Of a stretch of 64,000 bases of DNA, positions 1-64,000 are shown piece after piece. Below the pieces are notes generated by a model. That model made no database searches, was not told where the DNA came from, and saw nothing but the letters and a program-made list of their open reading frames with translations. Position numbers and translations under genes: made by a program. Each line of letters begins with the position of its first letter. Within the stretch, counting starts at the first letter, position 1. Source of the DNA: Rhodanobacter sp. C05 (GTDB lineage Bacteria; Pseudomonadota; Gammaproteobacteria; Xanthomonadales; Rhodanobacteraceae); assembly GCF_002001165.1 (NCBI RefSeq), contig NZ_MUNQ01000006.1, positions 372,001 to 436,000 of the forward strand. The letters run 5' to 3'.

Positions 1-1568
1 AGGCGCAGCAGAATTACAACCAGAACTACGATGCGACCCTGCTGACGCCCACCGACACCAATTTCTACAAGCTGCACACCAATCCATTCCGCAGCTGGCT
101 GGTCAGCATGGATGGCGAATTCAAGTTGAGCGACAACCTGCACCTGTCGGTGGTGCCTTACTTCCAGTACGGCTTCGGCGGTGGCGGTGGCGGTACCACC
201 TTCACCGAAACGACGAAGACGACCGATCAGTACCAGTACACCAACCAGGATCTGAACGGCAACGGCAGCATCGGCGGCAAGGACTTGGTCTATTCGATGA
301 GCAGCTCGTATACCCTTCGTCCCGGTGTCATCGCCAAGTTGAATCAGGACTTCGGCGAGAACAACAGCCTCGAGTACGGTGTGTGGTGGGAACGCCCGCG
401 CCAGGAGCAGAGCGAGGAGTTCACCCCGGTTGATCCGACGACGGGCATTCCCTCCGACAACTGGGCGCAGACTGACCTGATCCGCTATCCGGATGGCACG
501 GTGCAGAAGCTCTACAACGAATACACCACCACCGAAACCCGCAAGGTATTCGCCACGGACACCTGGACGCCGAATGACCAGTGGACCCTCACCGCAGGTG
601 CGGCTTACCTGTGGGTGGAGCGCACCGGCTTCGACTACGAGTATCCGGGTTCGGTCCGCTCCGGATACACGCAATACGGTGTCGCCGATATCAGCTCGAC
701 CTATCACAAGGTGAGCCCGACCCTTGGTGCGAAGTACCAGTTGAACGAACAGAACCAGTTCTACTTCGGCTGGGGCAAAACCTTCCGCGCACCGATCAAT
801 GGCGCCACCTTGCAGAATGGTGCTGTTGCAGATGCTCCGGGCCAGGTCTCACCGGCGAGCGATTTCATCAACAAGCCGGAAACGGCGACCACGGCCGACC
901 TGGGCTGGCGCTTCTACAACGACACGTTCTCGGCCAGCGTCGATGCCTATTCGTCCAGTCTCAACAACAAGCAGATCTCCGGCTTCGATGAATATACTTT
1001 CGCTACGGTATATCTATCCCTGCCCAAGGTGCATATGCGTGGCCTGAACACCGAGGCCAGCTACAAGATCACGCCGAACCTGACACTGTACGGCTCGTAT
1101 GCCTATACCAAGGCGACCTTGGTCGGATCTCTCGATTCGCAGGGTGACGGCATCTACAACACCAACGGCAAGACGTTGCTGAATACGCCGAAGAACATTG
1201 GTTTCGTGCGCTTGAACTACGATCAGGGTCCGTTCTGGGTCAGCCTGGACGCCAAGTATCGCAGCTCGATCTGGGGCGACTGGTCCAATACGGAGAAGGT
1301 GGGCGGGTACACCACGCTCAATGCCAGCGCAGGCTGGCATCTCCAGGACTTCGCGTCGTGGTTCCGCAAGCCGTACATCAAGGTCAACGTGTACAACCTC
1401 ACGGATCGCAAGGCGCTCACCAATGCCAACAACATCACGGCATTCCTTGCATCCAACCCGGACAAGATCAAGGACGAGAACGGTACGACCCTGTATGCCT
1501 CGGCACCGTACTACTCGCTGCTGCCGAGCCGTACGCTCATGGTGACTCTCGGCGCCTCGTTCTTCTAA
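1..1568 (+). CDS. TonB-dependent receptor, 3' part (5' end outside window)
   Basis: The reading frame is open from the left edge, so this is the C-terminal part (about 520 residues) of a larger outer-membrane receptor. Known role of the family: TonB/ExbBD-driven uptake of siderophores, vitamins or glycans across the outer membrane. The visible part is barrel: alternating aromatic/polar strands, a segment resembling the conserved FRAP-type barrel motif (WGKTFRAPING near 775-805), a run of glycines near 175-195 likely in an extracellular loop, and a C-terminus ending in two Phe after LGA, the usual terminal beta-strand signature recognised by BAM. The plug domain and signal peptide lie upstream, so the substrate cannot be called. 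A terminator follows directly. Confidence 0.9.
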   Translation, partial: AQQNYNQNYDATLLTPTDTNFYKLHTNPFRSWLVSMDGEFKLSDNLHLSVVPYFQYGFGGGGGGTTFTETTKTTDQYQYTNQDLNGNGSIGGKDLVYSMSSSYTLRPGVIAKLNQDFGENNSLEYGVWWERPRQEQSEEFTPVDPTTGIPSDNWAQTDLIRYPDGTVQKLYNEYTTTETRKVFATDTWTPNDQWTLTAGAAYLWVERTGFDYEYPGSVRSGYTQYGVADISSTYHKVSPTLGAKYQLNEQNQFYFGWGKTFRAPINGATLQNGAVADAPGQVSPASDFINKPETATTADLGWRFYNDTFSASVDAYSSSLNNKQISGFDEYTFATVYLSLPKVHMRGLNTEASYKITPNLTLYGSYAYTKATLVGSLDSQGDGIYNTNGKTLLNTPKNIGFVRLNYDQGPFWVSLDAKYRSSIWGDWSNTEKVGGYTTLNASAGWHLQDFASWFRKPYIKVNVYNLTDRKALTNANNITAFLASNPDKIKDENGTTLYASAPYYSLLPSRTLMVTLGASFF

Positions 1569-1612
1569 AGCGGGAATCACGCGCCCACGGCAGGTACTGC
1601 GTGGCTCATCAG

Positions 1613-1641
1613 GCCGGCACCTTCGGGTGCCGGCTTTTTTT
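1613..1641 (+). terminator. Rho-independent terminator of the first receptor gene
   Basis: A 9-bp perfect stem GCCGGCACC/GGTGCCGGC (1613-1621 and 1626-1634) closes a TTCG tetraloop and is followed by seven T. It ends the transcript of the receptor that stops at 1568. Confidence 0.9.
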
Positions 1642-1884
1642 GTGGTCGTCATAACCTTTGACAAAGCTACAAAAAGCAGTGGCACGGCACAAAGTTACGA
1701 ATTTGTAATATATTGCGCGTAAATTTGAGCAAGCTGTCTGTGCCGAATTGCCAGGTTTCAATCGGCATATCCAGGGGAAACCCAAGATAAATCATTGCCT
1801 TGAGGATGTGTCTGACGGGCGATTTGTCTTGCTTGTTGCTCATATTTCGTCATTTCTTGCGAATTACCATAAGGCCGATGTCCG

Positions 1885-4800
1885 ATGAAAAGCACTTTGC
1901 GCACAAAATTGCTGCCGCTGGCGATCGCCGCGCTGCTTGCCTCCTCGCCGATCCTGGCGCAGGACACCTCCTCCTCGATCAGTGGCCGCGTGCTCGATGC
2001 GAGCGGCCAGCCCGTGGCCGGTGCCACCGTGCAGATCGTGCATGAGCCTTCCGGCACCACCAAGGTCACCACAACCGGTTCGGATGGCCGTTATTCGGCA
2101 CAGGGGCTGCGCGTGGGTGGCCCGTTCGATGTGACTGTGTCCAAGGACGGCATGGCCAAGGGCGAGCAGGACAACGTCTACCTGCAGCTGGCGCAGGAGT
2201 CGGCGATCAACCTCACCATCGGCAGTCAGGCATCGGAAAAGGGTGTGAAGAATCTGGAACGCGTGACCGTTTCGGCCAATGCATTGGCCCAGACCTTCTC
2301 CCCGGACAACAAGGGTATCTCGACGAACATCTCCAGTCGTGAACTTGAAGCTACGCCGACGCCGGGTCGCTCGATCCAGAACATCGTGCGCCTTGACCCG
2401 CGGATCGTGGTGACCGATCGCGCCCGTGGCGAAATGTCCGCGATCGGCCAGAACAGCCGCTACAACAACATCACCGTCGATTCGGTCAGCGCCAACGATC
2501 CGTTCGGCCTGAATGCGAACGGCCTGCCGACGCTCGGTACGCCGATCTCGCAGGACACGATCCAGGAATACAACATCTCGACCGCCAACTATGACGCGGC
2601 AACCCGCCGCGGCCTGGGCGCCACCGTGAACGCGGTGACCAAGAGCGGTACGAATGATTTCCACGGCTCGGTGTACTACGTGTTCCAGAACACCGACATG
2701 ATCGGCAAGAACCAGAACGACGTGAAGTATCAGGGCTTCGATCGCCAGTGGACCAGTGGCGCCACCGTCGGTGGTCCGATCATCAAGGACAAGCTGTTCT
2801 TCTTCGTTTCGGCCGAGAAGAGCACCCAGGTTGCGGCCGGCAGTCCGTATGGTCCGATGGACTCGGGTGCGGGTTCGCCGATTGCCGGCCTGACCACGGC
2901 CCAGGTCCAGCAGATCCGTGATGCGGCTGCGAGCTATGGCCTGACCGATATCGGTTCGTCCGGCGGCGGCAATTCCAACCTCGAAGACAAGCGCTACCTC
3001 GGCAAGATCGACTGGAACATCAGCAACGATCATCGAGCCAGCTTCACCTACAGCCAGACCAAGGAAACCAAGCCGATCATCACCGGCAGCACCAGCAAGC
3101 TGGTGTTGTCCAGCGGCTGGTACACCACCGCGGTCGACAGCAAGAGCTATGCCCTGCATTTCTACGACGACTGGTCGTCGGACTTCTCGACCGATACCAC
3201 GCTGTCGTATGCCAGCTTCAATCAGTTGCGTGGTCCTTACAACGGCGTGGCCATGCCGGATATCACCGTGTATCCGGTGGCTTACGGTGGTCCGGCGGTG
3301 GAGTTCGGCACCGAATATTCCAGCCAGGCCAACGTGTTGCGGACGTCCACCCTCAGCGCAGCATGGGCCGGCACCTACTACGCCGGCGACCACACGATCA
3401 AGGGTGGCTTCGACTTCGAGAAGGACAAGTTCTACAACCTGTTCCTGCAGAACGCGTTCGGCAGCTACACCTTCGAGGATTCGACCGACATCAACCCGGT
3501 CACCGGCAAGCCTTACACCGGGCTCGAGAATTTCCAGCGCGGCTACTACTACCAGTACTACTACAACCGTCCGGCAAACGGCCTGACCCAGGCCCAGGTG
3601 GCCGCCAACTACGGCATCAAGCAGTGGGGCGTGTTCCTGCAGGATACCTGGCAGATCACCAACAACCTGTCGGTGCAGTACGGTTTCCGCGTCGATATCC
3701 CGTTGATGAGCGACAAGCCGCTGAACAATGTGGTGTATGACACGACGTACGGCCGCAGCAACCAGACCACCATCAACGGCAATCGTCTGGTCCAGCCGCG
3801 CATGTCGTTCAACTACAACTTCAACACTGAGCACATGACCCAGCTGCGCGGCGGCGCAGGCCTGTTCATCGCGAGCCCACCGAATGTCTGGATCGGCAAC
3901 ATCTTCTCCAACTCCGGTGTCACCCAGACCCAGTATTCGTGCGGGCCGACCCGCCCGGCACCGTGCAACGGCACCAACATCCCGCCATTCAGCGCAGATG
4001 CGCACGCCCAGAACGATGGCGCACTGGGCGCGGGCAAGATGACGGTGAACACCGTGCAGCCGGGTCTCGTCATGCCGAGCGCATGGAAGATGAGCCTGGG
4101 CTTCGACAAGGAACTGCCATGGTGGGGTCTGGTCGCCACGGCCGATTACGAACACATCATCCAGCGCGAGGCGATCCTGTACCAGCACCAGAACCTGGGC
4201 AAGCCGCAACTGGTGAAGGGTACGGTCGATGGCATGCTGCCTGACGGTCGCGAGACTTTCTATGCGCTCGCCAACAGTGATCCCAAAGCCAAGGGTCAGG
4301 CTGCGCGTGCCGGGGCTTATGCGGCCTTCAATGATGTCATCAACCTGGCCAACACCAGCCGTGGTACGGCGGACAGTCTCTCGCTGTCGCTGAAGAAGTC
4401 GTTCTCGAGCGACTGGTCCGGCATGGTCGGCTTTACCCTGAGCCGTGCGACCGAGGTGAATCCGGGCACGTCCAGCGTGGCCACCTCGAACTACAAGTAC
4501 AACTACGTCACCAATCCGAACGAGAACGTGGCGAGCCCCTCGAACTACTCGATACCGCGCCGCGTGATTGCCGGCCTCAACTGGCAGCACCGTTTCTTCG
4601 GCAACTACACCACCAGCGTGAGTGCGTTCTTCGATGGTCACAACGCGTCGCCGTACAGCTGGTCGTTCGGCAACGATGCCAATGGCGACGGCTACGTCAA
4701 CGACCTGGTCTTCATTCCTAAGCCGGGTCAGGTGGAGTTCCGCAACACGGCGACGGTCGCCCAGCAACAGCAGTTCTTTGATTACATCCAGAACAACGAT

Positions 4801-5208
4801 TACCTGAAGGATCATCAGGGCCAGATCGCCCAGCGCAACGGCGACCGGGCGGGCTGGATCAATCAGCTCGATCTCAGCTTCAGCCAGGAAATTCCCGGGA
4901 TCTTCAAGGGCAACAAGGGGGTCATCAAGCTGGATGTCTACAACTTCACCAACATGCTGAACAAGAAGTGGGGCATCGAGAAGCGTGTGACATTCCCGGG
5001 CGGTCGTCCGCTGGCCGATTTCTACGGTGTGAACCCGGCAACCGGCAAGTACATCTACGACATCAACTGCGGTGGCGCGGCGACCTGCACCAACTACATC
5101 GACAGTAACGGCAACTACAACCCGCAGGCTGTTCCGACCTACGTCAACAACAATGACGATCTAGCCCAGCGCTGGGCGGTGCAGTTGACGGTGAAATACA
5201 CCTTCTGA
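1885..5208 (+). CDS. Oar-like TonB-dependent receptor with N-terminal carboxypeptidase-regulatory-like domain
   Basis: A protein of 1107 residues. Residues 1-25 are a signal peptide (positively charged start, Leu/Ala core, AQ cleavage region). Residues about 30-115 form a carboxypeptidase-regulatory-like beta-sandwich (SGRVLDASGQPVAGATV...GRYSAQGL pattern). A plug domain follows at about 125-260 and then a long barrel. This is the architecture of Oar-type receptors (named from Myxococcus), common in several copies in Xanthomonadales; reported members export or import proteins or take up glycans, but the ligand here is unknown. The start is preceded by a weak AAGG. It has its own leader (1642-1884), rich in A/T near 1695-1725 and containing TTAC-N6-GTAA, and its own terminator, so it is probably monocistronic. 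It stands in tandem with another receptor gene. Confidence 0.92.
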   Translation: MKSTLRTKLLPLAIAALLASSPILAQDTSSSISGRVLDASGQPVAGATVQIVHEPSGTTKVTTTGSDGRYSAQGLRVGGPFDVTVSKDGMAKGEQDNVYLQLAQESAINLTIGSQASEKGVKNLERVTVSANALAQTFSPDNKGISTNISSRELEATPTPGRSIQNIVRLDPRIVVTDRARGEMSAIGQNSRYNNITVDSVSANDPFGLNANGLPTLGTPISQDTIQEYNISTANYDAATRRGLGATVNAVTKSGTNDFHGSVYYVFQNTDMIGKNQNDVKYQGFDRQWTSGATVGGPIIKDKLFFFVSAEKSTQVAAGSPYGPMDSGAGSPIAGLTTAQVQQIRDAAASYGLTDIGSSGGGNSNLEDKRYLGKIDWNISNDHRASFTYSQTKETKPIITGSTSKLVLSSGWYTTAVDSKSYALHFYDDWSSDFSTDTTLSYASFNQLRGPYNGVAMPDITVYPVAYGGPAVEFGTEYSSQANVLRTSTLSAAWAGTYYAGDHTIKGGFDFEKDKFYNLFLQNAFGSYTFEDSTDINPVTGKPYTGLENFQRGYYYQYYYNRPANGLTQAQVAANYGIKQWGVFLQDTWQITNNLSVQYGFRVDIPLMSDKPLNNVVYDTTYGRSNQTTINGNRLVQPRMSFNYNFNTEHMTQLRGGAGLFIASPPNVWIGNIFSNSGVTQTQYSCGPTRPAPCNGTNIPPFSADAHAQNDGALGAGKMTVNTVQPGLVMPSAWKMSLGFDKELPWWGLVATADYEHIIQREAILYQHQNLGKPQLVKGTVDGMLPDGRETFYALANSDPKAKGQAARAGAYAAFNDVINLANTSRGTADSLSLSLKKSFSSDWSGMVGFTLSRATEVNPGTSSVATSNYKYNYVTNPNENVASPSNYSIPRRVIAGLNWQHRFFGNYTTSVSAFFDGHNASPYSWSFGNDANGDGYVNDLVFIPKPGQVEFRNTATVAQQQQFFDYIQNNDYLKDHQGQIAQRNGDRAGWINQLDLSFSQEIPGIFKGNKGVIKLDVYNFTNMLNKKWGIEKRVTFPGGRPLADFYGVNPATGKYIYDINCGGAATCTNYIDSNGNYNPQAVPTYVNNNDDLAQRWAVQLTVKYTF

Positions 5209-5232
5209 CCTTTCGTCCAGCTCGTGACAACA

Positions 5233-5262
5233 ACCGGTGCCCGCGAGGGCGCCGGTTTTTTT
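5233..5262 (+). terminator. Rho-independent terminator of the Oar-like receptor gene
   Basis: Stem ACCGGTGCC/GGCGCCGGT (5233-5241 and 5248-5256, one G-T wobble), loop of six bases, then seven T up to 5262. Confidence 0.88.
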
Positions 5263-5364
5263 GCCTTGCTTGACCGCATACGGCCGTCGCGGGAAGCTAC
5301 GCGGTCTGCCCATGATTGATGATGTACCGGATACCGCGAACCGGCGGTCAGGAGAATGATTCGG

Positions 5365-6765
5365 ATGAATGATGCAAACGTCGCAACGCGCGACAAGTCG
5401 GCTACCGTCAGCGCGCGTATCTCGCCGGTCGGCGGGCTGGATATTCTTTCCCGCAATGAAGTGGCGCGACTGCGCGGTGCCAGTGACTCGGGTCTGCATG
5501 CCTTGCTGCGCCGCTGCGCGCTGGCAGTGCTGACCTCCGGAAACATCAGCGACGATCCGCGCGCCATCCTCGAACAGTATCCCGACTTTGACATCCAGGT
5601 GCTGCAACAGGATCGTGGCATCAAGATCGAGCTCAACCATGCGCCTGCGCAGGCTTTCGTGGAAGGCCAGATCATCCGCGGCATCAACGAGCTGCTGGTG
5701 GCGGTGGTGCGTGACATCGTCTATGTGTCGACCCAGCTGGAACAGATCGGTTTCGACTTGGATGGATCGGCTGGCCTGACCCAGGGCGTGTTCGAAATCC
5801 TGCGCAATGCACGCATCCTGAAGCCGCACATCGACCCCAATCTGGTGGTGTGCTGGGGCGGTCATTCGATCTCGCGCGAGGAATACGAGTACACCAAGCT
5901 GGTCGGCTATCAGCTCGGCCTGCGCGGACTGGATATCTGTACCGGCTGCGGCCCCGGCGCGATGAAGGGGCCGATGAAGGGCGCGACCATTGCGCATGCC
6001 AAACAGCGTCGTCGGCACAATCGTTACATCGGCATCACCGAGCCGGGCATCATCGCCGCCGAGTCACCGAACCCGATCGTCAATCATCTGGTGATCATGC
6101 CGGATATCGAGAAACGGTTGGAGGCATTCGTACGCATGGGCCACGGCATCATCGTGTTTCCCGGTGGCGTCGGTACCGCCGAGGAGATCCTGTATCTGCT
6201 GGGTATCCTGCTGCACCCGGACAACGCCGGTACGCCATTCCCGCTGATTTTTACCGGACCACGGCAGTCCGCAGCGTATTTCGAGCAGATCGATCGTTTC
6301 CTGCGGCTGACCCTGGGTGATGAAGTGGCGCAGCACTACCAGATCATCGTGGACGATCCGGCGGCGGTGGCCAAGGCGATGATCAAGGGCATCGACAAGG
6401 TGCGCAATCATCGACTGGACACCAAGGATGCATTCTTCTTCAATTGGGCGTTGCAGGTTCCACTGGCATTCCAGACTCCGTTTCGTCCCACCCACGAGGC
6501 GATGCGTGCGCTGCAGCTCCATCACGACAGGCCGCGGCATGAGTTGGCTGCGGACTTGCGACGCGCCTTCTCCGGCATCGTTGCAGGCAATGTGAAGGAG
6601 GAGGGCGTGCAGGCAATCGAAAAGTCCGGCCCGTTTGATATCGACGGCGATGCCGACATCATGCAGGCACTGGACAAGCTGTTGCAGGCCTTTGTCGAGC
6701 AGCATCGCATGAAGCTCCCTGGCGGCGCTGCTTACGTGCCGTGTTACCGGGTACTGACGGGCTGA
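5365..6765 (+). CDS. ppnN: Pyrimidine/purine nucleotide 5'-monophosphate nucleosidase (LOG/YgdH family)
   Basis: Cytosolic enzyme that splits nucleoside monophosphates into base and ribose 5-phosphate; the E. coli PpnN is allosterically tuned by (p)ppGpp. The protein (466 residues from this start) is close to the E. coli length of 454. The Rossmann-like LOG core is clear: CWGGHSISREEYEYT, CTGCGPGAMKGPMKGA and, about 70 residues later, the diagnostic PGGVGTAEE (nucleotide-binding and catalytic). The N-terminal and C-terminal extensions typical of the PpnN type rather than short LOG proteins are present. An in-frame ATG nine bases upstream (5356) touches the GGAG ribosome site, so 5365, with about 10 bases of spacing, is preferred. 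It is the last core gene before the island. Confidence 0.93.
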   Translation: MNDANVATRDKSATVSARISPVGGLDILSRNEVARLRGASDSGLHALLRRCALAVLTSGNISDDPRAILEQYPDFDIQVLQQDRGIKIELNHAPAQAFVEGQIIRGINELLVAVVRDIVYVSTQLEQIGFDLDGSAGLTQGVFEILRNARILKPHIDPNLVVCWGGHSISREEYEYTKLVGYQLGLRGLDICTGCGPGAMKGPMKGATIAHAKQRRRHNRYIGITEPGIIAAESPNPIVNHLVIMPDIEKRLEAFVRMGHGIIVFPGGVGTAEEILYLLGILLHPDNAGTPFPLIFTGPRQSAAYFEQIDRFLRLTLGDEVAQHYQIIVDDPAAVAKAMIKGIDKVRNHRLDTKDAFFFNWALQVPLAFQTPFRPTHEAMRALQLHHDRPRHELAADLRRAFSGIVAGNVKEEGVQAIEKSGPFDIDGDADIMQALDKLLQAFVEQHRMKLPGGAAYVPCYRVLTG

Positions 6766-6796
6766 AAAAAGTGCCCGATGATCTGCCCGCGATGGC

Positions 6797-6825
6797 TTGA
6801 CAGCCAGTCGCGGCCCCGACAAACT
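6797..6825 (+). promoter_or_regulatory. Sigma-70 type promoter of the left tRNA-Asn
   Basis: TTGACA at 6797-6802 and CAAACT at 6820-6825 are separated by 17 bases, with the mature tRNA beginning 11 bases downstream. A perfect -35 in a GC-rich setting suits a strong stable-RNA promoter. This probably is the native chromosomal promoter of the tRNA that served as integration site. Confidence 0.55.
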
Positions 6826-6836
6826 ACGCAGCTCAC

Positions 6837-6913
6837 GCCCGAATAGCTCAGCTGGTTAGAGCACTTGACTGTTAATCAGGGGGTCGCTGGTTCGAGTCCA
6901 GCTTCGGGCGCCA
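6837..6913 (+). tRNA. tRNA-Asn (GTT), left copy
   Basis: A 77-nt cloverleaf with perfect 7-bp acceptor stem GCCCGAA/TTCGGGC, D-arm AGCTCAGCTGGTTAGAGC, anticodon loop CTGTTAA with anticodon GTT, T-arm GGTTCGAGTCC and encoded CCA. It is identical over its full length to the copy at 40188-40264 and diverges immediately on both sides, so it is the left attachment-site duplicate of the island. It has its own promoter upstream and a terminator downstream, so it should be functional. Confidence 0.97.
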
Positions 6914-6921
6914 GATGTATC

Positions 6922-6954
6922 AAGGGCTTGCAGACATGCAGGCCCTTTTCTTTT
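6922..6954 (+). terminator. Terminator after left tRNA-Asn (island-borne)
   Basis: An 11-bp stem (6922-6932 with 6937-6947, one G-T wobble) closes a GACA loop and is followed by a T-rich tract. It lies just inside the island, so the element brings its own terminator for the restored tRNA. Confidence 0.82.
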
Positions 6955-6960
6955 CTTGCG

Positions 6961-6980
6961 GGGGAAGCCAGAGGGAAGCG
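6961..6980 (+). repeat. Putative integrase arm-type sites, left end
   Basis: GGGGAAGC at 6961-6968 and GGGAAGC at 6973-6979 are direct repeats 12 bp apart. The same pair with the same spacing and order occurs at the right end just upstream of the integrase start. Paired short direct repeats flanking the core are expected of tyrosine-integrase arm sites; binding is inferred. Confidence 0.5.
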
Positions 6981-7178
6981 AGCGATCGCATCTGGCGAGG
7001 GTCTTTTCAGAAATGAGAGCGATCCGCAGTGGAGAACGAGTTTCGCGTGCATCGCGCGCGAGCCCGCTGGTGCAAATTCCCAGTGGCACGTAAGAGACCT
7101 TAGTCTGCCCTGTGCAGACAACCAAGAAATTCAGCAAGTCCTGACCCGTGCGCAGGATCTTCATCAATTTGGAGACCC

Positions 7179-8210
7179 ATGATGGGTAAAGGAAAGTGGT
7201 CCGGCGACCACATGCGGGAAAGGCAGAAACGTGCCGTGATGATTCGCACGGGACGGAAGAAGGAAGGGACTTGGGCTGCCCTGATTGCCGAACTCATCTT
7301 CGCGCGTGAGTGCATCAACCCTGGGATGCTTGAGGACGAACCTTCACTGGCTGATACGACATGGTTGCCGTATCGCTATATGAGCGCATTTGAGCGGACT
7401 GAGCTGTTCTCGACCGAATACGAGTCCGCCTTCAAACGGCTACATGCTCAATACAAAGACTTTCACAAGGCTGCAGGAATGCAGCCGGTTCATCCCGAGT
7501 ATGCATGCAACACGCGAGCTGAAATGACGTCACTCTGGAAGGCTCGGCAGTGTGCAGATGCAATGGGAGTGTCGTATTCGATCTTCATCAGCGTTGCGAT
7601 GGATGTGGCAATCAACCGCCACTACGAGAAGGTTCCACGACCCAATCAGCTGTGCCGCCCATGGCAGATTGAGGCAGTGAGAGTTGCTTGGCTGAAGGAG
7701 ATCGAGATCGCTCAGCTGTTCGCAGACGACTGGGATCCTCGGTTCTTCGCTCCAAGCCTTCGGGACGATCCTGCCAGGAAAGCGGCGCTGGATGCCATGT
7801 CCGAGCATGTAAAGCGTGCTGCTCCGGGACGTTGGGCAGAACGGCTCGCGAATTATATGTTTCGACGTCTGGCCATCAACGAGGTTGAAGCGCGTCAACG
7901 ATTTGATGATGAAGTGGTGGATGACGCGATCAGCCTTCCATACGCGCCGACGATGACCTTGCATGTTGCATCGGAGAAGCCCTATCGCCCCCACTGTCTG
8001 GGCATGCAGCAGCTGCCACCGGCGCCTCAGTGCGCTGGTTGCTCCCTCAGCGATGCATGCGTGAAGCTGAGTAAGCTCGTCGATATCGAGTTCATCAAGA
8101 GCTCAGGCACCGCGGACCCCCAGAAGGCTCGTGACCGAGAGCAGGCAGCTGAAAGGCAGCGTAGGCATCGCGAAAAGATTCGGAAGATGCAGATGCAGAG
8201 CGAGGTATGA
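7179..8210 (+). CDS. Hypothetical protein with C-terminal Cys cluster
   Basis: A 343-residue protein whose family I do not recognise. It starts with a basic segment (KGKWSGDHMRERQKRAVMIRTGRKK), has a mostly helical middle with many Trp and Arg, then C-x11-C-x2-C-x5-C near residues 272-293, a spacing that could bind zinc or an Fe-S cluster, and ends in a highly charged helix rich in Arg, Lys and Gln. Two ATGs stand together at 7179 and 7182 with GGAGA a few bases upstream. It is the first gene of the island and reads inward. The basic ends and metal-type cluster would suit a nucleic-acid protein, but this is inference only. Confidence 0.75.
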   Translation: MMGKGKWSGDHMRERQKRAVMIRTGRKKEGTWAALIAELIFARECINPGMLEDEPSLADTTWLPYRYMSAFERTELFSTEYESAFKRLHAQYKDFHKAAGMQPVHPEYACNTRAEMTSLWKARQCADAMGVSYSIFISVAMDVAINRHYEKVPRPNQLCRPWQIEAVRVAWLKEIEIAQLFADDWDPRFFAPSLRDDPARKAALDAMSEHVKRAAPGRWAERLANYMFRRLAINEVEARQRFDDEVVDDAISLPYAPTMTLHVASEKPYRPHCLGMQQLPPAPQCAGCSLSDACVKLSKLVDIEFIKSSGTADPQKARDREQAAERQRRHREKIRKMQMQSEV

Positions 8211-8303
8211 GCGTGTGAGTTTTAGATAGCGGCTACGGCGTGGATGGTGATCCGGTATCTTATCGGTGCGCTGCAAGTTGGGTCCGGAAGTGTTTGTTGG
8301 CCT

Positions 8304-8394
8304 GTCACGTTTCCCGGTCACGCTTCCCTTAAGAGCATATTTATTACTTCTTAAAAGCTAATAACTAATATAAAAAGAAAGAAGGAAGCGTGAC
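8304..8394. repeat. Inverted repeat flanking an AT-rich core
   Basis: GTCACGCTTCC at 8317-8327 is repeated exactly in inverted orientation (GGAAGCGTGAC) at 8384-8394, with a further related GTCACGTTTCC half at 8304-8314. The 56 bases between are strongly A/T-rich (8331-8383) in a GC-rich genome. The layout could be a protein-binding control region or a former origin of an inserted replicon; no function is demonstrated. Confidence 0.55.
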
Positions 8395-8561
8395 ATCCCG
8401 GCGTCCATTTCACCGCACAGGAACGAGCACGTCCGGCATGTACTTGCTGGTCACGAACATCCCGGGATGTCGGTAGGTATGGTTCCAAGGAAGTGAGTCA
8501 TCCGTATCGTTCCATCCGGATCAGTTCGAGACAATCGTGACTCATCTCTCATGCGTCGAGG

Positions 8562-8687
8562 ATGAAAAACGAGGTCTATGCCGGCGTTCCTGACTGGGCT
8601 AAGAGATGGCGTTTCAAGCAATTCTTATGCTCGACTGGTGGGGTGGGCTGCCTGTGCTCCTGGAAGGGCGTCAGGGCAGCGCTATGA
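8562..8687 (+). CDS. Possible small protein (41 residues)
   Basis: A short open frame with GAGG directly before the ATG encodes a basic, Trp- and Cys-rich peptide (contains GVPDWAKRWRFKQF and GGVGCLCSWKG). The amino-acid composition is more protein-like than those of overlapping longer frames, which are rich in Arg/Pro/Ser, but there is no family recognition. The rest of 8211-8752 holds the inverted repeat and nothing else I can support. Confidence 0.28.
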   Translation: MKNEVYAGVPDWAKRWRFKQFLCSTGGVGCLCSWKGVRAAL

Positions 8688-8752
8688 AGCTCCTGCGGCG
8701 TGTCAAATCTTGCGGGCGGAGACGGCTGCTTACCCCGATCCGACAAACGCAT

Positions 8753-9091
8753 TTACGCAAACGACCCCGTCCTCACTGCATGCCGGAGCGCACGAATGAC
8801 TGACAGCTCACCGCGTGAGATCAGCATGCTGGGTGCCAGTGTTGAGATGACTTTGTGCAACTCGGGATGGTATGCAGCCAAACAACCATCAAGCAGGACC
8901 TTCGGGTCGGTGCCCATCGCCTTCGCAAGCGCCGGGATGCGTGCCATCGGCATGGGCGTTTTGCCACTCTTGATCATGGAGATGATGTTCGGGTTCGGGA
9001 ACCCTGCTTCAGCTGCGATCTGGATGTTGGACTTGCCGGAGAGAAGGATGGAGCGGCTGATATAGGAGGCGACGTCGGCTTTGGTCTTCAT
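8753..9091 (-). CDS. XRE/HTH-type transcriptional regulator
   Basis: A 112-residue protein with a helix-turn-helix of the XRE type in its first 60 residues (SNIQIAAEAGFPNPNIISMIKSGKTPMP: Q-x3-A-x3-G-x6-I-S-x-I-x-x-G pattern), followed by a conserved-looking Ala/Leu-rich helix (RIPALAKAMGTDPKVLL) and a short C-terminal segment. Probably a small repressor controlling its own promoter and perhaps neighbouring island genes. The inverted repeat GATTTATC-N14-GATAAATC begins 3 bases upstream of its start codon. There is no clear ribosome site, so translation may be leaderless or weak. Confidence 0.8.
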   Translation of the reverse strand: MKTKADVASYISRSILLSGKSNIQIAAEAGFPNPNIISMIKSGKTPMPMARIPALAKAMGTDPKVLLDGCLAAYHPELHKVISTLAPSMLISRGELSVIRALRHAVRTGSFA

Positions 9092-9093
9092 GT

Positions 9094-9123
9094 GATTTAT
9101 CTCGCTTCTGTGAGTGATAAATC
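9094..9123. promoter_or_regulatory. Candidate operator of the XRE regulator
   Basis: Perfect 8-bp inverted repeat GATTTATC (9094-9101) and GATAAATC (9116-9123), centres 22 bp apart, i.e. two turns of DNA. It lies immediately upstream of the regulator start and fits autorepression. Confidence 0.5.
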
Positions 9124-9569
9124 AGTATAGAAAGGGGACAACAAACTCCGATCAGGAACGGCAGGCGCGGGCAAAACTCCCGGTGGTCAGTTGAGAGTGC
9201 ATCGTCGGGACGTTGGTGTGACCAGTCGGTCTACCGCAAGTCAATGCAAGTCGACCTCAAGTCATGCTCAAGTTCGTCTTTGCTGGGTTGAGCATCTGAG
9301 CCGCGGATTGCAGTATTCGAGCGTTTCAAGCGTCAATATGCGAGTCAGATCGCGTGACAGCGCGAATTCGCGTTTTTGAGCGTGGGCAAGGGCTGCGAGC
9401 GACAAACGTCATGCTAACGTCAAGTAAATGAGATGCAAACTGAGTATTGAATCCTTACACCGCAGATCGCTGGAGATCAGGGCTGCAGGCTGATCAGCAT
9501 TCCCGGCGTTGTATAAGCGCCCTCCCTGAACTGACCGCGATTGCCATCATGAAAAATGTTGCGTCCTGG

Positions 9570-9811
9570 AATCTGCCCAGAGTGGAAGCCCTAGGAAAAT
9601 CCACTCTGCGCCCGTATCCCTCACGCCACAGTTCAGGCGCTTCTTGCCAATCTCCATACTTGCTCCGCTGTCATGCCGACTTCCGCTTTCGCAGCATCTC
9701 GACCGCGACTGAAGGGGCGCTCTACGACGTCGCTCACGAGCTTCTGCTGAGCGCCAATGTGCTGCGAGTACAAGGGGCGCGAGCGACGTCGAGGCGAGCT
9801 CACACGTGCGC
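9570..9811. repeat. Structured intergenic repeat, copy 1
   Basis: Related to copies at 14941-15335 and 16684-16926. Shared anchors, in order, are CTGCCCAGAGT, a CCTAG centre, a CGCCC-TATCCCT stretch, TTCTTGCCAATCTCCATAC, and further right a GAGCTTCT...GCGCCAA...CGAGGCGAGCT stretch shared with copy 2 only. The core forms a hairpin AGAGTGGA/TCCACTCT (9579-9586 and 9600-9607). On the minus strand a short conserved peptide frame beginning MEIG can be read through it. The gap 9124-10053 holds no gene I can support besides this repeat and a minus-strand terminator. Confidence 0.6.
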
Positions 9812-9856
9812 CATGAAGCCCTGACCCAGCACGCCCATCGACTGCTTCGCGACCCC

Positions 9857-9890
9857 ATAAAAGCAAAGCCCCCACAGTTGCCTGTAGGGG
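9857..9890 (-). terminator. Minus-strand terminator downstream of the orphan antitoxin
   Basis: Read on the minus strand, GGGG-type stem CCCC(T)ACAG/CTGTGGGG with a GCAA loop is followed by CTTTGCTTTTA. It lies about 165 bases after the antitoxin stop and probably ends its transcript. Confidence 0.6.
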
Positions 9891-10053
9891 CGCGCGAGGT
9901 ATCAGAGGCGCTCATCTCTCTGTCCTGCTGCAACTGCCATCCCGGATCGGATCTCGCTGCAGTCTCGAAAGCCGAACTGAATCGGCACGCGCATTTTAGT
10001 GTCCGCGACAGCTTGGTCAAGCTTTCGATGGGTATGCGGGATGCTTTCGCCGA

Positions 10054-10317
10054 TCAACCATCTGAATTCAGTTCAGCCATCAGCTCGTCAACGCTGTCGC
10101 ACGACTTCCCAGCACCAGCTTCCAGCTCGCGCATTGCGGCCAAGGTAGTCTCGCTGGGTTGCATGAAGTCCATCGGATTCAGTTTGTCGTGCGCAGCGTG
10201 TGTCATCACCATGCGGACGAGATCGTCGATGGTCAGCCCCATTTTCTTCAGATTCGCAGCCGCCGCATCCAGGATTGCTGGGTCGATGCGCGTTGAAACG
10301 CGTGCGCAGTTGGTCAT
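10054..10317 (-). CDS. RelB/DinJ-family antitoxin-like protein, no adjacent toxin
   Basis: An 87-residue protein. The N-terminus (RVSTRIDPAILDAAAANLKKMGLTIDDLVRMVMTHAA) matches the ribbon-helix-helix of RelB/DinJ antitoxins: a beta-strand with alternating Thr/Arg, then two helices around a G-L turn. The acidic C-terminal tail is the part that normally wraps the toxin. The 165 bases between its stop and the terminator at 9857-9890 do not contain a YafQ/RelE-like frame, so the toxin seems lost, or the protein acts alone as a repressor or as an anti-addiction factor. Confidence 0.7.
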   Translation of the reverse strand: MTNCARVSTRIDPAILDAAAANLKKMGLTIDDLVRMVMTHAAHDKLNPMDFMQPSETTLAAMRELEAGAGKSCDSVDELMAELNSDG

Positions 10318-10598
10318 CGTTTACTCTCTCTGTTTCGATGTGCGTGCAAGCGTAAATCACAATGTTGAGCTTGCGACGAGGGACTCCAGGTAACTCCTGA
10401 AGTCCGGGAACGGCAATCAACTCCACTGGTTACCTCACCCTATCGGGGCGTGTATTGGGAAGCGCTTGAATGCGGTGCGGGTTATACGCCGGAAGGTGTT
10501 GCTGAAATCGCTTTCGAGCCTATATGCTGACCAGCACTACTTCATAAGCTCGGTCACGGGCTTTATAGATTCCCCTCTACTCGGCGGACATCAGCTAG

Positions 10599-11486
10599 AT
10601 GCGATCACCAATTCTGATTCTTGAACGAGCGATTGCAGGCTCGGCCTTCAGCATCGCGCCAGAGCGTGGGGCAGAACTGGCTGGTGCTAGGGATTCAGAA
10701 GGTTTTAGCCTCGCGCTTTCTGACGATCGTCACTTCTCGATTCGTGTGAACACGGTAACCCACGAAGCCACACTGCCGATCGCAACGCTGGAGTATCTTT
10801 GGTGCTGCGCATACATTTTTTATGTAATGTATCAAGAGTACGTAAAGGCGCAAAGTTCCGGAATGAGTACCTTGGATTTAGCGAGTGTGCCGAGAGTCGT
10901 AAGAGCTATTCGAGTATTGAATTGGGCGGCTCGGAACATGCGTGAATCAGGTGTACGGAAGTGGCCAATGGCTGCGCCGCGCCCTAAAAAGTACCCGAAA
11001 TACGCTAGCGATGCCCACGTTGCAAATGAGATTTTCTTGGCCGCGATTGCGTGGATTATTCATCACGAGATTGCTCATGTGCGGCTGCAGCACATCAAGA
11101 TGCATGCTATCTATACGATCCAACAGGAGCGTGAGGCTGATCTGGCCGCAACCGACTGGATTCTGCACTCGCCCCGAAACGCGGACGAAGCTCAGAAACG
11201 GCAACTCGGCATGGTGACTGCCATTCTGGCCATGCAGTTGCTAGACGAGCCAAAAGGCGACAACTCTTACGTAAGTTCGCACCCAGCTGCGGCGGAACGA
11301 TTGGACTATGTCTTGGATCGTGCAAAGGTCGCAGACGATAGTGTCGTGTGCGGTTTCGCAGCCGCCACAATGCAATATCACCTTACCCAGTTGGGAATCA
11401 AACAAGAACTTGACGGGACGTCCATTAGGGACATCCTCGCGGGTTTCATGTTGGCCTTCACTACTGCGGGTAGAGCGCGAGCTTAG
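10599..11486 (+). CDS. Lit-like (peptidase U49 type) zinc metallopeptidase
   Basis: A 295-residue soluble protein with a zinc motif HHEIAHVRLQH (HExxH at about residues 152-156) followed about 21 residues later by EREADLAATDW, a likely third ligand. This arrangement, together with the size, resembles the U49 family, named after E. coli Lit, a prophage e14 protein that cleaves EF-Tu on phage T4 infection (abortive infection). The N-terminal 100 residues are less recognisable. It stands alone between two gaps in a defence-rich island, so an anti-phage role is plausible. Assignment rests on motif layout, and another HExxH family is possible. 11487-11754 downstream holds no gene I can support. 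Confidence 0.62.
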   Translation: MRSPILILERAIAGSAFSIAPERGAELAGARDSEGFSLALSDDRHFSIRVNTVTHEATLPIATLEYLWCCAYIFYVMYQEYVKAQSSGMSTLDLASVPRVVRAIRVLNWAARNMRESGVRKWPMAAPRPKKYPKYASDAHVANEIFLAAIAWIIHHEIAHVRLQHIKMHAIYTIQQEREADLAATDWILHSPRNADEAQKRQLGMVTAILAMQLLDEPKGDNSYVSSHPAAAERLDYVLDRAKVADDSVVCGFAAATMQYHLTQLGIKQELDGTSIRDILAGFMLAFTTAGRARA

Positions 11487-11754
11487 AAGTTTCTCCTCTG
11501 ATGTAATCGCGCAGCTCACACCATCGAAGGCGGTGTCAGCTGCTATGTGATGACTGGAAGGGGCTGGCGCTGCTGATGAAAAGGATTGTCCAAGGCGATC
11601 ATGATGCGCTGGTGTTCTGATGCCACCGTTATCCGTGTTGCCAGCCCCTGATCTCGCTGACCGGGTGCTCAAGAACGGCGTGCAGTAGAATCTCCGTTAT
11701 ATTCCTCAGATCCTCAACAGGCTCTATCAAAGCTCATTTAGTCGGATGCAATAG

Positions 11755-12363
11755 TCACGGCCAGTAAAGAAACTGGGTCGGCAACTTTGTCTTTGAATCC
11801 CACAACTCCGGAACATTCTCAATCACCGTCTCAAGTCTATCGAACATGATGGTGTGAAACGAACCATCACTAGGGTCAGCATAGGTGACGTCAGGGTTGA
11901 CGCCATCGGTATTCGACATGCTCGTTACGACGATGATGTGTGCGAACCATTTGGTGTTGCCGTCCTGAAGTGCAATGCCCGCCCAGACAGGCCCCTTGGA
12001 GAGCATTTGCCGCCATCTGGCTAAAGTTGGGTTGTTGATCGGATTGACCGCTAAGCCGATGGCCTTGGCGAAAGCATCGACCTCGTCTCCAGGAAGTCCC
12101 TGATTTTCGCATTGCTCGCCAGGAATCTTCGCATTGACCCGCGTGACATAGCTTGTTCCAGCGGCGTCGGCAGCTGACAGCTCTGTATACGGCACTCCAT
12201 ATTTTGCGGATAGCATCATGGCAGCAGCAGCAGCCCAACAGGTGCACTCGCCGGCCTGCTTGAGCGGCATAATCGGCGCTGAATTCACCGATGGCGCAAA
12301 GACAACGAGTGACAGATAAAACGGTGCAACAGCTCGTGCGATTGAAGAACAAATTGTCTTCAT
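11755..12363 (-). CDS. Secreted papain-like cysteine protease
   Basis: A 202-residue protein with a signal peptide (about residues 1-28, ending NSA). The mature part starts with Q-A-G-E-C-T-C-W-A-A-A-A-A-M-M, the typical papain/C39-type nucleophile helix with an oxyanion Gln a few residues before Cys-Trp-Ala. A catalytic His is likely in WFAHIIVVTSM, and an Asp/Asn in TYADPSDGSF. Similar small proteases include the AvrRpt2/C70-like and C39-like groups. It begins only 21 bases after the stop of the upstream large secreted protein (12385-14808), so the two are probably one transcript. Likely acts outside the cytoplasm, and perhaps processes or is controlled by its partner. Confidence 0.75.
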   Translation of the reverse strand: MKTICSSIARAVAPFYLSLVVFAPSVNSAPIMPLKQAGECTCWAAAAAMMLSAKYGVPYTELSAADAAGTSYVTRVNAKIPGEQCENQGLPGDEVDAFAKAIGLAVNPINNPTLARWRQMLSKGPVWAGIALQDGNTKWFAHIIVVTSMSNTDGVNPDVTYADPSDGSFHTIMFDRLETVIENVPELWDSKTKLPTQFLYWP

Positions 12364-12384
12364 TTGAATTCTCCGGCAAATGAG

Positions 12385-14808
12385 CTACCAGCCAACATGT
12401 ATGCCTGGGACAAGGACTATGCTTGGGACATCGACGGAAAAATGTCCGTTACCCACTCTAAGGCTACCTCCGGGAGTTTTCACGCTCACGCCACTGCTTC
12501 CTACCGTGATGTTCGGGGTTGCGGCATTCACACCAGCGGCTAAGCCACCGATGGCGGCGTTGCCAAGATCATTCGCTGCCTGTGCTGCTTGGCTGAGCCC
12601 TTTGCCCAGATCAGACGCAAGCTTGCTACCGCCCCGAAGTATGCCTTCGGTGAGAGCAATGGTGCCCTTGATGGAATCCAATTGGACATTTACAACTTGT
12701 GCGACGACTGAGTTCGCCCCGATATTCTGGCCCAGGACATTTTTTGCAAACTTGCGCAGCTCATTGCCATCCCCGAAGCAGGGTCCCTCGGCGAAGCGAG
12801 AGTGCTGGCAGTTCATAAATTCTTTGAGCGACAACTGCCCGCCAACACATGCTGCATAGCCAGGCCCCGTGGCCGCGGTAACGGCGCAGGACAAGGCAAT
12901 CTGTTGTTCAGGGGTCAGGCCGGGACTAACGGCGCAGATCGCAGTGCCTCTTGGATCACCGCCCGAGCTGGCGGCACATCGCAGGATCAGGCCAGCGTCT
13001 CCCTTGACATTGCCTAACGCGATGCAGGCAATGCCCTTCGTATATGCGCCGCCATTCTTGGTCAGACAGTCGATCGCTTTGACTGTGTTGGGGTCGGTAG
13101 TTGCTCCCTCGGCCAAGCATAGGGCTACAGCCATTCTGTCACCTGCATCAAGGCACTCATTGGCCTTCATCAGCTTATTGATAGTCGGATCTGACACGCA
13201 CTGGCTCATTAATTTGACGAGCTTAGTGTTCATTACGCAATCCATAGCTGCGGCAGTCTTAGCATCCATAGACTTCTGCGCAGCGCAAATCATGCGCTGG
13301 TTGAGATCTAAGCCAGCACCAAGCAAGCAGCGCGCCATTTTCGCTTCCTTCGACTGCGGCCCCAAGGCTACGTCCAAGCAATCTGTGTCCGCTGAAGTTG
13401 TTCCGCTAACCATGTTCTTCGCGCAGCCAAGCACTTCCTTCACCTTCTTGTCTTCATATTGCGCCTGGATGAGACAGGTCATCATCCCAGACTTATCCTG
13501 CTTGTTGGCATTCGCGCATTCGAAGGCTGCTTTCTGGTAAGCGGAAAACGTAAGGTTGGGATTGACGATGCGTGGCAGATCTGCTGAAGTCGCCAGTTTT
13601 TTCAGATCAACTCGCTCCGCTAATAGTGCTACATCGAATTTCATGTTCGTTGCAAATTCCGGACGACAAAGTGCGCCACTCAGGCAATCGTCCAAAACCT
13701 TGTCGTCATCAATCTTCAAGTTGTAGCCCGCACAGGTGCCGATATCCTTGACGGTAGTCTTGCCTTGGAATCGCGTGCATTCGAGAAGGCGAACGCGCGC
13801 CAAAGCATCACTGATCTTCGTCGCTTGGTCAGTCTTGCTCCATGCCATCCGAACCGTGGCATTGGGCGATGAAAGGACATCCGCCATCCGGACGATGTCG
13901 TTTCGGCTGAGGCCTGCAAGAGCCGCAACCACGGGTTGTATCAGCGCGTTCTTTGCAATTTTTTCGCTTAAGCGAATCTGCTCTACACGGCGATTCAGGT
14001 CACCCAGAAGGTCTGCCGGTGTCAACGTGATCTGTGCTTTTAGGGGTGCTAGGGTAAGTTTGGCGTCGAACGATCCAAGTTCGCCTGTCGGTGCGACAAG
14101 GGTCCAGTCCTTTAGCATTTCGAGCCGCCCAGCGCGATCATATAGATTGGCGATTTTCTGGAAGCGGACAGCGTCTTCCAGCCCTTTGGCCGGGCAGTCC
14201 ATTGAGCCGATCGTGCATGGACTACTCACCAAGCCAATTGAAATAGCCGGGACTGTCATATTTTTGGTTGCGTAACAGACGGACAGTTTCCGCGCGACGC
14301 GCTGTTCGAACAGCGTGAATGCTGATTGTGTCGCGGCTATGGCGGTATCCTCGCGACGTTTGATTTCAGCATTACGTGCAGTGATGTCACCCGGCAACGA
14401 AATGAGCATGTTTGACGAGGTTTGCACATACATATCTAGGAGGTCCCCTAGATCCTGCACCTCTCCCCTAAAATCCGAAGCACAGGCATTCAGGGTCGCG
14501 CTCGCTGTAGAGTCAACTGGCGTTGGTGTGATGAGAGCTACAACGAGCCGGTATCCAATCACCCTACCTTTTGCATCGACACCTACCGGGACGACACCGA
14601 GCGTTTCGTCCTTGGCTGTGGTCAAGGAAGGTATTGGCGTGTTCGTATCTATCCGAACCAGCTGACTCTTGAGAAGGATTTGGTTTGTGGCTTGGACGTT
14701 TATGCGATCCCAAAGCGGGGCGCTCGTTTGCCATGCTTGGGCGTAAGCGCAATAGACAAACAGCCCCGCGATTGCAAAAACGCTGAGCGTTTTGGAGTTC
14801 CGTTTCAT
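12385..14808 (-). CDS. Large secreted Cys-repeat protein, unknown function
   Basis: A protein of 807 residues from the ATG at 14808, chosen because GGGGA stands 5 bases upstream and the N-terminus then is a clean signal peptide (MKRNSKTLSVFAIAGLFVYCAYAQA). An ATG 57 bases further up would bury the signal. The N-terminal half is mostly helical with few Cys. From about residue 340 to 680 Cys recurs about every 10-25 residues in Ala/Met/Leu-rich short repeats (forms such as DCLxxAL, RCLLGAG, ICAAQ, DCLTKNG, ACIALG). The last 100 residues are Gly/Ala-rich then beta (VGSSGVSVKTPGGSLRVG) and end PGIHVGW. No family is recognised. First gene of a two-gene transcript with the secreted protease. Confidence 0.75.
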   Translation of the reverse strand: MKRNSKTLSVFAIAGLFVYCAYAQAWQTSAPLWDRINVQATNQILLKSQLVRIDTNTPIPSLTTAKDETLGVVPVGVDAKGRVIGYRLVVALITPTPVDSTASATLNACASDFRGEVQDLGDLLDMYVQTSSNMLISLPGDITARNAEIKRREDTAIAATQSAFTLFEQRVARKLSVCYATKNMTVPAISIGLVSSPCTIGSMDCPAKGLEDAVRFQKIANLYDRAGRLEMLKDWTLVAPTGELGSFDAKLTLAPLKAQITLTPADLLGDLNRRVEQIRLSEKIAKNALIQPVVAALAGLSRNDIVRMADVLSSPNATVRMAWSKTDQATKISDALARVRLLECTRFQGKTTVKDIGTCAGYNLKIDDDKVLDDCLSGALCRPEFATNMKFDVALLAERVDLKKLATSADLPRIVNPNLTFSAYQKAAFECANANKQDKSGMMTCLIQAQYEDKKVKEVLGCAKNMVSGTTSADTDCLDVALGPQSKEAKMARCLLGAGLDLNQRMICAAQKSMDAKTAAAMDCVMNTKLVKLMSQCVSDPTINKLMKANECLDAGDRMAVALCLAEGATTDPNTVKAIDCLTKNGGAYTKGIACIALGNVKGDAGLILRCAASSGGDPRGTAICAVSPGLTPEQQIALSCAVTAATGPGYAACVGGQLSLKEFMNCQHSRFAEGPCFGDGNELRKFAKNVLGQNIGANSVVAQVVNVQLDSIKGTIALTEGILRGGSKLASDLGKGLSQAAQAANDLGNAAIGGLAAGVNAATPNITVGSSGVSVKTPGGSLRVGNGHFSVDVPSIVLVPGIHVGW

Positions 14809-14940
14809 GTAATTCCCCGTTACACGCTTAAGCTTGAACGGACTAAAATACACGTAAATCCCCAAGTTTAACTTACTGCAGAGTGCTATTCAGTTCAAGA
14901 GGGGTGGATGCACAGGCAACTCTATAACCAGGTTACGGAG

Positions 14941-15335
14941 ATCAACTCACGCTGCGTACCTCATCCCAGCGCGTCGTGTAGCACGGTGACAAGTTGCTGC
15001 GCTGCATCGTCCAAGCTCTATCAGCGGTCGTTGTGTGAGCATCGCCCGACGTCGGACAGTGGATTGCTACGACTCAAAAAGTTATGTCGTGCGATCAGCC
15101 CAGAGTCGAGTCCTAGGATTTTCCGACTCTCGCCCATATCCCTAGTCCCGAAATCGACGCATTTCCAGCCAATATCCATACAGGTGAAGATCATCAGCCG
15201 GACTCGCACGTTCGAAGTGTCTCGACTATGCGTGGTGTGCGCTACAGCGTCGAACAAGCTCTTCTAGCTAACGCCGACGTGTCGCAAGCGGAACGTACGC
15301 GTGTGTCGTTAAGGCGAGCTTAGAAGCGCGCGTTG
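14941..15335. repeat. Structured intergenic repeat, copy 2
   Basis: 14941-15182 matches 16684-16926 (copy 3) along its whole length (shared ATCAACTCACGCT, TCATCCCAGCG, TCGTGTAGCACGG, CCCAGAGTCGA, CCTAG, CCAAT.TCCATACA), and 15100-15335 matches copy 1. The core hairpin is AGAGTCG/CGACTCT (15102-15108 and 15124-15130), where copy 1 has AGAGTGGA/TCCACTCT, so both sides of the stem changed together. It fills most of the gap 14809-15453, upstream of the DUF3800 gene. Confidence 0.65.
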
Positions 15336-15453
15336 AAGTTACGACGAATACTTCGTCAGCTGTGACAATTCGGCCAAGCGAAGCAGCGCACCGACCAGGC
15401 TCTTCAAGTCTTGCGTGTTGTGCGCCAGACTGGTGCGACAGGGAGGGCTTGTC

Positions 15454-16602
15454 ATGAGTGATGCAGAAAAGGCCGTTGGAAACGCAGTAGATCAGGGCCA
15501 GCAGCAGGAAGTTGTGGATCTTGTCGTCAGCGAAAAGGATATTCTGAAAGCTGAAAAGCTCGCCAAGGAGAGGGCTATCTTGATTGAGAAGGTGGCCAGC
15601 AACACAACAGACACCGTGCCTGCACGTGTCGCTTGGGTACTAAATCATCATCCGGCTAGCCGCAATTCCGATGTCCGTCTCCAGGTGACCTACTGGAAGA
15701 CGTTCGACAATCAGTGGGTGTCTGGTTCAAACGTGGCGTTGGAAGACCTATATAAGCTCACGCGACTGACTGACATCACACGAGCGAGAGCAAAAATCCA
15801 GAACGAATACCACCTCTTTAAGGCGACCGACGAAGTCCGGCAGCGGCGAGGTTCGCGTCAAGAGCGTGAGCGTCGGCGTCAGATCGATGACCAACCTGGT
15901 CACCCAACACTCACCGTCTATGCTGACGAAAGTGGAAAGACAGGCGACTTCCTTCTGGTTGGTAGCATCTGGTTTCTTGCTGGTCCAGACGTGATGGTCA
16001 TGTCGCAGGCGCTTGCTGCATGGCGCGAGGAATCCGGCTTCAAGGATGAACTTCACTTCTCCGAGATCAGCAACGGGAATGTAAGTCGCTATTTCGAAGT
16101 ACTCGACATTCTTTATTCAAACTCCACAACCGTAAGCTTTAAAGCAATCCACATCATAAGGAAGGGGCACACAGATGCACCTAGGGTCTTGGACGATCTT
16201 CTATTTCATCTGATCGTAAGAGGCGTGAAACATGAACATGAAAGCGGGCGCGCGGAGCTGCCAAGATCCATCAGTATTTGGAAGGATGAAGAAGAGGCGT
16301 CAAGAGATAAGTTGATGACCGCGAACCTGATGCTTCGGCTTAAAGCCGCTTCGCAGTCGGAGTTCGAAAATAGGCTTCATGTATCAAGTGTTGAGGTCAT
16401 CGACTCGAAGAAAATCGTATTTGTCCAATTGGCAGATCTGTTCATCGGTAGTCTGAACCGCAGTCTCAACTTCGATCCAGAACGAATTAGCGAGCACCCG
16501 AAAGACAGGTTCTCTCGCGCATTTTTGGAACGCTTTGGTAGTCGCACTGATGAACTGCGAGTCGATCAGCTCGGAGACATGGTGGTGGTGGATGGGATCT
16601 AA
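15454..16602 (+). CDS. DUF3800 domain protein with long charged N-terminal extension
   Basis: A protein of 382 residues from the ATG at 15454, preceded by GGGAGGG with good spacing. Residues about 1-145 are a charged helical region (many Glu, Lys, Arg) with a small WVSGSNV segment. From about 150 the DUF3800 core begins: TVYADESGKTGDFLLVGSIW, with the DESG acidic motif, then a middle AWREESGFKDELHFSEIS and a late VQLADLFIGSL containing the conserved Asp of the family. DUF3800 proteins have an RNase H-like fold and occur in defence islands and phage regions, and a nuclease role is suspected but not generally shown. It stands alone between two copies of the structured repeat. Confidence 0.75.
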   Translation: MSDAEKAVGNAVDQGQQQEVVDLVVSEKDILKAEKLAKERAILIEKVASNTTDTVPARVAWVLNHHPASRNSDVRLQVTYWKTFDNQWVSGSNVALEDLYKLTRLTDITRARAKIQNEYHLFKATDEVRQRRGSRQERERRRQIDDQPGHPTLTVYADESGKTGDFLLVGSIWFLAGPDVMVMSQALAAWREESGFKDELHFSEISNGNVSRYFEVLDILYSNSTTVSFKAIHIIRKGHTDAPRVLDDLLFHLIVRGVKHEHESGRAELPRSISIWKDEEEASRDKLMTANLMLRLKAASQSEFENRLHVSSVEVIDSKKIVFVQLADLFIGSLNRSLNFDPERISEHPKDRFSRAFLERFGSRTDELRVDQLGDMVVVDGI

Positions 16603-16683
16603 CGTTGTGACTTAGACCCAAGGTGGACGATTCGACGGCGATATTGATTTCAGACAGGCATAACGAATTGGGCTGCTGCGCCA

Positions 16684-16926
16684 ATCAACTCACGCTACGC
16701 ACTTCATCCCAGCGGGTCGTGTAGCACGGCGACAGATTGCTAGGCCGCATCGCTCAGGTTCGGGCAACTGTCGAGGTGTGAACACCGCCCGACGATGGAC
16801 ATTGATTTCTAAGAAACAATAAGGAACGTCGCGGAATCTGCCCAGAGTCGAAGTCCTAGAGATTTTTCGATCGCGTCGATATCGCTGAAGCCGGACATGG
16901 ACTGCTTCTCGCCAATCTCCATACAA
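16684..16926. repeat. Structured intergenic repeat, copy 3
   Basis: Diverged copy of 14941-15182 (about 240 bp). The core AGAGTCGA is kept (16844-16851), but its right stem partner is degraded to TCGA (16867-16870). The minus strand has a short frame MEIGEKQ...WADSATF comparable with MEIGKKRL...WADSRTQ in copy 1. It occupies most of the gap 16603-17008. Confidence 0.6.
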
Positions 16927-17008
16927 CCGTCCCTTTCACGCAGGCGCCGGAGCTTGTAGCTTCTCGACAGCGATCAAACTGCAGGACACCCTCCAGGGAC
17001 AGACCGTA

Positions 17009-17563
17009 ATGACAACCTTTTTGGTGTCGCTTACATCGATTGTCGTGGCCCTCGTCGCCGCGTGGGCCACTGCGATCCTCGCCGAGGACTACCGGCGCTT
17101 CAGAGACGGGACTAGCCTTGCTGCAGCGCTTGCCGGTGAGCTCCAAGCTTACATAGAAGCATTTGACACGGGCTTACCCACGCTGCATGACATACGAAAA
17201 GAGCTGAAAAAGGGAGCGCCGCTGAAATACATGCCTCCCTTCAAACCGCCTGGCGATCCCGTATACGAGTCAGGGGTCGAGCGACTTGGCCTGCTTGGGC
17301 CAGAGATAGCAAGGGATGTCGCTTATACCTATCAACAGGTGAACGCTTTCAGGGCGTCTTACGTCAACATGACGGAAACTTACTCGAAGGTGGAGCAGTT
17401 TGTTGTGCTTGGCTCTCTTGAAGGTGTCATTTCAGCTGCCACCAAAGCTCTGGATCGCGGTAATTCCGCGATCCAACAGCTCGACGCGCGTGCTCGCGCG
17501 ACGTATTGGCTCTTCCCTTGGCCGCGGCCTCAGCCGGCACCCGCCCCGACATCAGCCACCTGA
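17009..17563 (+). CDS. Membrane-anchored hypothetical protein
   Basis: A 184-residue protein. Residues about 4-25 (FLVSLTSIVVALVAAWATAIL) form one N-terminal transmembrane helix or uncleaved signal anchor. The rest is helical and soluble, with a Pro-rich patch PLKYMPPFKPPGDP near 75-90 and a Pro/Ala tail. The layout of one membrane helix plus a helical domain resembles several small accessory proteins of unknown function. GGGA lies about 13 bases upstream. No partner gene is adjacent; a strong bidirectional terminator separates it from the toxin-antitoxin pair. Confidence 0.65.
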   Translation: MTTFLVSLTSIVVALVAAWATAILAEDYRRFRDGTSLAAALAGELQAYIEAFDTGLPTLHDIRKELKKGAPLKYMPPFKPPGDPVYESGVERLGLLGPEIARDVAYTYQQVNAFRASYVNMTETYSKVEQFVVLGSLEGVISAATKALDRGNSAIQQLDARARATYWLFPWPRPQPAPAPTSAT

Positions 17564-17679
17564 CGAAATAATGAGAGAAGCCCTACGCAGCAAGGGCTTG
17601 CGAGAACGATGACTCACTCAGATACTGAAACCGTATGGGAAGTCCGTGAAGCTAGGTGCCGTGAACGATGAACCAAACA

Positions 17680-17709
17680 AAACGCCACCTTTGCGGGTGG
17701 CGTTTCTTT
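17680..17709. terminator. Bidirectional terminator between convergent genes
   Basis: A 10-bp perfect stem AAACGCCACC/GGTGGCGTTT (17680-17689 and 17696-17705) with a 6-base loop and a T-rich 3' side (CTTTTT). It lies between the plus-strand membrane protein and the minus-strand toxin gene that ends at 17715, and can serve both. Confidence 0.85.
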
Positions 17710-17714
17710 TTGCG

Positions 17715-18029
17715 TCAGAACAAGTTGGAGTGAGAGTCCATTCGCACCAGATGAAGCGTGTTGAGATCCTTGTTGCCCTTCACTTTGTCGACGGGCTTCT
17801 GGTAGATCAGGACAAGATCCGGGTACACGTGGCAATCCCGGAAGCTCGACCAGTCGCCAGACAAGGGGTGATCTTTGTTCGCTTCGGGCAGTGCAACATC
17901 CATGCTCAGCTGCCCCAAGATCCCATCCAGATCATCTTCAATGGTCTTTGCGTGCTTCCCTTTAAGTTCCCTCTCCAAGTCCTTTGTAAACTTCTTAGTG
18001 ACAACAATCTCTCTTGCGGTTTTACGCAT
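17715..18029 (-). CDS. YafQ/RelE-superfamily toxin (mRNA interferase)
   Basis: A 104-residue protein with the family pattern: basic N-terminal strand and helix (REIVVTKKFTKDLERELKGK), then ALPEANKDHPLSGDWSSFRDCHVYPDLVLIYQ, the beta-sheet core carrying the conserved His-x-Leu-x-Gly, Arg-Asp-x-His and Asp-Leu-x-Leu-Ile-Tyr positions. YafQ-type toxins cleave mRNA on the ribosome, with His residues in these places needed for activity. Its start overlaps the antitoxin stop by 8 bases, so both are translationally coupled. Second gene of the operon. Confidence 0.88.
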   Translation of the reverse strand: MRKTAREIVVTKKFTKDLERELKGKHAKTIEDDLDGILGQLSMDVALPEANKDHPLSGDWSSFRDCHVYPDLVLIYQKPVDKVKGNKDLNTLHLVRMDSHSNLF

Positions 18030-18312
18030 GCGTTAACTCGCTTTCCTTTCGGATTTGCTTGGCTAGGGCGCGAATGCCTCCAGCAGAAAGGAGCGTCACC
18101 TCCCCTCTCTCCGACGCCCGCATCGCAGCGATGGTCTCGGCGTTGGGAATCTCAAGCAGCTCGTGGGGAATCTCGCGAGTACGAACAAGGTTAGTCAGCA
18201 CCAGACGAAGGAAGCTGGACGAATTGAGACCGATGCTCTTGAGCAGCGCATCCGCTTCGTTCTTGATTTCAGGCGTGACACGGCTCTGAACGGTGGCGGT
18301 TTGGGAAGACAT
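18022..18312 (-). CDS. DinJ/RelB-family antitoxin
   Basis: A 96-residue protein from the ATG at 18312. N-terminal ribbon-helix-helix (TVQSRVTPEIKNEADALLKSIGLNSSSFLRLVLTNLV), with TPE and the helix-turn around IGL typical of DinJ. The C-terminal tail is charged and binds the toxin. A further upstream ATG would add 21 residues overlapping the operator and is rejected. The direct-repeat operator at 18347-18367 lies 35 bases upstream. Neutralises the YafQ-like toxin and, by family precedent, represses the operon in complex with it. Confidence 0.88.
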   Translation of the reverse strand: MSSQTATVQSRVTPEIKNEADALLKSIGLNSSSFLRLVLTNLVRTREIPHELLEIPNAETIAAMRASERGEVTLLSAGGIRALAKQIRKESELTHA

Positions 18313-18346
18313 ATTTGCGCTCCTCTGGATCAGTAAGTGTTGCTGT

Positions 18347-18367
18347 CTGTAATACAGTGTAATACAG
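18347..18367. promoter_or_regulatory. Toxin-antitoxin operator with tandem TGTAATACAG
   Basis: TGTAATACAG occurs twice in direct tandem (18348-18357 and 18358-18367), and the first copy extends to the palindrome CTGTA-A-TACAG. A 10-bp period places both on one face of the helix, as expected for cooperative binding of a ribbon-helix-helix antitoxin upstream of its gene. Confidence 0.6.
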
Positions 18368-18409
18368 AACCTCATGTAGATACAGCACCTACACCAGGTT
18401 GTTCAGGCG

Positions 18410-18590
18410 TCAGTGTCCCTCCAGCAGCTCCCAGACGCGCTGCCGCACCCAATCCCGATCCCTCGGGCCAGCAGCGCGTCGATGATGACCTGCGCTGCAG
18501 CCTTGTAGGCGGGCCAGATGATCGTCGGGTCGGCTGCGACTACCTCAATGTGCGCTTGCAGTCTCTGCAGCGCGCTGTGGGCGGTTGACC
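18410..18590 (-). pseudogene. Remnant of a small protein gene, frameshifted
   Basis: On the minus strand, one frame reads ALQRLQAHIEVVAADP followed by IIWPAYKAAAQVIIDALLAR, and a second frame then continues RDWVRQRVWELLEGH to a stop at 18410. The two parts join into one plausible amphipathic small protein only if a frameshift near 18465-18475 is corrected. A stop just upstream leaves no start codon. This looks like a decayed gene; the family is not recognised. The remainder of 18313-18729 holds the TA operator and no other gene I can support. Confidence 0.38.
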
Positions 18591-18729
18591 ACTAACCACC
18601 CTATCTCATCCCTTGAGATAGCTTCGGGGGACGCTGGGACTGAAACGGCGTTTGAAGCTGGATGCGAACACCGCGCTAAACCTTTGATCTGTCTCAAGTG
18701 GTTCGGCGTGGCTTTTTTTCATCTTCCAT

Positions 18730-18749
18730 TTTCACCTAAATAGGTGAAA
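18730..18749. promoter_or_regulatory. Putative LexA2 operator
   Basis: Perfect palindrome TTTCACCT-N4-AGGTGAAA with the spacer AAAT. It ends 2 bases before the lexA2 start, and its right arm supplies AGGTG as ribosome site, so a bound repressor would block both transcription and translation initiation of the mutagenesis operon. It differs from the E. coli CTGT-N8-ACAG box, as expected for a second LexA with its own specificity. Confidence 0.65.
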
Positions 18750-18751
18750 CT

Positions 18752-19381
18752 ATGCGAGCCATGACCATCCTGATCACCCAGCGCCAATTGAACGTCCTCG
18801 CCTTCATCCGCGCCCGAATTGAGCGAGATGGGCAGCCGCCCACATTGGAAGAAATCGGCGATGCGCTGGGGATCGGCAACGTCAGTGCGGTGTTCAAGCA
18901 CGTCCAATCGCTCGCAGCGAAAGGCCGGCTGACGATTGAATCCGGCCATGCCCGCGGTATTCGGCTGGTACGCGAGCCCGATCCGATGGATGCCGACACG
19001 CTGGATCTGCCGCTGATCGGCCGCATCGCGGCTGGCGAGCCCCTGTTTTCAGAGTCACGGGTCGATCGCAGCTTGCGAGTGTCCCGTTCGTTTTTCCGGT
19101 TGCGACCGGACTACTTGGTGAAAGTAGTCGGCGACTCGATGCGCGACGAGGGAATCCTCGACGGCGACTTGGTGGCAGTTCACGCCACTTCGGTGGCCCG
19201 TCATGGTCAAGTGGTCGCAGCGCGTGTTCGAGGCAACGAATTCACCATCAAGCGGCTGCACTGGAAGGGCGATGTGGTCCGGTTAATGCCGAACAGCCCG
19301 GGATTCAAACCCATCGACGTGGATCCGACCGAAGATTTCGCGATTGAAGGTCTGTTTGCAGGCCTGCTGCGAGGCAGTTGA
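18752..19381 (+). CDS. lexA2: LexA-family SOS repressor of the mutagenesis cassette
   Basis: A 209-residue protein. Winged helix-turn-helix in residues about 5-70 (TQRQLNVLAFIRARI...PPTLEEIGDALGIGNVSAVFKHV...GRLT). Autocleavage site Ala94-Gly95 in RIAAGEP, catalytic Ser129 in VGDSMRDEGI and Lys167 in FTIKRL, so it should be RecA-inducible and self-cleaving. First gene of lexA2-imuA-imuB-dnaE2, the classic SOS mutagenesis cassette of many proteobacteria, in which this LexA controls its own operon. Start at 18752 uses AGGTG in the operator; an internal ATG at 18761 is possible. Overlaps imuA by TGATG. Confidence 0.93.
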   Translation: MRAMTILITQRQLNVLAFIRARIERDGQPPTLEEIGDALGIGNVSAVFKHVQSLAAKGRLTIESGHARGIRLVREPDPMDADTLDLPLIGRIAAGEPLFSESRVDRSLRVSRSFFRLRPDYLVKVVGDSMRDEGILDGDLVAVHATSVARHGQVVAARVRGNEFTIKRLHWKGDVVRLMPNSPGFKPIDVDPTEDFAIEGLFAGLLRGS

Positions 19382-20004
19382 TGCACGCCGCGGTTCCACT
19401 CTCCACGTTGCTCGACGCTCGTCAGATATGGCGCGGTCGTGCCCCCGCAGTCCCTATTGGTGACCAACCCACGGGCTGGCGCGCACTCGATGCGGTGCTG
19501 CCGGCAGGCGGTTGGCCCGAGGCCTCGTTGTCCGAGATCCTGTTGCCTGTCGATGGTGTGGGCGAACTTCGTCTTGTGATGCCTACGCTCGCGCGGTTGA
19601 CCCAAGGTCAACGCCATGTGGTGATTGTGTCGCCGCCGTATGCGTCGTGTGTTGCCGGCTGGCGCCAGCAAGGTGTCGACATGCGCCGTGTCGAATTCGT
19701 GGATGCCGGCGAGAAGGATGTGCTCTGGGCCACTGAGCAGTGCCTGCGATCGGGAAGCTGCGCCGCGGTGCTGGCGTGGCCGCATCACGCCGACGATCGC
19801 GCCTTGCGTCGTCTACAGGTCGCTGCAGTCACTGGGCAGGCTCTCGCTTTCGTGTTCCGCGATCGCTCCCATCTGTCCAACGCATCGCCTGCTGCGCTGC
19901 GTCTGGAACTGGAAGCACCGCCACGCCCACAGATCTGGGTGCGCAAATGCCGAGGCGGGGCCGTGCCCGCCCAAGCGATCCCGTTGCCACGTTCTGTCCA
20001 TTGA
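19381..20004 (+). CDS. imuA: ImuA, SOS mutasome component (RecA-like fold)
   Basis: A protein of 207 residues, in the position and size of ImuA. It has the recognisable opening (LLDARQIWRGR...PTGWRALDAVLPAGGWPEASLSEIL), in which the Walker-like GG-W-P replaces a true P-loop, and later LPRS at the C-terminus. Known role: links RecA filaments to ImuB/DnaE2 in induced mutagenesis; ImuA is RecA-like but lacks an intact ATP site. The ATG at 19381 overlaps the lexA2 stop (TGATG), so translation is coupled; an upstream TTG is less likely. An ImuA/SulA-type label is often given to the family, but the cassette context favours ImuA. Confidence 0.88.
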   Translation: MHAAVPLSTLLDARQIWRGRAPAVPIGDQPTGWRALDAVLPAGGWPEASLSEILLPVDGVGELRLVMPTLARLTQGQRHVVIVSPPYASCVAGWRQQGVDMRRVEFVDAGEKDVLWATEQCLRSGSCAAVLAWPHHADDRALRRLQVAAVTGQALAFVFRDRSHLSNASPAALRLELEAPPRPQIWVRKCRGGAVPAQAIPLPRSVH

Positions 20005-20016
20005 TGGTGTGCAGAC

Positions 20017-21420
20017 ATGTTATGGGCCTGCATCACTCTGCCAAGTCTGGCGTTAGACGGGATTCTCCGACGGCGGCCCACGGACGATCCGTTGGTGCTC
20101 ATCGACGGCCCCGTCAACGCACGCACGATCGTTTCAGCCAATGAAGCCGCCCGAGCGGCAGGCTTGCATGTCGGTCAACGGCTGAGCGCTGCCCAAGCGC
20201 TGCTGTCCCACTTCGAAGCCATCCCCTATGACCGCGAGTCGGTCGAGCGGTGGCACCGGTTCCTAGCTGCTGTGGCCTACCGATACAGTTCCGAGGTCAG
20301 CCTGCTGCCGCATGCGATCGTGCTGGAAGTTAGCAAGAGCATGGGCCTGTTCGGGCCATGGCCACGGCTTGAATCCATGTTGCGGGCAGACTTCACCGAC
20401 CTGGGCTTCCGTCATCGTATGGCGGCGGCGCCGACGGCTCATGCCGCGCATGTGTTGACGACCGTTTCTGATGGGCAAGCCGTGCTGTCCGTCGATACGT
20501 TGCGCAACGCCCTGCAGCGCGTGCCGATTGCGAAGAGTCGTTTGCCCGCGAATGCCATCGCAGCATTGCCGAGCATGGGCATTCGGACGTTGGGCCAAGT
20601 GCTGGCATTGCCGCGCGATGGTCTGCGTCGACGCTTTGGTGCAGAACTGTTGGCATCCCTGGATCGCCTGACAGGTGATCTGCCCTCTGGCCTGGAGCTG
20701 TATCGGCCTCCTGATACGTTCGATCTGCGCGTCGAGTTGCTCCACGAGGTCGAAAACCAATCCGCGCTGATCTTCCCAGTGCGACGCATGGTCGATGATC
20801 TGGCCGCGTATCTGGCCGGTCGCGATGGAGGCGTGCAGCGTTTCTTGCTGCGCCTGGAACACCGCGAAGGTCGCTTCACTGATGTGCCTGTGGGCTTGCT
20901 GGCGTCGGAACGTGATGGCGCCCTGTTGTTCGAGTTTGCACGAGGCCGACTGGAGCACCTGACGCTGCCTGAGCCGGTGCTGGCGCTGCGCTTGATCGCC
21001 CGCGATCTGCCGGCGTTCGTGCCCGCGGGACGGGACCTGTTCGACGAGCGGCCGGCGAATGCGTTGCCGATCGAGCAGCTGCGCGAACGACTGCGCGCGC
21101 GGCTGGGGGATGGCGCGGTCTATCGACTCGGCAGCACACAGGACCCTCGGCCGGAACGTGCGCAGCGCGAGGCCACGCATGATGAAGTGCCGATCGAGCC
21201 GCACCCACGCCCCACGTGGTTGCTTAGACGTCCCGTTCAGTTGCGCGGTGGGCAGCCGATCATTCTTGCCGGTCCAGAGCGCGTCGAGACGGGATGGTGG
21301 GATGGCGGTGAAGTCTGTCGCGACTACTACGTCATCGAGACATCCTTGGGGCAAGAGGCTTGGGCGTTCTGCGCACCTGACGAACAAACCGGCTGGATGA
21401 TCCACGGATGGTTCGCATGA
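20017..21420 (+). CDS. imuB: ImuB, catalytically inactive Y-family polymerase homologue
   Basis: A 467-residue protein. The Y-family layout is visible: N-terminal palm/fingers ([15 protein letters not shown]...LVLIDG...[21 protein letters not shown]), helix-hairpin-helix-like thumb ([28 protein letters not shown]) and little finger. The acidic metal ligands expected near the start (Asp-x-Asp type) are absent, as known for ImuB, which acts as hub binding the sliding clamp, ImuA and DnaE2. RDLFDERP near residue 345 could be the clamp-binding segment. Twelve bases separate it from imuA, and the stop overlaps the dnaE2 start by ATGA. Confidence 0.9.
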
Positions 21421-24400
21421 CGGCCTACGCGGAACTCCACTGCCTGTCGAACTTCTCGTTCGGTCGCGGGGCATCCAGTGCGCGCGAACTGTTCGAGCGG
21501 GCGAAGACGTGCGGCTATGCGGCTCTGGCGATCACGGACGAGTGTTCATTCGCCGGTATCGTCCGCGCGCTGGAAGCCTCACGTCAAACAGGTGTGCCGT
21601 TGATCGTCGGTTCGGAAATCCAGCTCGACGACGGTCCCAAGGTCGTCGTGCTGTGCGAAACGAAGGAGGGTTACACCTCCCTCTGCGGCCTCATCACACA
21701 GGGGCGACGCGCTTCCGAAAAAGGCACCTACCGCCTGACGCGTGCCGACATGGTCACCGGCTTGCCAGGCACGCTGGTCCTGTGGGCTCCTGACCTGATC
21801 GTCGACATGGCTCATGGTCGCTGGGTGCGACAGACGTTCGGCGATCGCGCTTGGCTGGCCGTTGAGCTACATCGCGGACCGAACGACGCACGGCGCGTGC
21901 GTGAACTGCAAGCGATCGGCCGCGAGCTGAATCTGCCACTGGTGGCAGCGGGCGACGTGCACATGCACGTCCGACGGCGGCTCGCTTTGCAGCACACGCT
22001 GACGGCGATCCGACACCGCGTACCAGTCGCCGCGGCGGGAGGGTTGATCGCACGCAATGGTGAGCGACACCTACGGCGCCGCCACGTGCTCGCCACGCTC
22101 TACCCCGAGGCGTTGCTCGAAGAAAGTGCACGGATCGCCGCGCGATGCACCTTCACGCTCGATGAGCTGCGTTATCGCTATCCGGCCGAGCTCGTGCCGG
22201 AAGGCCACACCGCTACCAGCTGGTTGCGCCAGCTGACGGAAGAAGGCGCGCGCTGGCGCTGGCCCGAAGGCGTGTCGGAGAAAGTGCATAAGCAGATCGA
22301 GCACGAACTGGGACTGATCGAGGAACTGCGCTACGAGCCCTATTTCCTCACAGTGCACGACATCGTGCGCTTCGCGCGAAGCCAAGGAATCCTCTGTCAG
22401 GGCCGAGGGTCCGCGGCGAATTCGTCAGTGTGCTTCGCACTCGGTGTGACCGAAGTCGACCCGATGAAGATGAGCCTGCTGGTCGAGCGGTTTATCTCGA
22501 AGGAGCGCAACGAGCCGCCAGACATCGACATCGACTTCGAGCACGAGCGCCGCGAAGAGGTCATTCAATACATCTATCGCAAATACGGTCGGGAGCGTGC
22601 TGCTCTGGCAGCTACCGTCATCTGCTATCGCGGCAAGAGCGCCGTGCGAGATGTGGCCAAGGCCATGGGTCTACCGCTCGATCAGGTCGATCAGCTGAGC
22701 CAGATATTCGCATGGTGGAATGGTGAGGAGTCACTCGCGGAGCAGTTGCGCGAGCGTGGGTTCGATCCTGAAAGCGCAGTCATCCGGCGCATCCTCAAGC
22801 TGACGGCAGAGATCCTGGACATGCCGCGTCATTTGTCGCAGCACGTCGGTGGGTTCGTGATCGCGGATGCGCCCCTGAGCGAACTGGTGCCGGTGGAGAA
22901 CGCCGCGATGCCTGATCGCACGATCATCCAATGGGACAAGGATGACCTCGACACGATGAACCTGTTGAAAGTCGATTGCTTGGCATTGGGCATGCTCACC
23001 TGCGTGCAGAAATGTCTGAACCTGCTACGCGACCAGCGCGGACAGGATTACTCGATGGCCACGTTGCCATCCGAAGATCCAGACACCTACGCGATGATCC
23101 AGCGGGCGGACACGATCGGCGTTTTCCAGATCGAATCGCGGGCGCAGATGGCCATGCTGCCGCGGCATCGGCCGGAAAACTTCTTCGATCTGGTGGTGCA
23201 AGTTGCGATCGTTCGGCCTGGCCCCATCCAGGGCGACATGGTGCATCCGTATCTGCGGCGACGTAGGGGCGAGGAACCTGTCGACTACCCGTCGGAAGAG
23301 TTGAAGGAAGTGTTCGAGCGCACGCTAGGCGTGCCGCTGTTTCAGGAGCAGGTGATGAAGCTGGCCATGATCGCGGCCGGTTATACGGCAGGCGAAGCCG
23401 ACGGGCTCAGGCGCGACATGGCCGCATGGAAACGACGGGGCGGATTGGAGAAGCACCGCGAGCGCATTCTCACCGGCATGACCGATCGCGGATACACCAC
23501 CGCTTTTGCCGAGAAACTATTCGAGCAGATCAAGGGCTTCGGCAGCTACGGTTTTCCTGAAAGCCATGCAGCCAGCTTCGCTGGCATCGTGTACGCGTCG
23601 TGTTGGCTGAAGTGTCACGAGCCTGCGGCTTTCGCGTGTGCGCTTCTGAACAGCCAGCCCATGGGCTTCTATTCACCGAGCCAGATCGTGCAGGACGCCC
23701 GTCGCCATGACATCGACGTTTTCCCCATCGACGTGCAATGCAGCGATTGGGACAACACACTCATCACGCGGGAAGAAGAGGCTCCGGCGATCCAGCTCGG
23801 CTTGCGCCAGGTGCGCGGGTTCAGTGAAGAAGCTGCACGACGGATCACCGCAGCCCGCGTGCAGCATCCGTTCGCAGACATCGCGGATCTCTGCGCGCGA
23901 GCAGCCATGGACAAGCGTCATCAGGACCTGCTCGCGCAGGCCAGTGCGTTGCGGGGTCTGTCGCAGCACCGGCATCACGCGCACTGGGAGATCGCGGGGG
24001 TGGAAAAGCAGCTGCCGCTCTTCGGCAATGCCAGTCCGGCAGAAATCGAGGTGACGTTACCGAAACCGACGCAGGCCGAAGACACGCTGGCGGACTACGC
24101 GCGAACCGGCCTGACGTTGGGGATGCACCCCATGGCGCAGATCAGGGATCGGTTGCGCGCTGTCCGGTGCATCGACTCCCAAGCGCTGCGGAAGCGGCCC
24201 CACAACAGCTATGTGCGCGCCGCGGGGATGGTCACGATGCGTCAGCGGCCGGAGACGGCCAGCGGGGTCACGTTCCTGACGATGGAAGACGAGCACGGTA
24301 TGGTCAACGTCATCGTCTGGCGCGATGTCGCCGAAACCCACCGGCGGGTATTGCTCGAATCAGAGCTGCTGGGAATCGACGGACGTTGGGAAGCGGTCGA

Positions 24401-24488
24401 TGGCGTGTGCCATCTGATCGCCAGTCGCCTGCTCGACATGAGCGAGCTGCTCGGTGGACTGGACGTGCGGTCGAGGGACTTCCACTGA
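21417..24488 (+). CDS. dnaE2: DnaE2/ImuC error-prone DNA polymerase III alpha-like subunit
   Basis: A protein of 1023 residues from the ATG at 21417, which overlaps the imuB stop (ATGA). Domains in order: N-terminal PHP ([24 protein letters not shown]), C-family polymerase core ([18 protein letters not shown], then the metal-binding Asp triple in [21 protein letters not shown]), fingers, helix-hairpin-helix, and OB fold near the end ([18 protein letters not shown]). DnaE2 performs mutagenic synthesis across lesions, recruited by ImuB because it lacks its own clamp peptide. It is the last gene of the cassette. The 207 bases after it contain no supported gene. Confidence 0.95.
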
Positions 24489-24695
24489 GCGGTGACAGCG
24501 AAACACGCAGGCACCCAAGAGTCAGATGCGTGGACGGGTTTGGACGCATCATACGACCGATCGACGATGACCTGCCCGCCGGGCAGCATGATCAGTTGCA
24601 GATCCACCTCGATCGACGGAAACCAACCCGAAGCGGACCTTCGATATTTGGCCGGCTACGCTTAACTGATACTGCAGGAAAGGGAAGATCAAACC

Positions 24696-26930
24696 CTATT
24701 CGTTGACTACTTCCGATATTGCTGTTTCTTCCCCCATCTTCCTTAGGTAGTGGTGCTCGTGGCCCGCCTCCTTGAGCAGCGCCCTCAGCTTCGCCAAGTA
24801 ATACGGGACGTCATACTGAGACCAATCCATTGGCGGCCCATTGATTCCGTCCTTGTGGGATCCACGATCCAAAAACCGATGCAGTGCCTTGTACTTATGG
24901 GATGGATCCTGGACAGCTAGTTTTTCCAAGGCCTCGTCGAACTCATCGGTCCCTGCAGTGAAGGTAAAGAACTGCTCCAGAATGCAGCGCATCGTGTTGG
25001 GCACGATCTGAACCATGGACTGGTTGTCCTTGACGTCGCGAAGCACTTGCCATAGCGCGTCGTAGTCATTCATGTACGCCGTGGGATCGAGCGACACCAC
25101 CGTCGTGTATTCGCTCTTCAGAACCCGCAGCATCTGGCACTTCCGATGTGTGTTGGCCAGCTTGCTGCGGGCAAGCTGATGGACGATCTCATGGAAGAAG
25201 AACAAGTTGTGGGTGAGGACAATGACCTGCCGCACCTTCGCCACACCATCCGGCGGCTTGATCAGCTGGTGCTGAATGATGGTGGCCACGTCGTAGACGA
25301 AGTTCTGTGACAGGCTGGAAATCGGGTCATCAATGACCACGATCGTCTTGCCAATGTCGACGGCGCCATGCTCCTCGTGGGTGCCTTTGATCAGCTCCAT
25401 GAAGTAGAGGAAGGAGATCAAGGTCTTCTCCCCCTCGCTCAAGGACTGGGCTGTGCTGTTGGGGTCGTTCGGCCTTGCAAGGCAATACAAGTGCCCGTCG
25501 TCCTCCTTCCGTTTGATCCAGAACGCATCAATGCCCAGCTCCTTCAGAGACCTGTTGATCGCTTCAACCGACGCATCGACGCCAGTTTGAGATTGACGCA
25601 GTTCTGCGAGGCGCACTGTGTTGTCCCTGATCCGATCTGCAACCCCTTCCGTGATCGCTATCTCGGTTGCCAGTTGCGCGTTCAGCGGCGCGAGCGCCGC
25701 ATCATGGCTGGCGTAGGCCTCGGCACGGTCTGCGCACAGGACCTGATAGAACATGGTCCTGATCCTGGTGAATTCGCTATTGCGGTCCTTGAGGCGCTGG
25801 TTGAAGTCGTCCATCTTCGCCTTCGCCGTCGCCAAGGCCGCGATCATAGCTTGGTGGTCGGCGCCTTCAATCGCGACCGAATCGCTAGGCTTGACCTGCT
25901 TGGTCCGCATCAGGGCCAAGTTGGCCTTCATCCGCCCTTCCAGCTTCGACCAGGCAAGCTCCAGCCCTGTGTCCTTGGTGATGGCGTCGTCGAACACACC
26001 GCTCATGCGTTCCTGCAGCCGTTCCAGGCGCAGGGCGTAGTTCGACACCAACGCTTCGACCTTGTCGATCTTGAGTTTGCGACCGCCTTCCAACAGCTTG
26101 GCCAGCTCTTCATGGAAATCGTGAGGCAAGCCCTGCTGGCAAAATGGGCACTGGTCGTCTTTCACATAGGACCGGCCTTGGTCGACCCAGTCGCCATTCC
26201 CCAGCTTGGCGATCAAGGGAGCCAAGCGACTGGTTACGGACACCTCGATGGCTTCGGCCCAGATAGAATCGGTCTCGATTTCCGCTAGGCCAGTAAGGTC
26301 GGGCTGGGGCGCACTCTTGCTTGTCTCGCTGCCAGATACATCCTCCCACCGCTGCTCCAGGCGCTCCATGGTGTTCAACGGGGCGTCCCCGTCGACGGCT
26401 GATTTCCGCAGTTCGTCGAAAAACTTCTTCTTGTCCTTTCCGTAGCCCACCAGCAGCTCCGCAAGCTTTGTCTTCTTGCCCAGGACATGGGCCTTCCAGA
26501 CGTCTTCGACACCGCGAGTGATCTGGGCTTCCACCTGCTTCTTGGCTGTCTCCACACGCGCGCGCAGCGTGGTCAGCTCAGCTTCCAAGACAACGTACTC
26601 GGCTTCCTTACCGTCGATCTCCTTTTGCTTGGCCGTGTCCATCTCACCGATGGTGAAGATGCCCCGCATGGTCTCGCCGATGACCCTGCCCACAAATGCA
26701 TGGTTGTAGACAAGGTGACGAAAAGGGCCGGTTCCGGTCGTCTCGACCTGGCAGTGCGCGAAGATCTGGTCGTTGACAAACCGACCGTGGATTACCTCAC
26801 CGATCGCGGACTTCCCGGCACCGTTCAGGCCATAGATGAAGGTGGCCTGCTTGGAGGTATCTATTTCAATGACGGTGGGCGTCGTCGGATGAAAGCTCTT
26901 GTAGTTGTGGATTGAGATCTTTCTGATCAT
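24696..26930 (-). CDS. RloC/PrrC-like AAA_13 ATPase, candidate anticodon nuclease
   Basis: A protein of 744 residues from the ATG at 26930 (a TTG 21 bases upstream is possible). ABC/SMC-type ATPase: Walker A FIYGLNGAGKS (about 32-41), signature LSEGEKT (497-503), Walker B TIVVIDDP (529-536), H-loop LTHNLFFFHE. Between the halves are coiled coils and CPFC (Cys261/Cys264), placed as the zinc hook of RloC. In the C-terminal part, Arg648-x3-Glu652 and His684 (32 residues after the Glu, the same spacing as reported for PrrC Arg320/Glu324/His356) suggest the tRNase triad; His692 is an alternative. PrrC and RloC cut or excise the anticodon wobble nucleotide when phage or DNA damage inhibits restriction. 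A type I restriction operon lies on the same island. Confidence 0.72.
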   Translation of the reverse strand: MIRKISIHNYKSFHPTTPTVIEIDTSKQATFIYGLNGAGKSAIGEVIHGRFVNDQIFAHCQVETTGTGPFRHLVYNHAFVGRVIGETMRGIFTIGEMDTAKQKEIDGKEAEYVVLEAELTTLRARVETAKKQVEAQITRGVEDVWKAHVLGKKTKLAELLVGYGKDKKKFFDELRKSAVDGDAPLNTMERLEQRWEDVSGSETSKSAPQPDLTGLAEIETDSIWAEAIEVSVTSRLAPLIAKLGNGDWVDQGRSYVKDDQCPFCQQGLPHDFHEELAKLLEGGRKLKIDKVEALVSNYALRLERLQERMSGVFDDAITKDTGLELAWSKLEGRMKANLALMRTKQVKPSDSVAIEGADHQAMIAALATAKAKMDDFNQRLKDRNSEFTRIRTMFYQVLCADRAEAYASHDAALAPLNAQLATEIAITEGVADRIRDNTVRLAELRQSQTGVDASVEAINRSLKELGIDAFWIKRKEDDGHLYCLARPNDPNSTAQSLSEGEKTLISFLYFMELIKGTHEEHGAVDIGKTIVVIDDPISSLSQNFVYDVATIIQHQLIKPPDGVAKVRQVIVLTHNLFFFHEIVHQLARSKLANTHRKCQMLRVLKSEYTTVVSLDPTAYMNDYDALWQVLRDVKDNQSMVQIVPNTMRCILEQFFTFTAGTDEFDEALEKLAVQDPSHKYKALHRFLDRGSHKDGINGPPMDWSQYDVPYYLAKLRALLKEAGHEHHYLRKMGEETAISEVVNE

Positions 26931-27317
26931 GCCCGCCCCCGCGACCTCCAACTTGTTCGCAACATTACCCTCTGCGCATCATGGCAGCAGCTAAGTCGCT
27001 TGTGCATAGCGTCGAGGGTCCCTCCAGGGAATTGACTGCCGCGCACGGTGCGAAAAAAAAGGGGATGCCGCCACGGGCCTGCTAAAACCGACTCTCCCCG
27101 ATTCTTTCTGACGCGTGCAATGGGCTGCGCTTGATCGGTCGACACCTGTATTGGATGTCTGTTCCTGCCGATGACAGCCCTTGCGAGCTCGATGACGCGC
27201 GGGCAAGCTGCGACAGGTGGAGGTCGACCCGTTGCGGACGCTCAGGTTGACAAGCGTTCCGTCAAAAAGCTGACGTTCAGAGGTCGAATGCTGCTCATAA
27301 GACCGGTGCCGTTTACG
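26931..27317. other. Gap without supported gene
   Basis: The 387 bases between the AAA ATPase start and the kinase stop, both on the minus strand, must hold the ATPase promoter. I see no convincing frame on either strand and no strong terminator hairpin. Confidence 0.5.
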
Positions 27318-28976
27318 TCACCTTATGGCTATCAAGTGATTGACCACCTTCAAGCCCTCGTCCGGGTTGGCATACACGTCTCGCTGGTCGAGGATTTCTC
27401 CCTCTTTGTCGAGTAAAAACCAGCGGGCGACTTCCAGAGTGCCAGCCGGCACAAGATGCTTTGCGTCTGCGACGGAAACTATCGCAGTCACGAAGTTCTC
27501 ATGGATGACGTTTTTTGTCGCCTCGTATTCCATGAAATAGCCCAGGGTATAGTCCAGCTTGCTTAGCTGGCGATGCTTGTCGTCGAACAGCACGACGAAC
27601 ACCCGCCGGTCGATTCGCTTGGCCTCAGCCAGCGCTTCCGCGAGCGTGGCAAATGGCGTGGTCCTGAAAAATCCTCGGTATATGACCTGCCGCGTTGGCC
27701 CCTCTATTAGGCCGCGAACTCCTCTCAGTAGGTGCATGCGCACCTTCGCGCTGAAGTCACCAGTGAGGTCGGGTTTTAGCGCATCCAGCCGGAAGATGAA
27801 ATCTGACGAGGAGCGCACGACGATCTCTGTTCCTAGTACGTCGATCTCCCAACGCGGCGAGAACCGCGTCTCATGATTGTCTGATTGGGCGACTCCGAGG
27901 TTCGTGTGAACAGAGGCTCCCCTTTGTTGCATCCCGCCTTGCGTACGCACGAACTTCCCATTCAATTCGGCCACGATGCTGTTGACGACACGATCCATCG
28001 CCTGGTAGACCGCTTGACAGTTAGCGCCCAATTGCAGCACCTCAACGACGCTTTCCCGATCTAGGTGACTCCTGATAAATGCTATGTCAGCCTCCGCCTG
28101 CGATTCGTGATCGGCACTGGGCACCAACAGCGACTCCAACGCCGAAAGCATCGCGTTGGCGCTTGAATACCGCCTGTTGATGGCAGGATTGAAGCAGCGG
28201 TCGAAGAAGTCCAGTAACCGCGGTGTTGCAACACCCTCAACGGTGGACAGCAGGGACAACGCTTTCTTGCGTTGGTGAGGCATATTGCCGTCTGCATCCT
28301 GAAGTGTCGCGGGAAACATGCCGGTCAGCACGTAGAATAGGATGCCGCCGACGAACGCGAGATCGCTACGTTCGTCTCGCTTCGACATACTTCCAATCGA
28401 CAGCTCGGGCAGTCGCAAAAAGCGGTTTCCAATTTCTTGGCCGTGCTCCGTGTTCAGAGTGTCCGCGACCCCCTCCTTGTAGCTGAGACCGAAGTCAAGC
28501 AACATCGGAGCTGCAACCTCTCCGTCCTTGAGGATGATGTTATCCGGCTTGATATCCCGGTGGACCCATTCGTTGGCGTGGATATACGCGACTGCTTTGA
28601 GCAGCGCGAGAGTCAAAGTGGATCCGTCCACCCAGCTTAGCGTCCCTTGCTCCTCAATCCGCTTGTTGAGTGTCGGGCCGGGAATGAACTCAATGACAAG
28701 AAACAGCTTGTAGTCGGGGTCCACATGATTTTGCCCGTTGCTCGCAAGGAGGCGGGGGATCAGCGGGTGCTGGCACGTGTCATACGCGGTGGCCTCCCGG
28801 AAAAACCGCAGCCGGCGCTCGGAATCCTTCTGCTTACTCAGTAACTTTAGGCACCCGGCGGTCCCTGTTTCGTTGTGTTCGACTCGCCGTGTTACACCTT
28901 GGCCACCTCGGCCAAGTTCCTCGCGCCCAGTCCACGCTAGCTCCCACTTTTTGTCGTTCACCCATACTTTGGTCAT
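27318..28976 (-). CDS. Hanks-type Ser/Thr kinase with C-terminal thioredoxin-like segment
   Basis: A 552-residue soluble protein. Kinase domain, residues about 15-290: Gly loop GRGGQG (22-27), Lys44 in CLKLL, HRDIKPDN (139-146) and DFG (161-163), all catalytic residues present. There is no transmembrane helix or PASTA domain. A middle region of about 140 residues is unrecognised. The last about 110 residues (TPFATLAEALAEAKRIDRRVFVVLFDDKHRQLSKLDY... VARWFLLDKEGEILDQ) have the strand-helix pattern of a thioredoxin-like fold, but the active-site CxxC is absent. Free-standing kinases occur in abortive-infection systems (for example Stk2 of Staphylococcus), and the defence setting makes that plausible. 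About 230 bases follow the SRAP gene on the same strand. Confidence 0.82.
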   Translation of the reverse strand: MTKVWVNDKKWELAWTGREELGRGGQGVTRRVEHNETGTAGCLKLLSKQKDSERRLRFFREATAYDTCQHPLIPRLLASNGQNHVDPDYKLFLVIEFIPGPTLNKRIEEQGTLSWVDGSTLTLALLKAVAYIHANEWVHRDIKPDNIILKDGEVAAPMLLDFGLSYKEGVADTLNTEHGQEIGNRFLRLPELSIGSMSKRDERSDLAFVGGILFYVLTGMFPATLQDADGNMPHQRKKALSLLSTVEGVATPRLLDFFDRCFNPAINRRYSSANAMLSALESLLVPSADHESQAEADIAFIRSHLDRESVVEVLQLGANCQAVYQAMDRVVNSIVAELNGKFVRTQGGMQQRGASVHTNLGVAQSDNHETRFSPRWEIDVLGTEIVVRSSSDFIFRLDALKPDLTGDFSAKVRMHLLRGVRGLIEGPTRQVIYRGFFRTTPFATLAEALAEAKRIDRRVFVVLFDDKHRQLSKLDYTLGYFMEYEATKNVIHENFVTAIVSVADAKHLVPAGTLEVARWFLLDKEGEILDQRDVYANPDEGLKVVNHLIAIR

Positions 28977-29207
28977 TCAGCACCCGTCCGCGTTTCGCAG
29001 CGTTGGCGATATGGTTAATGGAAACGATGCTAGCTGATCGAATGTTCCAAAACGGCCATTCATAGGTGGCCGCTCTTGGCCGATTCCGGCCGGTGGCGTC
29101 ACGCTGACCAGAATGCCGACGCGCTGATCATGATCGACTGGTTCTACTGAACAACCACATCGGTGTTCGCAGTCAGATTCAGGTTGCTGCGATCGTAAGC
29201 ATCAAAG

Positions 29208-30191
29208 CTACTTCTGCTGCACCAGTTGATGTTCGTAGTACGGCCGCACACGTCGGTCGAGGATCGCGTACAAGCTCGCGTAGTCGTCAGGACTTGGATT
29301 GAGCCATGCGTCGATGTCATCTTCCTGAATTGGAACGGGACATCGGTCATGGCCCGCCTCGACAACTTCAAAGGGTGGATCATCCGTGATTGCGGCGAAC
29401 GTGTAGAACCCTGGATCGTCGCCGGCCGCCTCAACATAGGTCCAGAGACAAGCTACGAAAAGGTCTTCACCGGTCGATGGCGAAAAGAGAATTTCAACGC
29501 TCTGCTCGCGCTCACCTGGCACCAGCGGTCGTTGCTGCAGATTGTGGAGATAGACGCTTTCGTAGAACCGATCCACGACCATGATCCCGTGGCTGTAACC
29601 AAACACCTTGCGCCAAACGGTCGACAGCTTGTCGCGCCGCGCGTTATATGTGCCTGGCTTCTCGATCTCGTCGGCTTCTGTCCACCCCGGCAGGCGGCAG
29701 CGGTAGCGCATCGGGACGACCATGCGCTCGCCCGTTTCAGAATCTCGAATCATTACCGGAGCGAAGAAACCAGGCCAGATTCTGTCGATGCCGTCGGCCG
29801 GCGCCGGTAAGGCTAAGTCTTCCAGCTTCTTCCTTCCTGCCTCTATTTTGTTTGTCGCGACGCGGCGATCGTTCTCGGCCTTTTTTGTCGGCTTGCTTGA
29901 CGCTAGCTTGGCGTTCGCGTCGACGAGGCGTGCTTCCTGGACGCCGATCTCAGCCGCGATCAAGGCGATTGCCTCAGTTTCCGCTTCGCGCGCCATCCCG
30001 ACCGTGCCAATGTCCAGCACGCCACTCGTGGCATCGGTCATGGCGCGGCGCATCGCCTTAGGGACAACCTTGACCCAAGTGCCCTTCTTCTTAGTCCAGC
30101 CGGCGAGCTTCGTGAATTCCTTGATGGCGAGCTTTCCGCCAAACCGCTCGTATTTCCTGAAGTCCGCCCAGATCTGCGCCGAGTAGCACAT
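29208..30191 (-). CDS. SRAP (YedK/HMCES-like) abasic-site DNA-protein crosslink protein
   Basis: A 327-residue protein, longer than E. coli YedK (222). It starts Met-Cys (MCYSAQIWADF), and in this family Cys2 is exposed after Met removal and forms a thiazolidine with abasic sites in single-stranded DNA. Later signatures are present: ARRDKLSTVW (NAR-type), DRFYES (the Glu of the active site), FAAITDDP, and AGHDRCPVPI with the conserved His. An insertion of about 80 charged residues (residues about 60-140, rich in Ala, Lys, Glu) is unusual for the family. Known role: protects abasic sites during replication and the SOS response. Neighbours are the type I R-M/RT operon upstream and the kinase downstream. 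Confidence 0.82.
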   Translation of the reverse strand: MCYSAQIWADFRKYERFGGKLAIKEFTKLAGWTKKKGTWVKVVPKAMRRAMTDATSGVLDIGTVGMAREAETEAIALIAAEIGVQEARLVDANAKLASSKPTKKAENDRRVATNKIEAGRKKLEDLALPAPADGIDRIWPGFFAPVMIRDSETGERMVVPMRYRCRLPGWTEADEIEKPGTYNARRDKLSTVWRKVFGYSHGIMVVDRFYESVYLHNLQQRPLVPGEREQSVEILFSPSTGEDLFVACLWTYVEAAGDDPGFYTFAAITDDPPFEVVEAGHDRCPVPIQEDDIDAWLNPSPDDYASLYAILDRRVRPYYEHQLVQQK

Positions 30192-30293
30192 GTCGAAACC
30201 TGCTTGATGGGACTTCGCTAAGAATAGAGCGCAGTCAGCTGCACTTGAAACTGCTCACCCGCCCGCCCTCACGCACAGTCACCATGAGAAGGC

Positions 30294-31667
30294 CTAAGGG
30301 GAAACCCGGTTCGCGTCCATCTGCTCCTGGATCTCAGAGAGACGCGTAGTGAAGAATTCAGTCAGCGCCTTGTCCTTTACCTCACGAGCGTAGCCGAGGC
30401 CCTCGTGATGGAAGGCGTTGTGCATTGTCTTTTGCCCGAGCTCTGTCAGGCGTTTTCCGAGGTTCATAGGCCTCTTCCTTTTGGCGTTGAGCTCATGCAC
30501 GCGGACCAATTTTCCCTTCTCAGAACGGAGGAGATATTCGGGTGCGGTGAACCGAGAGAGAAGCTTGTTGAAAAGCTTCTGCGGTAGAGACTCGATATTC
30601 GCCCAGAGAAGGCGATTGAGAAGTGGCAAGCCGCCGTTCCAAGTGGCGGCGAGCTTCTTGTCCGAGAGTTTCAGGTAGGCATAAACGAACTTGCGGACCA
30701 GCTTCGCGTCCTGGTTGTCCCCCTTGTTGGCAAAGATCGACTGGATGTCTCGGCAGCGGTGCCGCTGGAGTTCCTTCACGGTCCATAAGTCGACCTTCTT
30801 CTGATTCACACGCAGGCCGTGGCGGTCGAGATTCCTCGTAAGAAGGAGCATGAGCGCATCAACGCTGTCCGTTCCGTTGACGAGGATCATTTGGTCGTCG
30901 GCATACCGGAAGTAGCTCGCGCCCGCTGTCGCGCAGATCGCAGCGGCGAACTTGTCATACTTCTGGAGGTAGTAATTGGCAAGCAACCGCGAGCAGTCGG
31001 CCAAGGCATCTTGCGGGATTCCTACACCCTGCGGATGCAGACCCGTGTTGCGACGGTTCCACTGATTGAGGAAGTAGAAAAGAAGCGCGATCACCCAGCC
31101 CTTCTCCGCAGGGGCGTCTTCGCGAATCCACCGCTCCAGAATGTCGAGTCTGATGCAGTCGTAAAAGTTTGAAAGATCGAACTGAAGGGCGTGCGTGTAA
31201 GCGCCGGTTTCAAGCTGCGCAAACAGCAACGAGTTGAACTCCCCAAAGGCCGACGTCCATGCACGAGGGTTGAAGGCGTAGCGGGCGTTGGAAAATCCGG
31301 AGTCGAACTCGACGTCAATGTTCTCAAGCTTCCGCAATTCTCCGCCAAGCGTCCAGCCGCCGAAGGTGTGGTCTGTCCGGTTGCCGGAAATAACCTCCTC
31401 CAGTTCCTTGATGCAGAAATAGAAGACGATGTAGTCCTCGATGCAAAACACCGGGATCGTCCGAGCCACTCCATGGCCCTTGTTCATCACGATTTCCTCC
31501 TCCGGGATGGACGGAGCGTAGCGAGACGACTTCACCGCTTCGAAGACCTTGCGAACCATGGCCTCCTTGTTGGCAGCGGTCTGGGGGATGTCGATGGGAA
31601 ACGTGCGGTTTTTGAAGGCTTTCCAAAAACTGCTGTTAAACCACCGACTGAAATTCTCCCAGTTCAT
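30294..31667 (-). CDS. Reverse transcriptase of the UG/Abi-like type, last gene of the hsd operon
   Basis: A 457-residue protein with a reverse-transcriptase palm: motif A LQFDLSNFYDCI (catalytic Asp164), motif B QGVGIPQDALADCSRLLANYYL (213-234), motif C FRYADDQMI (YADD at 255-258) and motif D LRVNQKKV. No maturase, endonuclease or integrase domain is seen; the C-terminal about 150 residues are helical and basic. No retron-type msr/msd structure was identified nearby. The ATG overlaps the hsdS stop by four bases (ATGA), so it is translated together with the restriction system. Free-standing RTs of this kind act in phage defence (DRT systems) but the exact group cannot be decided by eye. Group II intron origin is unlikely. 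Confidence 0.87.
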   Translation of the reverse strand: MNWENFSRWFNSSFWKAFKNRTFPIDIPQTAANKEAMVRKVFEAVKSSRYAPSIPEEEIVMNKGHGVARTIPVFCIEDYIVFYFCIKELEEVISGNRTDHTFGGWTLGGELRKLENIDVEFDSGFSNARYAFNPRAWTSAFGEFNSLLFAQLETGAYTHALQFDLSNFYDCIRLDILERWIREDAPAEKGWVIALLFYFLNQWNRRNTGLHPQGVGIPQDALADCSRLLANYYLQKYDKFAAAICATAGASYFRYADDQMILVNGTDSVDALMLLLTRNLDRHGLRVNQKKVDLWTVKELQRHRCRDIQSIFANKGDNQDAKLVRKFVYAYLKLSDKKLAATWNGGLPLLNRLLWANIESLPQKLFNKLLSRFTAPEYLLRSEKGKLVRVHELNAKRKRPMNLGKRLTELGQKTMHNAFHHEGLGYAREVKDKALTEFFTTRLSEIQEQMDANRVSP

Positions 31668-32962
31668 GAGAGGGGGGCGAAGGCTTCTTTGAGGACAGCT
31701 TGGAGGAGGTGGTCGGCGTGGATACGGGCGTGCTCAATCTCCGCTTCCAGCGTCCGGCAGGTCGTCATCAGCGCCTCCACTCGCTCCACAATCGCAGCTT
31801 GCTCAGCGAGGGGTGGAAGGGGGATGAGAACCTGAACTAGCCGGCTCGACTTGATTCCTTTCGCCGTGATTCCAGACGCTTTTTCGGCGAGCTGCGACTT
31901 CACTGTGCGGGATAGTATCGCGAACAGGAAGAAGCGTTTCTCGGAAAGAATTGGCTGAATCGTTATAAGCCGCTGACCGAGAGCAAACCGTTCGCTCATG
32001 TTCAATTGGCAGGCGTTCCCAAGAGGCGCTTCGGTCGTAAAGAGAATATCTCCATTGTCGGGAAATCCACGAACCATGTGACGGCTGAAGCTCTCTTCTG
32101 ACAAGTAGTCACGCGGCGTGTCGGAAAATCTACCGAACTTCACGTTCTTGGCAGTTATGAGCCTCACTCCACTTGAGATCTTGTTTGGCGTCTTACCCCG
32201 GTAATCGAAAAATCGCGTGACTGCACCCAACCGGCACCACTCCCAGCCCTTCGGGATCTCGAAGGGGATTTCGCTGAGGGCGATTTTTGGCAGGGGCTTT
32301 TCGGTGCGGAGTTTCTTGTCGGCGATGAGACGGGCTTTTTCGACTTTGATGCGATGAAGGAGCTGACTCGCGGGTTCCACGTCCGGGTGGGCGACTCGCC
32401 AACCTTCCGTCAATTTGCCCTGGATCGCCTCCTGCAGGATGGCTTGCTTGAGCTGAGGGAGCTCGTGACGATCACTGTTCTCTTCAAGGATGAATCGGAT
32501 CGTTTCCCTAATCCGATCAATCCGCGACACGAAAGCGCGCTGCTCAACCATGCTCGGGACAGGAAGTTCGATCTCGGCAAGGCCGGAGTAGTAGAGTCGC
32601 TTCCGCACTGCCCCGGAGCTATTGCGAGCAATGGCTTCGAGTCCGTAGTCGCTCTTGAGGAAATGCAATAGGTAGTGCGGATCAAGTCCCTTGCGGCAAG
32701 AGAAGACGGTGTAGTCCGGGCTGGTAAAGCCAGTCTTGGACTCGTTATCGGCGAGGCCGATAGAGCCGACGTTCACCCTCATAGGGTTGTAAGCAAACCA
32801 GTTCTTTTCAACACGCTGATAGCGTGCGAGATCGGCGGAGGTATCACGCGAGCTGGCATGGAGACCATGCTCATTGCTCACGCCGATTAGTCGACGATCC
32901 TTCGCGCCCGATGAACCAAGTGGATTGCACTCCTCGCGGATGTAGTCGCCGAGCTTTGCCAC
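31664..32962 (-). CDS. hsdS: Type I restriction-modification specificity subunit
   Basis: A 432-residue protein with two target-recognition domains separated by helical spacers: the first about 1-145 ends LAEIELPVPSMVEQRAFVSRI, with the spacer helix ending ILQEAIQGKLTEGWR; the second about 220-370 starts IPKGWEWCRLGAVTRFFDYRGKTP and ends VQVLIPLPPLAEQAAIVERVEAL. The repeated P-P/S-x-x-EQ motifs are diagnostic. It determines the bipartite DNA target of both methylase and nuclease. It uses a GTG start that overlaps the hsdM stop by one base (TAGTG), and its stop overlaps the RT start (ATGA). The first recognition domain lacks the usual W-x-x-x-x-L-G opening, which suggests divergence or exchange. 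Confidence 0.93.
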   Translation of the reverse strand: MAKLGDYIREECNPLGSSGAKDRRLIGVSNEHGLHASSRDTSADLARYQRVEKNWFAYNPMRVNVGSIGLADNESKTGFTSPDYTVFSCRKGLDPHYLLHFLKSDYGLEAIARNSSGAVRKRLYYSGLAEIELPVPSMVEQRAFVSRIDRIRETIRFILEENSDRHELPQLKQAILQEAIQGKLTEGWRVAHPDVEPASQLLHRIKVEKARLIADKKLRTEKPLPKIALSEIPFEIPKGWEWCRLGAVTRFFDYRGKTPNKISSGVRLITAKNVKFGRFSDTPRDYLSEESFSRHMVRGFPDNGDILFTTEAPLGNACQLNMSERFALGQRLITIQPILSEKRFFLFAILSRTVKSQLAEKASGITAKGIKSSRLVQVLIPLPPLAEQAAIVERVEALMTTCRTLEAEIEHARIHADHLLQAVLKEAFAPLS

Positions 32963-34401
32963 TAGGAATTTCCGTTGAGGGATGATGTCAACTTAGCGAC
33001 CAGATCGCCGATCTTTTGCTGACGTTTTGCCAGGAGGTGCAGTAGTCCCTCGACGGTATACTCGTTCTCCTCGACTGTGGAGTTCGGATTCTTTACATCC
33101 AGGTCGAACCCCTTCTTCAAATCCCCGATCTTCACGTTCCACGCAACGTCACTTACCTCGCGGTTGTCCCACCATTCGATCAGCGGCGCGAACTCTTCGA
33201 ACTGGATGGCTTTGGTTTTTGAGTAGCTCTTTTGCCCCTCGGGCAAGCGGTGCTCCCAATACCAGATTTCCTTGGTGGGCGTGCCCTTTTGGAAGAAGAG
33301 CAGGTTCGTGGAGACGGTGGCGGGAAAGAAGGTGGATTGCGGGAGGCGCACGATGGTGTGGAGGTTGCAATCGGTGAGGAGTTTTTCGCGGATGCGCTCC
33401 TTGTAGCCATCGCCGGTGATGCAGCCGTCAGGCAGCACGATGGCGCAGCGTCCACCGGGCTTGAGCAGCTGGATCATGAGGATGACGAAGAGGTCGGCGG
33501 ATTCCCTGCAGCGGAAGGACGCTGGGAAGTTTGTCTCCACGCCGTCGGCAATGCTGGCGCCGAAGGGCGGATTAGCGAGGATGCAGTCCACCTGTTGCCT
33601 AGGGCCGATGGCGTTGTATTCGGTCTTGAGGCTATCGAGGTAGTGCCAATCGGGTACGTCGAGTCCGTGGAGGATGAGATTCGTGAGGCCGAGGACATAG
33701 GAGACGGGCTTCAGCTCCCAGCCCGTGATGGATTTCTGGAGGATGCCTTCGTCGTCAAGGGTGTGAACTTCCTTTTCGCGGATGAAATCAATGGCAGCGC
33801 TGAGGAAGCCGCCGGTGCCAGCGGCAGGGTCTAGGACCTTTTCGCCCAGCCTGGGCGCGGTCATCTGCGTCATGAGCTGGGTGATGGCGCGGGGAGTGTA
33901 GTACTCGCCCTTGTTTCCGGCATCGCGCAACTCGACCAAGATGGATTCATAGACGGTGCCGAAAACGTGGCGGTCGTCGCTGCTGTTGAAGTCGAAGCCA
34001 TTGAGCTGGTTGATGACCTTGCGTAGCTCGTAGCCGGACTTCATGTAGTTGTTCGAGCCGTCAAAGACTTCGCGAACGAGCATGGCGCGCGGCGCAGCGT
34101 GCGGAGCCTTGAGGTTCTTGAGCGTGACGAAGAGGCCGTCCGTGGGATGGTCGATGAAGAGGATGAGTTCCTCGCCGGTGATGCCTTCAGCGTCGGCGGC
34201 CCAGTGTCGCCACTGGAATTTTGCGGGCATGACGGACTTGTAGCGTTCGCGGATTAGTTCGAGCTCCTGATCCTTGTCGTCGAGGATTTTCAGGAAGAGA
34301 AGCCAGCCGAGTTGCTCCAGACGCTGGGCATCGCCGGAGACGCCACGGTCTTGCCGCATGATGTTGCGGACGTTCTTGATGATGGATGAGATATTGGGCA
34401 T
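32962..34401 (-). CDS. hsdM: Type I restriction-modification DNA adenine methylase subunit
   Basis: A 479-residue protein. N-terminal helical domain (MPNISSIIKNVRNIMRQDRGVSGDAQRLEQLGWLLFLKILDD) then N6-adenine methylase core with motif I DPAAGTGGFLSAAIDFI and catalytic motif IV ANPPFGAS. C-terminal coiled-coil tail (HLLAKRQQKIGDLVAKL) contacts HsdS. Forms the M2S methylase and, with HsdR, the restriction complex. Twelve bases after the hsdR stop. Confidence 0.96.
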   Translation of the reverse strand: MPNISSIIKNVRNIMRQDRGVSGDAQRLEQLGWLLFLKILDDKDQELELIRERYKSVMPAKFQWRHWAADAEGITGEELILFIDHPTDGLFVTLKNLKAPHAAPRAMLVREVFDGSNNYMKSGYELRKVINQLNGFDFNSSDDRHVFGTVYESILVELRDAGNKGEYYTPRAITQLMTQMTAPRLGEKVLDPAAGTGGFLSAAIDFIREKEVHTLDDEGILQKSITGWELKPVSYVLGLTNLILHGLDVPDWHYLDSLKTEYNAIGPRQQVDCILANPPFGASIADGVETNFPASFRCRESADLFVILMIQLLKPGGRCAIVLPDGCITGDGYKERIREKLLTDCNLHTIVRLPQSTFFPATVSTNLLFFQKGTPTKEIWYWEHRLPEGQKSYSKTKAIQFEEFAPLIEWWDNREVSDVAWNVKIGDLKKGFDLDVKNPNSTVEENEYTVEGLLHLLAKRQQKIGDLVAKLTSSLNGNS

Positions 34402-34413
34402 GAGTGTCTAGGG

Positions 34414-36798
34414 TCAGGCAGCCTTGTAAAGTTCGTCAGTTAGCGCGTGGATCGCGGCCTCGTAGGTTGACTTGCCACCGAAGGCGCGGATGATTTCAAC
34501 CGGAGAGCCGAGCTTGCTGAGCGGGTCGAGGCGGATGATCTCGGGGTTCTCGAAATCGAGCCCACCGTCGTCGGCGTATTTGTCGAGGAGCGCGGCGATG
34601 ACCCTGCGGGCAAGGTCTCCGTATTTGGTGAAGTAATCGCGCTTCTTCACCTGCTCCGCGCGCTCCTTGCGGGTAAGTGGCTTCCGCTCGTAGGCGACGT
34701 GGCAGATCAAATCGAAGGGATCGAAGGCTGAGCCGATTTCCTCGTTCAATGCGGCAAAGATAACGCCTTGTTGCTCCAGCTCATCGACGATGGCGCGCTT
34801 TTTGTCGGCGAGATTCCACGAAGTGAGAAAGTCATCGAGCGAGGCGTAGGCTATGCGGACGCTCTTGCGTGTGTAATCGCGCAGGCTCTCGGTGATGATC
34901 TTGCCATCGTTGCCCATGTATTGGACGCGCTCCTTGATGACAGTGACTTCCACGCCGTTGACGGTGACTTTGCGGCGACGCTCCGGCGCAGTGGGGTCGC
35001 CGTCGATTGAAACATCGGGCTTTTCCGCCTCCGGGAAGTCGATCTCGTCGCCGGTGATGACGTCAGTGACAGGCTTGTCGTCGGTTTCATCGTCGGCGTC
35101 CGCGATGTCGTCGTTCTCGCTGAATTCTTTCACACGGACGGGATCGCCGTCGAACTCCTTGTCCGCAAAGAGCGCGGTGACATTGCGAAAATCCATGATG
35201 GTGAAGTAGTGCTTCCCAAAGTCCTCATTGATGCGGGTGCCGCGTCCGATGATTTGCTTGAATTCGGTCATGGAGCCGATGTTCGAGTCGAGGACGATAA
35301 GCTTGCAGGTCTGCGCGTCCACTCCCGTGGTCATGAGCTTCGATGTCGTAGCGATGACGGGGTAAAGCTCGGTGGGGCTGATGAAGGCGTCAAGGTGGCG
35401 TTTTCCCTCCTCGTTGTCCCCAGTGATTTGCATCACATATTTGCTGTTGACGGCGACGAGATCGGCGTTGGCGTTGGCCAATTCCTTTCGCATCCCCTCG
35501 GCGTGCTCGATGTCCACACAGAAAACGATGGTCTTGGAAAAGCGGTCGCTACCTTTGAGAAAATCCGTGATCTTCTGCGCGACGATGTGGCGGCGTTCTT
35601 CGACCACGAGGTGACGGTCGAAGTCGGTGCGGTTGTAGAGGCGATCTTCAATTTCCCTGCCATCCTTGTCCTTGAAGCCCTTCGGCGGACGCCAGCCTTC
35701 GGCGTCGATGTCGAGCGTGACCTTTATGACCTTGTAGGGAGCGAGAAATCCGTCGTCGATGCCCTGCTTGAGCGAGTAGGTGTAGAGCGGTTCGCCGAAA
35801 TACTCAGAGCTGGAAATTTCCTTGGTCTCCTTCGGCGTGGCGGTGAGGCCGATGTGAGTCGCACCTTTGAAGTATTCGAGAATCTCGCGCCATTTACTGT
35901 CTTCTCGGGCGCTGCCGCGATGACACTCATCCACAATGATTAGATCGAAAAATTCGGGGCTGAACTGCTTGTAGGCGTCGGCGTCGTTATTGTCGGAAAG
36001 GCCCTGGTAGAGGGCGAGATAGATGTTGTAGGCAGTGTCTATCTGCTTGTGCTTGATGACGGTCATCGCGTCCTTGAAGTGGCGGAAGTCGCCGCGGACG
36101 GTCTGGTCGATGAGCGCGGTGCGGTCGGCCAGAAATAGGATCCGCTTCTTCAGGCCGCTCTTCCACAGGCGGTAGATGATCTGGAAAGCCGTGTAGGTTT
36201 TGCCGGTGCCCGTCGCCATGACGAGGAGGTGGCGGTTGTTACCTTCGCTTCGGGCGATTGCTTCGACCGCGCGGTTGATGGCGATTTGCTGGTAATAGCG
36301 TGGCGAGCGGGTTGAGCCGTCTGAGAAGTAATCCTGCGCAACGAGAGACTCGATCTCATCGTTGATCCCTTTAAAGGCTTTGTATTTCTGCCAGAGCTTC
36401 TCAGGCGACGGGAAAGCGTCGAGCGGGAGTTCTGTCTCGATAGGTCCCGACTTCACCGTCTTGTCGTGGAAGAGGAACCCGTCACCGTTGCTGCTGAAGA
36501 CAAATGGAACGTCAAGCGGCTTAGCGTAGCCGAGGGCCTGCTGCATTCCCGCGCCGACCGTGTGGTTGTTGTCCTTGGCCTCGATGATCGCGAGAGGGAT
36601 GTTGGGCTTGTAGTAAAGGATGTGGTCCACGCGCTTCTTCGCGCCGCGAGCGTGGATTTTTCCGCGCACATAGATGCGGCCGTCGGTGAAGCCGACTTCC
36701 TCACGAATCTGGGTGTCGAGGTCCCACCCCGCTGCCACGAGGCTCGGCGTGATGAACTTCGTGCAGATGTCGCGCTCGCTGAGGGATTTTTTGTTCAT
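34414..36798 (-). CDS. hsdR: Type I restriction endonuclease subunit (EcoEI-like)
   Basis: A 794-residue protein, first gene of hsdR-hsdM-hsdS-RT. N-terminal PD-(D/E)xK nuclease: Asp58 in RVDHIL, then Glu73-x-Lys75 in AIIEAKD. Superfamily 2 translocase: Walker A VMATGTGKT (193-201), DEAD-type box VDECHRGS, motif III TATP, and later GRGTR. C-terminal helical region (LTRKERAEQVKKRDYFTKYG) for binding the methylase. ATP-driven translocation and random cleavage at unmethylated sites is the known role. Length is nearly that of the EcoEI/EcoAI group (about 810) and shorter than EcoKI. No disruption was seen, so the system should be active. Confidence 0.95.
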   Translation of the reverse strand: MNKKSLSERDICTKFITPSLVAAGWDLDTQIREEVGFTDGRIYVRGKIHARGAKKRVDHILYYKPNIPLAIIEAKDNNHTVGAGMQQALGYAKPLDVPFVFSSNGDGFLFHDKTVKSGPIETELPLDAFPSPEKLWQKYKAFKGINDEIESLVAQDYFSDGSTRSPRYYQQIAINRAVEAIARSEGNNRHLLVMATGTGKTYTAFQIIYRLWKSGLKKRILFLADRTALIDQTVRGDFRHFKDAMTVIKHKQIDTAYNIYLALYQGLSDNNDADAYKQFSPEFFDLIIVDECHRGSAREDSKWREILEYFKGATHIGLTATPKETKEISSSEYFGEPLYTYSLKQGIDDGFLAPYKVIKVTLDIDAEGWRPPKGFKDKDGREIEDRLYNRTDFDRHLVVEERRHIVAQKITDFLKGSDRFSKTIVFCVDIEHAEGMRKELANANADLVAVNSKYVMQITGDNEEGKRHLDAFISPTELYPVIATTSKLMTTGVDAQTCKLIVLDSNIGSMTEFKQIIGRGTRINEDFGKHYFTIMDFRNVTALFADKEFDGDPVRVKEFSENDDIADADDETDDKPVTDVITGDEIDFPEAEKPDVSIDGDPTAPERRRKVTVNGVEVTVIKERVQYMGNDGKIITESLRDYTRKSVRIAYASLDDFLTSWNLADKKRAIVDELEQQGVIFAALNEEIGSAFDPFDLICHVAYERKPLTRKERAEQVKKRDYFTKYGDLARRVIAALLDKYADDGGLDFENPEIIRLDPLSKLGSPVEIIRAFGGKSTYEAAIHALTDELYKAA

Positions 36799-37186
36799 GC
36801 GGCTAGAGCGCGTTCTGGATCGGACATGCTATTTTTCCCCTGGCCGCTGACGAGGCGGGTGCCATTCTCTCGCTCGAATACTTCGGCTTGGCGATAGTAG
36901 TTCAGGTTGCCTTGAAGGCGTTCATCAATCTGCGTGTCCTGGTATCCCTCATTAAGTCGCTGCCCCACCACAGGAGCAGTCCAAGGGGGATTTTGGCATG
37001 CACGAGCCGGTTGTGGCTGCTGGCAATGGTATTGACTGGACGCCGGCGCGCGGATCAACTTGATTGACGACCGAGTTACTGCTCTCAATCGCTGAGATCG
37101 CCTGCACTTCCTGAATTTCCAGCCCGACAGTAGCGCGCGACGTCGCTAGCATTGAGCGATCAATCACTCTTGAACGCGAGGTGCAC
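36799..37186. other. Intergenic region between divergent hsdR and 37187 gene
   Basis: 388 bases that must hold the hsd operon promoter on the minus strand and that of the small gene on the plus strand. I see no convincing frame and no clear inverted repeat operator; no LexA2-type palindrome is present. Confidence 0.45.
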
Positions 37187-37561
37187 ATGGCCATCTACCA
37201 TCTGATTTCAGTAGCTGAGGACCAACTCCGAACCAAGCACGGCGATCAGGCCGACCGCGAACGCGCTGTTGGAGCTGCGGTCATCGAAGCTTGCCTCAAC
37301 CCCGAGTCAAGAAAGCCCGCAGCCAAGGGTCACTCCGATCAGGCAGGGCAGGATTCACCGACGCGTCTTGTAGCAGTGACGCACGTCGATGAACACGAAA
37401 GCGACGAGTTCGTCATGTGGGTATGGTCTTCGGGCGATTCCGTTTGCATCGCTGATTTGCCAGGCGATGATCTCGACCTGATCATCAAGCTCGCGCATGC
37501 CGTGAGAATGAAGACGATGGTCGACTCTGGCAACTTGTCGCCGACGGTGGTGCCGGACTGA
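37187..37561 (+). CDS. Hypothetical protein
   Basis: A protein of 124 residues from the ATG at 37187; a GTG six bases earlier is possible. Not recognised. It begins MAIYHLISVAEDQL, is acidic overall, and has a beta-like middle (RLVAVTHVDEHESDEFVMWVWSSGD) followed by a helix (LDLIIKLAHAVRMKTMV). Small and soluble, no signal peptide. GC content and codon use look like those of its neighbours. It converges with the minus-strand gene at 37566, only 5 bases apart. Confidence 0.5.
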   Translation: MAIYHLISVAEDQLRTKHGDQADRERAVGAAVIEACLNPESRKPAAKGHSDQAGQDSPTRLVAVTHVDEHESDEFVMWVWSSGDSVCIADLPGDDLDLIIKLAHAVRMKTMVDSGNLSPTVVPD

Positions 37562-37565
37562 CGGT

Positions 37566-37784
37566 CTATCGACTTGCAGGCAGCTGCGTGAGGGTGATGG
37601 CGGAGTCTTGGACATACATCTCCACAACGGCGTCCTCACCGGTGGCGAGCTGTTCGTCGCGGGAGAGTTGGTTGGCTTGCTTGATGGCTTGTTCCAGCCG
37701 TAGGCGGCTGGCGATATCGTGGTGACCGCGACAGATTCGCCAGAGTCCGGCGCTGTCTTCCTTGATGGAAAAGGTCCCACTCAT
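37566..37784 (-). CDS. Small hypothetical protein
   Basis: A 72-residue protein with pattern strand (GLWRICRGHHDIA) - helix (LRLEQAIKQANQLSRDEQLA) - strand (AVVEMYVQDSAITL), which resembles small DUF2188-like domains in order of elements, but the match is weak. Soluble and acidic. No partner identified; it is convergent with the gene to its left. Confidence 0.45.
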   Translation of the reverse strand: MSGTFSIKEDSAGLWRICRGHHDIASRLRLEQAIKQANQLSRDEQLATGEDAVVEMYVQDSAITLTQLPASR

Positions 37785-37936
37785 CGTTGTAGCCCAAATG
37801 AAAAGGTGCGTCCCGGTTCGTCGGTTCCACCTGACTCGTTCGACGCCGGCATGGCCTGACGTCCGTCGGCTCGGGCCGGACTAGCGGGACGGCTTGAGAG
37901 TGTCATCGAGGCTTGCTACTCGTATGTCAGGGGTTG

Positions 37937-37993
37937 CCGACACGCAGTGTCGGTGGGAGGACTGTGTGAAACGTTACCGGGTAATCCTCACAC
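37937..37993. promoter_or_regulatory. Cluster of inverted repeats in the 38227 leader region
   Basis: CCGACAC-GCA-GTGTCGG (37937-37953) is followed by GTGTGA (37964-37969) paired with TCACAC (37988-37993) around an inner TTACC-G-GGTAA (37974-37984). The second set is nested, so it could fold as one interrupted hairpin in RNA. No frame explains these. Confidence 0.45.
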
Positions 37994-38039
37994 GGAGAGC
38001 TTCCGCCGCCCCTCGGTGAGGAAAATAATCTCGATAAAT

Positions 38040-38072
38040 TTCCTAGGAATTTCCTAAAAATTTTTTAGGAAA
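38040..38072. promoter_or_regulatory. AT-rich palindromic operator-like array
   Basis: A 10-bp palindrome around CCTAGG (38040-38049) abuts a perfect 23-bp palindrome with arms TTTCCTAAAAA and TTTTTAGGAAA (38050-38060 and 38062-38072). Thus TTTCCTA-type half-sites are repeated at least three times in about 35 bp, in strikingly A/T-rich DNA. It sits about 155 bases before the gene at 38227, so a repressor or integration-host-type factor may act here. Confidence 0.5.
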
Positions 38073-38226
38073 AAACTGCCTAAAGATTTCTGTTGAAATA
38101 CTGTTTTGATTAAGGCTCAATACTTCTCGGGCGCAGACCGCCACCCGGCTGAGATGTCTACACAGCGTGGAGATATCTGGGTTAAAAAGAATTCGGAGAG
38201 TCGACACATAACAGGAGGAATACAAG

Positions 38227-38697
38227 ATGCAGAATGCGGCAATGGTGACGGGTTCACCTCAGGAAGATAATGATGTGGCAACATTGATTTCGCTCTTTGC
38301 AGAGCTCTGCGATCAAGATGCGACTTACAATGTGGCCATGAGTCGCGCGCCTCTTGTTGCAGTCCCTGAGCGCTTGGTTACACAGGGTTTTCATGTAGGT
38401 GAATCAACAAACCCTGAATTCCCAATCGAGATTTGGCTTCGTGACAATGTATTAATGTCGGGTGCAATGCTCATTGACGAAGGCGAGGCGGAAACACTCG
38501 CCAGTCTAATCCGACTTGCAACTGATGGATTTGTAGAGAAGGGAAGTATTCCTCTCAAATGGTCGGGGGAAACAGTAACGATTATTCCGCAGCATCGAGG
38601 GCGAGTTCGAATCAAGCTGCATTCTTCAGGCTTATCGGCTCAACTGAAAAGATCACAAGTTCACAATATGGTCTGTGAGCTTCGTTCAGCTGCCTAA
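38227..38697 (+). CDS. Hypothetical protein with strong ribosome site
   Basis: A 156-residue soluble protein, not recognised. A canonical AGGAGGAA stands 8-9 bases before the ATG, stronger than most sites in the window. Acidic helical N-terminal part (EDNDVATLISLFAELCDQDATYN), then a mixed alpha/beta body and a basic C-terminal part (RGRVRIKLHSSGLSAQLKRSQ). Codon use is more A/T-rich than in flanking core genes, consistent with foreign origin. Long structured leader upstream and a hairpin downstream suggest an independent, regulated transcript. Confidence 0.6.
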   Translation: MQNAAMVTGSPQEDNDVATLISLFAELCDQDATYNVAMSRAPLVAVPERLVTQGFHVGESTNPEFPIEIWLRDNVLMSGAMLIDEGEAETLASLIRLATDGFVEKGSIPLKWSGETVTIIPQHRGRVRIKLHSSGLSAQLKRSQVHNMVCELRSAA

Positions 38698-38712
38698 TTG
38701 ATAATATATATG

Positions 38713-38758
38713 GTCACTTCGGTGGTGCTGGATAGGATCCGTCCTGCACCACTGTGAC
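38713..38758 (+). terminator. Long hairpin downstream of the 38227 gene
   Basis: GTCAC/GTGAC (38713-38717, 38754-38758) outside GTGGTGC/GCACCAC (38722-38728, 38746-38752) and inner GGA/TCC form a 46-nt hairpin just after the stop codon. There is no T-tract, so it may be an RNA-stabilising or attenuated terminator. Confidence 0.5.
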
Positions 38759-38873
38759 TCGCGAAGCGCAGGCAGCAGCCTCGCGTCAGGTGAGCGAGAG
38801 CGTTTGTAGGGTAACGTCATACGAAGTGTTGGCGTCGTCGAGCAGGTACGATTCAATAACTTTACGAGGTAAA

Positions 38874-40058
38874 TTAGGATTTCGTATCACGAACCATTTT
38901 AAAGAATGCCTCGTCCAACGTTGCGGCTGAACGGTGGATGTTTTCGTCAAACAAGTGTGCATACCGTTCCGTGGTGCGGCTCTGCGTGTGTCCGAGCACC
39001 CCGCCAACCTCCGCAAGAGAGTGACCCGCCGATAGCAACACAGAAGCGCTGGTGTGGCGAAGATCATGTAGTCGCACGCCTTCTAACCCTAAATCTTTTT
39101 GTAAGGCAGCCCAGAACTTTTTGATTCCAACGATCGGTTTTGCTGGATCTGACCTGCGAGGGAAGACAAAAATGGATGCTGCCCCGACCTTTTCCTGCCG
39201 GCTTTCTAGAATTTCGACCGCGGCCTTCGACAGTCCGACGACGTGCTCGCGATTTTGCTTGGTGTGATGGCTTGGCTTGATCCAAAGCTTCCGTGTGAGA
39301 TCGAACATGTTCCAAGTGGCTGCAAGGACTTCGCCTCGTCTAGCGCCGGTGAGAAGAAGTAGCCTCACAACATCAGCCGCGTTCTGATTACGATGCCTGT
39401 TCAGATAGGTGACGAGGGCTGATTGCTCGGCAGTTGTTAGAAAGCGTTCTCTGGCGCGTTCGCGATAGGCGATCACGCCCTGGCAAGGATTTTTCTCGAT
39501 CCAACCTAAGTTGACTGCGACGCCATACATCCCGGAAATGACCGCCCTCAGCCTATTGGCTGCGGTCGGTGTCCCAACCAGTGTATGCATCAATGCCGTC
39601 ATGTCGCCCTTGGTGAACTGGTTCAACTTCCAGTTACCAAACTTCGGTAACAGATGCTTGCCAAGTGCCCGGCGATACTCGTTGAGCGTAGTGGTTCTGT
39701 TTCCTTTGGTTGTTGCGTGTTGCCCCAGATAGTAGTCAGCAAGTTCGCGCACGGTCTTGGCTGCCCGGGCTCGTCGTCGTTCAACCGCTGGGTCGACTCC
39801 TTTCGATTTCTGGGCGTAGAGTTCCCGAGCATGCTCACGAGCTTCTTCGACAGAGAGACTTGGATATCGACCAATGGTTACCTTTCGATCATTCCCACCA
39901 CCCGGTGTGCGATAGCGGAACATGAATGATCGAGTCCCACTAGGTTTGACCCTTACGCCGAACCCGGTCACCTCGGTATCCCAGATAAATACGTCCCCAG
40001 AGACTGCCGGGCGTAGAGATTCGACAAGCCTCTTGGTGAGCTTTTGACCTGCTGGCAT
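38874..40058 (-). CDS. int: Tyrosine integrase of the genomic island
   Basis: A 394-residue P4-type integrase. N-terminal DUF4102-like arm-binding domain (about 1-90: LTKRLVESLRPAVSGDVFIWDTEVTGFGVRV), SAM-like core-binding domain (100-195) and catalytic domain with Arg240 (TGARRGE), Lys267, His331-x-x-Arg334 (HDLRH), His357 and nucleophile Tyr366 (TTERYAHL), all present. It should integrate and excise the island at tRNA-Asn. It starts 129 bases from the right tRNA copy and reads inward; the putative arm sites at 40082-40100 lie in its leader, where the integrase may repress itself. Confidence 0.95.
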   Translation of the reverse strand: MPAGQKLTKRLVESLRPAVSGDVFIWDTEVTGFGVRVKPSGTRSFMFRYRTPGGGNDRKVTIGRYPSLSVEEAREHARELYAQKSKGVDPAVERRRARAAKTVRELADYYLGQHATTKGNRTTTLNEYRRALGKHLLPKFGNWKLNQFTKGDMTALMHTLVGTPTAANRLRAVISGMYGVAVNLGWIEKNPCQGVIAYRERARERFLTTAEQSALVTYLNRHRNQNAADVVRLLLLTGARRGEVLAATWNMFDLTRKLWIKPSHHTKQNREHVVGLSKAAVEILESRQEKVGAASIFVFPRRSDPAKPIVGIKKFWAALQKDLGLEGVRLHDLRHTSASVLLSAGHSLAEVGGVLGHTQSRTTERYAHLFDENIHRSAATLDEAFFKMVRDTKS

Positions 40059-40081
40059 TGATCCCCTCTGCGGTGCTGCCC

Positions 40082-40101
40082 GGGGAAGCGCCAGGGAAGC
40101 G
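40082..40101 (+). repeat. Putative integrase arm-type sites, right end
   Basis: GGGGAAGC at 40082-40089 and GGGAAGC at 40094-40100, same orientation and 12-bp spacing as the pair at 6961-6979. They lie 24 bases upstream of the integrase start. Confidence 0.5.
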
Positions 40102-40187
40102 GAGTGCGTGATTTCGAGGGTTCATTATACTTCGTTGTCTGAAAGAATGCGGTATATATATGATATATATCAATGGCTTGGATGATA

Positions 40188-40264
40188 GCCCGAATAGCTC
40201 AGCTGGTTAGAGCACTTGACTGTTAATCAGGGGGTCGCTGGTTCGAGTCCAGCTTCGGGCGCCA
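40188..40264 (+). tRNA. tRNA-Asn (GTT), right copy
   Basis: 77-nt cloverleaf identical to the left copy, anticodon GTT, CCA encoded. Upstream sequence is A/T-rich island DNA with a GATATATATC palindrome (40162-40171), while the downstream terminator looks native. It thus is the right attachment-site duplicate. A TATA-like box close upstream may drive it. Confidence 0.97.
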
Positions 40265-40272
40265 GTTTGGCA

Positions 40273-40303
40273 AAGGCCGGCACATAGCCGGCCTTTTGCT
40301 TTT
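40273..40303 (+). terminator. Terminator after right tRNA-Asn
   Basis: Perfect 9-bp stem AAGGCCGGC/GCCGGCCTT (40273-40281 and 40287-40295) with ACATA loop and T-rich tail. Probably the original terminator of the chromosomal tRNA gene. Confidence 0.85.
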
Positions 40304-40315
40304 ACCGCATTCCAT

Positions 40316-40876
40316 TCAGTCCATCTGGGCGCAACCTGTGGCTTCGGTCATGCTGGCAGGAGCGCCACGAATTCGACCGGAGTTGGAGACCACCACGCTT
40401 AGTGCGTTTCGTGGGTTGGATCGCTCGCAGAACACCAGGGTGAGATTGCTGCCGCTGGCGTTGCCATCGGGTTGAAAGCGCACAAAGCGGCGCCCGGTGC
40501 TGCTGTGGACGATCAACCTGTCGTTGTAACGGCGGCCGGTATACAGCGGTGCCTGGTCCGGTTGATTGTTGCGATCAGTGTCGTGACCAAGCAGCCAGCC
40601 GTTTTCCCAGCGCCATTCATCGCTGCAACTGCGGCCATTGCGAGTCGGGCAGAACAGAGCGGGTTTGCCGGTAGTCACCGCAGTTTCGCGGGCGTGCTGC
40701 AAGGCTTCGATGAAATCAGTCTGGGCAACCTGCAACTGGTTCCTGCTCAACAGTCGCTGCAATGGCGGTATGGCGATGCTGGTGAGCGTCGCCATCAGGG
40801 CAAGCACCATGATCTGTTCGATCAGGGTCACGCCGCGCTGTCTGCACGGTATCCATGCATTCCGGCATATCCTCAT
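40316..40876 (-). CDS. GspH/FimT-family type IV pseudopilin
   Basis: A 186-residue protein with a prepilin peptide: basic leader ending Arg-Gly, then VTLIEQIMVLALMATLTSIAIPPL, with Glu at +5 of the mature protein and the hydrophobic helix, cut and methylated by PilD-type peptidase. The C-terminal domain (ALQHARETAVTTGKPALFCP..., SGRIRG) matches GspH/FimT minor pilins used for type IV pilus or type II secretion assembly. Monocistronic here; divergent from uvrB. First core gene right of the island. Confidence 0.88.
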   Translation of the reverse strand: MRICRNAWIPCRQRGVTLIEQIMVLALMATLTSIAIPPLQRLLSRNQLQVAQTDFIEALQHARETAVTTGKPALFCPTRNGRSCSDEWRWENGWLLGHDTDRNNQPDQAPLYTGRRYNDRLIVHSSTGRRFVRFQPDGNASGSNLTLVFCERSNPRNALSVVVSNSGRIRGAPASMTEATGCAQMD

Positions 40877-40964
40877 GACGACATCCCTGTGTTGTCAGGG
40901 ACCTCATGCTAGGACAGTGCCGATGTGCGGCCAGTGGCGCAGCCGACTGCCCGAGCGTCGGACT

Positions 40965-40987
40965 CTGCTGACGCATCCTGTCAGCAG
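40965..40987. promoter_or_regulatory. Perfect inverted repeat upstream of uvrB
   Basis: CTGCTGAC-N7-GTCAGCAG, 42 bases before the uvrB start and close to a TTAAAAT -10-like box (40994-41000). A damage-regulated operator is plausible but it does not match the E. coli LexA box exactly. Confidence 0.4.
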
Positions 40988-41028
40988 GCTCGATTTAAAA
41001 TGCGCTGCCCCGCCCACATCTGTAGCCG

Positions 41029-43050
<2,022 letters not shown>

Positions 43051-43133
43051 ACCGCCAGCCTGTGCCGGGATATTGTCGAGCGCAACCGGCTGCCGTATAC
43101 TGCGCGGCTCGCGCGGTCATCCCGTGGCGAGAC

Positions 43134-43208
43134 GGGCGGTTAGCTCAGCGGTAGAGCACTACCTTGACATGGTAGGGGTCACAAGTTCGATCCTTGTACC
43201 GCCCACCA
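43134..43208 (+). tRNA. tRNA-Val (GAC)
   Basis: A 75-nt cloverleaf: acceptor stem GGGCGGT/ACCGCCC, D-arm AGCTCAGCGGTAGAGC, anticodon stem CTACC/GGTAG with loop TTGACAT and anticodon GAC, T-arm with AGTTCGATCC, encoded CCA. Lies between uvrB and the T6SS locus. Confidence 0.96.
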
Positions 43209-43275
43209 CTTTTCACAGCGGCGTAGGTATAAACCTACATGTGTTACCGACGCAACTGTACGTAGAAAGTCCAGA

Positions 43276-43305
43276 AAGCCACCCTTTAAAAGGGTGGCTT
43301 TTTTG
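43276..43305 (+). terminator. Terminator downstream of tRNA-Val
   Basis: Perfect 10-bp stem AAGCCACCCT/AGGGTGGCTT (43276-43285 and 43291-43300) with TTAAA loop, followed by TTTTG. Confidence 0.85.
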
Positions 43306-44214
43306 TTAATGTCACCGTCTTGGTAACCAGCGGCCGATAAGCCGGTTGCTGAAATATGGATGTCATCGGATGATCGCCACGGCGGCCTTTGCTGAGCAGG
43401 GCCGCTTCTTGGAGTTTCCCCCAAAGCACGAATTTTGAAGCGCGGGGTCTTTCCTGGTTGCTGTCGTGGATGTCTTGGCGCCGACAGGTAGCAACGGCGA
43501 CGGGCAAGTTCAAATTCAGCTTGCAGACGATCGTTGGCGGATGTACGTTAACGAGCGAACAGCTCTTGTTCTTGGCCTGAAGGTGCGCCGGATCGGGGGG
43601 AGCTTGTTGGTGCTGCATGGGGCTTCTGTCGTTCGTGCGATCTGCGCTATTCGGACGTCATGTCGATGATGACGCCATGTGGCAGTGGGCCGGTGGTTCA
43701 CAAAGACTTATCCCGTCTGGAACTGGCGGGTGCCTTGGTCAACCGGGATTTTCGGGGAAGACCATTGCAGTAACACGGTAGATGTACGGTTGAGGCGAGT
43801 AGGAATGCCTCATGTCTGTCCGACGCATGGAATGGAGGGGGGGGACGACCACGCTTGCGAAAATACCTGGCAATCATGGGCCCGGCCCGGTTGCGTGCGC
43901 GAGCATCCGGAATTCCGGTGGCTCGAACGCAAGGTATCGAGGATCGCAGCATTCAAGAATATTTGACCTGACGATGCCAAAGCTTGATGTGCGGGAAGTG
44001 CGTACTGCACGACACGGCACAAGCCAGTGCCGTTAATGACGGCAGCAGACTGCATCGGCGCAGGTTGCAGTAAATCGGCACTTCCATCCAAGTCAGCTTG
44101 CTGGGTTGCCGTCACATTGAAGCCTGCTTTCCCTGCGGCAAGTTCGTTTACGCGCTGCACCGAAATTGATCGTTCCGTTCGAATCCGTACGAGCATTTAC
44201 TTGGGAGACATCGC
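43306..44214. other. Gene-poor stretch before the T6SS locus
   Basis: About 900 bases with only short frames, none with a convincing protein pattern or ribosome site. It ends in the tssB leader. There is a run of eight G near 43841-43848. It may contain the T6SS promoter or remnants of lost genes, but I see no feature I can support. Confidence 0.5.
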
Positions 44215-44736
44215 ATGGCCAAGCAAAGTAGTCAGAAATTCATCGCACGCAACCGTGCGCCGCGCGTGCAGATCGAATATGACGTTGAGGTCTACGGCGC
44301 ACAGAAAAAGGTGCAGGTGCCGTTTGTGATGGGTGTGATGTCCGATCTTTCCGGTGCGAATGCCGGGGAGCTGCCGCCGATCGAAGACCGCAAGGCGCTG
44401 GAGATCGATGTCGACAACTTCGACAACCGCATGCAGGCAATGAAGCCGCGAGTGACTTTCGCTGTGCCTAATACGCTGACCGGAGAAGGCAATCTCTCCG
44501 TCGATATCACCTTTGAGAGCATGGATGATTTCTCTCCCGCCGCGGTCGCAAAAAAAGTGGGTGCGGTAGCAAAGCTGCTTGAGGCACGTACCCAGCTCGC
44601 CAACCTCGATACCTACATGGATGGCAAGGCCGGTGCTGAAAAACTCATTGCGCAGGCCTTGAAAGATCCGGCACTGCTGCAGTCCCTGGTATCGGCACCC
44701 AAGCCGGCCGACGGCAACAACAAAGACGGGGAGTAA
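44215..44736 (+). CDS. tssB: T6SS contractile sheath small subunit TssB (VipA)
   Basis: A 173-residue cytoplasmic protein beginning with the typical SSQKFIARNRAPRVQIEYDVEVYGAQKKVQVPFVMGVMSDLSG, then LEIDVDNFDNRMQAMKPRVTF. With TssC it forms the sheath that contracts to fire the Hcp tube. GGAG stands 9 bases before the ATG. First gene of the visible T6SS cluster; tssC follows 6 bases after its stop. Confidence 0.97.
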   Translation: MAKQSSQKFIARNRAPRVQIEYDVEVYGAQKKVQVPFVMGVMSDLSGANAGELPPIEDRKALEIDVDNFDNRMQAMKPRVTFAVPNTLTGEGNLSVDITFESMDDFSPAAVAKKVGAVAKLLEARTQLANLDTYMDGKAGAEKLIAQALKDPALLQSLVSAPKPADGNNKDGE

Positions 44737-44742
44737 TCGAGC

Positions 44743-46239
44743 ATGGCCACCGAAAACCTAGCCGAACAACAGGGCGGCGCAGTCCAGACTCTTGATGCGG
44801 GCGATTTCGCCTCGTTGTTGAACAAGGAATTCAAGCCGAAGAGCGATCGTGCGAAAGAGGAAGTGGAGTCTGCGATTCGCACGCTGGCCGAGCAGGTATT
44901 GAACAAGTCGGACATCGTTTCCGACGATGTTGCTCAGACCATCAATGCCTATATTGCAGAGCTGGATCGCAAACTCAGTGAGCAAATCAACCTGATCATG
45001 CATCACGCCGATTTCCAGAAGCTGGAAAGCGCCTGGCGTGGTCTTCATCACCTGGTCAACAACACCGAAACGGATCAGCAGCTGAAGATCCGCGTGATGA
45101 ACATTTCCAAGAAGGAACTGGCCAAGACCCTGAAGCGTTACAAGGGCACCGCCTGGGATCAGAGCCCGATCTTCAAGAAGATGTATGAAGAGGAGTATGG
45201 CCAGCTGGGTGGCGAGCCGTATGGCTGCCTGGTCGGTGACTACTACTTTGACCATAGTCCGCCCGATGTGGAGCTGCTTGGCGGCATCGCACAGGTTGCC
45301 GCGGCCGCGCACGCGCCATTCCTGGCTGCTGCCAATTCAACCTTGATGGGTATGGACAGCTGGAACGAACTTGCCAACCCGCGTGATCTGGCCAAGATTT
45401 TCTCGACCCCGGACTATGCCTCGTGGCGTTCGCTGCGTGAATCGGACGATGCCAAATACATCGGCCTGACCATGCCACGCACGCTGGCGCGTCTGCCTTA
45501 TGGTGCGAAGACGGATCCGGTCGAAGAATTCAACTTCGAGGAAGATACCGCGGGTGCCGATTCGTCCAAGTACACCTGGCAGAATGCGGCGTATTCGATG
45601 GCGGTGAACATCAATCGCTCGTTCAAGGAATATGGTTGGTGCTCGCGGATTCGTGGCATCGAGTCCGGTGGTGCGGTGGAAGGACTGCCCTCGCATACTT
45701 TCCCGACCGACGATGGCGGCGTGGACATGAAGTGCCCCACTGAAATCGCCATTACCGACCGGCGCTCGGCCGAACTCGACAAGATGGGCATGATGCCGCT
45801 GGTGCACCGGAAAAACTCGGACATGGCGGCCTTCATCAGCGCGCAGTCCTTGAGCAAGCCGGAGGAGTATGACGATCCGGACGCAACGGCCAATGCCGCC
45901 TTGGGTGCACGCTTGCCTTACATGTTTGCCTGCTGCCGTTTCGCGCATTACCTCAAGTGCATCGTGCGCGACAAGATCGGCTCGTTCAAGGATCGCGATG
46001 CGATGGAGCGCTGGCTGACGTCTTGGATACTGCAGTATGTCGACGGTGATCCCGCCAACTCCAGTGAAGAGACCAAGGCACGCAAACCGTTGTCTGCCGC
46101 AGAAGTCGTGGTTGAGGAGGTCGAGGGTGCGCCGGGCTACTACACCTCGAAGTTCTTCCTCAAACCGCACTATCAGCTGGAAGGCCTGACTGTCTCCCTG
46201 AGGCTCGTGTCTCGTCTGCCGTCCGCGGCCAAGAGCTGA
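44743..46239 (+). CDS. tssC: T6SS contractile sheath large subunit TssC (VipB)
   Basis: A 498-residue protein with the family hallmarks: DAFASLL-type start, FQKLESAWRGLHHLVNNTETDQQLKIRVMNISKKEL, YGQLGGEPYGCLVGDYYF, and C-terminal EGLTVSLRLVSRLPSAAKS. Forms the sheath heterodimer with TssB. GGGGAG precedes the ATG. Confidence 0.98.
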   Translation: MATENLAEQQGGAVQTLDAGDFASLLNKEFKPKSDRAKEEVESAIRTLAEQVLNKSDIVSDDVAQTINAYIAELDRKLSEQINLIMHHADFQKLESAWRGLHHLVNNTETDQQLKIRVMNISKKELAKTLKRYKGTAWDQSPIFKKMYEEEYGQLGGEPYGCLVGDYYFDHSPPDVELLGGIAQVAAAAHAPFLAAANSTLMGMDSWNELANPRDLAKIFSTPDYASWRSLRESDDAKYIGLTMPRTLARLPYGAKTDPVEEFNFEEDTAGADSSKYTWQNAAYSMAVNINRSFKEYGWCSRIRGIESGGAVEGLPSHTFPTDDGGVDMKCPTEIAITDRRSAELDKMGMMPLVHRKNSDMAAFISAQSLSKPEEYDDPDATANAALGARLPYMFACCRFAHYLKCIVRDKIGSFKDRDAMERWLTSWILQYVDGDPANSSEETKARKPLSAAEVVVEEVEGAPGYYTSKFFLKPHYQLEGLTVSLRLVSRLPSAAKS

Positions 46240-46368
46240 TTGAGTGTAAGTGTCACCTGGTTTCAAAAGTCGCATCAGCAATTGCAACGCAAGCAACTAC
46301 CAGTAGCGTCCACGAAATACGTAGGGTACGGCTGGTTCAACTGAAATAAACAGTCCAGGAGAATTCTG

Positions 46369-46857
46369 ATGTCATTAGACATGCATTTGAAATTGGAAGG
46401 CGGTTCGACCAAGTTCACCGGCGAATCGAAGCATGCGAAGCACAAGGACGAGATTCAGGTTCTGGCTTGGTCCTGGGGCATGTCGCAGAGTGGTTCGTTT
46501 GGCCACGGTAGCGGTGGTGGTGCCGGCAAGGCGAATGTGCAGGACATCAGCTTCACCAAGTACATCGACAAGAGTTCGACGTCGTTCATCAAGGCACTGA
46601 CGACGGGCGATCACATGGATACCGTGACCTTGGCGATTTCGAAGGCTGGCGGCAAGCAGGAAGACTACTTCACCATCAAGCTTTCGAGCGCAATGGTCAC
46701 CAGCTATTCCACAGGCGGCTCGGGTGGCGAAGACATGCTGACCGAAAACGTCTCGATCGCCTTTGCGAAATTCGATGTTGAGTACTTCGCACAGACCGAC
46801 AAGGGTGTGGTTGCCTCGGCCGGTACGGTGACTTACAGCGTCGAGACCGTAAGCTGA
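46369..46857 (+). CDS. hcp: T6SS tube protein Hcp (TssD)
   Basis: A 162-residue Hcp: SLDMHLKLEGG...FTGESKHAKHKDEIQVLAWSWGMSQSG, then SFTKYIDKSSTSFIKALTTGDHMDTVTLAISKAGG and a C-terminal beta-strand. Hexameric rings stack into the secreted tube and chaperone small effectors. AGGAGAA gives a strong ribosome site, and the 129-base gap before it may hold an extra promoter, as Hcp is needed in excess. Confidence 0.97.
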   Translation: MSLDMHLKLEGGSTKFTGESKHAKHKDEIQVLAWSWGMSQSGSFGHGSGGGAGKANVQDISFTKYIDKSSTSFIKALTTGDHMDTVTLAISKAGGKQEDYFTIKLSSAMVTSYSTGGSGGEDMLTENVSIAFAKFDVEYFAQTDKGVVASAGTVTYSVETVS

Positions 46858-47046
46858 TCCAGGTCGTTTGATTGAGGTTCGTGGGAACCCTGTACGAGTC
46901 GGTCGTGTATTGTGGCGTTGCGCATGAGTTTGCAGTTGCAAACAGCCATATGCCGACCGCTTGTCCAGAGTTTCCCCGTGAGCCGGACACTTCATGGGGT
47001 TGGTCATGTCATTGACATGGCCAAGAGTTGGCCTGCGAGAGATGAA

Positions 47047-47838
47047 ATGACGCCTGAAAGCAAGCTCAAAGAAGGCCGGCTCGACGAGGCATTGCAACTG
47101 CTGACTGTGGAAGTACGCAACAACCCGGCAGACGCCAAGCGCCGGGTTTTTTTATTCCAGCTGTTGTCCTTGCTGGGGCAATGGGAGCGTGCGCAGAACC
47201 AGTTGAACATCAGCGGCGAGCTTGAACCACTCAACGCGATGATGGTGGGTGCCTATACCGAAGCGTTGAAAGGTGAGCTGGTACGTACCGAAGTTTTTGC
47301 CGGAAAGCGTCTGCCGGTGGTGATCGGTGAGCCCGAGCAGTGGCTGGCATTGTTGCTGCAGGCGCTCAAGCTGACGGCTGACGGATTGCATGAACAGGCC
47401 GCGGTCTTGCGTGAGCAGGCTTTCGAGCAGGCCACGGCGGTAAGCGGGACCATTGACGGTACGCCGTTCGAGTGGATCGCAGACGCCGATCCGCGGCTTG
47501 GCCCGTGCCTCGAGATCATCGTCAACGGCGGATATTCCTGGGTGCCGTTTTCGCGCTTGAAGGAACTGAAGTTCGAAGCGCCGACAGATCTGCGCGACAA
47601 GGTGTGGGTGCCGGTGCAGGTGACATGGGTCAATGGCGGCCGCGCGATCGGTTTCATCCCCAGCCGCTATCAAGGCTCAGAACGTGCCGACGAGAGTGAT
47701 CTCGTACTGGCACGCAAGACGGACTGGGTCGAGACCGCGACCGATTTCCAGGTCGGTTGCGGCCAACGGATGCTGGCGACCGATACAGGTGATTACCCGT
47801 TGCTCGATGTCCGCCTGATCGCGTTTGACGCAGCATGA
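47047..47838 (+). CDS. tagJ: T6SS accessory protein TagJ/ImpE
   Basis: A protein of 263 residues from the ATG at 47047 (GAGAGA upstream); longer in-frame starts exist but give an unlikely N-terminus. ImpE-family: TPR-like start SKLKEGRLDEALQLLTVEVRNNPADAKRRVFLFQLLSLLGQWERAQNQL, then DPRLGPCLEIIVNGGYSWVPF and C-terminal LARKTDWVE. In Pseudomonas HSI-I, TagJ binds TssB and ClpV and modulates sheath disassembly. Its presence next to tssB/tssC/hcp marks this as a tagJ-carrying T6SS class. Confidence 0.9.
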   Translation: MTPESKLKEGRLDEALQLLTVEVRNNPADAKRRVFLFQLLSLLGQWERAQNQLNISGELEPLNAMMVGAYTEALKGELVRTEVFAGKRLPVVIGEPEQWLALLLQALKLTADGLHEQAAVLREQAFEQATAVSGTIDGTPFEWIADADPRLGPCLEIIVNGGYSWVPFSRLKELKFEAPTDLRDKVWVPVQVTWVNGGRAIGFIPSRYQGSERADESDLVLARKTDWVETATDFQVGCGQRMLATDTGDYPLLDVRLIAFDAA

Positions 47839-47856
47839 CGCGGGTGTGAGGACGTC

Positions 47857-48360
47857 ATGGCCGAGTTGACCACTCAGGAAAGGCTGCAGCCCTCGCTGCT
47901 TGATCGGCTGACCGACGATGAACCCGGCAAGGCTGAGGAAAGTCGCGAGAAACGCGTGATCTCGGCTACCAGGCTGCGCGATTGCGTGTCGCGAGACATG
48001 TCCTGGCTGCTGAACTGCGTGAGTCTTTCGGCGGGTATGGATCTCGCCGACTACCCCGAGGTGTCACGCTCGGTGCTGAATTTCGGTATCCCCGACCTCA
48101 CTGGCGTGGCTCTGTCGGGAATTGATGCGGATACCCTGCAGCGTCAGGTCAAGGAAGCGATACTCGCTTTCGAGCCGCGTCTGACGGCTAACACATTGCG
48201 AGTCACGGTAAACGCGAACGCCTCGCGCATGGATCGGCAGGCGTTGATGTTCAACATCGAATCCGAAATGTGGGCCCAACCGATTCCGCTCAATCTCTAC
48301 CTGAAAACCGAGGTGGATCTGGAGACGGGCAAGTTCAAGGTATCGGAGGGCTTCGGCTGA
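47857..48360 (+). CDS. tssE: T6SS baseplate protein TssE (gp25-like)
   Basis: A 167-residue protein. After an acidic leader, VISATRLRDCVSRDMSWLLNCVSLS and SVLNFGIPDLTGVALSGIDADTLQRQVKEAILAFEPRL carry the gp25/TssE pattern including the conserved EPR. Component of the baseplate wedge. GAGGA precedes the ATG. Confidence 0.95.
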   Translation: MAELTTQERLQPSLLDRLTDDEPGKAEESREKRVISATRLRDCVSRDMSWLLNCVSLSAGMDLADYPEVSRSVLNFGIPDLTGVALSGIDADTLQRQVKEAILAFEPRLTANTLRVTVNANASRMDRQALMFNIESEMWAQPIPLNLYLKTEVDLETGKFKVSEGFG

Positions 48361-48366
48361 TCATCC

Positions 48367-50250
48367 ATGGACCCGCGTTTGCTGCGTTACTACAACCGTG
48401 AGCTACAGCACGTCCGCGAGATGGGCGGCGAATTCGCGCGCGAATACCCGAAAATCGCCGGTCGTCTCGGGCTGGAAGGCTTCGAGTGTGCAGACCCGTA
48501 TGTAGAGCGCCTTCTTGAAGGGTTTGCGTTCCTGGCAGCTCGAGTGCAGCTCAAGCTGGATGCGCAATACCCTGTGTTTACCCAGCACATGCTGGAGATG
48601 ATCTACCCGCATTACCTGGCGCCGATTCCCTCGATGGCCGTAGTGCAGATGCAGCCTGATCTGAAAGAGAGCGGGTTGCTCACGGGGCATACTGTGGCTC
48701 GTCATACCGCACTGCGCAGCCTGACCGGCAAGGATGACCGTACCGCGTGCGAATACCGTACAGCTCACGATGTCACGCTATGGCCGCTGGAGCTCACCGA
48801 AGCCAAGTACTTCGAAACTCCAGCTGCCATCGCCGCGACCGGCGTAGCGCTGCCGGCGGGCAAGCCGGTACGTGCGGGTTTGCGACTGAAGTTCCGCATT
48901 TCTGCGGGCGCCCAGGCAAACATGTTGGCGCTGGACAATCTGCCGGTATTCATCGCCGGTGTGGATGAACTACCCAAGCGATTGTACGAACAGCTGCTGG
49001 GCAACGCGGTGAGTTATATCGTGCGTGGGCATGGCGCGAACGGCGAAGTCAGTCAGAGTTTCGACGGTGCAAGCATCCGGCGCCGGGGCTTCGACGATGA
49101 TGAGGCCCTGATTCCCTACACCGGTCGCTCGTTCAGCGGCTATCGGCTGCTGCAGGAGTATTTCGCCTGTCCCGAACGATTCCTGTTCGCAGAATTTACC
49201 GGCCTCAAGCCTGTGCTGGCGCGTATCCCGAACAGCGAATTCGAGATCGTGGTGCTGTTCGACCGCAGTGTGGCCAGCCTGCACAACGCAATTGATGCCA
49301 GCAACTTCCGCCTGTTCTGCACGCCGGCGATCAACCTGTTTCCGCGTCGTGCCGATCGCATTCATCTGCAGCAGGGCAAGACCGAATATCACGTTCTTGC
49401 CGATCGTACGCGCCCGATGGATTTCGAAATCCACAGTATCGGCAACGTCGAGGGGTTCGGTGACAAGCAGGAGCCAGAGCAACGCTTCCTGCCATTCTAC
49501 GGCTGCGATGAGCGTACCTGGCACAGCCAGCATTCCGCTTACTACACTGTTCGTCGCGAGCCGCGCCTGGTCTCGTCGCGGCAGAAGCGGCAGGGTGCGC
49601 GCTCCAGTTACGTCGGCAACGAGATGTTCATCGCGCTGGTGGATTCCAACGATGCGCCGTACTCCACCCAGCTGCGCCAGGTCGGCATGCAGTTGATGTG
49701 CACCAACCGGGATCTGCCGCTGCAGATGCCAGTGGGCAAGTCAAAGACCGATTTCACACTGGAGACGGGTGCGCCGGTCGAAGCCATCCGCTGCGTTGCC
49801 GGTCCGACCAAGCCGCGGGCACCGGTGGCCACGGGTGAAACCGCGTGGCGACTGCTGAGTCATCTGCAACTGAACTATGTATCGCTGCTGGAAAACAACA
49901 GTGGAGAGGGTGCGGCTGCCCTGCGCGAAATGCTGACGCTGTATTGCGACGAGTTCGATTCCGGCGCCTTGCGCCAGATCGAAGGCGTGAAGGCTGTCAG
50001 TTCACAGGCGATCGTTCGGCGTATTCCGGTGCCGGGGCCGATCACCTTTGGTCGTGGGTTGGAGATCACGCTGACTTGTGATGACGGCGCTTTCGAGGGG
50101 ACTGGCGCCTTCCTGCTGGGCGCAGTGATGCAGCACTTTTTCGCGCGCTATGTATCCATCAATTCCTTTACCGAAACCGTTCTGCGCACATTGGAACGTA
50201 ACGAGGTCGCTCGATGGCCCGCCAAGCTGGGAACGCGGCAGACGCTGTAG
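48367..50250 (+). CDS. tssF: T6SS baseplate protein TssF
   Basis: A 627-residue protein with the standard start MDPRLLRYYNRELQHVREMGGEFAREYPKIAGRL and later ECADPYVERLLEGFAFLAARVQ. TssF2-TssG forms the baseplate wedge with TssE. Six bases after tssE; its 3' end overlaps tssG by 37 bases. Confidence 0.97.
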   Translation: MDPRLLRYYNRELQHVREMGGEFAREYPKIAGRLGLEGFECADPYVERLLEGFAFLAARVQLKLDAQYPVFTQHMLEMIYPHYLAPIPSMAVVQMQPDLKESGLLTGHTVARHTALRSLTGKDDRTACEYRTAHDVTLWPLELTEAKYFETPAAIAATGVALPAGKPVRAGLRLKFRISAGAQANMLALDNLPVFIAGVDELPKRLYEQLLGNAVSYIVRGHGANGEVSQSFDGASIRRRGFDDDEALIPYTGRSFSGYRLLQEYFACPERFLFAEFTGLKPVLARIPNSEFEIVVLFDRSVASLHNAIDASNFRLFCTPAINLFPRRADRIHLQQGKTEYHVLADRTRPMDFEIHSIGNVEGFGDKQEPEQRFLPFYGCDERTWHSQHSAYYTVRREPRLVSSRQKRQGARSSYVGNEMFIALVDSNDAPYSTQLRQVGMQLMCTNRDLPLQMPVGKSKTDFTLETGAPVEAIRCVAGPTKPRAPVATGETAWRLLSHLQLNYVSLLENNSGEGAAALREMLTLYCDEFDSGALRQIEGVKAVSSQAIVRRIPVPGPITFGRGLEITLTCDDGAFEGTGAFLLGAVMQHFFARYVSINSFTETVLRTLERNEVARWPAKLGTRQTL

Positions 50251-51236
50251 CGCTGGAAAATGCGTTGCGCGACCATCCGGAGAGCTTCGAATTTTTCGAG
50301 GCTGCCCGCAGGCTTGAGTGTGCGTTTCCGGAGCGGCCCCGGTTGGGGCAGTCCACCAAGGCCGCGGATGATTTTGTGCGGCTGTGCCAGACACCATCGT
50401 TGCTCTTTGCACCGCGCATGGTCGATCGCTATCAGCCAGGTGGTGGTGGCAGGCCGGCGCGCATGCATGGGCTGTTCTTCGGCCTGTTCGGACCCAACGC
50501 GCCGCTGCCCCTGCATCTCACCGAATACGCGATGGATCGCGAGCTGAATTCCAAGGACAGCACCTTCATCGCGTTCGCAAACATCTTCCATCACCGGATG
50601 ATGAGCCTGTTCTATCGGGCATGGGCCGATTCCCAGCCGACCGTGCATCTGGATCGTCCAGCCGAGGATCGTTTCCGTCTTTACATGGGCGCGATGGTGG
50701 GGCTGGCCACGCCGAACCTCGGCGACCGCGATGCATTGCCGGATCAGTTCAAGCGCTTCTTTGCCGGTCGACTGCTGCAGCAAACCCGCAATGCCGAAGG
50801 CTTGAAGGGAATGCTTGAACGGTTCTTCCGCATCCCGGTCGGCATCGTCGAATTCGTGGCCGAATGGATGCGCCTGCCGCCGGCTTCCCATCTCCGGCTG
50901 GGCTCATCCAGCGAAGTAGCCGGGTTGGGGCGCACGGCGGTCACGGGCGAGTACGTGTGGGGTTGCCAGCAACGCTTCCGTCTGCGGCTCGGGCCGCTCA
51001 GTCGTGCCGAATTCAACAACTTCCTGCCCGGTGGCGAGGCGCTCAGGCAACTGGTGGCTGCGGTCAAGACCTACGTAGGCGAGGAAAAAGCCTGGGATGT
51101 GCAACTTGTGCTGAAGCGGGCCGATATCCCTGCTACCCGCCTGGGGCAGAACGGACGTATGGGGCTGACCACCTGGATGGGCCAGCCGTCGCAGAAAAAC
51201 GATGCCGACGATGTCGTGCTCAAACCCGTAGGGTGA
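50214..51236 (+). CDS. tssG: T6SS baseplate protein TssG
   Basis: A 340-residue protein with FFEAARRLECAFPERPRLGQ near the start, then LFGPNAPLPLHLTEYA and FHHRMMSLFYRAWADSQPTV, all typical. The start codon lies inside tssF, which implies translational coupling, fitting the fixed stoichiometry of the wedge. Confidence 0.96.
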   Translation: MARQAGNAADAVALENALRDHPESFEFFEAARRLECAFPERPRLGQSTKAADDFVRLCQTPSLLFAPRMVDRYQPGGGGRPARMHGLFFGLFGPNAPLPLHLTEYAMDRELNSKDSTFIAFANIFHHRMMSLFYRAWADSQPTVHLDRPAEDRFRLYMGAMVGLATPNLGDRDALPDQFKRFFAGRLLQQTRNAEGLKGMLERFFRIPVGIVEFVAEWMRLPPASHLRLGSSSEVAGLGRTAVTGEYVWGCQQRFRLRLGPLSRAEFNNFLPGGEALRQLVAAVKTYVGEEKAWDVQLVLKRADIPATRLGQNGRMGLTTWMGQPSQKNDADDVVLKPVG

Positions 51237-51346
51237 TTGATCGCGCACGGTATCGAGATCGGACAAGAGAGACGGCCTCACGACATTGGCTTGACTTCGT
51301 TCCAGCAAATTCGGATTGACAACCATCGCACTAAGGATCAATGACC

Positions 51347-54079
51347 ATGGCCGAAATCAGTCGCAGCGCCCTGTTCGGGAAGCTCAACAAACTCGCCTTC
51401 CGGGGCATCGAAAGCGCCACCGTGTTCTGCAAGCTGCGCGGCAATCCGTATGTGGAGCTGGTGCACTGGATCCATCAGATCCTGCAGCTGCAGGATTCGG
51501 ATCTGCATCGCATCGTCAAGCAGTTCAATCTGAATCCGTCAAATCTGGTGCGCGACCTCACCGACGCGCTGGATCGCCTGCCGCGAGGTTCATCGAGCAT
51601 CTCCGACCTTTCCGGCGATGTCGAAGAGGCTGTCGAGCGTGGCTGGGTGTTCGCCACCTTGATGTTTGGCGAGGCGCAGGTGCGCACTGGCTATCTCATC
51701 GTCGGCTGCATGCGCACACGCAATCTGCGCAATGTGCTGGTGAACATCTCGGCGGAATTCGACAAGATCAAGCCCGAGGCGCTGATGGAGAAATTTGCCG
51801 AAGTCGTAGCGGGCTCGCCGGAAGACGGACAGAGCGCAAACGACGGCTTCAAGATGGGTGGCGGTAGTGCACCCGGCGAAGCCAGCGGAGCAATGTCGCC
51901 CGCCCAGATGGGCAAGCAGGAAGCGTTGCGGCAGTTCACCGTAGACCTCACCGAACAGGCGCGCAGCGGCAAGATGGATCCGATCGTGGGTCGTGACGAC
52001 GAGATCCGTCAGCTGGTCGACATCCTCATGCGTCGCCGGCAGAACAACCCGATGCTGGTCGGCGAGGCTGGTGTGGGCAAGACTGCGGTGATCGAGGGTT
52101 TCGCATTGCGCATCGTCGCCGGCGATGTACCGCCACCGCTGAAGGATGTGCAACTGCGCGTACTCGATGTCGGCCTGCTGCAGGCCGGTGCCAGCATGAA
52201 GGGCGAGTTCGAGAACCGCCTGAAGCAGGTCATCGAGGAAGTGCAGTCCTCGACCAAACCGATCATTTTGTTCATCGACGAGGCGCACACCCTGGTTGGT
52301 GCTGGTGGAGCAGCGGGTACCGGCGACGCCGCAAACCTGCTCAAGCCTGCGCTGGCGCGCGGCAACCTGCGCACGATTGGCGCCACCACCTGGGCCGAGT
52401 ACAAGAAGCATATCGAGAAGGATCCGGCGCTGACCCGCCGCTTCCAGACCGTGCAGATCGACGAGCCCAGCGAGGAAAAGGCGATCCTGATGATGCGCGG
52501 TGTCGCCAGCGTGATGGAGAAGCACCACAAGGTGCAGATCCTCGACGAAGCGCTGGAGGCCGCGGTCAAGCTTTCGCATCGTTATATCCCGGCGCGTCAG
52601 CTGCCGGACAAGGCGGTCAGCCTGCTCGATACTTCGTGCGCACGCGTGGCGATCAGCCAGCATGCGGTGCCTGCAGAAGTGGATGACACCCGCAAGCGCA
52701 TCGAGGCGCTGGAAACCGAGCTGGCCATCATCGGTCGCGAGAAGAATGTCGGTGTCGATGTAAAGGTGCGCGAGGAAGCGGCTACCGAGAAACTGGCAAC
52801 GCAGAAGGCGCGGCTGGAAACCCTGGAAGCGAACTGGGTCACCGAGAAGGCGCTGGTCGAGAAGGTTCTTGAAATACGCGCCCGTTTGCGTGGTACGGCT
52901 GCGCCCGTGGAAGGTACCGGCAGCAAGCTGGAGGAGTCTGCCAACAAGGAAGCAGTTGCCGAAGGTGTAGCGGCACTCGACGGCGCCGAACGTACAACGG
53001 CGCTGGAGGAGCTGAAAGGGCTGCAAACCCAGCTTGCCGAACTGCAGGGCGAGCACCCATTGATCCTGGCTTCGGTGGATCAGCAGGCCGTCGGCTCGGT
53101 GGTTTCGGACTGGACCGGCATTCCGGTCGGTCGCATGGTCAAGAGCGAAGTCGAGACTGTGATGAACCTGGCCAAGCTGATGGGTGCCCGTGTCATTGGC
53201 CAGGATCATGCGATGGAGATGATCGCCAAACGCATCCAGACCTCGCGTGCCGGACTGGTCGATCCGAACAAGCCGATCGGCGTGTTCATGCTCGCCGGCA
53301 CTTCCGGTGTCGGCAAGACCGAGACCGCTCTGGCCTTGGCCGAAGCTTTGTATGGTGGCGAGCAGAACATCATCACCATCAACATGAGCGAATTCCAGGA
53401 AGCGCACACGGTGTCCACCCTGAAGGGCGCACCTCCCGGCTACATCGGCTATGGGGAAGGTGGTGTCTTGACCGAGGCGGTACGTCGCAAGCCATATTCG
53501 GTGGTGCTGCTGGACGAGGTGGAGAAGGCACACCCGGACGTGCATGAAATCTTCTTCCAGGTATTCGACAAGGGCGTGATGGAAGACGGTGAGGGCCGCT
53601 CGATCGACTTCAAGAACTGCCTGATCCTGCTCACCACCAATGCCGGCACCGAGATGATCGCCAGCCTGTGCAAGGATCCCGAGCTGATGCCCGATCACGA
53701 GGGCATGGCCAAGGCCTTGCGCGAGCCCTTGCTGAAGATCTTCCCGCCGGCCCTGCTGGGGCGTTTGGTGACGATCCCGTATTACCCGCTCAGCCCTGAG
53801 ATGCTGGGCAAGATCGTCAAACTGCAGATCAACCGCATCAAGAAACGCGTCGAGGCGCGCTACAAGATCCCGTTCGAGTACAGCGAGGACGTGGTGAAGC
53901 TGGTGGTCGCGCGCTGTACCGAGACCGAGTCAGGCGGGCGCATGATCGACGCGATTCTCACCAACTCGATGCTGCCCGATATTTCACGTGCATTCCTGAC
54001 CAAGATGATGGAAGGCGAGCAGATTGCGAAGGTGCAGGTGGGGGTGACGGACGGGGAGTTTTCGTACGGGTTTGTGTGA
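51347..54079 (+). CDS. clpV: T6SS sheath-recycling ATPase ClpV (TssH)
   Basis: A protein of 910 residues from MAEISRSALFGKLN; an ATG two codons earlier is very close to AAGGA. N-terminal ClpN-type domain (1-155) that binds sheath helices, first AAA+ with Walker A GEAGVGKT and DEAH, middle-domain coiled coil, second AAA+ with GTSGVGKT and LLDEVEKAHPDV. Disassembles contracted TssB/TssC. A TagJ in the same locus supports this function. Confidence 0.97.
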   Translation: MAEISRSALFGKLNKLAFRGIESATVFCKLRGNPYVELVHWIHQILQLQDSDLHRIVKQFNLNPSNLVRDLTDALDRLPRGSSSISDLSGDVEEAVERGWVFATLMFGEAQVRTGYLIVGCMRTRNLRNVLVNISAEFDKIKPEALMEKFAEVVAGSPEDGQSANDGFKMGGGSAPGEASGAMSPAQMGKQEALRQFTVDLTEQARSGKMDPIVGRDDEIRQLVDILMRRRQNNPMLVGEAGVGKTAVIEGFALRIVAGDVPPPLKDVQLRVLDVGLLQAGASMKGEFENRLKQVIEEVQSSTKPIILFIDEAHTLVGAGGAAGTGDAANLLKPALARGNLRTIGATTWAEYKKHIEKDPALTRRFQTVQIDEPSEEKAILMMRGVASVMEKHHKVQILDEALEAAVKLSHRYIPARQLPDKAVSLLDTSCARVAISQHAVPAEVDDTRKRIEALETELAIIGREKNVGVDVKVREEAATEKLATQKARLETLEANWVTEKALVEKVLEIRARLRGTAAPVEGTGSKLEESANKEAVAEGVAALDGAERTTALEELKGLQTQLAELQGEHPLILASVDQQAVGSVVSDWTGIPVGRMVKSEVETVMNLAKLMGARVIGQDHAMEMIAKRIQTSRAGLVDPNKPIGVFMLAGTSGVGKTETALALAEALYGGEQNIITINMSEFQEAHTVSTLKGAPPGYIGYGEGGVLTEAVRRKPYSVVLLDEVEKAHPDVHEIFFQVFDKGVMEDGEGRSIDFKNCLILLTTNAGTEMIASLCKDPELMPDHEGMAKALREPLLKIFPPALLGRLVTIPYYPLSPEMLGKIVKLQINRIKKRVEARYKIPFEYSEDVVKLVVARCTETESGGRMIDAILTNSMLPDISRAFLTKMMEGEQIAKVQVGVTDGEFSYGFV

Positions 54080-54176
54080 AGAATGCGGAATTGAGCTGGA
54101 GTGCCTTGGTCTTTTTTTAATATTCAATAAGCATAAAAATATTATTTCAGTATTTGAAACCTGAAGGGAATCTACC

Positions 54177-54788
54177 ATGCAGAATGCATTTACGGCTGTA
54201 ACCCCTGATTATAGGCCATGGGGTGATGCAATTCCTGCGGCTTTGGGCACCAAGGGCACTGCTCTGACGGACGCTGGGCATCCAGTTGAGGTGTGGCAGC
54301 CAAATGCGGGCATTCCGGCAAAATATAGATACTGGTGTCACGGGCACGCTACATTCAGTTACTGGCTTCACGGTTTTTCTATTTTCAGTAATGCGGACAT
54401 GGAAACGGTTTTGAGCGATGAGTGGGTTCGTGTCGATAAGAAGCCCATAGTTGGTGACATCATTGTGTTCAGAGCTGATGCCGATGGAGTGGGCTATGCA
54501 AGCGGCGCCATACTTCATACTGCCCGGGTAGAGTCGGCCGCTCATCATTTTGGTGGGCGAACCAATATCAATGTAAGCAGCAAAAATGGTACGGCTAAAT
54601 TAAAGCTCGCATCGACACCCGCAGAAGTGCTTGGCGTATACAACGATTGTCACTGGTTCAAGACAGAGCAGGCATGTTGCTGCTCAACGAAACGTATCGA
54701 CAAGCAATATTATCGAAGACTGGATAGAACTGTTGCTCAAGGTACCTTTGTGGCATGGGCTACCCGGAATATGGATCGGCTGAGATAG
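54177..54788 (+). CDS. Putative T6SS effector, NlpC/P60-like cysteine hydrolase fold suspected
   Basis: A 203-residue protein, A/T-richer than its neighbours and preceded by an A/T-rich leader (54110-54170), which suggests recent acquisition. YRYWCHGHATFSYWLHGF has the Cys-His-Gly helix start seen in NlpC/P60/CHAP-like enzymes, and about 65 residues later VGDIIVFRADADGVGYASGAILHTARV gives a beta-hairpin with a likely catalytic His. A Cys-rich ACCCSTKR lies near the C-terminus. There is no signal peptide. Placed between clpV and other effector candidates. No immunity gene is apparent beside it. Family not securely identified. Confidence 0.55.
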   Translation: MQNAFTAVTPDYRPWGDAIPAALGTKGTALTDAGHPVEVWQPNAGIPAKYRYWCHGHATFSYWLHGFSIFSNADMETVLSDEWVRVDKKPIVGDIIVFRADADGVGYASGAILHTARVESAAHHFGGRTNINVSSKNGTAKLKLASTPAEVLGVYNDCHWFKTEQACCCSTKRIDKQYYRRLDRTVAQGTFVAWATRNMDRLR

Positions 54789-54892
54789 GCTAAATAACTG
54801 GTTCAAGGATATTCGCACTGATCAGTGAAATTGCAGGGAGTTTTCATTCGGAACAATCCACAAGCTCGATTCATTGCAAGGGAGAATCCATC

Positions 54893-55816
54893 ATGGGAAC
54901 ACTCAGCGACGCCGAGATCATTGCCGACTTCGCCAAGGGCGCACGCCCGATCTACGAGAACTGGCAGAAGAACACGCCGATCGCCAACCAGAACGCCATC
55001 GTCAACCTGTTGCGGGCTGCCGTTCGCAACACGCCGATCACGTCATATTCGTATTCGTTCAAGGACTTCGCCAACGGCAGCGGAGGTCAACTGACTTCCG
55101 AGCACTGGAGGCTGGAAATCAACCGCGCCTATACGAACCAGCATGCGTTGCCGGCTTACCTGTTCCAGTGGTTGTGCGGCATCCTCTACCACGAGGCACG
55201 CCATGGGGAACAATGGTTCTGTTGCGCGCAGGGCATCCATGAAGGAGACCTTGTACTGACTACGCCGCTGAGCGGTACCGGTACGAAGAGCCAGCAGATT
55301 GCCGCCGCCATGGGCAACATGCCGGCAAACGTGGTCACCGATGCCGAGAATACGGGCAGCTACCGGCTCAAAAGCGGCGCCGAAAAGACCACGATTGCTG
55401 CGTGGTTCAATTCGGTGTGGGGAACCCAGGCGGGGCACCGGAACACCGTATATGGAATGGGCGATCTGTTTACACCGGGGTCAGCCGGCAATCTTGCCTA
55501 TACCAGCTTGCCTGAAGAGGTCGATGCGTATGCGATTCAGGCAGCCGTCGAGGCTGCCGTTGGGGCAGAGATCAACACGGTCGTGCAAATCGTCGTGGCT
55601 GACAAGGCGCCGGTGGCCACGCTCAAGACTCAGGTCGTCAGCGCCCCTCCAGCGGTGACCGGGCCGAAGCCCGTCATTGCAACCGGTGCAACTCAGGGCG
55701 CTTCACAGCTGGCCGCCAGCTTTTCCACCGCACCGACGCTGCCTTCAGTCGATGCGGTGAAGCCTGCGATGAGTCGCAACACCGTCGCCTCGCTGGCAAG
55801 CCTGTTCTCGAAATGA
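54893..55816 (+). CDS. Putative T6SS metallopeptidase effector (HEARH motif)
   Basis: A 307-residue protein. Zinc motif LYHEARHGEQWF with His100-Glu101-x-x-His104; a possible third ligand is in LPEEVDAYAIQ (Glu208/Glu209 or Asp211). The N-terminal 90 residues are helical, the last about 70 residues are low-complexity Ala/Pro/Ser/Val. There is no signal peptide, consistent with delivery by Hcp/VgrG/PAAR. GGGAG precedes the ATG. No immunity protein is evident between it and the phospholipase gene. A role in cleaving periplasmic or cell-wall targets of rivals is inferred. Confidence 0.6.
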   Translation: MGTLSDAEIIADFAKGARPIYENWQKNTPIANQNAIVNLLRAAVRNTPITSYSYSFKDFANGSGGQLTSEHWRLEINRAYTNQHALPAYLFQWLCGILYHEARHGEQWFCCAQGIHEGDLVLTTPLSGTGTKSQQIAAAMGNMPANVVTDAENTGSYRLKSGAEKTTIAAWFNSVWGTQAGHRNTVYGMGDLFTPGSAGNLAYTSLPEEVDAYAIQAAVEAAVGAEINTVVQIVVADKAPVATLKTQVVSAPPAVTGPKPVIATGATQGASQLAASFSTAPTLPSVDAVKPAMSRNTVASLASLFSK

Positions 55817-55858
55817 TCTTTGGGTGGAGACGCGTCTCCGATTGACAGGGTTACGATC

Positions 55859-56989
55859 ATGGCCGGCAATGACTATCTGTCGAATTATCAGAACCTCAGG
55901 TTGAACGAAGTCGTCATGCCGGGCAGCCATGATGCCGGCGTGTACACCGCGAATAAATCCAATGTGCAGACGCAGGCGCTTGACATTGCAGGCCAGGCAA
56001 ATGCCGGGTGCCGCTTCTTCGACCTCAGGATAGCGACGTACAAGTCGACGGTGGGCGGCCAGACAACGTATACAAACAAGGCCTTTCACCTTGACCAGAG
56101 CCTGGTGGTCGATCACAAGGTCAAGAACACCCCAGGGATCACGTCGTATCAGAATGTGGGTCATGCAGGCGGCTGGGGCGGTGGTCTGGACGACATGCTT
56201 GATGATGCCAGGACCTTCGTCACGACAAATCCGACCGAGTTCCTCATCCTGAAGTTTTCGAAATGCGCGAACTGGTCGAGCATTGCGAACGCCTGCATTA
56301 CGAGGCTCGGGCCCGCGCATTACACGGATGCCGGAAATCTCAACAACAAGACCGTTCGGCAGTTGTCGGGGAGAGTGATCACCGTATTTGACGAATCGGC
56401 CAGACCAAAGCTGATTCCCGTCATCACGGCGCAAGGTGGGCGTCCCCACGGAATACTGTTCATCAAGGCGCTGTATGACAGCGACTCCGGCAGCAGCAAG
56501 ACCTACGACCCCAATTTCTGGGGCATTCAGTACTTTGGCAAATTTTCGAGTACCGACAAGGTCGGCAAGAATACTGCCAAGCAGGGCAGGACTCTGGTCA
56601 ACGGTGCGGCCACGCATATGGATGTGCTGGGCATGATGTACTGGACAACGACAGGGTTGTTGGGAGACATACGCCAGCGCAACAACACCATGTGGAACCA
56701 GACCAATGTTGCCGCCTTGCAACAGACCTGGAAGTCAGGTCTGGAAGCATCGATCACGCAACGTTTCGGCAACGAGAAAGACAGTGCCATGCTGCTGGCC
56801 CAGACTCATGGTGGTGCACTCGGTGGCCGCTTGAAGTCATTCATGCCGAACATTGTCATGATGGATTTCGTTGACCAGCAGAAGTGCGACATCGTGGAGC
56901 AATTGAACGCCGTGGCGGCAACGTCATTGCTGCAACTCATGATCCCGGCACCGCGAGGCCCGCAGCCTCATCCGAATCCCATCGGTTGA
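55859..56989 (+). CDS. Putative T6SS phospholipase effector (PI-PLC X-box like)
   Basis: A protein of 376 residues from the ATG at 55859; an upstream ATG-like start would overlap the preceding stop region. NLRLNEVVMPGSHDAGVYTA with His24, and GCRFFDLRIA, are the diagnostic start of PI-specific phospholipase C/glycerophosphodiesterase TIM barrels; the second His may be in KAFHLDQSL or VVDHKV. Later TNPTEFLILKFS and VITVFDE are barrel strands with expected acidic residues. The C-terminus is Pro-rich. No signal peptide. Such phospholipases are common T6SS effectors attacking membranes. PAAR follows within about 110 bases. Confidence 0.72.
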   Translation: MAGNDYLSNYQNLRLNEVVMPGSHDAGVYTANKSNVQTQALDIAGQANAGCRFFDLRIATYKSTVGGQTTYTNKAFHLDQSLVVDHKVKNTPGITSYQNVGHAGGWGGGLDDMLDDARTFVTTNPTEFLILKFSKCANWSSIANACITRLGPAHYTDAGNLNNKTVRQLSGRVITVFDESARPKLIPVITAQGGRPHGILFIKALYDSDSGSSKTYDPNFWGIQYFGKFSSTDKVGKNTAKQGRTLVNGAATHMDVLGMMYWTTTGLLGDIRQRNNTMWNQTNVAALQQTWKSGLEASITQRFGNEKDSAMLLAQTHGGALGGRLKSFMPNIVMMDFVDQQKCDIVEQLNAVAATSLLQLMIPAPRGPQPHPNPIG

Positions 56990-57101
56990 TTCCATGCATG
57001 TGCTGGAACTGCTTTTCCGGACCATTTCCACGGTGACGTTGCATGCGGTTGAATTTTTGAAGTAGCGTGTCATACCCGAATTGATGACGAGGACGTCGAT
57101 C

Positions 57102-57389
57102 ATGCCTCCAGCAGCCAGAATCACCGACATGCATGTCTGTCCCATGGTGACGGGCATCATTCCGCATGTGGGCGGTCCGATTCTTCCGCCCGGTGCGGTC
57201 ACGGTGCTGATCGGCGGCTTGCCGGCAGCACGTGTCGGTGACATGGCAACCTGCGTGGGTCCACCGGATGTCATCGCGCTGGGTTCGTTCAAGGTGTTGA
57301 TCGGCGGGATGCCTGCAGCGCGCATGGGAGACATCACGGCACATGGCGGCGCCATTGTGCTGGGTTGCCCGACCGTGATCATCAATTGA
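57102..57389 (+). CDS. PAAR-repeat spike-tip protein
   Basis: A 95-residue protein from the ATG at 57102 (GAGGA 8 bases upstream). Repeated PAAR elements: PAARITDMHVCPMVTGIIPHVGG, GGLPAARVGDMATCVGPPD, GGMPAARMGDITAHGG. The cone sits on the VgrG tip and recruits effectors. It is a bare PAAR without toxin extension, so the neighbouring putative effectors may be its cargo. Confidence 0.95.
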   Translation: MPPAARITDMHVCPMVTGIIPHVGGPILPPGAVTVLIGGLPAARVGDMATCVGPPDVIALGSFKVLIGGMPAARMGDITAHGGAIVLGCPTVIIN

Positions 57390-57510
57390 AGGGCAGGCCC
57401 TGGATCACCGTTGCGGCACTATGTTAATCGGGTGGGAGCTGGGTGATGGACAGGGATCAGGTGAAAGTGTGCCGCCGTTGGATTGAGTGCGACGTACCTG
57501 GAATGTCGAC

Positions 57511-58887
57511 ATGAGCAGGGCTTCGTCGAGCAACGCCGGACGCAGGCATCGCGGTGCGCGAGGCGTGAGCATTGCGCTGCAGGAGGCGATTCACGCACAT
57601 CAGCTTGGCCACCTTGATCTGGCGGAGCCGCTCTATCGCAAGGCCCTGGAGTTGCATCCGGGGCAGCCGGATGCACTGCATTTTTTTGGTGTGCTATGCC
57701 ACCAGCGCGGACGCAGCGAAGAAGGAGTTGAACTGATCCGCACGGCGTTGCGTGCCATCCCGCAGCATGCAGACGCGCACAACAATCTCGGCAACATCTA
57801 CAAGGAAAGCGGGAACCTCGTCGAAGCCGAGGCCTGCTATCGAAAGGCGTTGAGCTGCGCGTCGTACCATCACGATGCATTGAGCAATCTTGCGCTCGTG
57901 CTTGAAGCGCAGGAGCGGACAGAAGAAGCCTTCGAGGTCTACGAGGCTTTGCTTGCGCATGCCGGAGCGCCGCAACTTGCGCGGGCGAATTACCTGATGG
58001 GGTTGTACCTGAGCACGCATGCGCGCACGTTCGACGACGTCGAAAACGCCGTCGTCTGCTTCAGGGCTTCCTTCAAGCACGACAACAGGGACATGCGAAC
58101 GCTCGAGTTGCTGGGCATTGCGCTTTACATGCTTGGCAGGCGCGATGAGGCCATCGAGGTATACCGCGACTGGATCAGACGCGAACCGGATAACCCGGTG
58201 GCACGTCACATGCTGGCTTCCTGCGGTGGCGAGGTAGCCCCGCCGCGGGCGGACGATGCTTACGTACGCAAGGTGTTCGACAGCTTTGCCAGCAGCTTCG
58301 ACGAGCAATTGCTGAACAAGCTCGCATATCGCGCGCCGCAGATATTGATAGATGCATTGGCCCAGATACTCGATCCGCCCTGCGCCGCACTCGATGTGCT
58401 CGATGCGGGTTGTGGTACGGGCTTGTGCGGCCCGCTGATCAGGCCCTATGCGCGTCAGTTGAGCGGCGTCGACCTGTCCGGTGGGATGGTCGAAAAAGCC
58501 CGGCTGCGCGGTGGTTACGACGAATTGACTGTAGCCGAGCTCACGGCCTATCTGCAGGCCAATCCGGATGCCTGGGATCTGGTGCTGTCTGCCGATACTC
58601 TGGTCTATTTCGGTGACCTGCAAGCGGTTCTGTGCGCCACTTACGCTGCTTTGCGGCCAGGTGGCTGGCTGGGGTTCACGCTGGAAGCGCTGGACAGTGA
58701 AGAGGATCGTGCCGAGTTGAGTCACAGCGGTCGTTACCAGCACACGCAGCACTACGTGCAGCACGTACTGGACACAAATGGGTTTACCGATGTGAAGATT
58801 TCCCCTGAATCGCTGCGCAAGGAAATGGGCGTGCAGGTGGCTGGTTGGGTGGTGCTTGCGCGCAAGGGAAAGATCGGCGGCGAATAA
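57511..58887 (+). CDS. TPR protein fused to a SAM-dependent methyltransferase
   Basis: A protein of 458 residues from ATG 57511; a GTG at 57487 is an alternative. About five TPR units (residues about 20-235: DLAEPLYRKALELHPGQPDALHFFGV, ADAHNNLGNIYKESGNLVEAEACYRKAL, and so on), then a class I methyltransferase (about 265-455) with motif I DVLDAGCGTGLCG, SGVDLSGGMVEKA and DLVLSADTLVYFG. Enzymatic core is complete. Substrate unknown; TPRs suggest a protein target. The position between PAAR and the GH19 effector suggests an accessory role in the T6SS or an effector modification, which is inference. Confidence 0.85.
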   Translation: MSRASSSNAGRRHRGARGVSIALQEAIHAHQLGHLDLAEPLYRKALELHPGQPDALHFFGVLCHQRGRSEEGVELIRTALRAIPQHADAHNNLGNIYKESGNLVEAEACYRKALSCASYHHDALSNLALVLEAQERTEEAFEVYEALLAHAGAPQLARANYLMGLYLSTHARTFDDVENAVVCFRASFKHDNRDMRTLELLGIALYMLGRRDEAIEVYRDWIRREPDNPVARHMLASCGGEVAPPRADDAYVRKVFDSFASSFDEQLLNKLAYRAPQILIDALAQILDPPCAALDVLDAGCGTGLCGPLIRPYARQLSGVDLSGGMVEKARLRGGYDELTVAELTAYLQANPDAWDLVLSADTLVYFGDLQAVLCATYAALRPGGWLGFTLEALDSEEDRAELSHSGRYQHTQHYVQHVLDTNGFTDVKISPESLRKEMGVQVAGWVVLARKGKIGGE

Positions 58888-58920
58888 GGCATGTAAGGGC
58901 TGACAGAGCCTACCTCGCAC

Positions 58921-59718
58921 CTACTGTTGCATAAGCTGATCGACCCGGTCGCGCATGCTTTTCTCCAGGCATGCGGCATCCGCGCCGCAGGCATTGCGGG
59001 TCTTGAGCCAGTCGAGCTGCTCCTGTTTGATCGAGGCTGCATCGTCGCCTGACACCGTCAGGGCATGGCGATAGGCTGCGGTGACACTGCGGTCATACCC
59101 GGCCAAAGCGGCGGACGTGCAGATGGCATGTTCGACGATGCTCTGGGCCTTGGGGCAGGCGAACGAAGCCTTGATCGGATCGGCTTCCTGGCGGCGGTGC
59201 AGCACCAGTACGTAACCATTGTTGTCGAAGTTGGTCAGCAGACGGTCCGATGCGATGGGGATGATCCAGGCGCCGTTCCATTGCGAAGTATCGGGATCGC
59301 AGTTGACTTGCAAGGGCTGTACCGATGAATCAGGGAGAGTCAGGCCAAAATCGGACAGGGTCGGATGGACAGGTGTCGCGGATTGCGGGGCACGCGGAAA
59401 TTTCTGTCCGATGTATTTCTGCAGTTCGGTTTTTGGAAGTACCGCCAGTGCCGGCTTCGAACAGTCGCGCGAGTCGTTGTTCAGGCTGATCACGGAGTCA
59501 CTGATGTGCAGCTCGCGACCGAGCAATCGCGGATCCGCCGGGAAATACAGCCAGTGCGGCTGGTCCCGTTGATCGACGGCCACCTGCACCACTTCCCATG
59601 TGCCTTGCAGATTCGGTGGCGGTGTGGCGGCCGAAGCGTATCCCGCGATACATCCCAGTGGCGGCAGGATCAGGCGCAGGAATGTCGGCAGGCGAAACGG
59701 CGAGGTGGCTTGAGGCAT
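58921..59718 (-). CDS. LprI-like lysozyme-inhibitor protein, probable immunity protein
   Basis: A protein of 265 residues from the ATG at 59718. Signal peptide (about 1-30, ending YASAA) for the periplasm. N-terminal part is unrecognised beta-rich (LQGTWEVVQVAVDQ, like lipocalin-type stress proteins). C-terminal about 80 residues (SFACPKAQSIVEHAICTSAALAGYDRSVTAAYRHAL...KQEQLDWLKTRNACGADAACLEKSMRDRVDQL) are an LprI/DUF1311 domain with its four conserved Cys. LprI of mycobacteria inhibits lysozyme. It begins 13 bases after the stop of the GH19 muramidase-like gene on the same strand, as expected for an effector-immunity pair. Confidence 0.78.
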   Translation of the reverse strand: MPQATSPFRLPTFLRLILPPLGCIAGYASAATPPPNLQGTWEVVQVAVDQRDQPHWLYFPADPRLLGRELHISDSVISLNNDSRDCSKPALAVLPKTELQKYIGQKFPRAPQSATPVHPTLSDFGLTLPDSSVQPLQVNCDPDTSQWNGAWIIPIASDRLLTNFDNNGYVLVLHRRQEADPIKASFACPKAQSIVEHAICTSAALAGYDRSVTAAYRHALTVSGDDAASIKQEQLDWLKTRNACGADAACLEKSMRDRVDQLMQQ

Positions 59719-59731
59719 CGTGGTTTCCGGC

Positions 59732-60742
59732 TCAGGATTTCGCAGCGAGTAGGATGGTTTCGAAGTCTTTCGCAATCGTGGCGATCTTCATCGCATTGTC
59801 GGAGCCGTTGACCATGGCGCGAGCCTTGATGTAATCGGTGGTGGCGCCGTGAAAATATTTTTCCAGCTTTCTGCCGTTGGCAAAACCTTCACCGGTGAGC
59901 ATGCCTTGAGCCATCAGCTTGTAGGCGATTTCCGGCTGCAGCACCATGTCCGGATCCAGCAGCAGTTGCAGTCCCATATTCAGGTTGGCGCCGGCTTTGG
60001 CGTAGTTTGACCACCAGGTCAATTGCACGTACCCGCGACCGTAATATTTCAGCTCGGTGCCATCGTCATCGGAATAGGCTTTTACCGCCTTCTGCGTGGC
60101 GGGTACTCCCAGCTTTGCACCCTTGGTGATCGCGCTATCCCGGCCTTTCGCGGTGACGGTGAACTGGTCGCCATCCTGCTCGGTGACGCGCGCTTCACCC
60201 GTGGGCAGGGATTTGACCTTGACCGGCAGGAAATACTGCCGGTTGGCGCCTTTGCCCACTTCCTCAACGGGCGACATCGTGATGAGCCAGCTTTGTCTCG
60301 AGCGCACCAGCGGATTGCCCTTCTTGTCGGTACGCTGCTTGCCGTGCTTGTCGAGCATGGGCACGGTTTCCTTTTTCAGGGAGGTGGTCTCCCAATAGGC
60401 GGTGGCGAGCATGTACGCGATCCAGCGGATATCGGTAAGGCGGATATCGCTCTCCATGAAGCCGAGCAGCAGCTCCATGTGCGGTATGGCTGAGGCATCG
60501 AAGTGAGGATCCTTGCCGAACTGCCGGGTGAAGCCTTCGCCCAGCTTGATCCGGTCGAATTTTCCCTGCCAGACATAGATGGCCATCGCCGCGACGTCAG
60601 CGGCACTGTTGGTTGTGACCGGTGGATCTGCCGGGTGGGCTGCCCTGTGGCGGGTCTTGCCTGGGCCTGATTGATGCCCCGGCAACGGGTGCTGGATGAC
60701 CTTGCGTGTATGCCCCGGGTGTGAGGATCGAAAATTGGCCAT
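59732..60742 (-). CDS. GH19-like peptidoglycan hydrolase, putative T6SS effector
   Basis: A protein of 336 residues from the ATG at 60742 (MANFRSSHPG), chosen because upstream in-frame ATGs give an unlikely leader. After a Pro/His-rich linker, the GH19/lysozyme-like core starts near residue 90: RWIAYMLATAYWETTSLKKETVPM carries the helix with the catalytic Glu, YYGRGYVQLTWWSNYAKAG the diagnostic GRGYxQLT substrate motif, and YFHGATTDYIKARAMVNG closes the fold. There is no signal peptide, fitting secretion by T6SS. The LprI-like gene follows immediately. Divergent from vgrG, about 230 bases apart. Confidence 0.8.
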   Translation of the reverse strand: MANFRSSHPGHTRKVIQHPLPGHQSGPGKTRHRAAHPADPPVTTNSAADVAAMAIYVWQGKFDRIKLGEGFTRQFGKDPHFDASAIPHMELLLGFMESDIRLTDIRWIAYMLATAYWETTSLKKETVPMLDKHGKQRTDKKGNPLVRSRQSWLITMSPVEEVGKGANRQYFLPVKVKSLPTGEARVTEQDGDQFTVTAKGRDSAITKGAKLGVPATQKAVKAYSDDDGTELKYYGRGYVQLTWWSNYAKAGANLNMGLQLLLDPDMVLQPEIAYKLMAQGMLTGEGFANGRKLEKYFHGATTDYIKARAMVNGSDNAMKIATIAKDFETILLAAKS

Positions 60743-60973
60743 GACATCGTTCCATTGACAGGGTCGGGGCAACTGCACGCCGGATGACACGATTTTAGCG
60801 ACTCCAGGCATGGCTGCCATGTTAGTCGCCCATGGAAGCAAGGGACTTGCCATGCACGAAAGTGACAAATTCAGGGATGCCTGACACGGCGTAAACTACC
60901 CGCAAATAGCGGAAATATGGTAAACAATCGAGCTTGCCAGCCCGTCATCACGGGCTCGCTGGGGAGAATGGAT

Positions 60974-62986
60974 ATGACGCATCGGATGACACTGAAGTCA
61001 AACCTCGGTGACAAGCTGCTACCCGCAAGTCTGTCGGGCAGCGAGCAGCTTGGAAGGCTTTTTTCCTATCAGCTGAAATTGCTGAGCAAGGAAGGCGCCG
61101 TTGAGCTGCGTGACCTGCTTGGCAGCTCGATGACGGTTACGCTCGATACCGACGGCTACAAGCGCTATTTCAACGGTATCGTTTCGGAAATTTCCCAGAC
61201 CGGCTTCGAGAGTTTCAAGAACGAGCGCTACGCCGAGTACACCGTGACCCTGGTGCCGAAGCCATGGCTTTTGCTGCACAAGGTGGATTGCCGCATCTAC
61301 CTGAGCTCGACGGTTCCCGACATCATCCGGACCGTTCTGTCCGAGGTGGGCTATACCGACGTCAAGTTGAGCCTCAGCGGCAGTTATCAGCCGCGTGATT
61401 ACTGCGTGCAGTATCGCGAGGACTACTTCAATTTCATCAGCCGGCTGATGGAACAGGAAGGCATCTACTACTTTTTCCAGCACACCAGCGATACCCACAC
61501 CATGGTGCTGGCCGATTCGCTGGGTGCGCATGCGGCAAACAGCGGATTCGACAAGTTGCCGTATCGGCCGCAGGGCGCCAGCAGTCGCGGCAAGCAGGAG
61601 GTGGCGGTCCACGACTTCTCGACCGTGCGAACCGTTCAGACCATCAAGTATTCGCTGACCGACTACGATCCGCTGAAGCCGAAGACGTCCTTGCTGGGAA
61701 CCGACCAGATCAGCAATGCGGACGACAATCACAGCGTGAACGGACTGGAGTCGTTCGATTATCCGGGTGACCATTTAACGGCTAGCGATGGGCAGCATTA
61801 CGCACAGGTTCGGCTCGAAGCACTGAATGTGCCGCAGTCGCAGTGCGCTGGTTCAACCACGGCCTGCGGGTTATTGACCGGCGGCCTGTTCAACCTGAGC
61901 GAATTTCCGCGTAGTGAACTGAATCTGGAATACCTCGTCACCGGCTCGACCATCCACATCGAGGACGACACCTACATTTCCGGACAGCAGGCCGGTGGAG
62001 ATCTGTTCTATTGCCATTTCTCGGCCATCCAGAGCCGACAACCGTTCCGCACCATGCACACCGCGACGAAGCCGATGATCGTTGGCCTGCAGACGGCGGT
62101 GGTGGCCGGCAGCGACACCGCCGAGGACATCAGCGTCGACAAGTACGGGCGCATCCAGGTGACTTTTTTCTGGAATCAGGCGGACAAGAAGAATGCGCAC
62201 ATTTCCTGCCCGGTCAGGGTGGCTTCCTCCTGGGCCGGCCAGAACTGGGGTGCGGTGAATATTCCGCGCGTCGGCCAGGAAGTGGTGGTCAGTTTCCTTG
62301 AGGGCGATCCGGACCGGCCGCTGGTGATCGGCAGCGTCTACAACGCAAGCAACATGCCGCCGTACACGTTGCCGGACAACAAGACACAGAGCGGCATCAA
62401 GAGCCGAAGCCTGCTGGGCGGTGCGGACGACTTCAACGAGATCCGCTTCGAGGACAAGAAGGGCAGCGAAGATTTCTTCATGCATGCACAGAAGGACATG
62501 CATGAAGAGGTGGAGAACGACCATACGGTCACGATCGACCACGATGAGTCGATCACCATCAAGCACGACCAGACCGAGAGCATCTCGAACGATCGCAAGA
62601 TCAGCGTGGGCAACAACGACAAGCTTGATGTCACCCAGAATGGCACGACCACGATAGGTCAGAAATTCAGCCTCAATGCCGGCACCGAGATCGAGCTGGT
62701 CACCGGCGCCTCCAGCATTGTCATGAAAAGCGATGGCACCATTGAGATCAAGGGCGTCAACATCACGATCACCGGCCAGATGGGTGTAAAAATTGAAGGC
62801 CAGACCCAGGTCGGCATCACGGCTGGTGCGACGATGGACATCGGTGCAGGAGCCAGCCTGAAGATGCACTGCGACGCGATACTGGAAGTTGCTGGTACCG
62901 CCATGACGACAGTCAAGGGAACCATGTTGACGCTGAAGGGCGACGCCATGGCACAGATGTCCGGTGGCATCATCATGATCGGGTGA
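60974..62986 (+). CDS. vgrG: T6SS spike protein VgrG (TssI)
   Basis: A protein of 670 residues from ATG 60974 (GGGGAG 7 bases upstream; ATG 60968 lies too close). gp27-like part MTLKSNLGDKLLPASLSGSEQLGRLFSYQLKLLS, then gp5 OB fold with DKYGRIQVTFFWNQ, WAGQNWGAVNIPRVGQEVVVSFLEGDPDRPLVIGSVYN, and a needle of repeated short beta units (about 530-660, VTIDHDESITIKHDQTESI). No C-terminal toxin domain is seen. Divergent from the GH19 effector, which it probably carries. Confidence 0.97.
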   Translation: MTHRMTLKSNLGDKLLPASLSGSEQLGRLFSYQLKLLSKEGAVELRDLLGSSMTVTLDTDGYKRYFNGIVSEISQTGFESFKNERYAEYTVTLVPKPWLLLHKVDCRIYLSSTVPDIIRTVLSEVGYTDVKLSLSGSYQPRDYCVQYREDYFNFISRLMEQEGIYYFFQHTSDTHTMVLADSLGAHAANSGFDKLPYRPQGASSRGKQEVAVHDFSTVRTVQTIKYSLTDYDPLKPKTSLLGTDQISNADDNHSVNGLESFDYPGDHLTASDGQHYAQVRLEALNVPQSQCAGSTTACGLLTGGLFNLSEFPRSELNLEYLVTGSTIHIEDDTYISGQQAGGDLFYCHFSAIQSRQPFRTMHTATKPMIVGLQTAVVAGSDTAEDISVDKYGRIQVTFFWNQADKKNAHISCPVRVASSWAGQNWGAVNIPRVGQEVVVSFLEGDPDRPLVIGSVYNASNMPPYTLPDNKTQSGIKSRSLLGGADDFNEIRFEDKKGSEDFFMHAQKDMHEEVENDHTVTIDHDESITIKHDQTESISNDRKISVGNNDKLDVTQNGTTTIGQKFSLNAGTEIELVTGASSIVMKSDGTIEIKGVNITITGQMGVKIEGQTQVGITAGATMDIGAGASLKMHCDAILEVAGTAMTTVKGTMLTLKGDAMAQMSGGIIMIG

Positions 62987-63001
62987 GCGGAGGACACGCA
63001 C

Positions 63002-63541
63002 ATGTCAGCAGTCATGCAAGCATGCATCCAGATGGAGCTATCCGAGCCGGCGGGTGCACTGCTCAGTTCCGATATGACCCCGCAGATGGCGGTGCAGGCT
63101 CTGGTGGGCGCCGGCAAGGTACAGGATGCGTTGAAATTGCTTGCGCGGCTGTTGCCCAAGCGTTATGCCGTGGCGTGGCTGTGCCAGTGCGCACGCGATC
63201 AGACGCTGAGTCCCGAGGACAAGGCTGGCGCATCGCTGGCTGAAAAGTGGGTGCGCGAACCGAATGAAAGCAATCGGCGGGCCGCGTTCGAATTCGCCAG
63301 TGCGGGGGGCTACAAGTCGACCGGTGCATGGCTGGCCGCCGCGGCTGGCTGGTCCGGTGGCAGTCTGGCACCGGCTTCGCAGGAAACACCGGTGCCTCCG
63401 CCGGATCATCTGACCGCCTACGCCGTGGTGGCCGGGATCAACATGCTGGCGGCGCTGGTCATCGAGAAATTCGAGGCCCGGCGGACGGGATTCATCGAGC
63501 CGGCAATGAGCCTGTTGAATGGCTCAGGCGGGGGGGCATGA
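63002..63541 (+). CDS. DUF6931-like T6SS-associated protein
   Basis: A 179-residue protein 15 bases after vgrG. KLLARLLPKRYAVAWLCQCARDQTLSPEDKAGASLAEKWVREPNESNRRAAFEFASAGGYKSTGAWLAAAAGWSGGSLAP follows the DUF6931 pattern, a small family found after vgrG in T6SS loci and of unknown function. A C-terminal helix (LTAYAVVAGINMLAAL) may pack on VgrG. An adaptor or effector-chaperone role is possible. GGA precedes the ATG. Confidence 0.72.
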   Translation: MSAVMQACIQMELSEPAGALLSSDMTPQMAVQALVGAGKVQDALKLLARLLPKRYAVAWLCQCARDQTLSPEDKAGASLAEKWVREPNESNRRAAFEFASAGGYKSTGAWLAAAAGWSGGSLAPASQETPVPPPDHLTAYAVVAGINMLAALVIEKFEARRTGFIEPAMSLLNGSGGGA

Positions 63542-63615
63542 GCCTGGCGCCGCATGGTACTCGGGGCATGGCTTAGTAACGGTTGTCCTGCCGGATAACT
63601 GCATCGCCGAGATGG

Positions 63616-64000
63616 TCATGTCATCCTGGTGGATGCGATTGGTGTAGCCATTTGACTACACCGCTGACAGAGCACGTTGCCGGCCAAGACAGACATGCCG
63701 CGAACTATGCGGGCGCGCGTTGCTATCGGGCTTCCGGCGGCTTGCCCGTTGTGCGGATGGGCGATACGATGGCGAGCGGCAGATGCATCGCGCGTGGCTT
63801 GGCCATGGTCGAGTTTGACCAAAGTTTTTGTCGGCCGTGAGTTGTGGTTTATCCACGAGCAGCAGCGTGTTGCGTCGGTTGATGAAGGTAGGGATTGCCG
63901 AATTGTTTGATGCCACGGGGGCGGGACGCTTTGACGCCGATGAGAGAGTCATCTGCGCGCTCGCGCCAACTCCCGGATAAGATCTTTTGCTCGTGCCATC
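63616..64000 (-). pseudogene. Degenerate IS110-type transposase remnant (continues past right edge)
   Basis: On the minus strand an open frame enters from the right edge and contains GVKASRPRGIKQFGNPYLHQ, which resembles the IS110 segment G-x-x-K-R-G-N-x-Y-L-R before its Cys/Ser motif, then stops at a TAA. In another frame further left NGQAAGSPIATRARIVRGM resembles the IS110 C-terminal ANK-x-A-R-I-x-W-A-M. Frame changes and stops make it non-functional. The rest of 63542-63615 has no feature. The match is by eye and weak. Confidence 0.38.

Follow-up and report, generated by a model that had tools for sequence, protein, structure and literature searches.

What does a reverse transcriptase (RT) do as the fourth gene of a type I restriction operon? 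The question is raised by a 64,000-nucleotide stretch of the Rhodanobacter sp. C05 genome (here called the window), in which an earlier note, made by reading the DNA, had described an hsdR-hsdM-hsdS-RT operon with overlapping gene junctions. All four genes proved intact where the note had placed them, and they have the following features:

34414..36798, minus strand: hsdR, EcoAI/FtnUII-type restriction subunit, 794 aa (NF046051; HSDR_N, ResIII, EcoEI_R_C)
32962..34401, minus strand: hsdM, N6-adenine methylase, 479 aa (N6_Mtase, 205 bits; HsdM_N)
31664..32962, minus strand: hsdS, specificity subunit, 432 aa, GTG start (Methylase_S, 64 bits, in two stretches; PADLOC Specificity_I)
30294..31667, minus strand: UG13b RT, 457 aa, ATG start (PADLOC RT_UG13b; RVT_1; AlphaFold model)
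31664..31667, minus strand: ATGA start/stop overlap of hsdS and the RT gene, read from the sequence

HsdR matched the EcoAI/FtnUII R model NF046051 with 1153.6 bits (model positions 1-768 of 768). With R, M, and S all complete in one operon, the system belongs to the EcoAI/FtnUII group of type I enzymes. The hsdR and hsdM genes are spaced by 12 nt. Reading the other two junctions confirmed both of the overlaps claimed earlier: the GTG of hsdS lies on the hsdM stop with a 1-nt overlap (CCTAGTGGC), and the ATG of the RT lies on the hsdS stop in a 4-nt ATGA overlap (CTCATGAAC), which probably couples translation of the RT to that of hsdS. The RT may not end the transcript, since a SRAP-domain gene (29208-30191, minus strand) follows 102 nt downstream on the same strand; this gene had no tblastn match in the related RT loci that we compared. 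A promoter and terminator scan returned one promoter-like site (shuffles, 2.2) and 11 terminator-like sites (shuffles, 7.7; sd, 2.7), among them a minus-strand site at 30245-30228, between the RT and SRAP genes, on which we did not rely.

We compared the operon with nine related EcoAI/FtnUII stretches, in none of which is an RT listed behind hsdS, the gene tables of the plasmids being incomplete. Four of the nine carry another gene close behind hsdS: a DUF4297 gene, an overlapping gene of unknown type, a DUF262 gene, and an AAA-family gene with nuclease genes after it. In the Aliarcobacter operon, the DUF4297 gene lies 11 nt after hsdS, and the stretch lists no RT. Nothing is listed within 190 nt of hsdS in three operons (L112, L114, and L116), symE lies 220 nt after hsdS in L119, and the operon of L115 is interrupted by an insertion sequence and has no hsdS listed.

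The earlier note had pointed to free-standing UG/Abi-type RTs as agents of phage defense, and PADLOC placed the RT in the UG/DRT group UG13b. The match spans the whole protein (449.6 bits, model positions 1-429 of 430) and lies far above those to other RT groups, UG19 being next with 104.5 bits. The RVT_1 domain matched with 48.1 bits, and no NCBIfam RT model matched the protein at its cut-off. The motifs DLSNFYD, GIPQ, and YADD are all present, and the description of an RT with complete motifs and neither intron nor retron features held up. A group II intron RT was rejected, since TIGR04416 scored 70.6 bits where the curated maturase cut-off is 300 and Rfam showed no intron in 27000-41000. 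A St85-type retron was rejected as well, with 35.4 bits for NF038233 (cut-off, 235) and no RNA family match for it in the same interval. The AlphaFold model (mean pLDDT, 89.1) is predicted to contain only helices from residue 297 onward, and it aligned over nearly its full length with AbiA and DRT6 among the 50 entries listed, absence from which excludes no family. Searched by sequence alone, the C-terminal part gave no significant match. PADLOC was run on the window RT and on four relatives (L004 to L007), all four of which had UG13b as the top-ranked group; the remaining loci were assigned through tblastn and the tree only. We found no description of a UG13b mechanism in the literature searched.

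DRT2, DRT9, and DRT10, which belong to the same broad group of UG RTs, use a noncoding RNA (ncRNA) template according to PMC12632851, whereas none was found beside the window RT. Rfam returned only a tRNA and one below-threshold match at the same spot over 27000-41000. Homology between the close RT loci ends at the RT open reading frame, and two window flanks folded no better than shuffled sequences. In a search for a hidden RNA, the synonymous-site excess in eight close RTs peaked at 31.2, under the 95% shuffle limit of 37.1. Thus, the loci compared yielded no conserved ncRNA beside the RT, a result that leaves room for a trans-encoded or fast-changing RNA.

To survey the linkage, we scanned genome contigs with a five-member profile, which gave 47 loci. 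L004 (the same gene as L016), L009 to L012, and L057 to L059 (weak, short, or other RTs) were dropped before counting; L024, with noncontiguous type III genes about 2 kb upstream, and L053, with a weak HsdM-like match about 2 kb downstream, were counted as unlinked. Reading the genes, we found the RT linked to restriction genes in 11 of 49 loci, window included, and unlinked in 38. Because several contigs stop close to or within the RT, these counts are lower bounds and the position of the RT as last gene cannot always be told. Most relatives lie on metagenome-assembled contigs, and HMM or BLAST matches served to assign the restriction types. The close set comprises the window and ten loci whose RTs are 57 to 68% identical to the window RT; its complete RTs all have 455 to 457 residues. 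Six of these 11 RTs directly follow, and overlap by 4 nt, the genes of a restriction system, which is of type I in five cases and type IIG in one. The other five have no restriction operon directly in front (L014, L016, L017, L018, and L019), although TIR-GIY-YIG and HNH genes lie near the L014 RT. Besides the window, the linked loci are as follows:

L013 (Methylomirabilis; close): hsdR-hsdM-hsdS-RT
L015 (Pseudomonadota; close): hsdR-KilA-N-hsdM/S fusion-RT, with a further open reading frame 2 nt after the RT
L020 (Betaproteobacteria; close): hsdM/S fusion-hsdR-RT, the RT broken
L021 (Nitrospirae; close): R/M remnant-YhcG-hsdS-RT
L022 (Comamonadaceae; close): type IIG enzyme (809.3 bits)-DprA-like gene-RT, the contig ending inside the RT
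L023 (more distant): Fic-hsdM-hsdS-146-aa gene-RT-hsdR
L027 (more distant): hsdM-short hsdS-hsdR-196-aa gene-RT
L028 (more distant): Mod-like gene, Res-like gene, two genes, RT
L031 (more distant): hsdM, two genes with sub-cut-off HEPN matches (6859-8803), hsdS, RT
L032 (more distant): large, partly masked gene, then RT

The readable end of the L032 upstream gene matches the L022 type IIG protein at 25% over 148 residues. In L021, a remnant in which the start of hsdR is fused to the end of hsdM (6575-7126) lies ahead of YhcG, hsdS, and an intact RT; this locus has lost restriction genes while retaining the RT.

In nine of the 11 linked loci, the RT start overlaps the stop of the preceding gene by exactly 4 nt. 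Such overlaps are common in operons, so the weight falls on their recurrence behind unrelated restriction genes; because the same layout recurs there, we regard the hsdS/RT arrangement as more than chance. The earlier note would have taken its reading as refuted by a linkage unique to this locus together with a normally autonomous RT group. Half of this held: the linkage is not unique, but the RTs of the group also often stand on their own, five of the close loci having no restriction operon directly in front. We found no report of UG13 RTs joined to restriction operons in the literature searched, which is no proof of absence.

As a control, we counted restriction matches in flanks of up to 1.5 kb, with UG13b loci trimmed likewise and own-locus queries excluded. 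Matches occurred in 6 of 48 UG13b loci versus 0 of 44 loci of other RTs (Fisher p 0.027), in an imperfect control that misses partners of types not common to several loci. The 44 loci comprise 32 from the UG17 and UG21 searches and 12 from the retron St85 search, 4 of the latter being above the cut-off. With a threshold of 1e-30, UG17 returned 30 loci, one a strong UG17 (511 bits); the others scored 105 to 152 bits, some in multiple copies, and are therefore probably other RTs. The UG21 search gave two loci, one in the genome of the window itself, and a Drt2 search gave two pieces of one broken gene, which were excluded. At E <= 1e-40, UG13b itself occurred in two of the 369 genomes searched in the class, one of 233 in the family, and one of 398 in a sample of the phylum, the genome of the window being included in each. 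Three plasmid records carry distant members (E <= 1e-20), and phage records gave no UG13b match at 1e-10. A five-sequence query against viral contigs returned five loci with two clear relatives (L008 and L009); two scans with two-sequence queries confirmed no relative there.

The RT itself seems to move between partners. The L015 and L020 RTs share 84.3% DNA identity over a stretch that starts at base 2 of the start codon and runs 5 nt beyond the stop, and the genes preceding them are unrelated (an HsdM/S fusion and HsdR, respectively). Identity of L015 to the solitary RTs of L016 and L017 (75.6 and 78.6% in DNA) sets in at the start codon and is lost about 100 nt short of the stop. In L028, a fragment just before the RT resembles the end of the L032 upstream gene and looks like a leftover of a former partner. 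When linkage is mapped onto the 44-row RT tree, it takes 8 changes versus about 10 in shuffles (as low in 40 of 500), so it is at most weakly clustered. The window, L013, and L014 form one RT clade, in which L013 and L014 are closest. On the HsdR and HsdM trees (11 rows each), the window falls beside Aliarcobacter, not L013, and its HsdM sits on a long branch. A single co-inherited hsdRMS-RT cassette was rejected because the window and L013 RTs share a clade and their HsdR and HsdM do not pair. Purifying selection on the RT shows in dN/dS values of 0.14 in the pair L015-L020 (297 codons) and about 0.06 in L015-L017, dS above 1 being only rough. Because closely related RTs lie behind unrelated genes and the RT clade is not matched by the HsdR and HsdM trees, the RT is, judging from these sequence comparisons, portable cargo that can also stand alone and that joined restriction operons repeatedly.

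We lean, with modest confidence, toward the UG13b RT being a self-contained abortive-infection-type DNA polymerase, a portable cargo co-expressed with restriction as a second layer. It would have been inserted repeatedly behind restriction operons of differing types; the ATGA overlap would link its translation to the upstream gene, and the operon would supply co-expression and co-inheritance. By analogy with the Abi polymerases and DRT4, the RT may make DNA without a dedicated neighboring RNA template. It would sense infection by itself, not via HsdS, and would act once restriction has failed to stop a phage. The earlier note had already proposed such a second layer, and this reading fits best. 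Taken together, the data suggest a portable second line of defense that plugs into restriction operons.

Direct control of the RT by the Hsd complex looks less likely. One form of it would be a latent effector like PrrC, held inactive by the restriction complex and freed when a phage anti-restriction protein blocks that complex. The position of the RT resembles that of prrC in hsdMSR, the ATGA overlap would help set the stoichiometry, and PMC3506569 describes both this latent-effector logic and how toxins have repeatedly been displaced in operons of types I and III. Nevertheless, the RT clade lies behind HsdS, an HsdM/S fusion, HsdR, and, after a type IIG enzyme, a DprA-like gene, with no restriction partner in five of the 11 close loci, and the RT has no extra partner-specific part. 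One common binding interface is therefore hard to imagine, and we judge this explanation unlikely. Nor does this distribution support the earlier suggestion that the RT depends on HsdS recognition.

Alternatively, there may be no functional link: defense genes cluster in islands, and the RT could have settled behind operons that supply a promoter. The 38 unlinked loci fit such an account, as do the other genes close after hsdS in four of nine related operons and the location of the window operon on a 33-kb island, bounded by tRNA-Asn, with other defense genes. Against these stand the 4-nt overlaps at most linked loci and the control comparison, imperfect as it is, and we think this account quite improbable. 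That the RT acts on restriction products, nuclease-made DNA ends or fragments priming or triggering DNA synthesis, would let any restriction enzyme serve and so explains interchangeable partners of types I, IIG, and perhaps III, but it is very doubtful given a solitary relative under equal constraint (L015-L017) and an intact RT in L021 beside a fused hsdR/hsdM remnant.

Returning to the second-layer reading, a broader version can be offered tentatively. UG13b RTs could form a general plug-in layer, translationally coupled to type I, IIG, and perhaps III systems, with DNA synthesis switched on when restriction is evaded; partners would be exchangeable because the RT senses a common restriction product or state. 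Like AbiA, AbiK, DRT4 (UG15), and DRT6, UG13b has a stand-alone RT core, followed by a C-terminal part that the model predicts to be all-helical; it is nevertheless a group separate from these UG/Abi defense RTs, known here from sequence and a model. The literature covered does not present these UG/Abi enzymes as constant members of restriction operons, although in PMC8934634 one AbiK is seemingly part of a restriction operon and an RT-HEPN gene shares an operon with restriction genes. PrrC-PrrI, as presented in PMC3506569, likewise has an extra effector gene beside hsd genes, but that effector is an RNase (an anticodon nuclease), whereas here it is an RT with widely varying partners. The EcoAI/FtnUII operons with other genes after hsdS share the hsdR-hsdM-hsdS core of the window and differ in the lack of a listed RT. 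Restriction systems and defense RTs are each well studied, and a link between UG13 and restriction may be the new element. Since close relatives occur with different partners and alone, gene swaps could show whether restriction and abortive infection form one circuit.

Two UG13b loci have SLATT genes as neighbors. In L042, an SLATT_5 membrane protein gene (9390-9998) overlaps the RT start by 1 nt, which recalls the SLATT partner of DRT10, and in L005 an SLATT gene faces the RT.

The operon lies on an island of about 33 kb, together with other defense genes, delimited by these features:

6837..6914, plus strand: left border repeat, a tRNA-Asn copy sharing all 78 bp with its counterpart on the right; empty site in relatives
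40188..40265, plus strand: right border repeat, the second of the two identical 78-bp tRNA-Asn copies; empty site in relatives
38874..40058, minus strand: tyrosine integrase just inside the right island end (Phage_integrase, Arm-DNA-bind_3)

Each of the 21 searched genomes of the genus, the genome of the window among them, has both outer flanks. Among the 20 others, the flank matches are 138 to 180 bp apart, resembling an empty site, in five (G520, G522, G527, G531, and G534), about 1.4 to 12 kb apart in four (G536, G539, G541, and G553), about 71 kb apart in G521, and on different contigs in ten. The tRNA-Asn site (6837-40265) thus looks like an integration hot spot. Elsewhere on the island are a Lit-like protease (10599-11486, plus strand; PADLOC Lit, 393.9 bits), a papain-like protease (11755-12363, minus strand; Peptidase_C70, 45.9 bits), and, at 18752-24488 on the plus strand, lexA, an imuB-like gene, and a polymerase gene that we take from its sequence to be dnaE2-like. 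An AAA_13 ATPase (24696-26951, minus strand) matched the PADLOC candidate PDC-S06 with 710 bits and bears a weak likeness to PrrC (55 bits), and a PD-T4-6 defense-type protein kinase (660 bits) is encoded at 27318-28976 on the minus strand.
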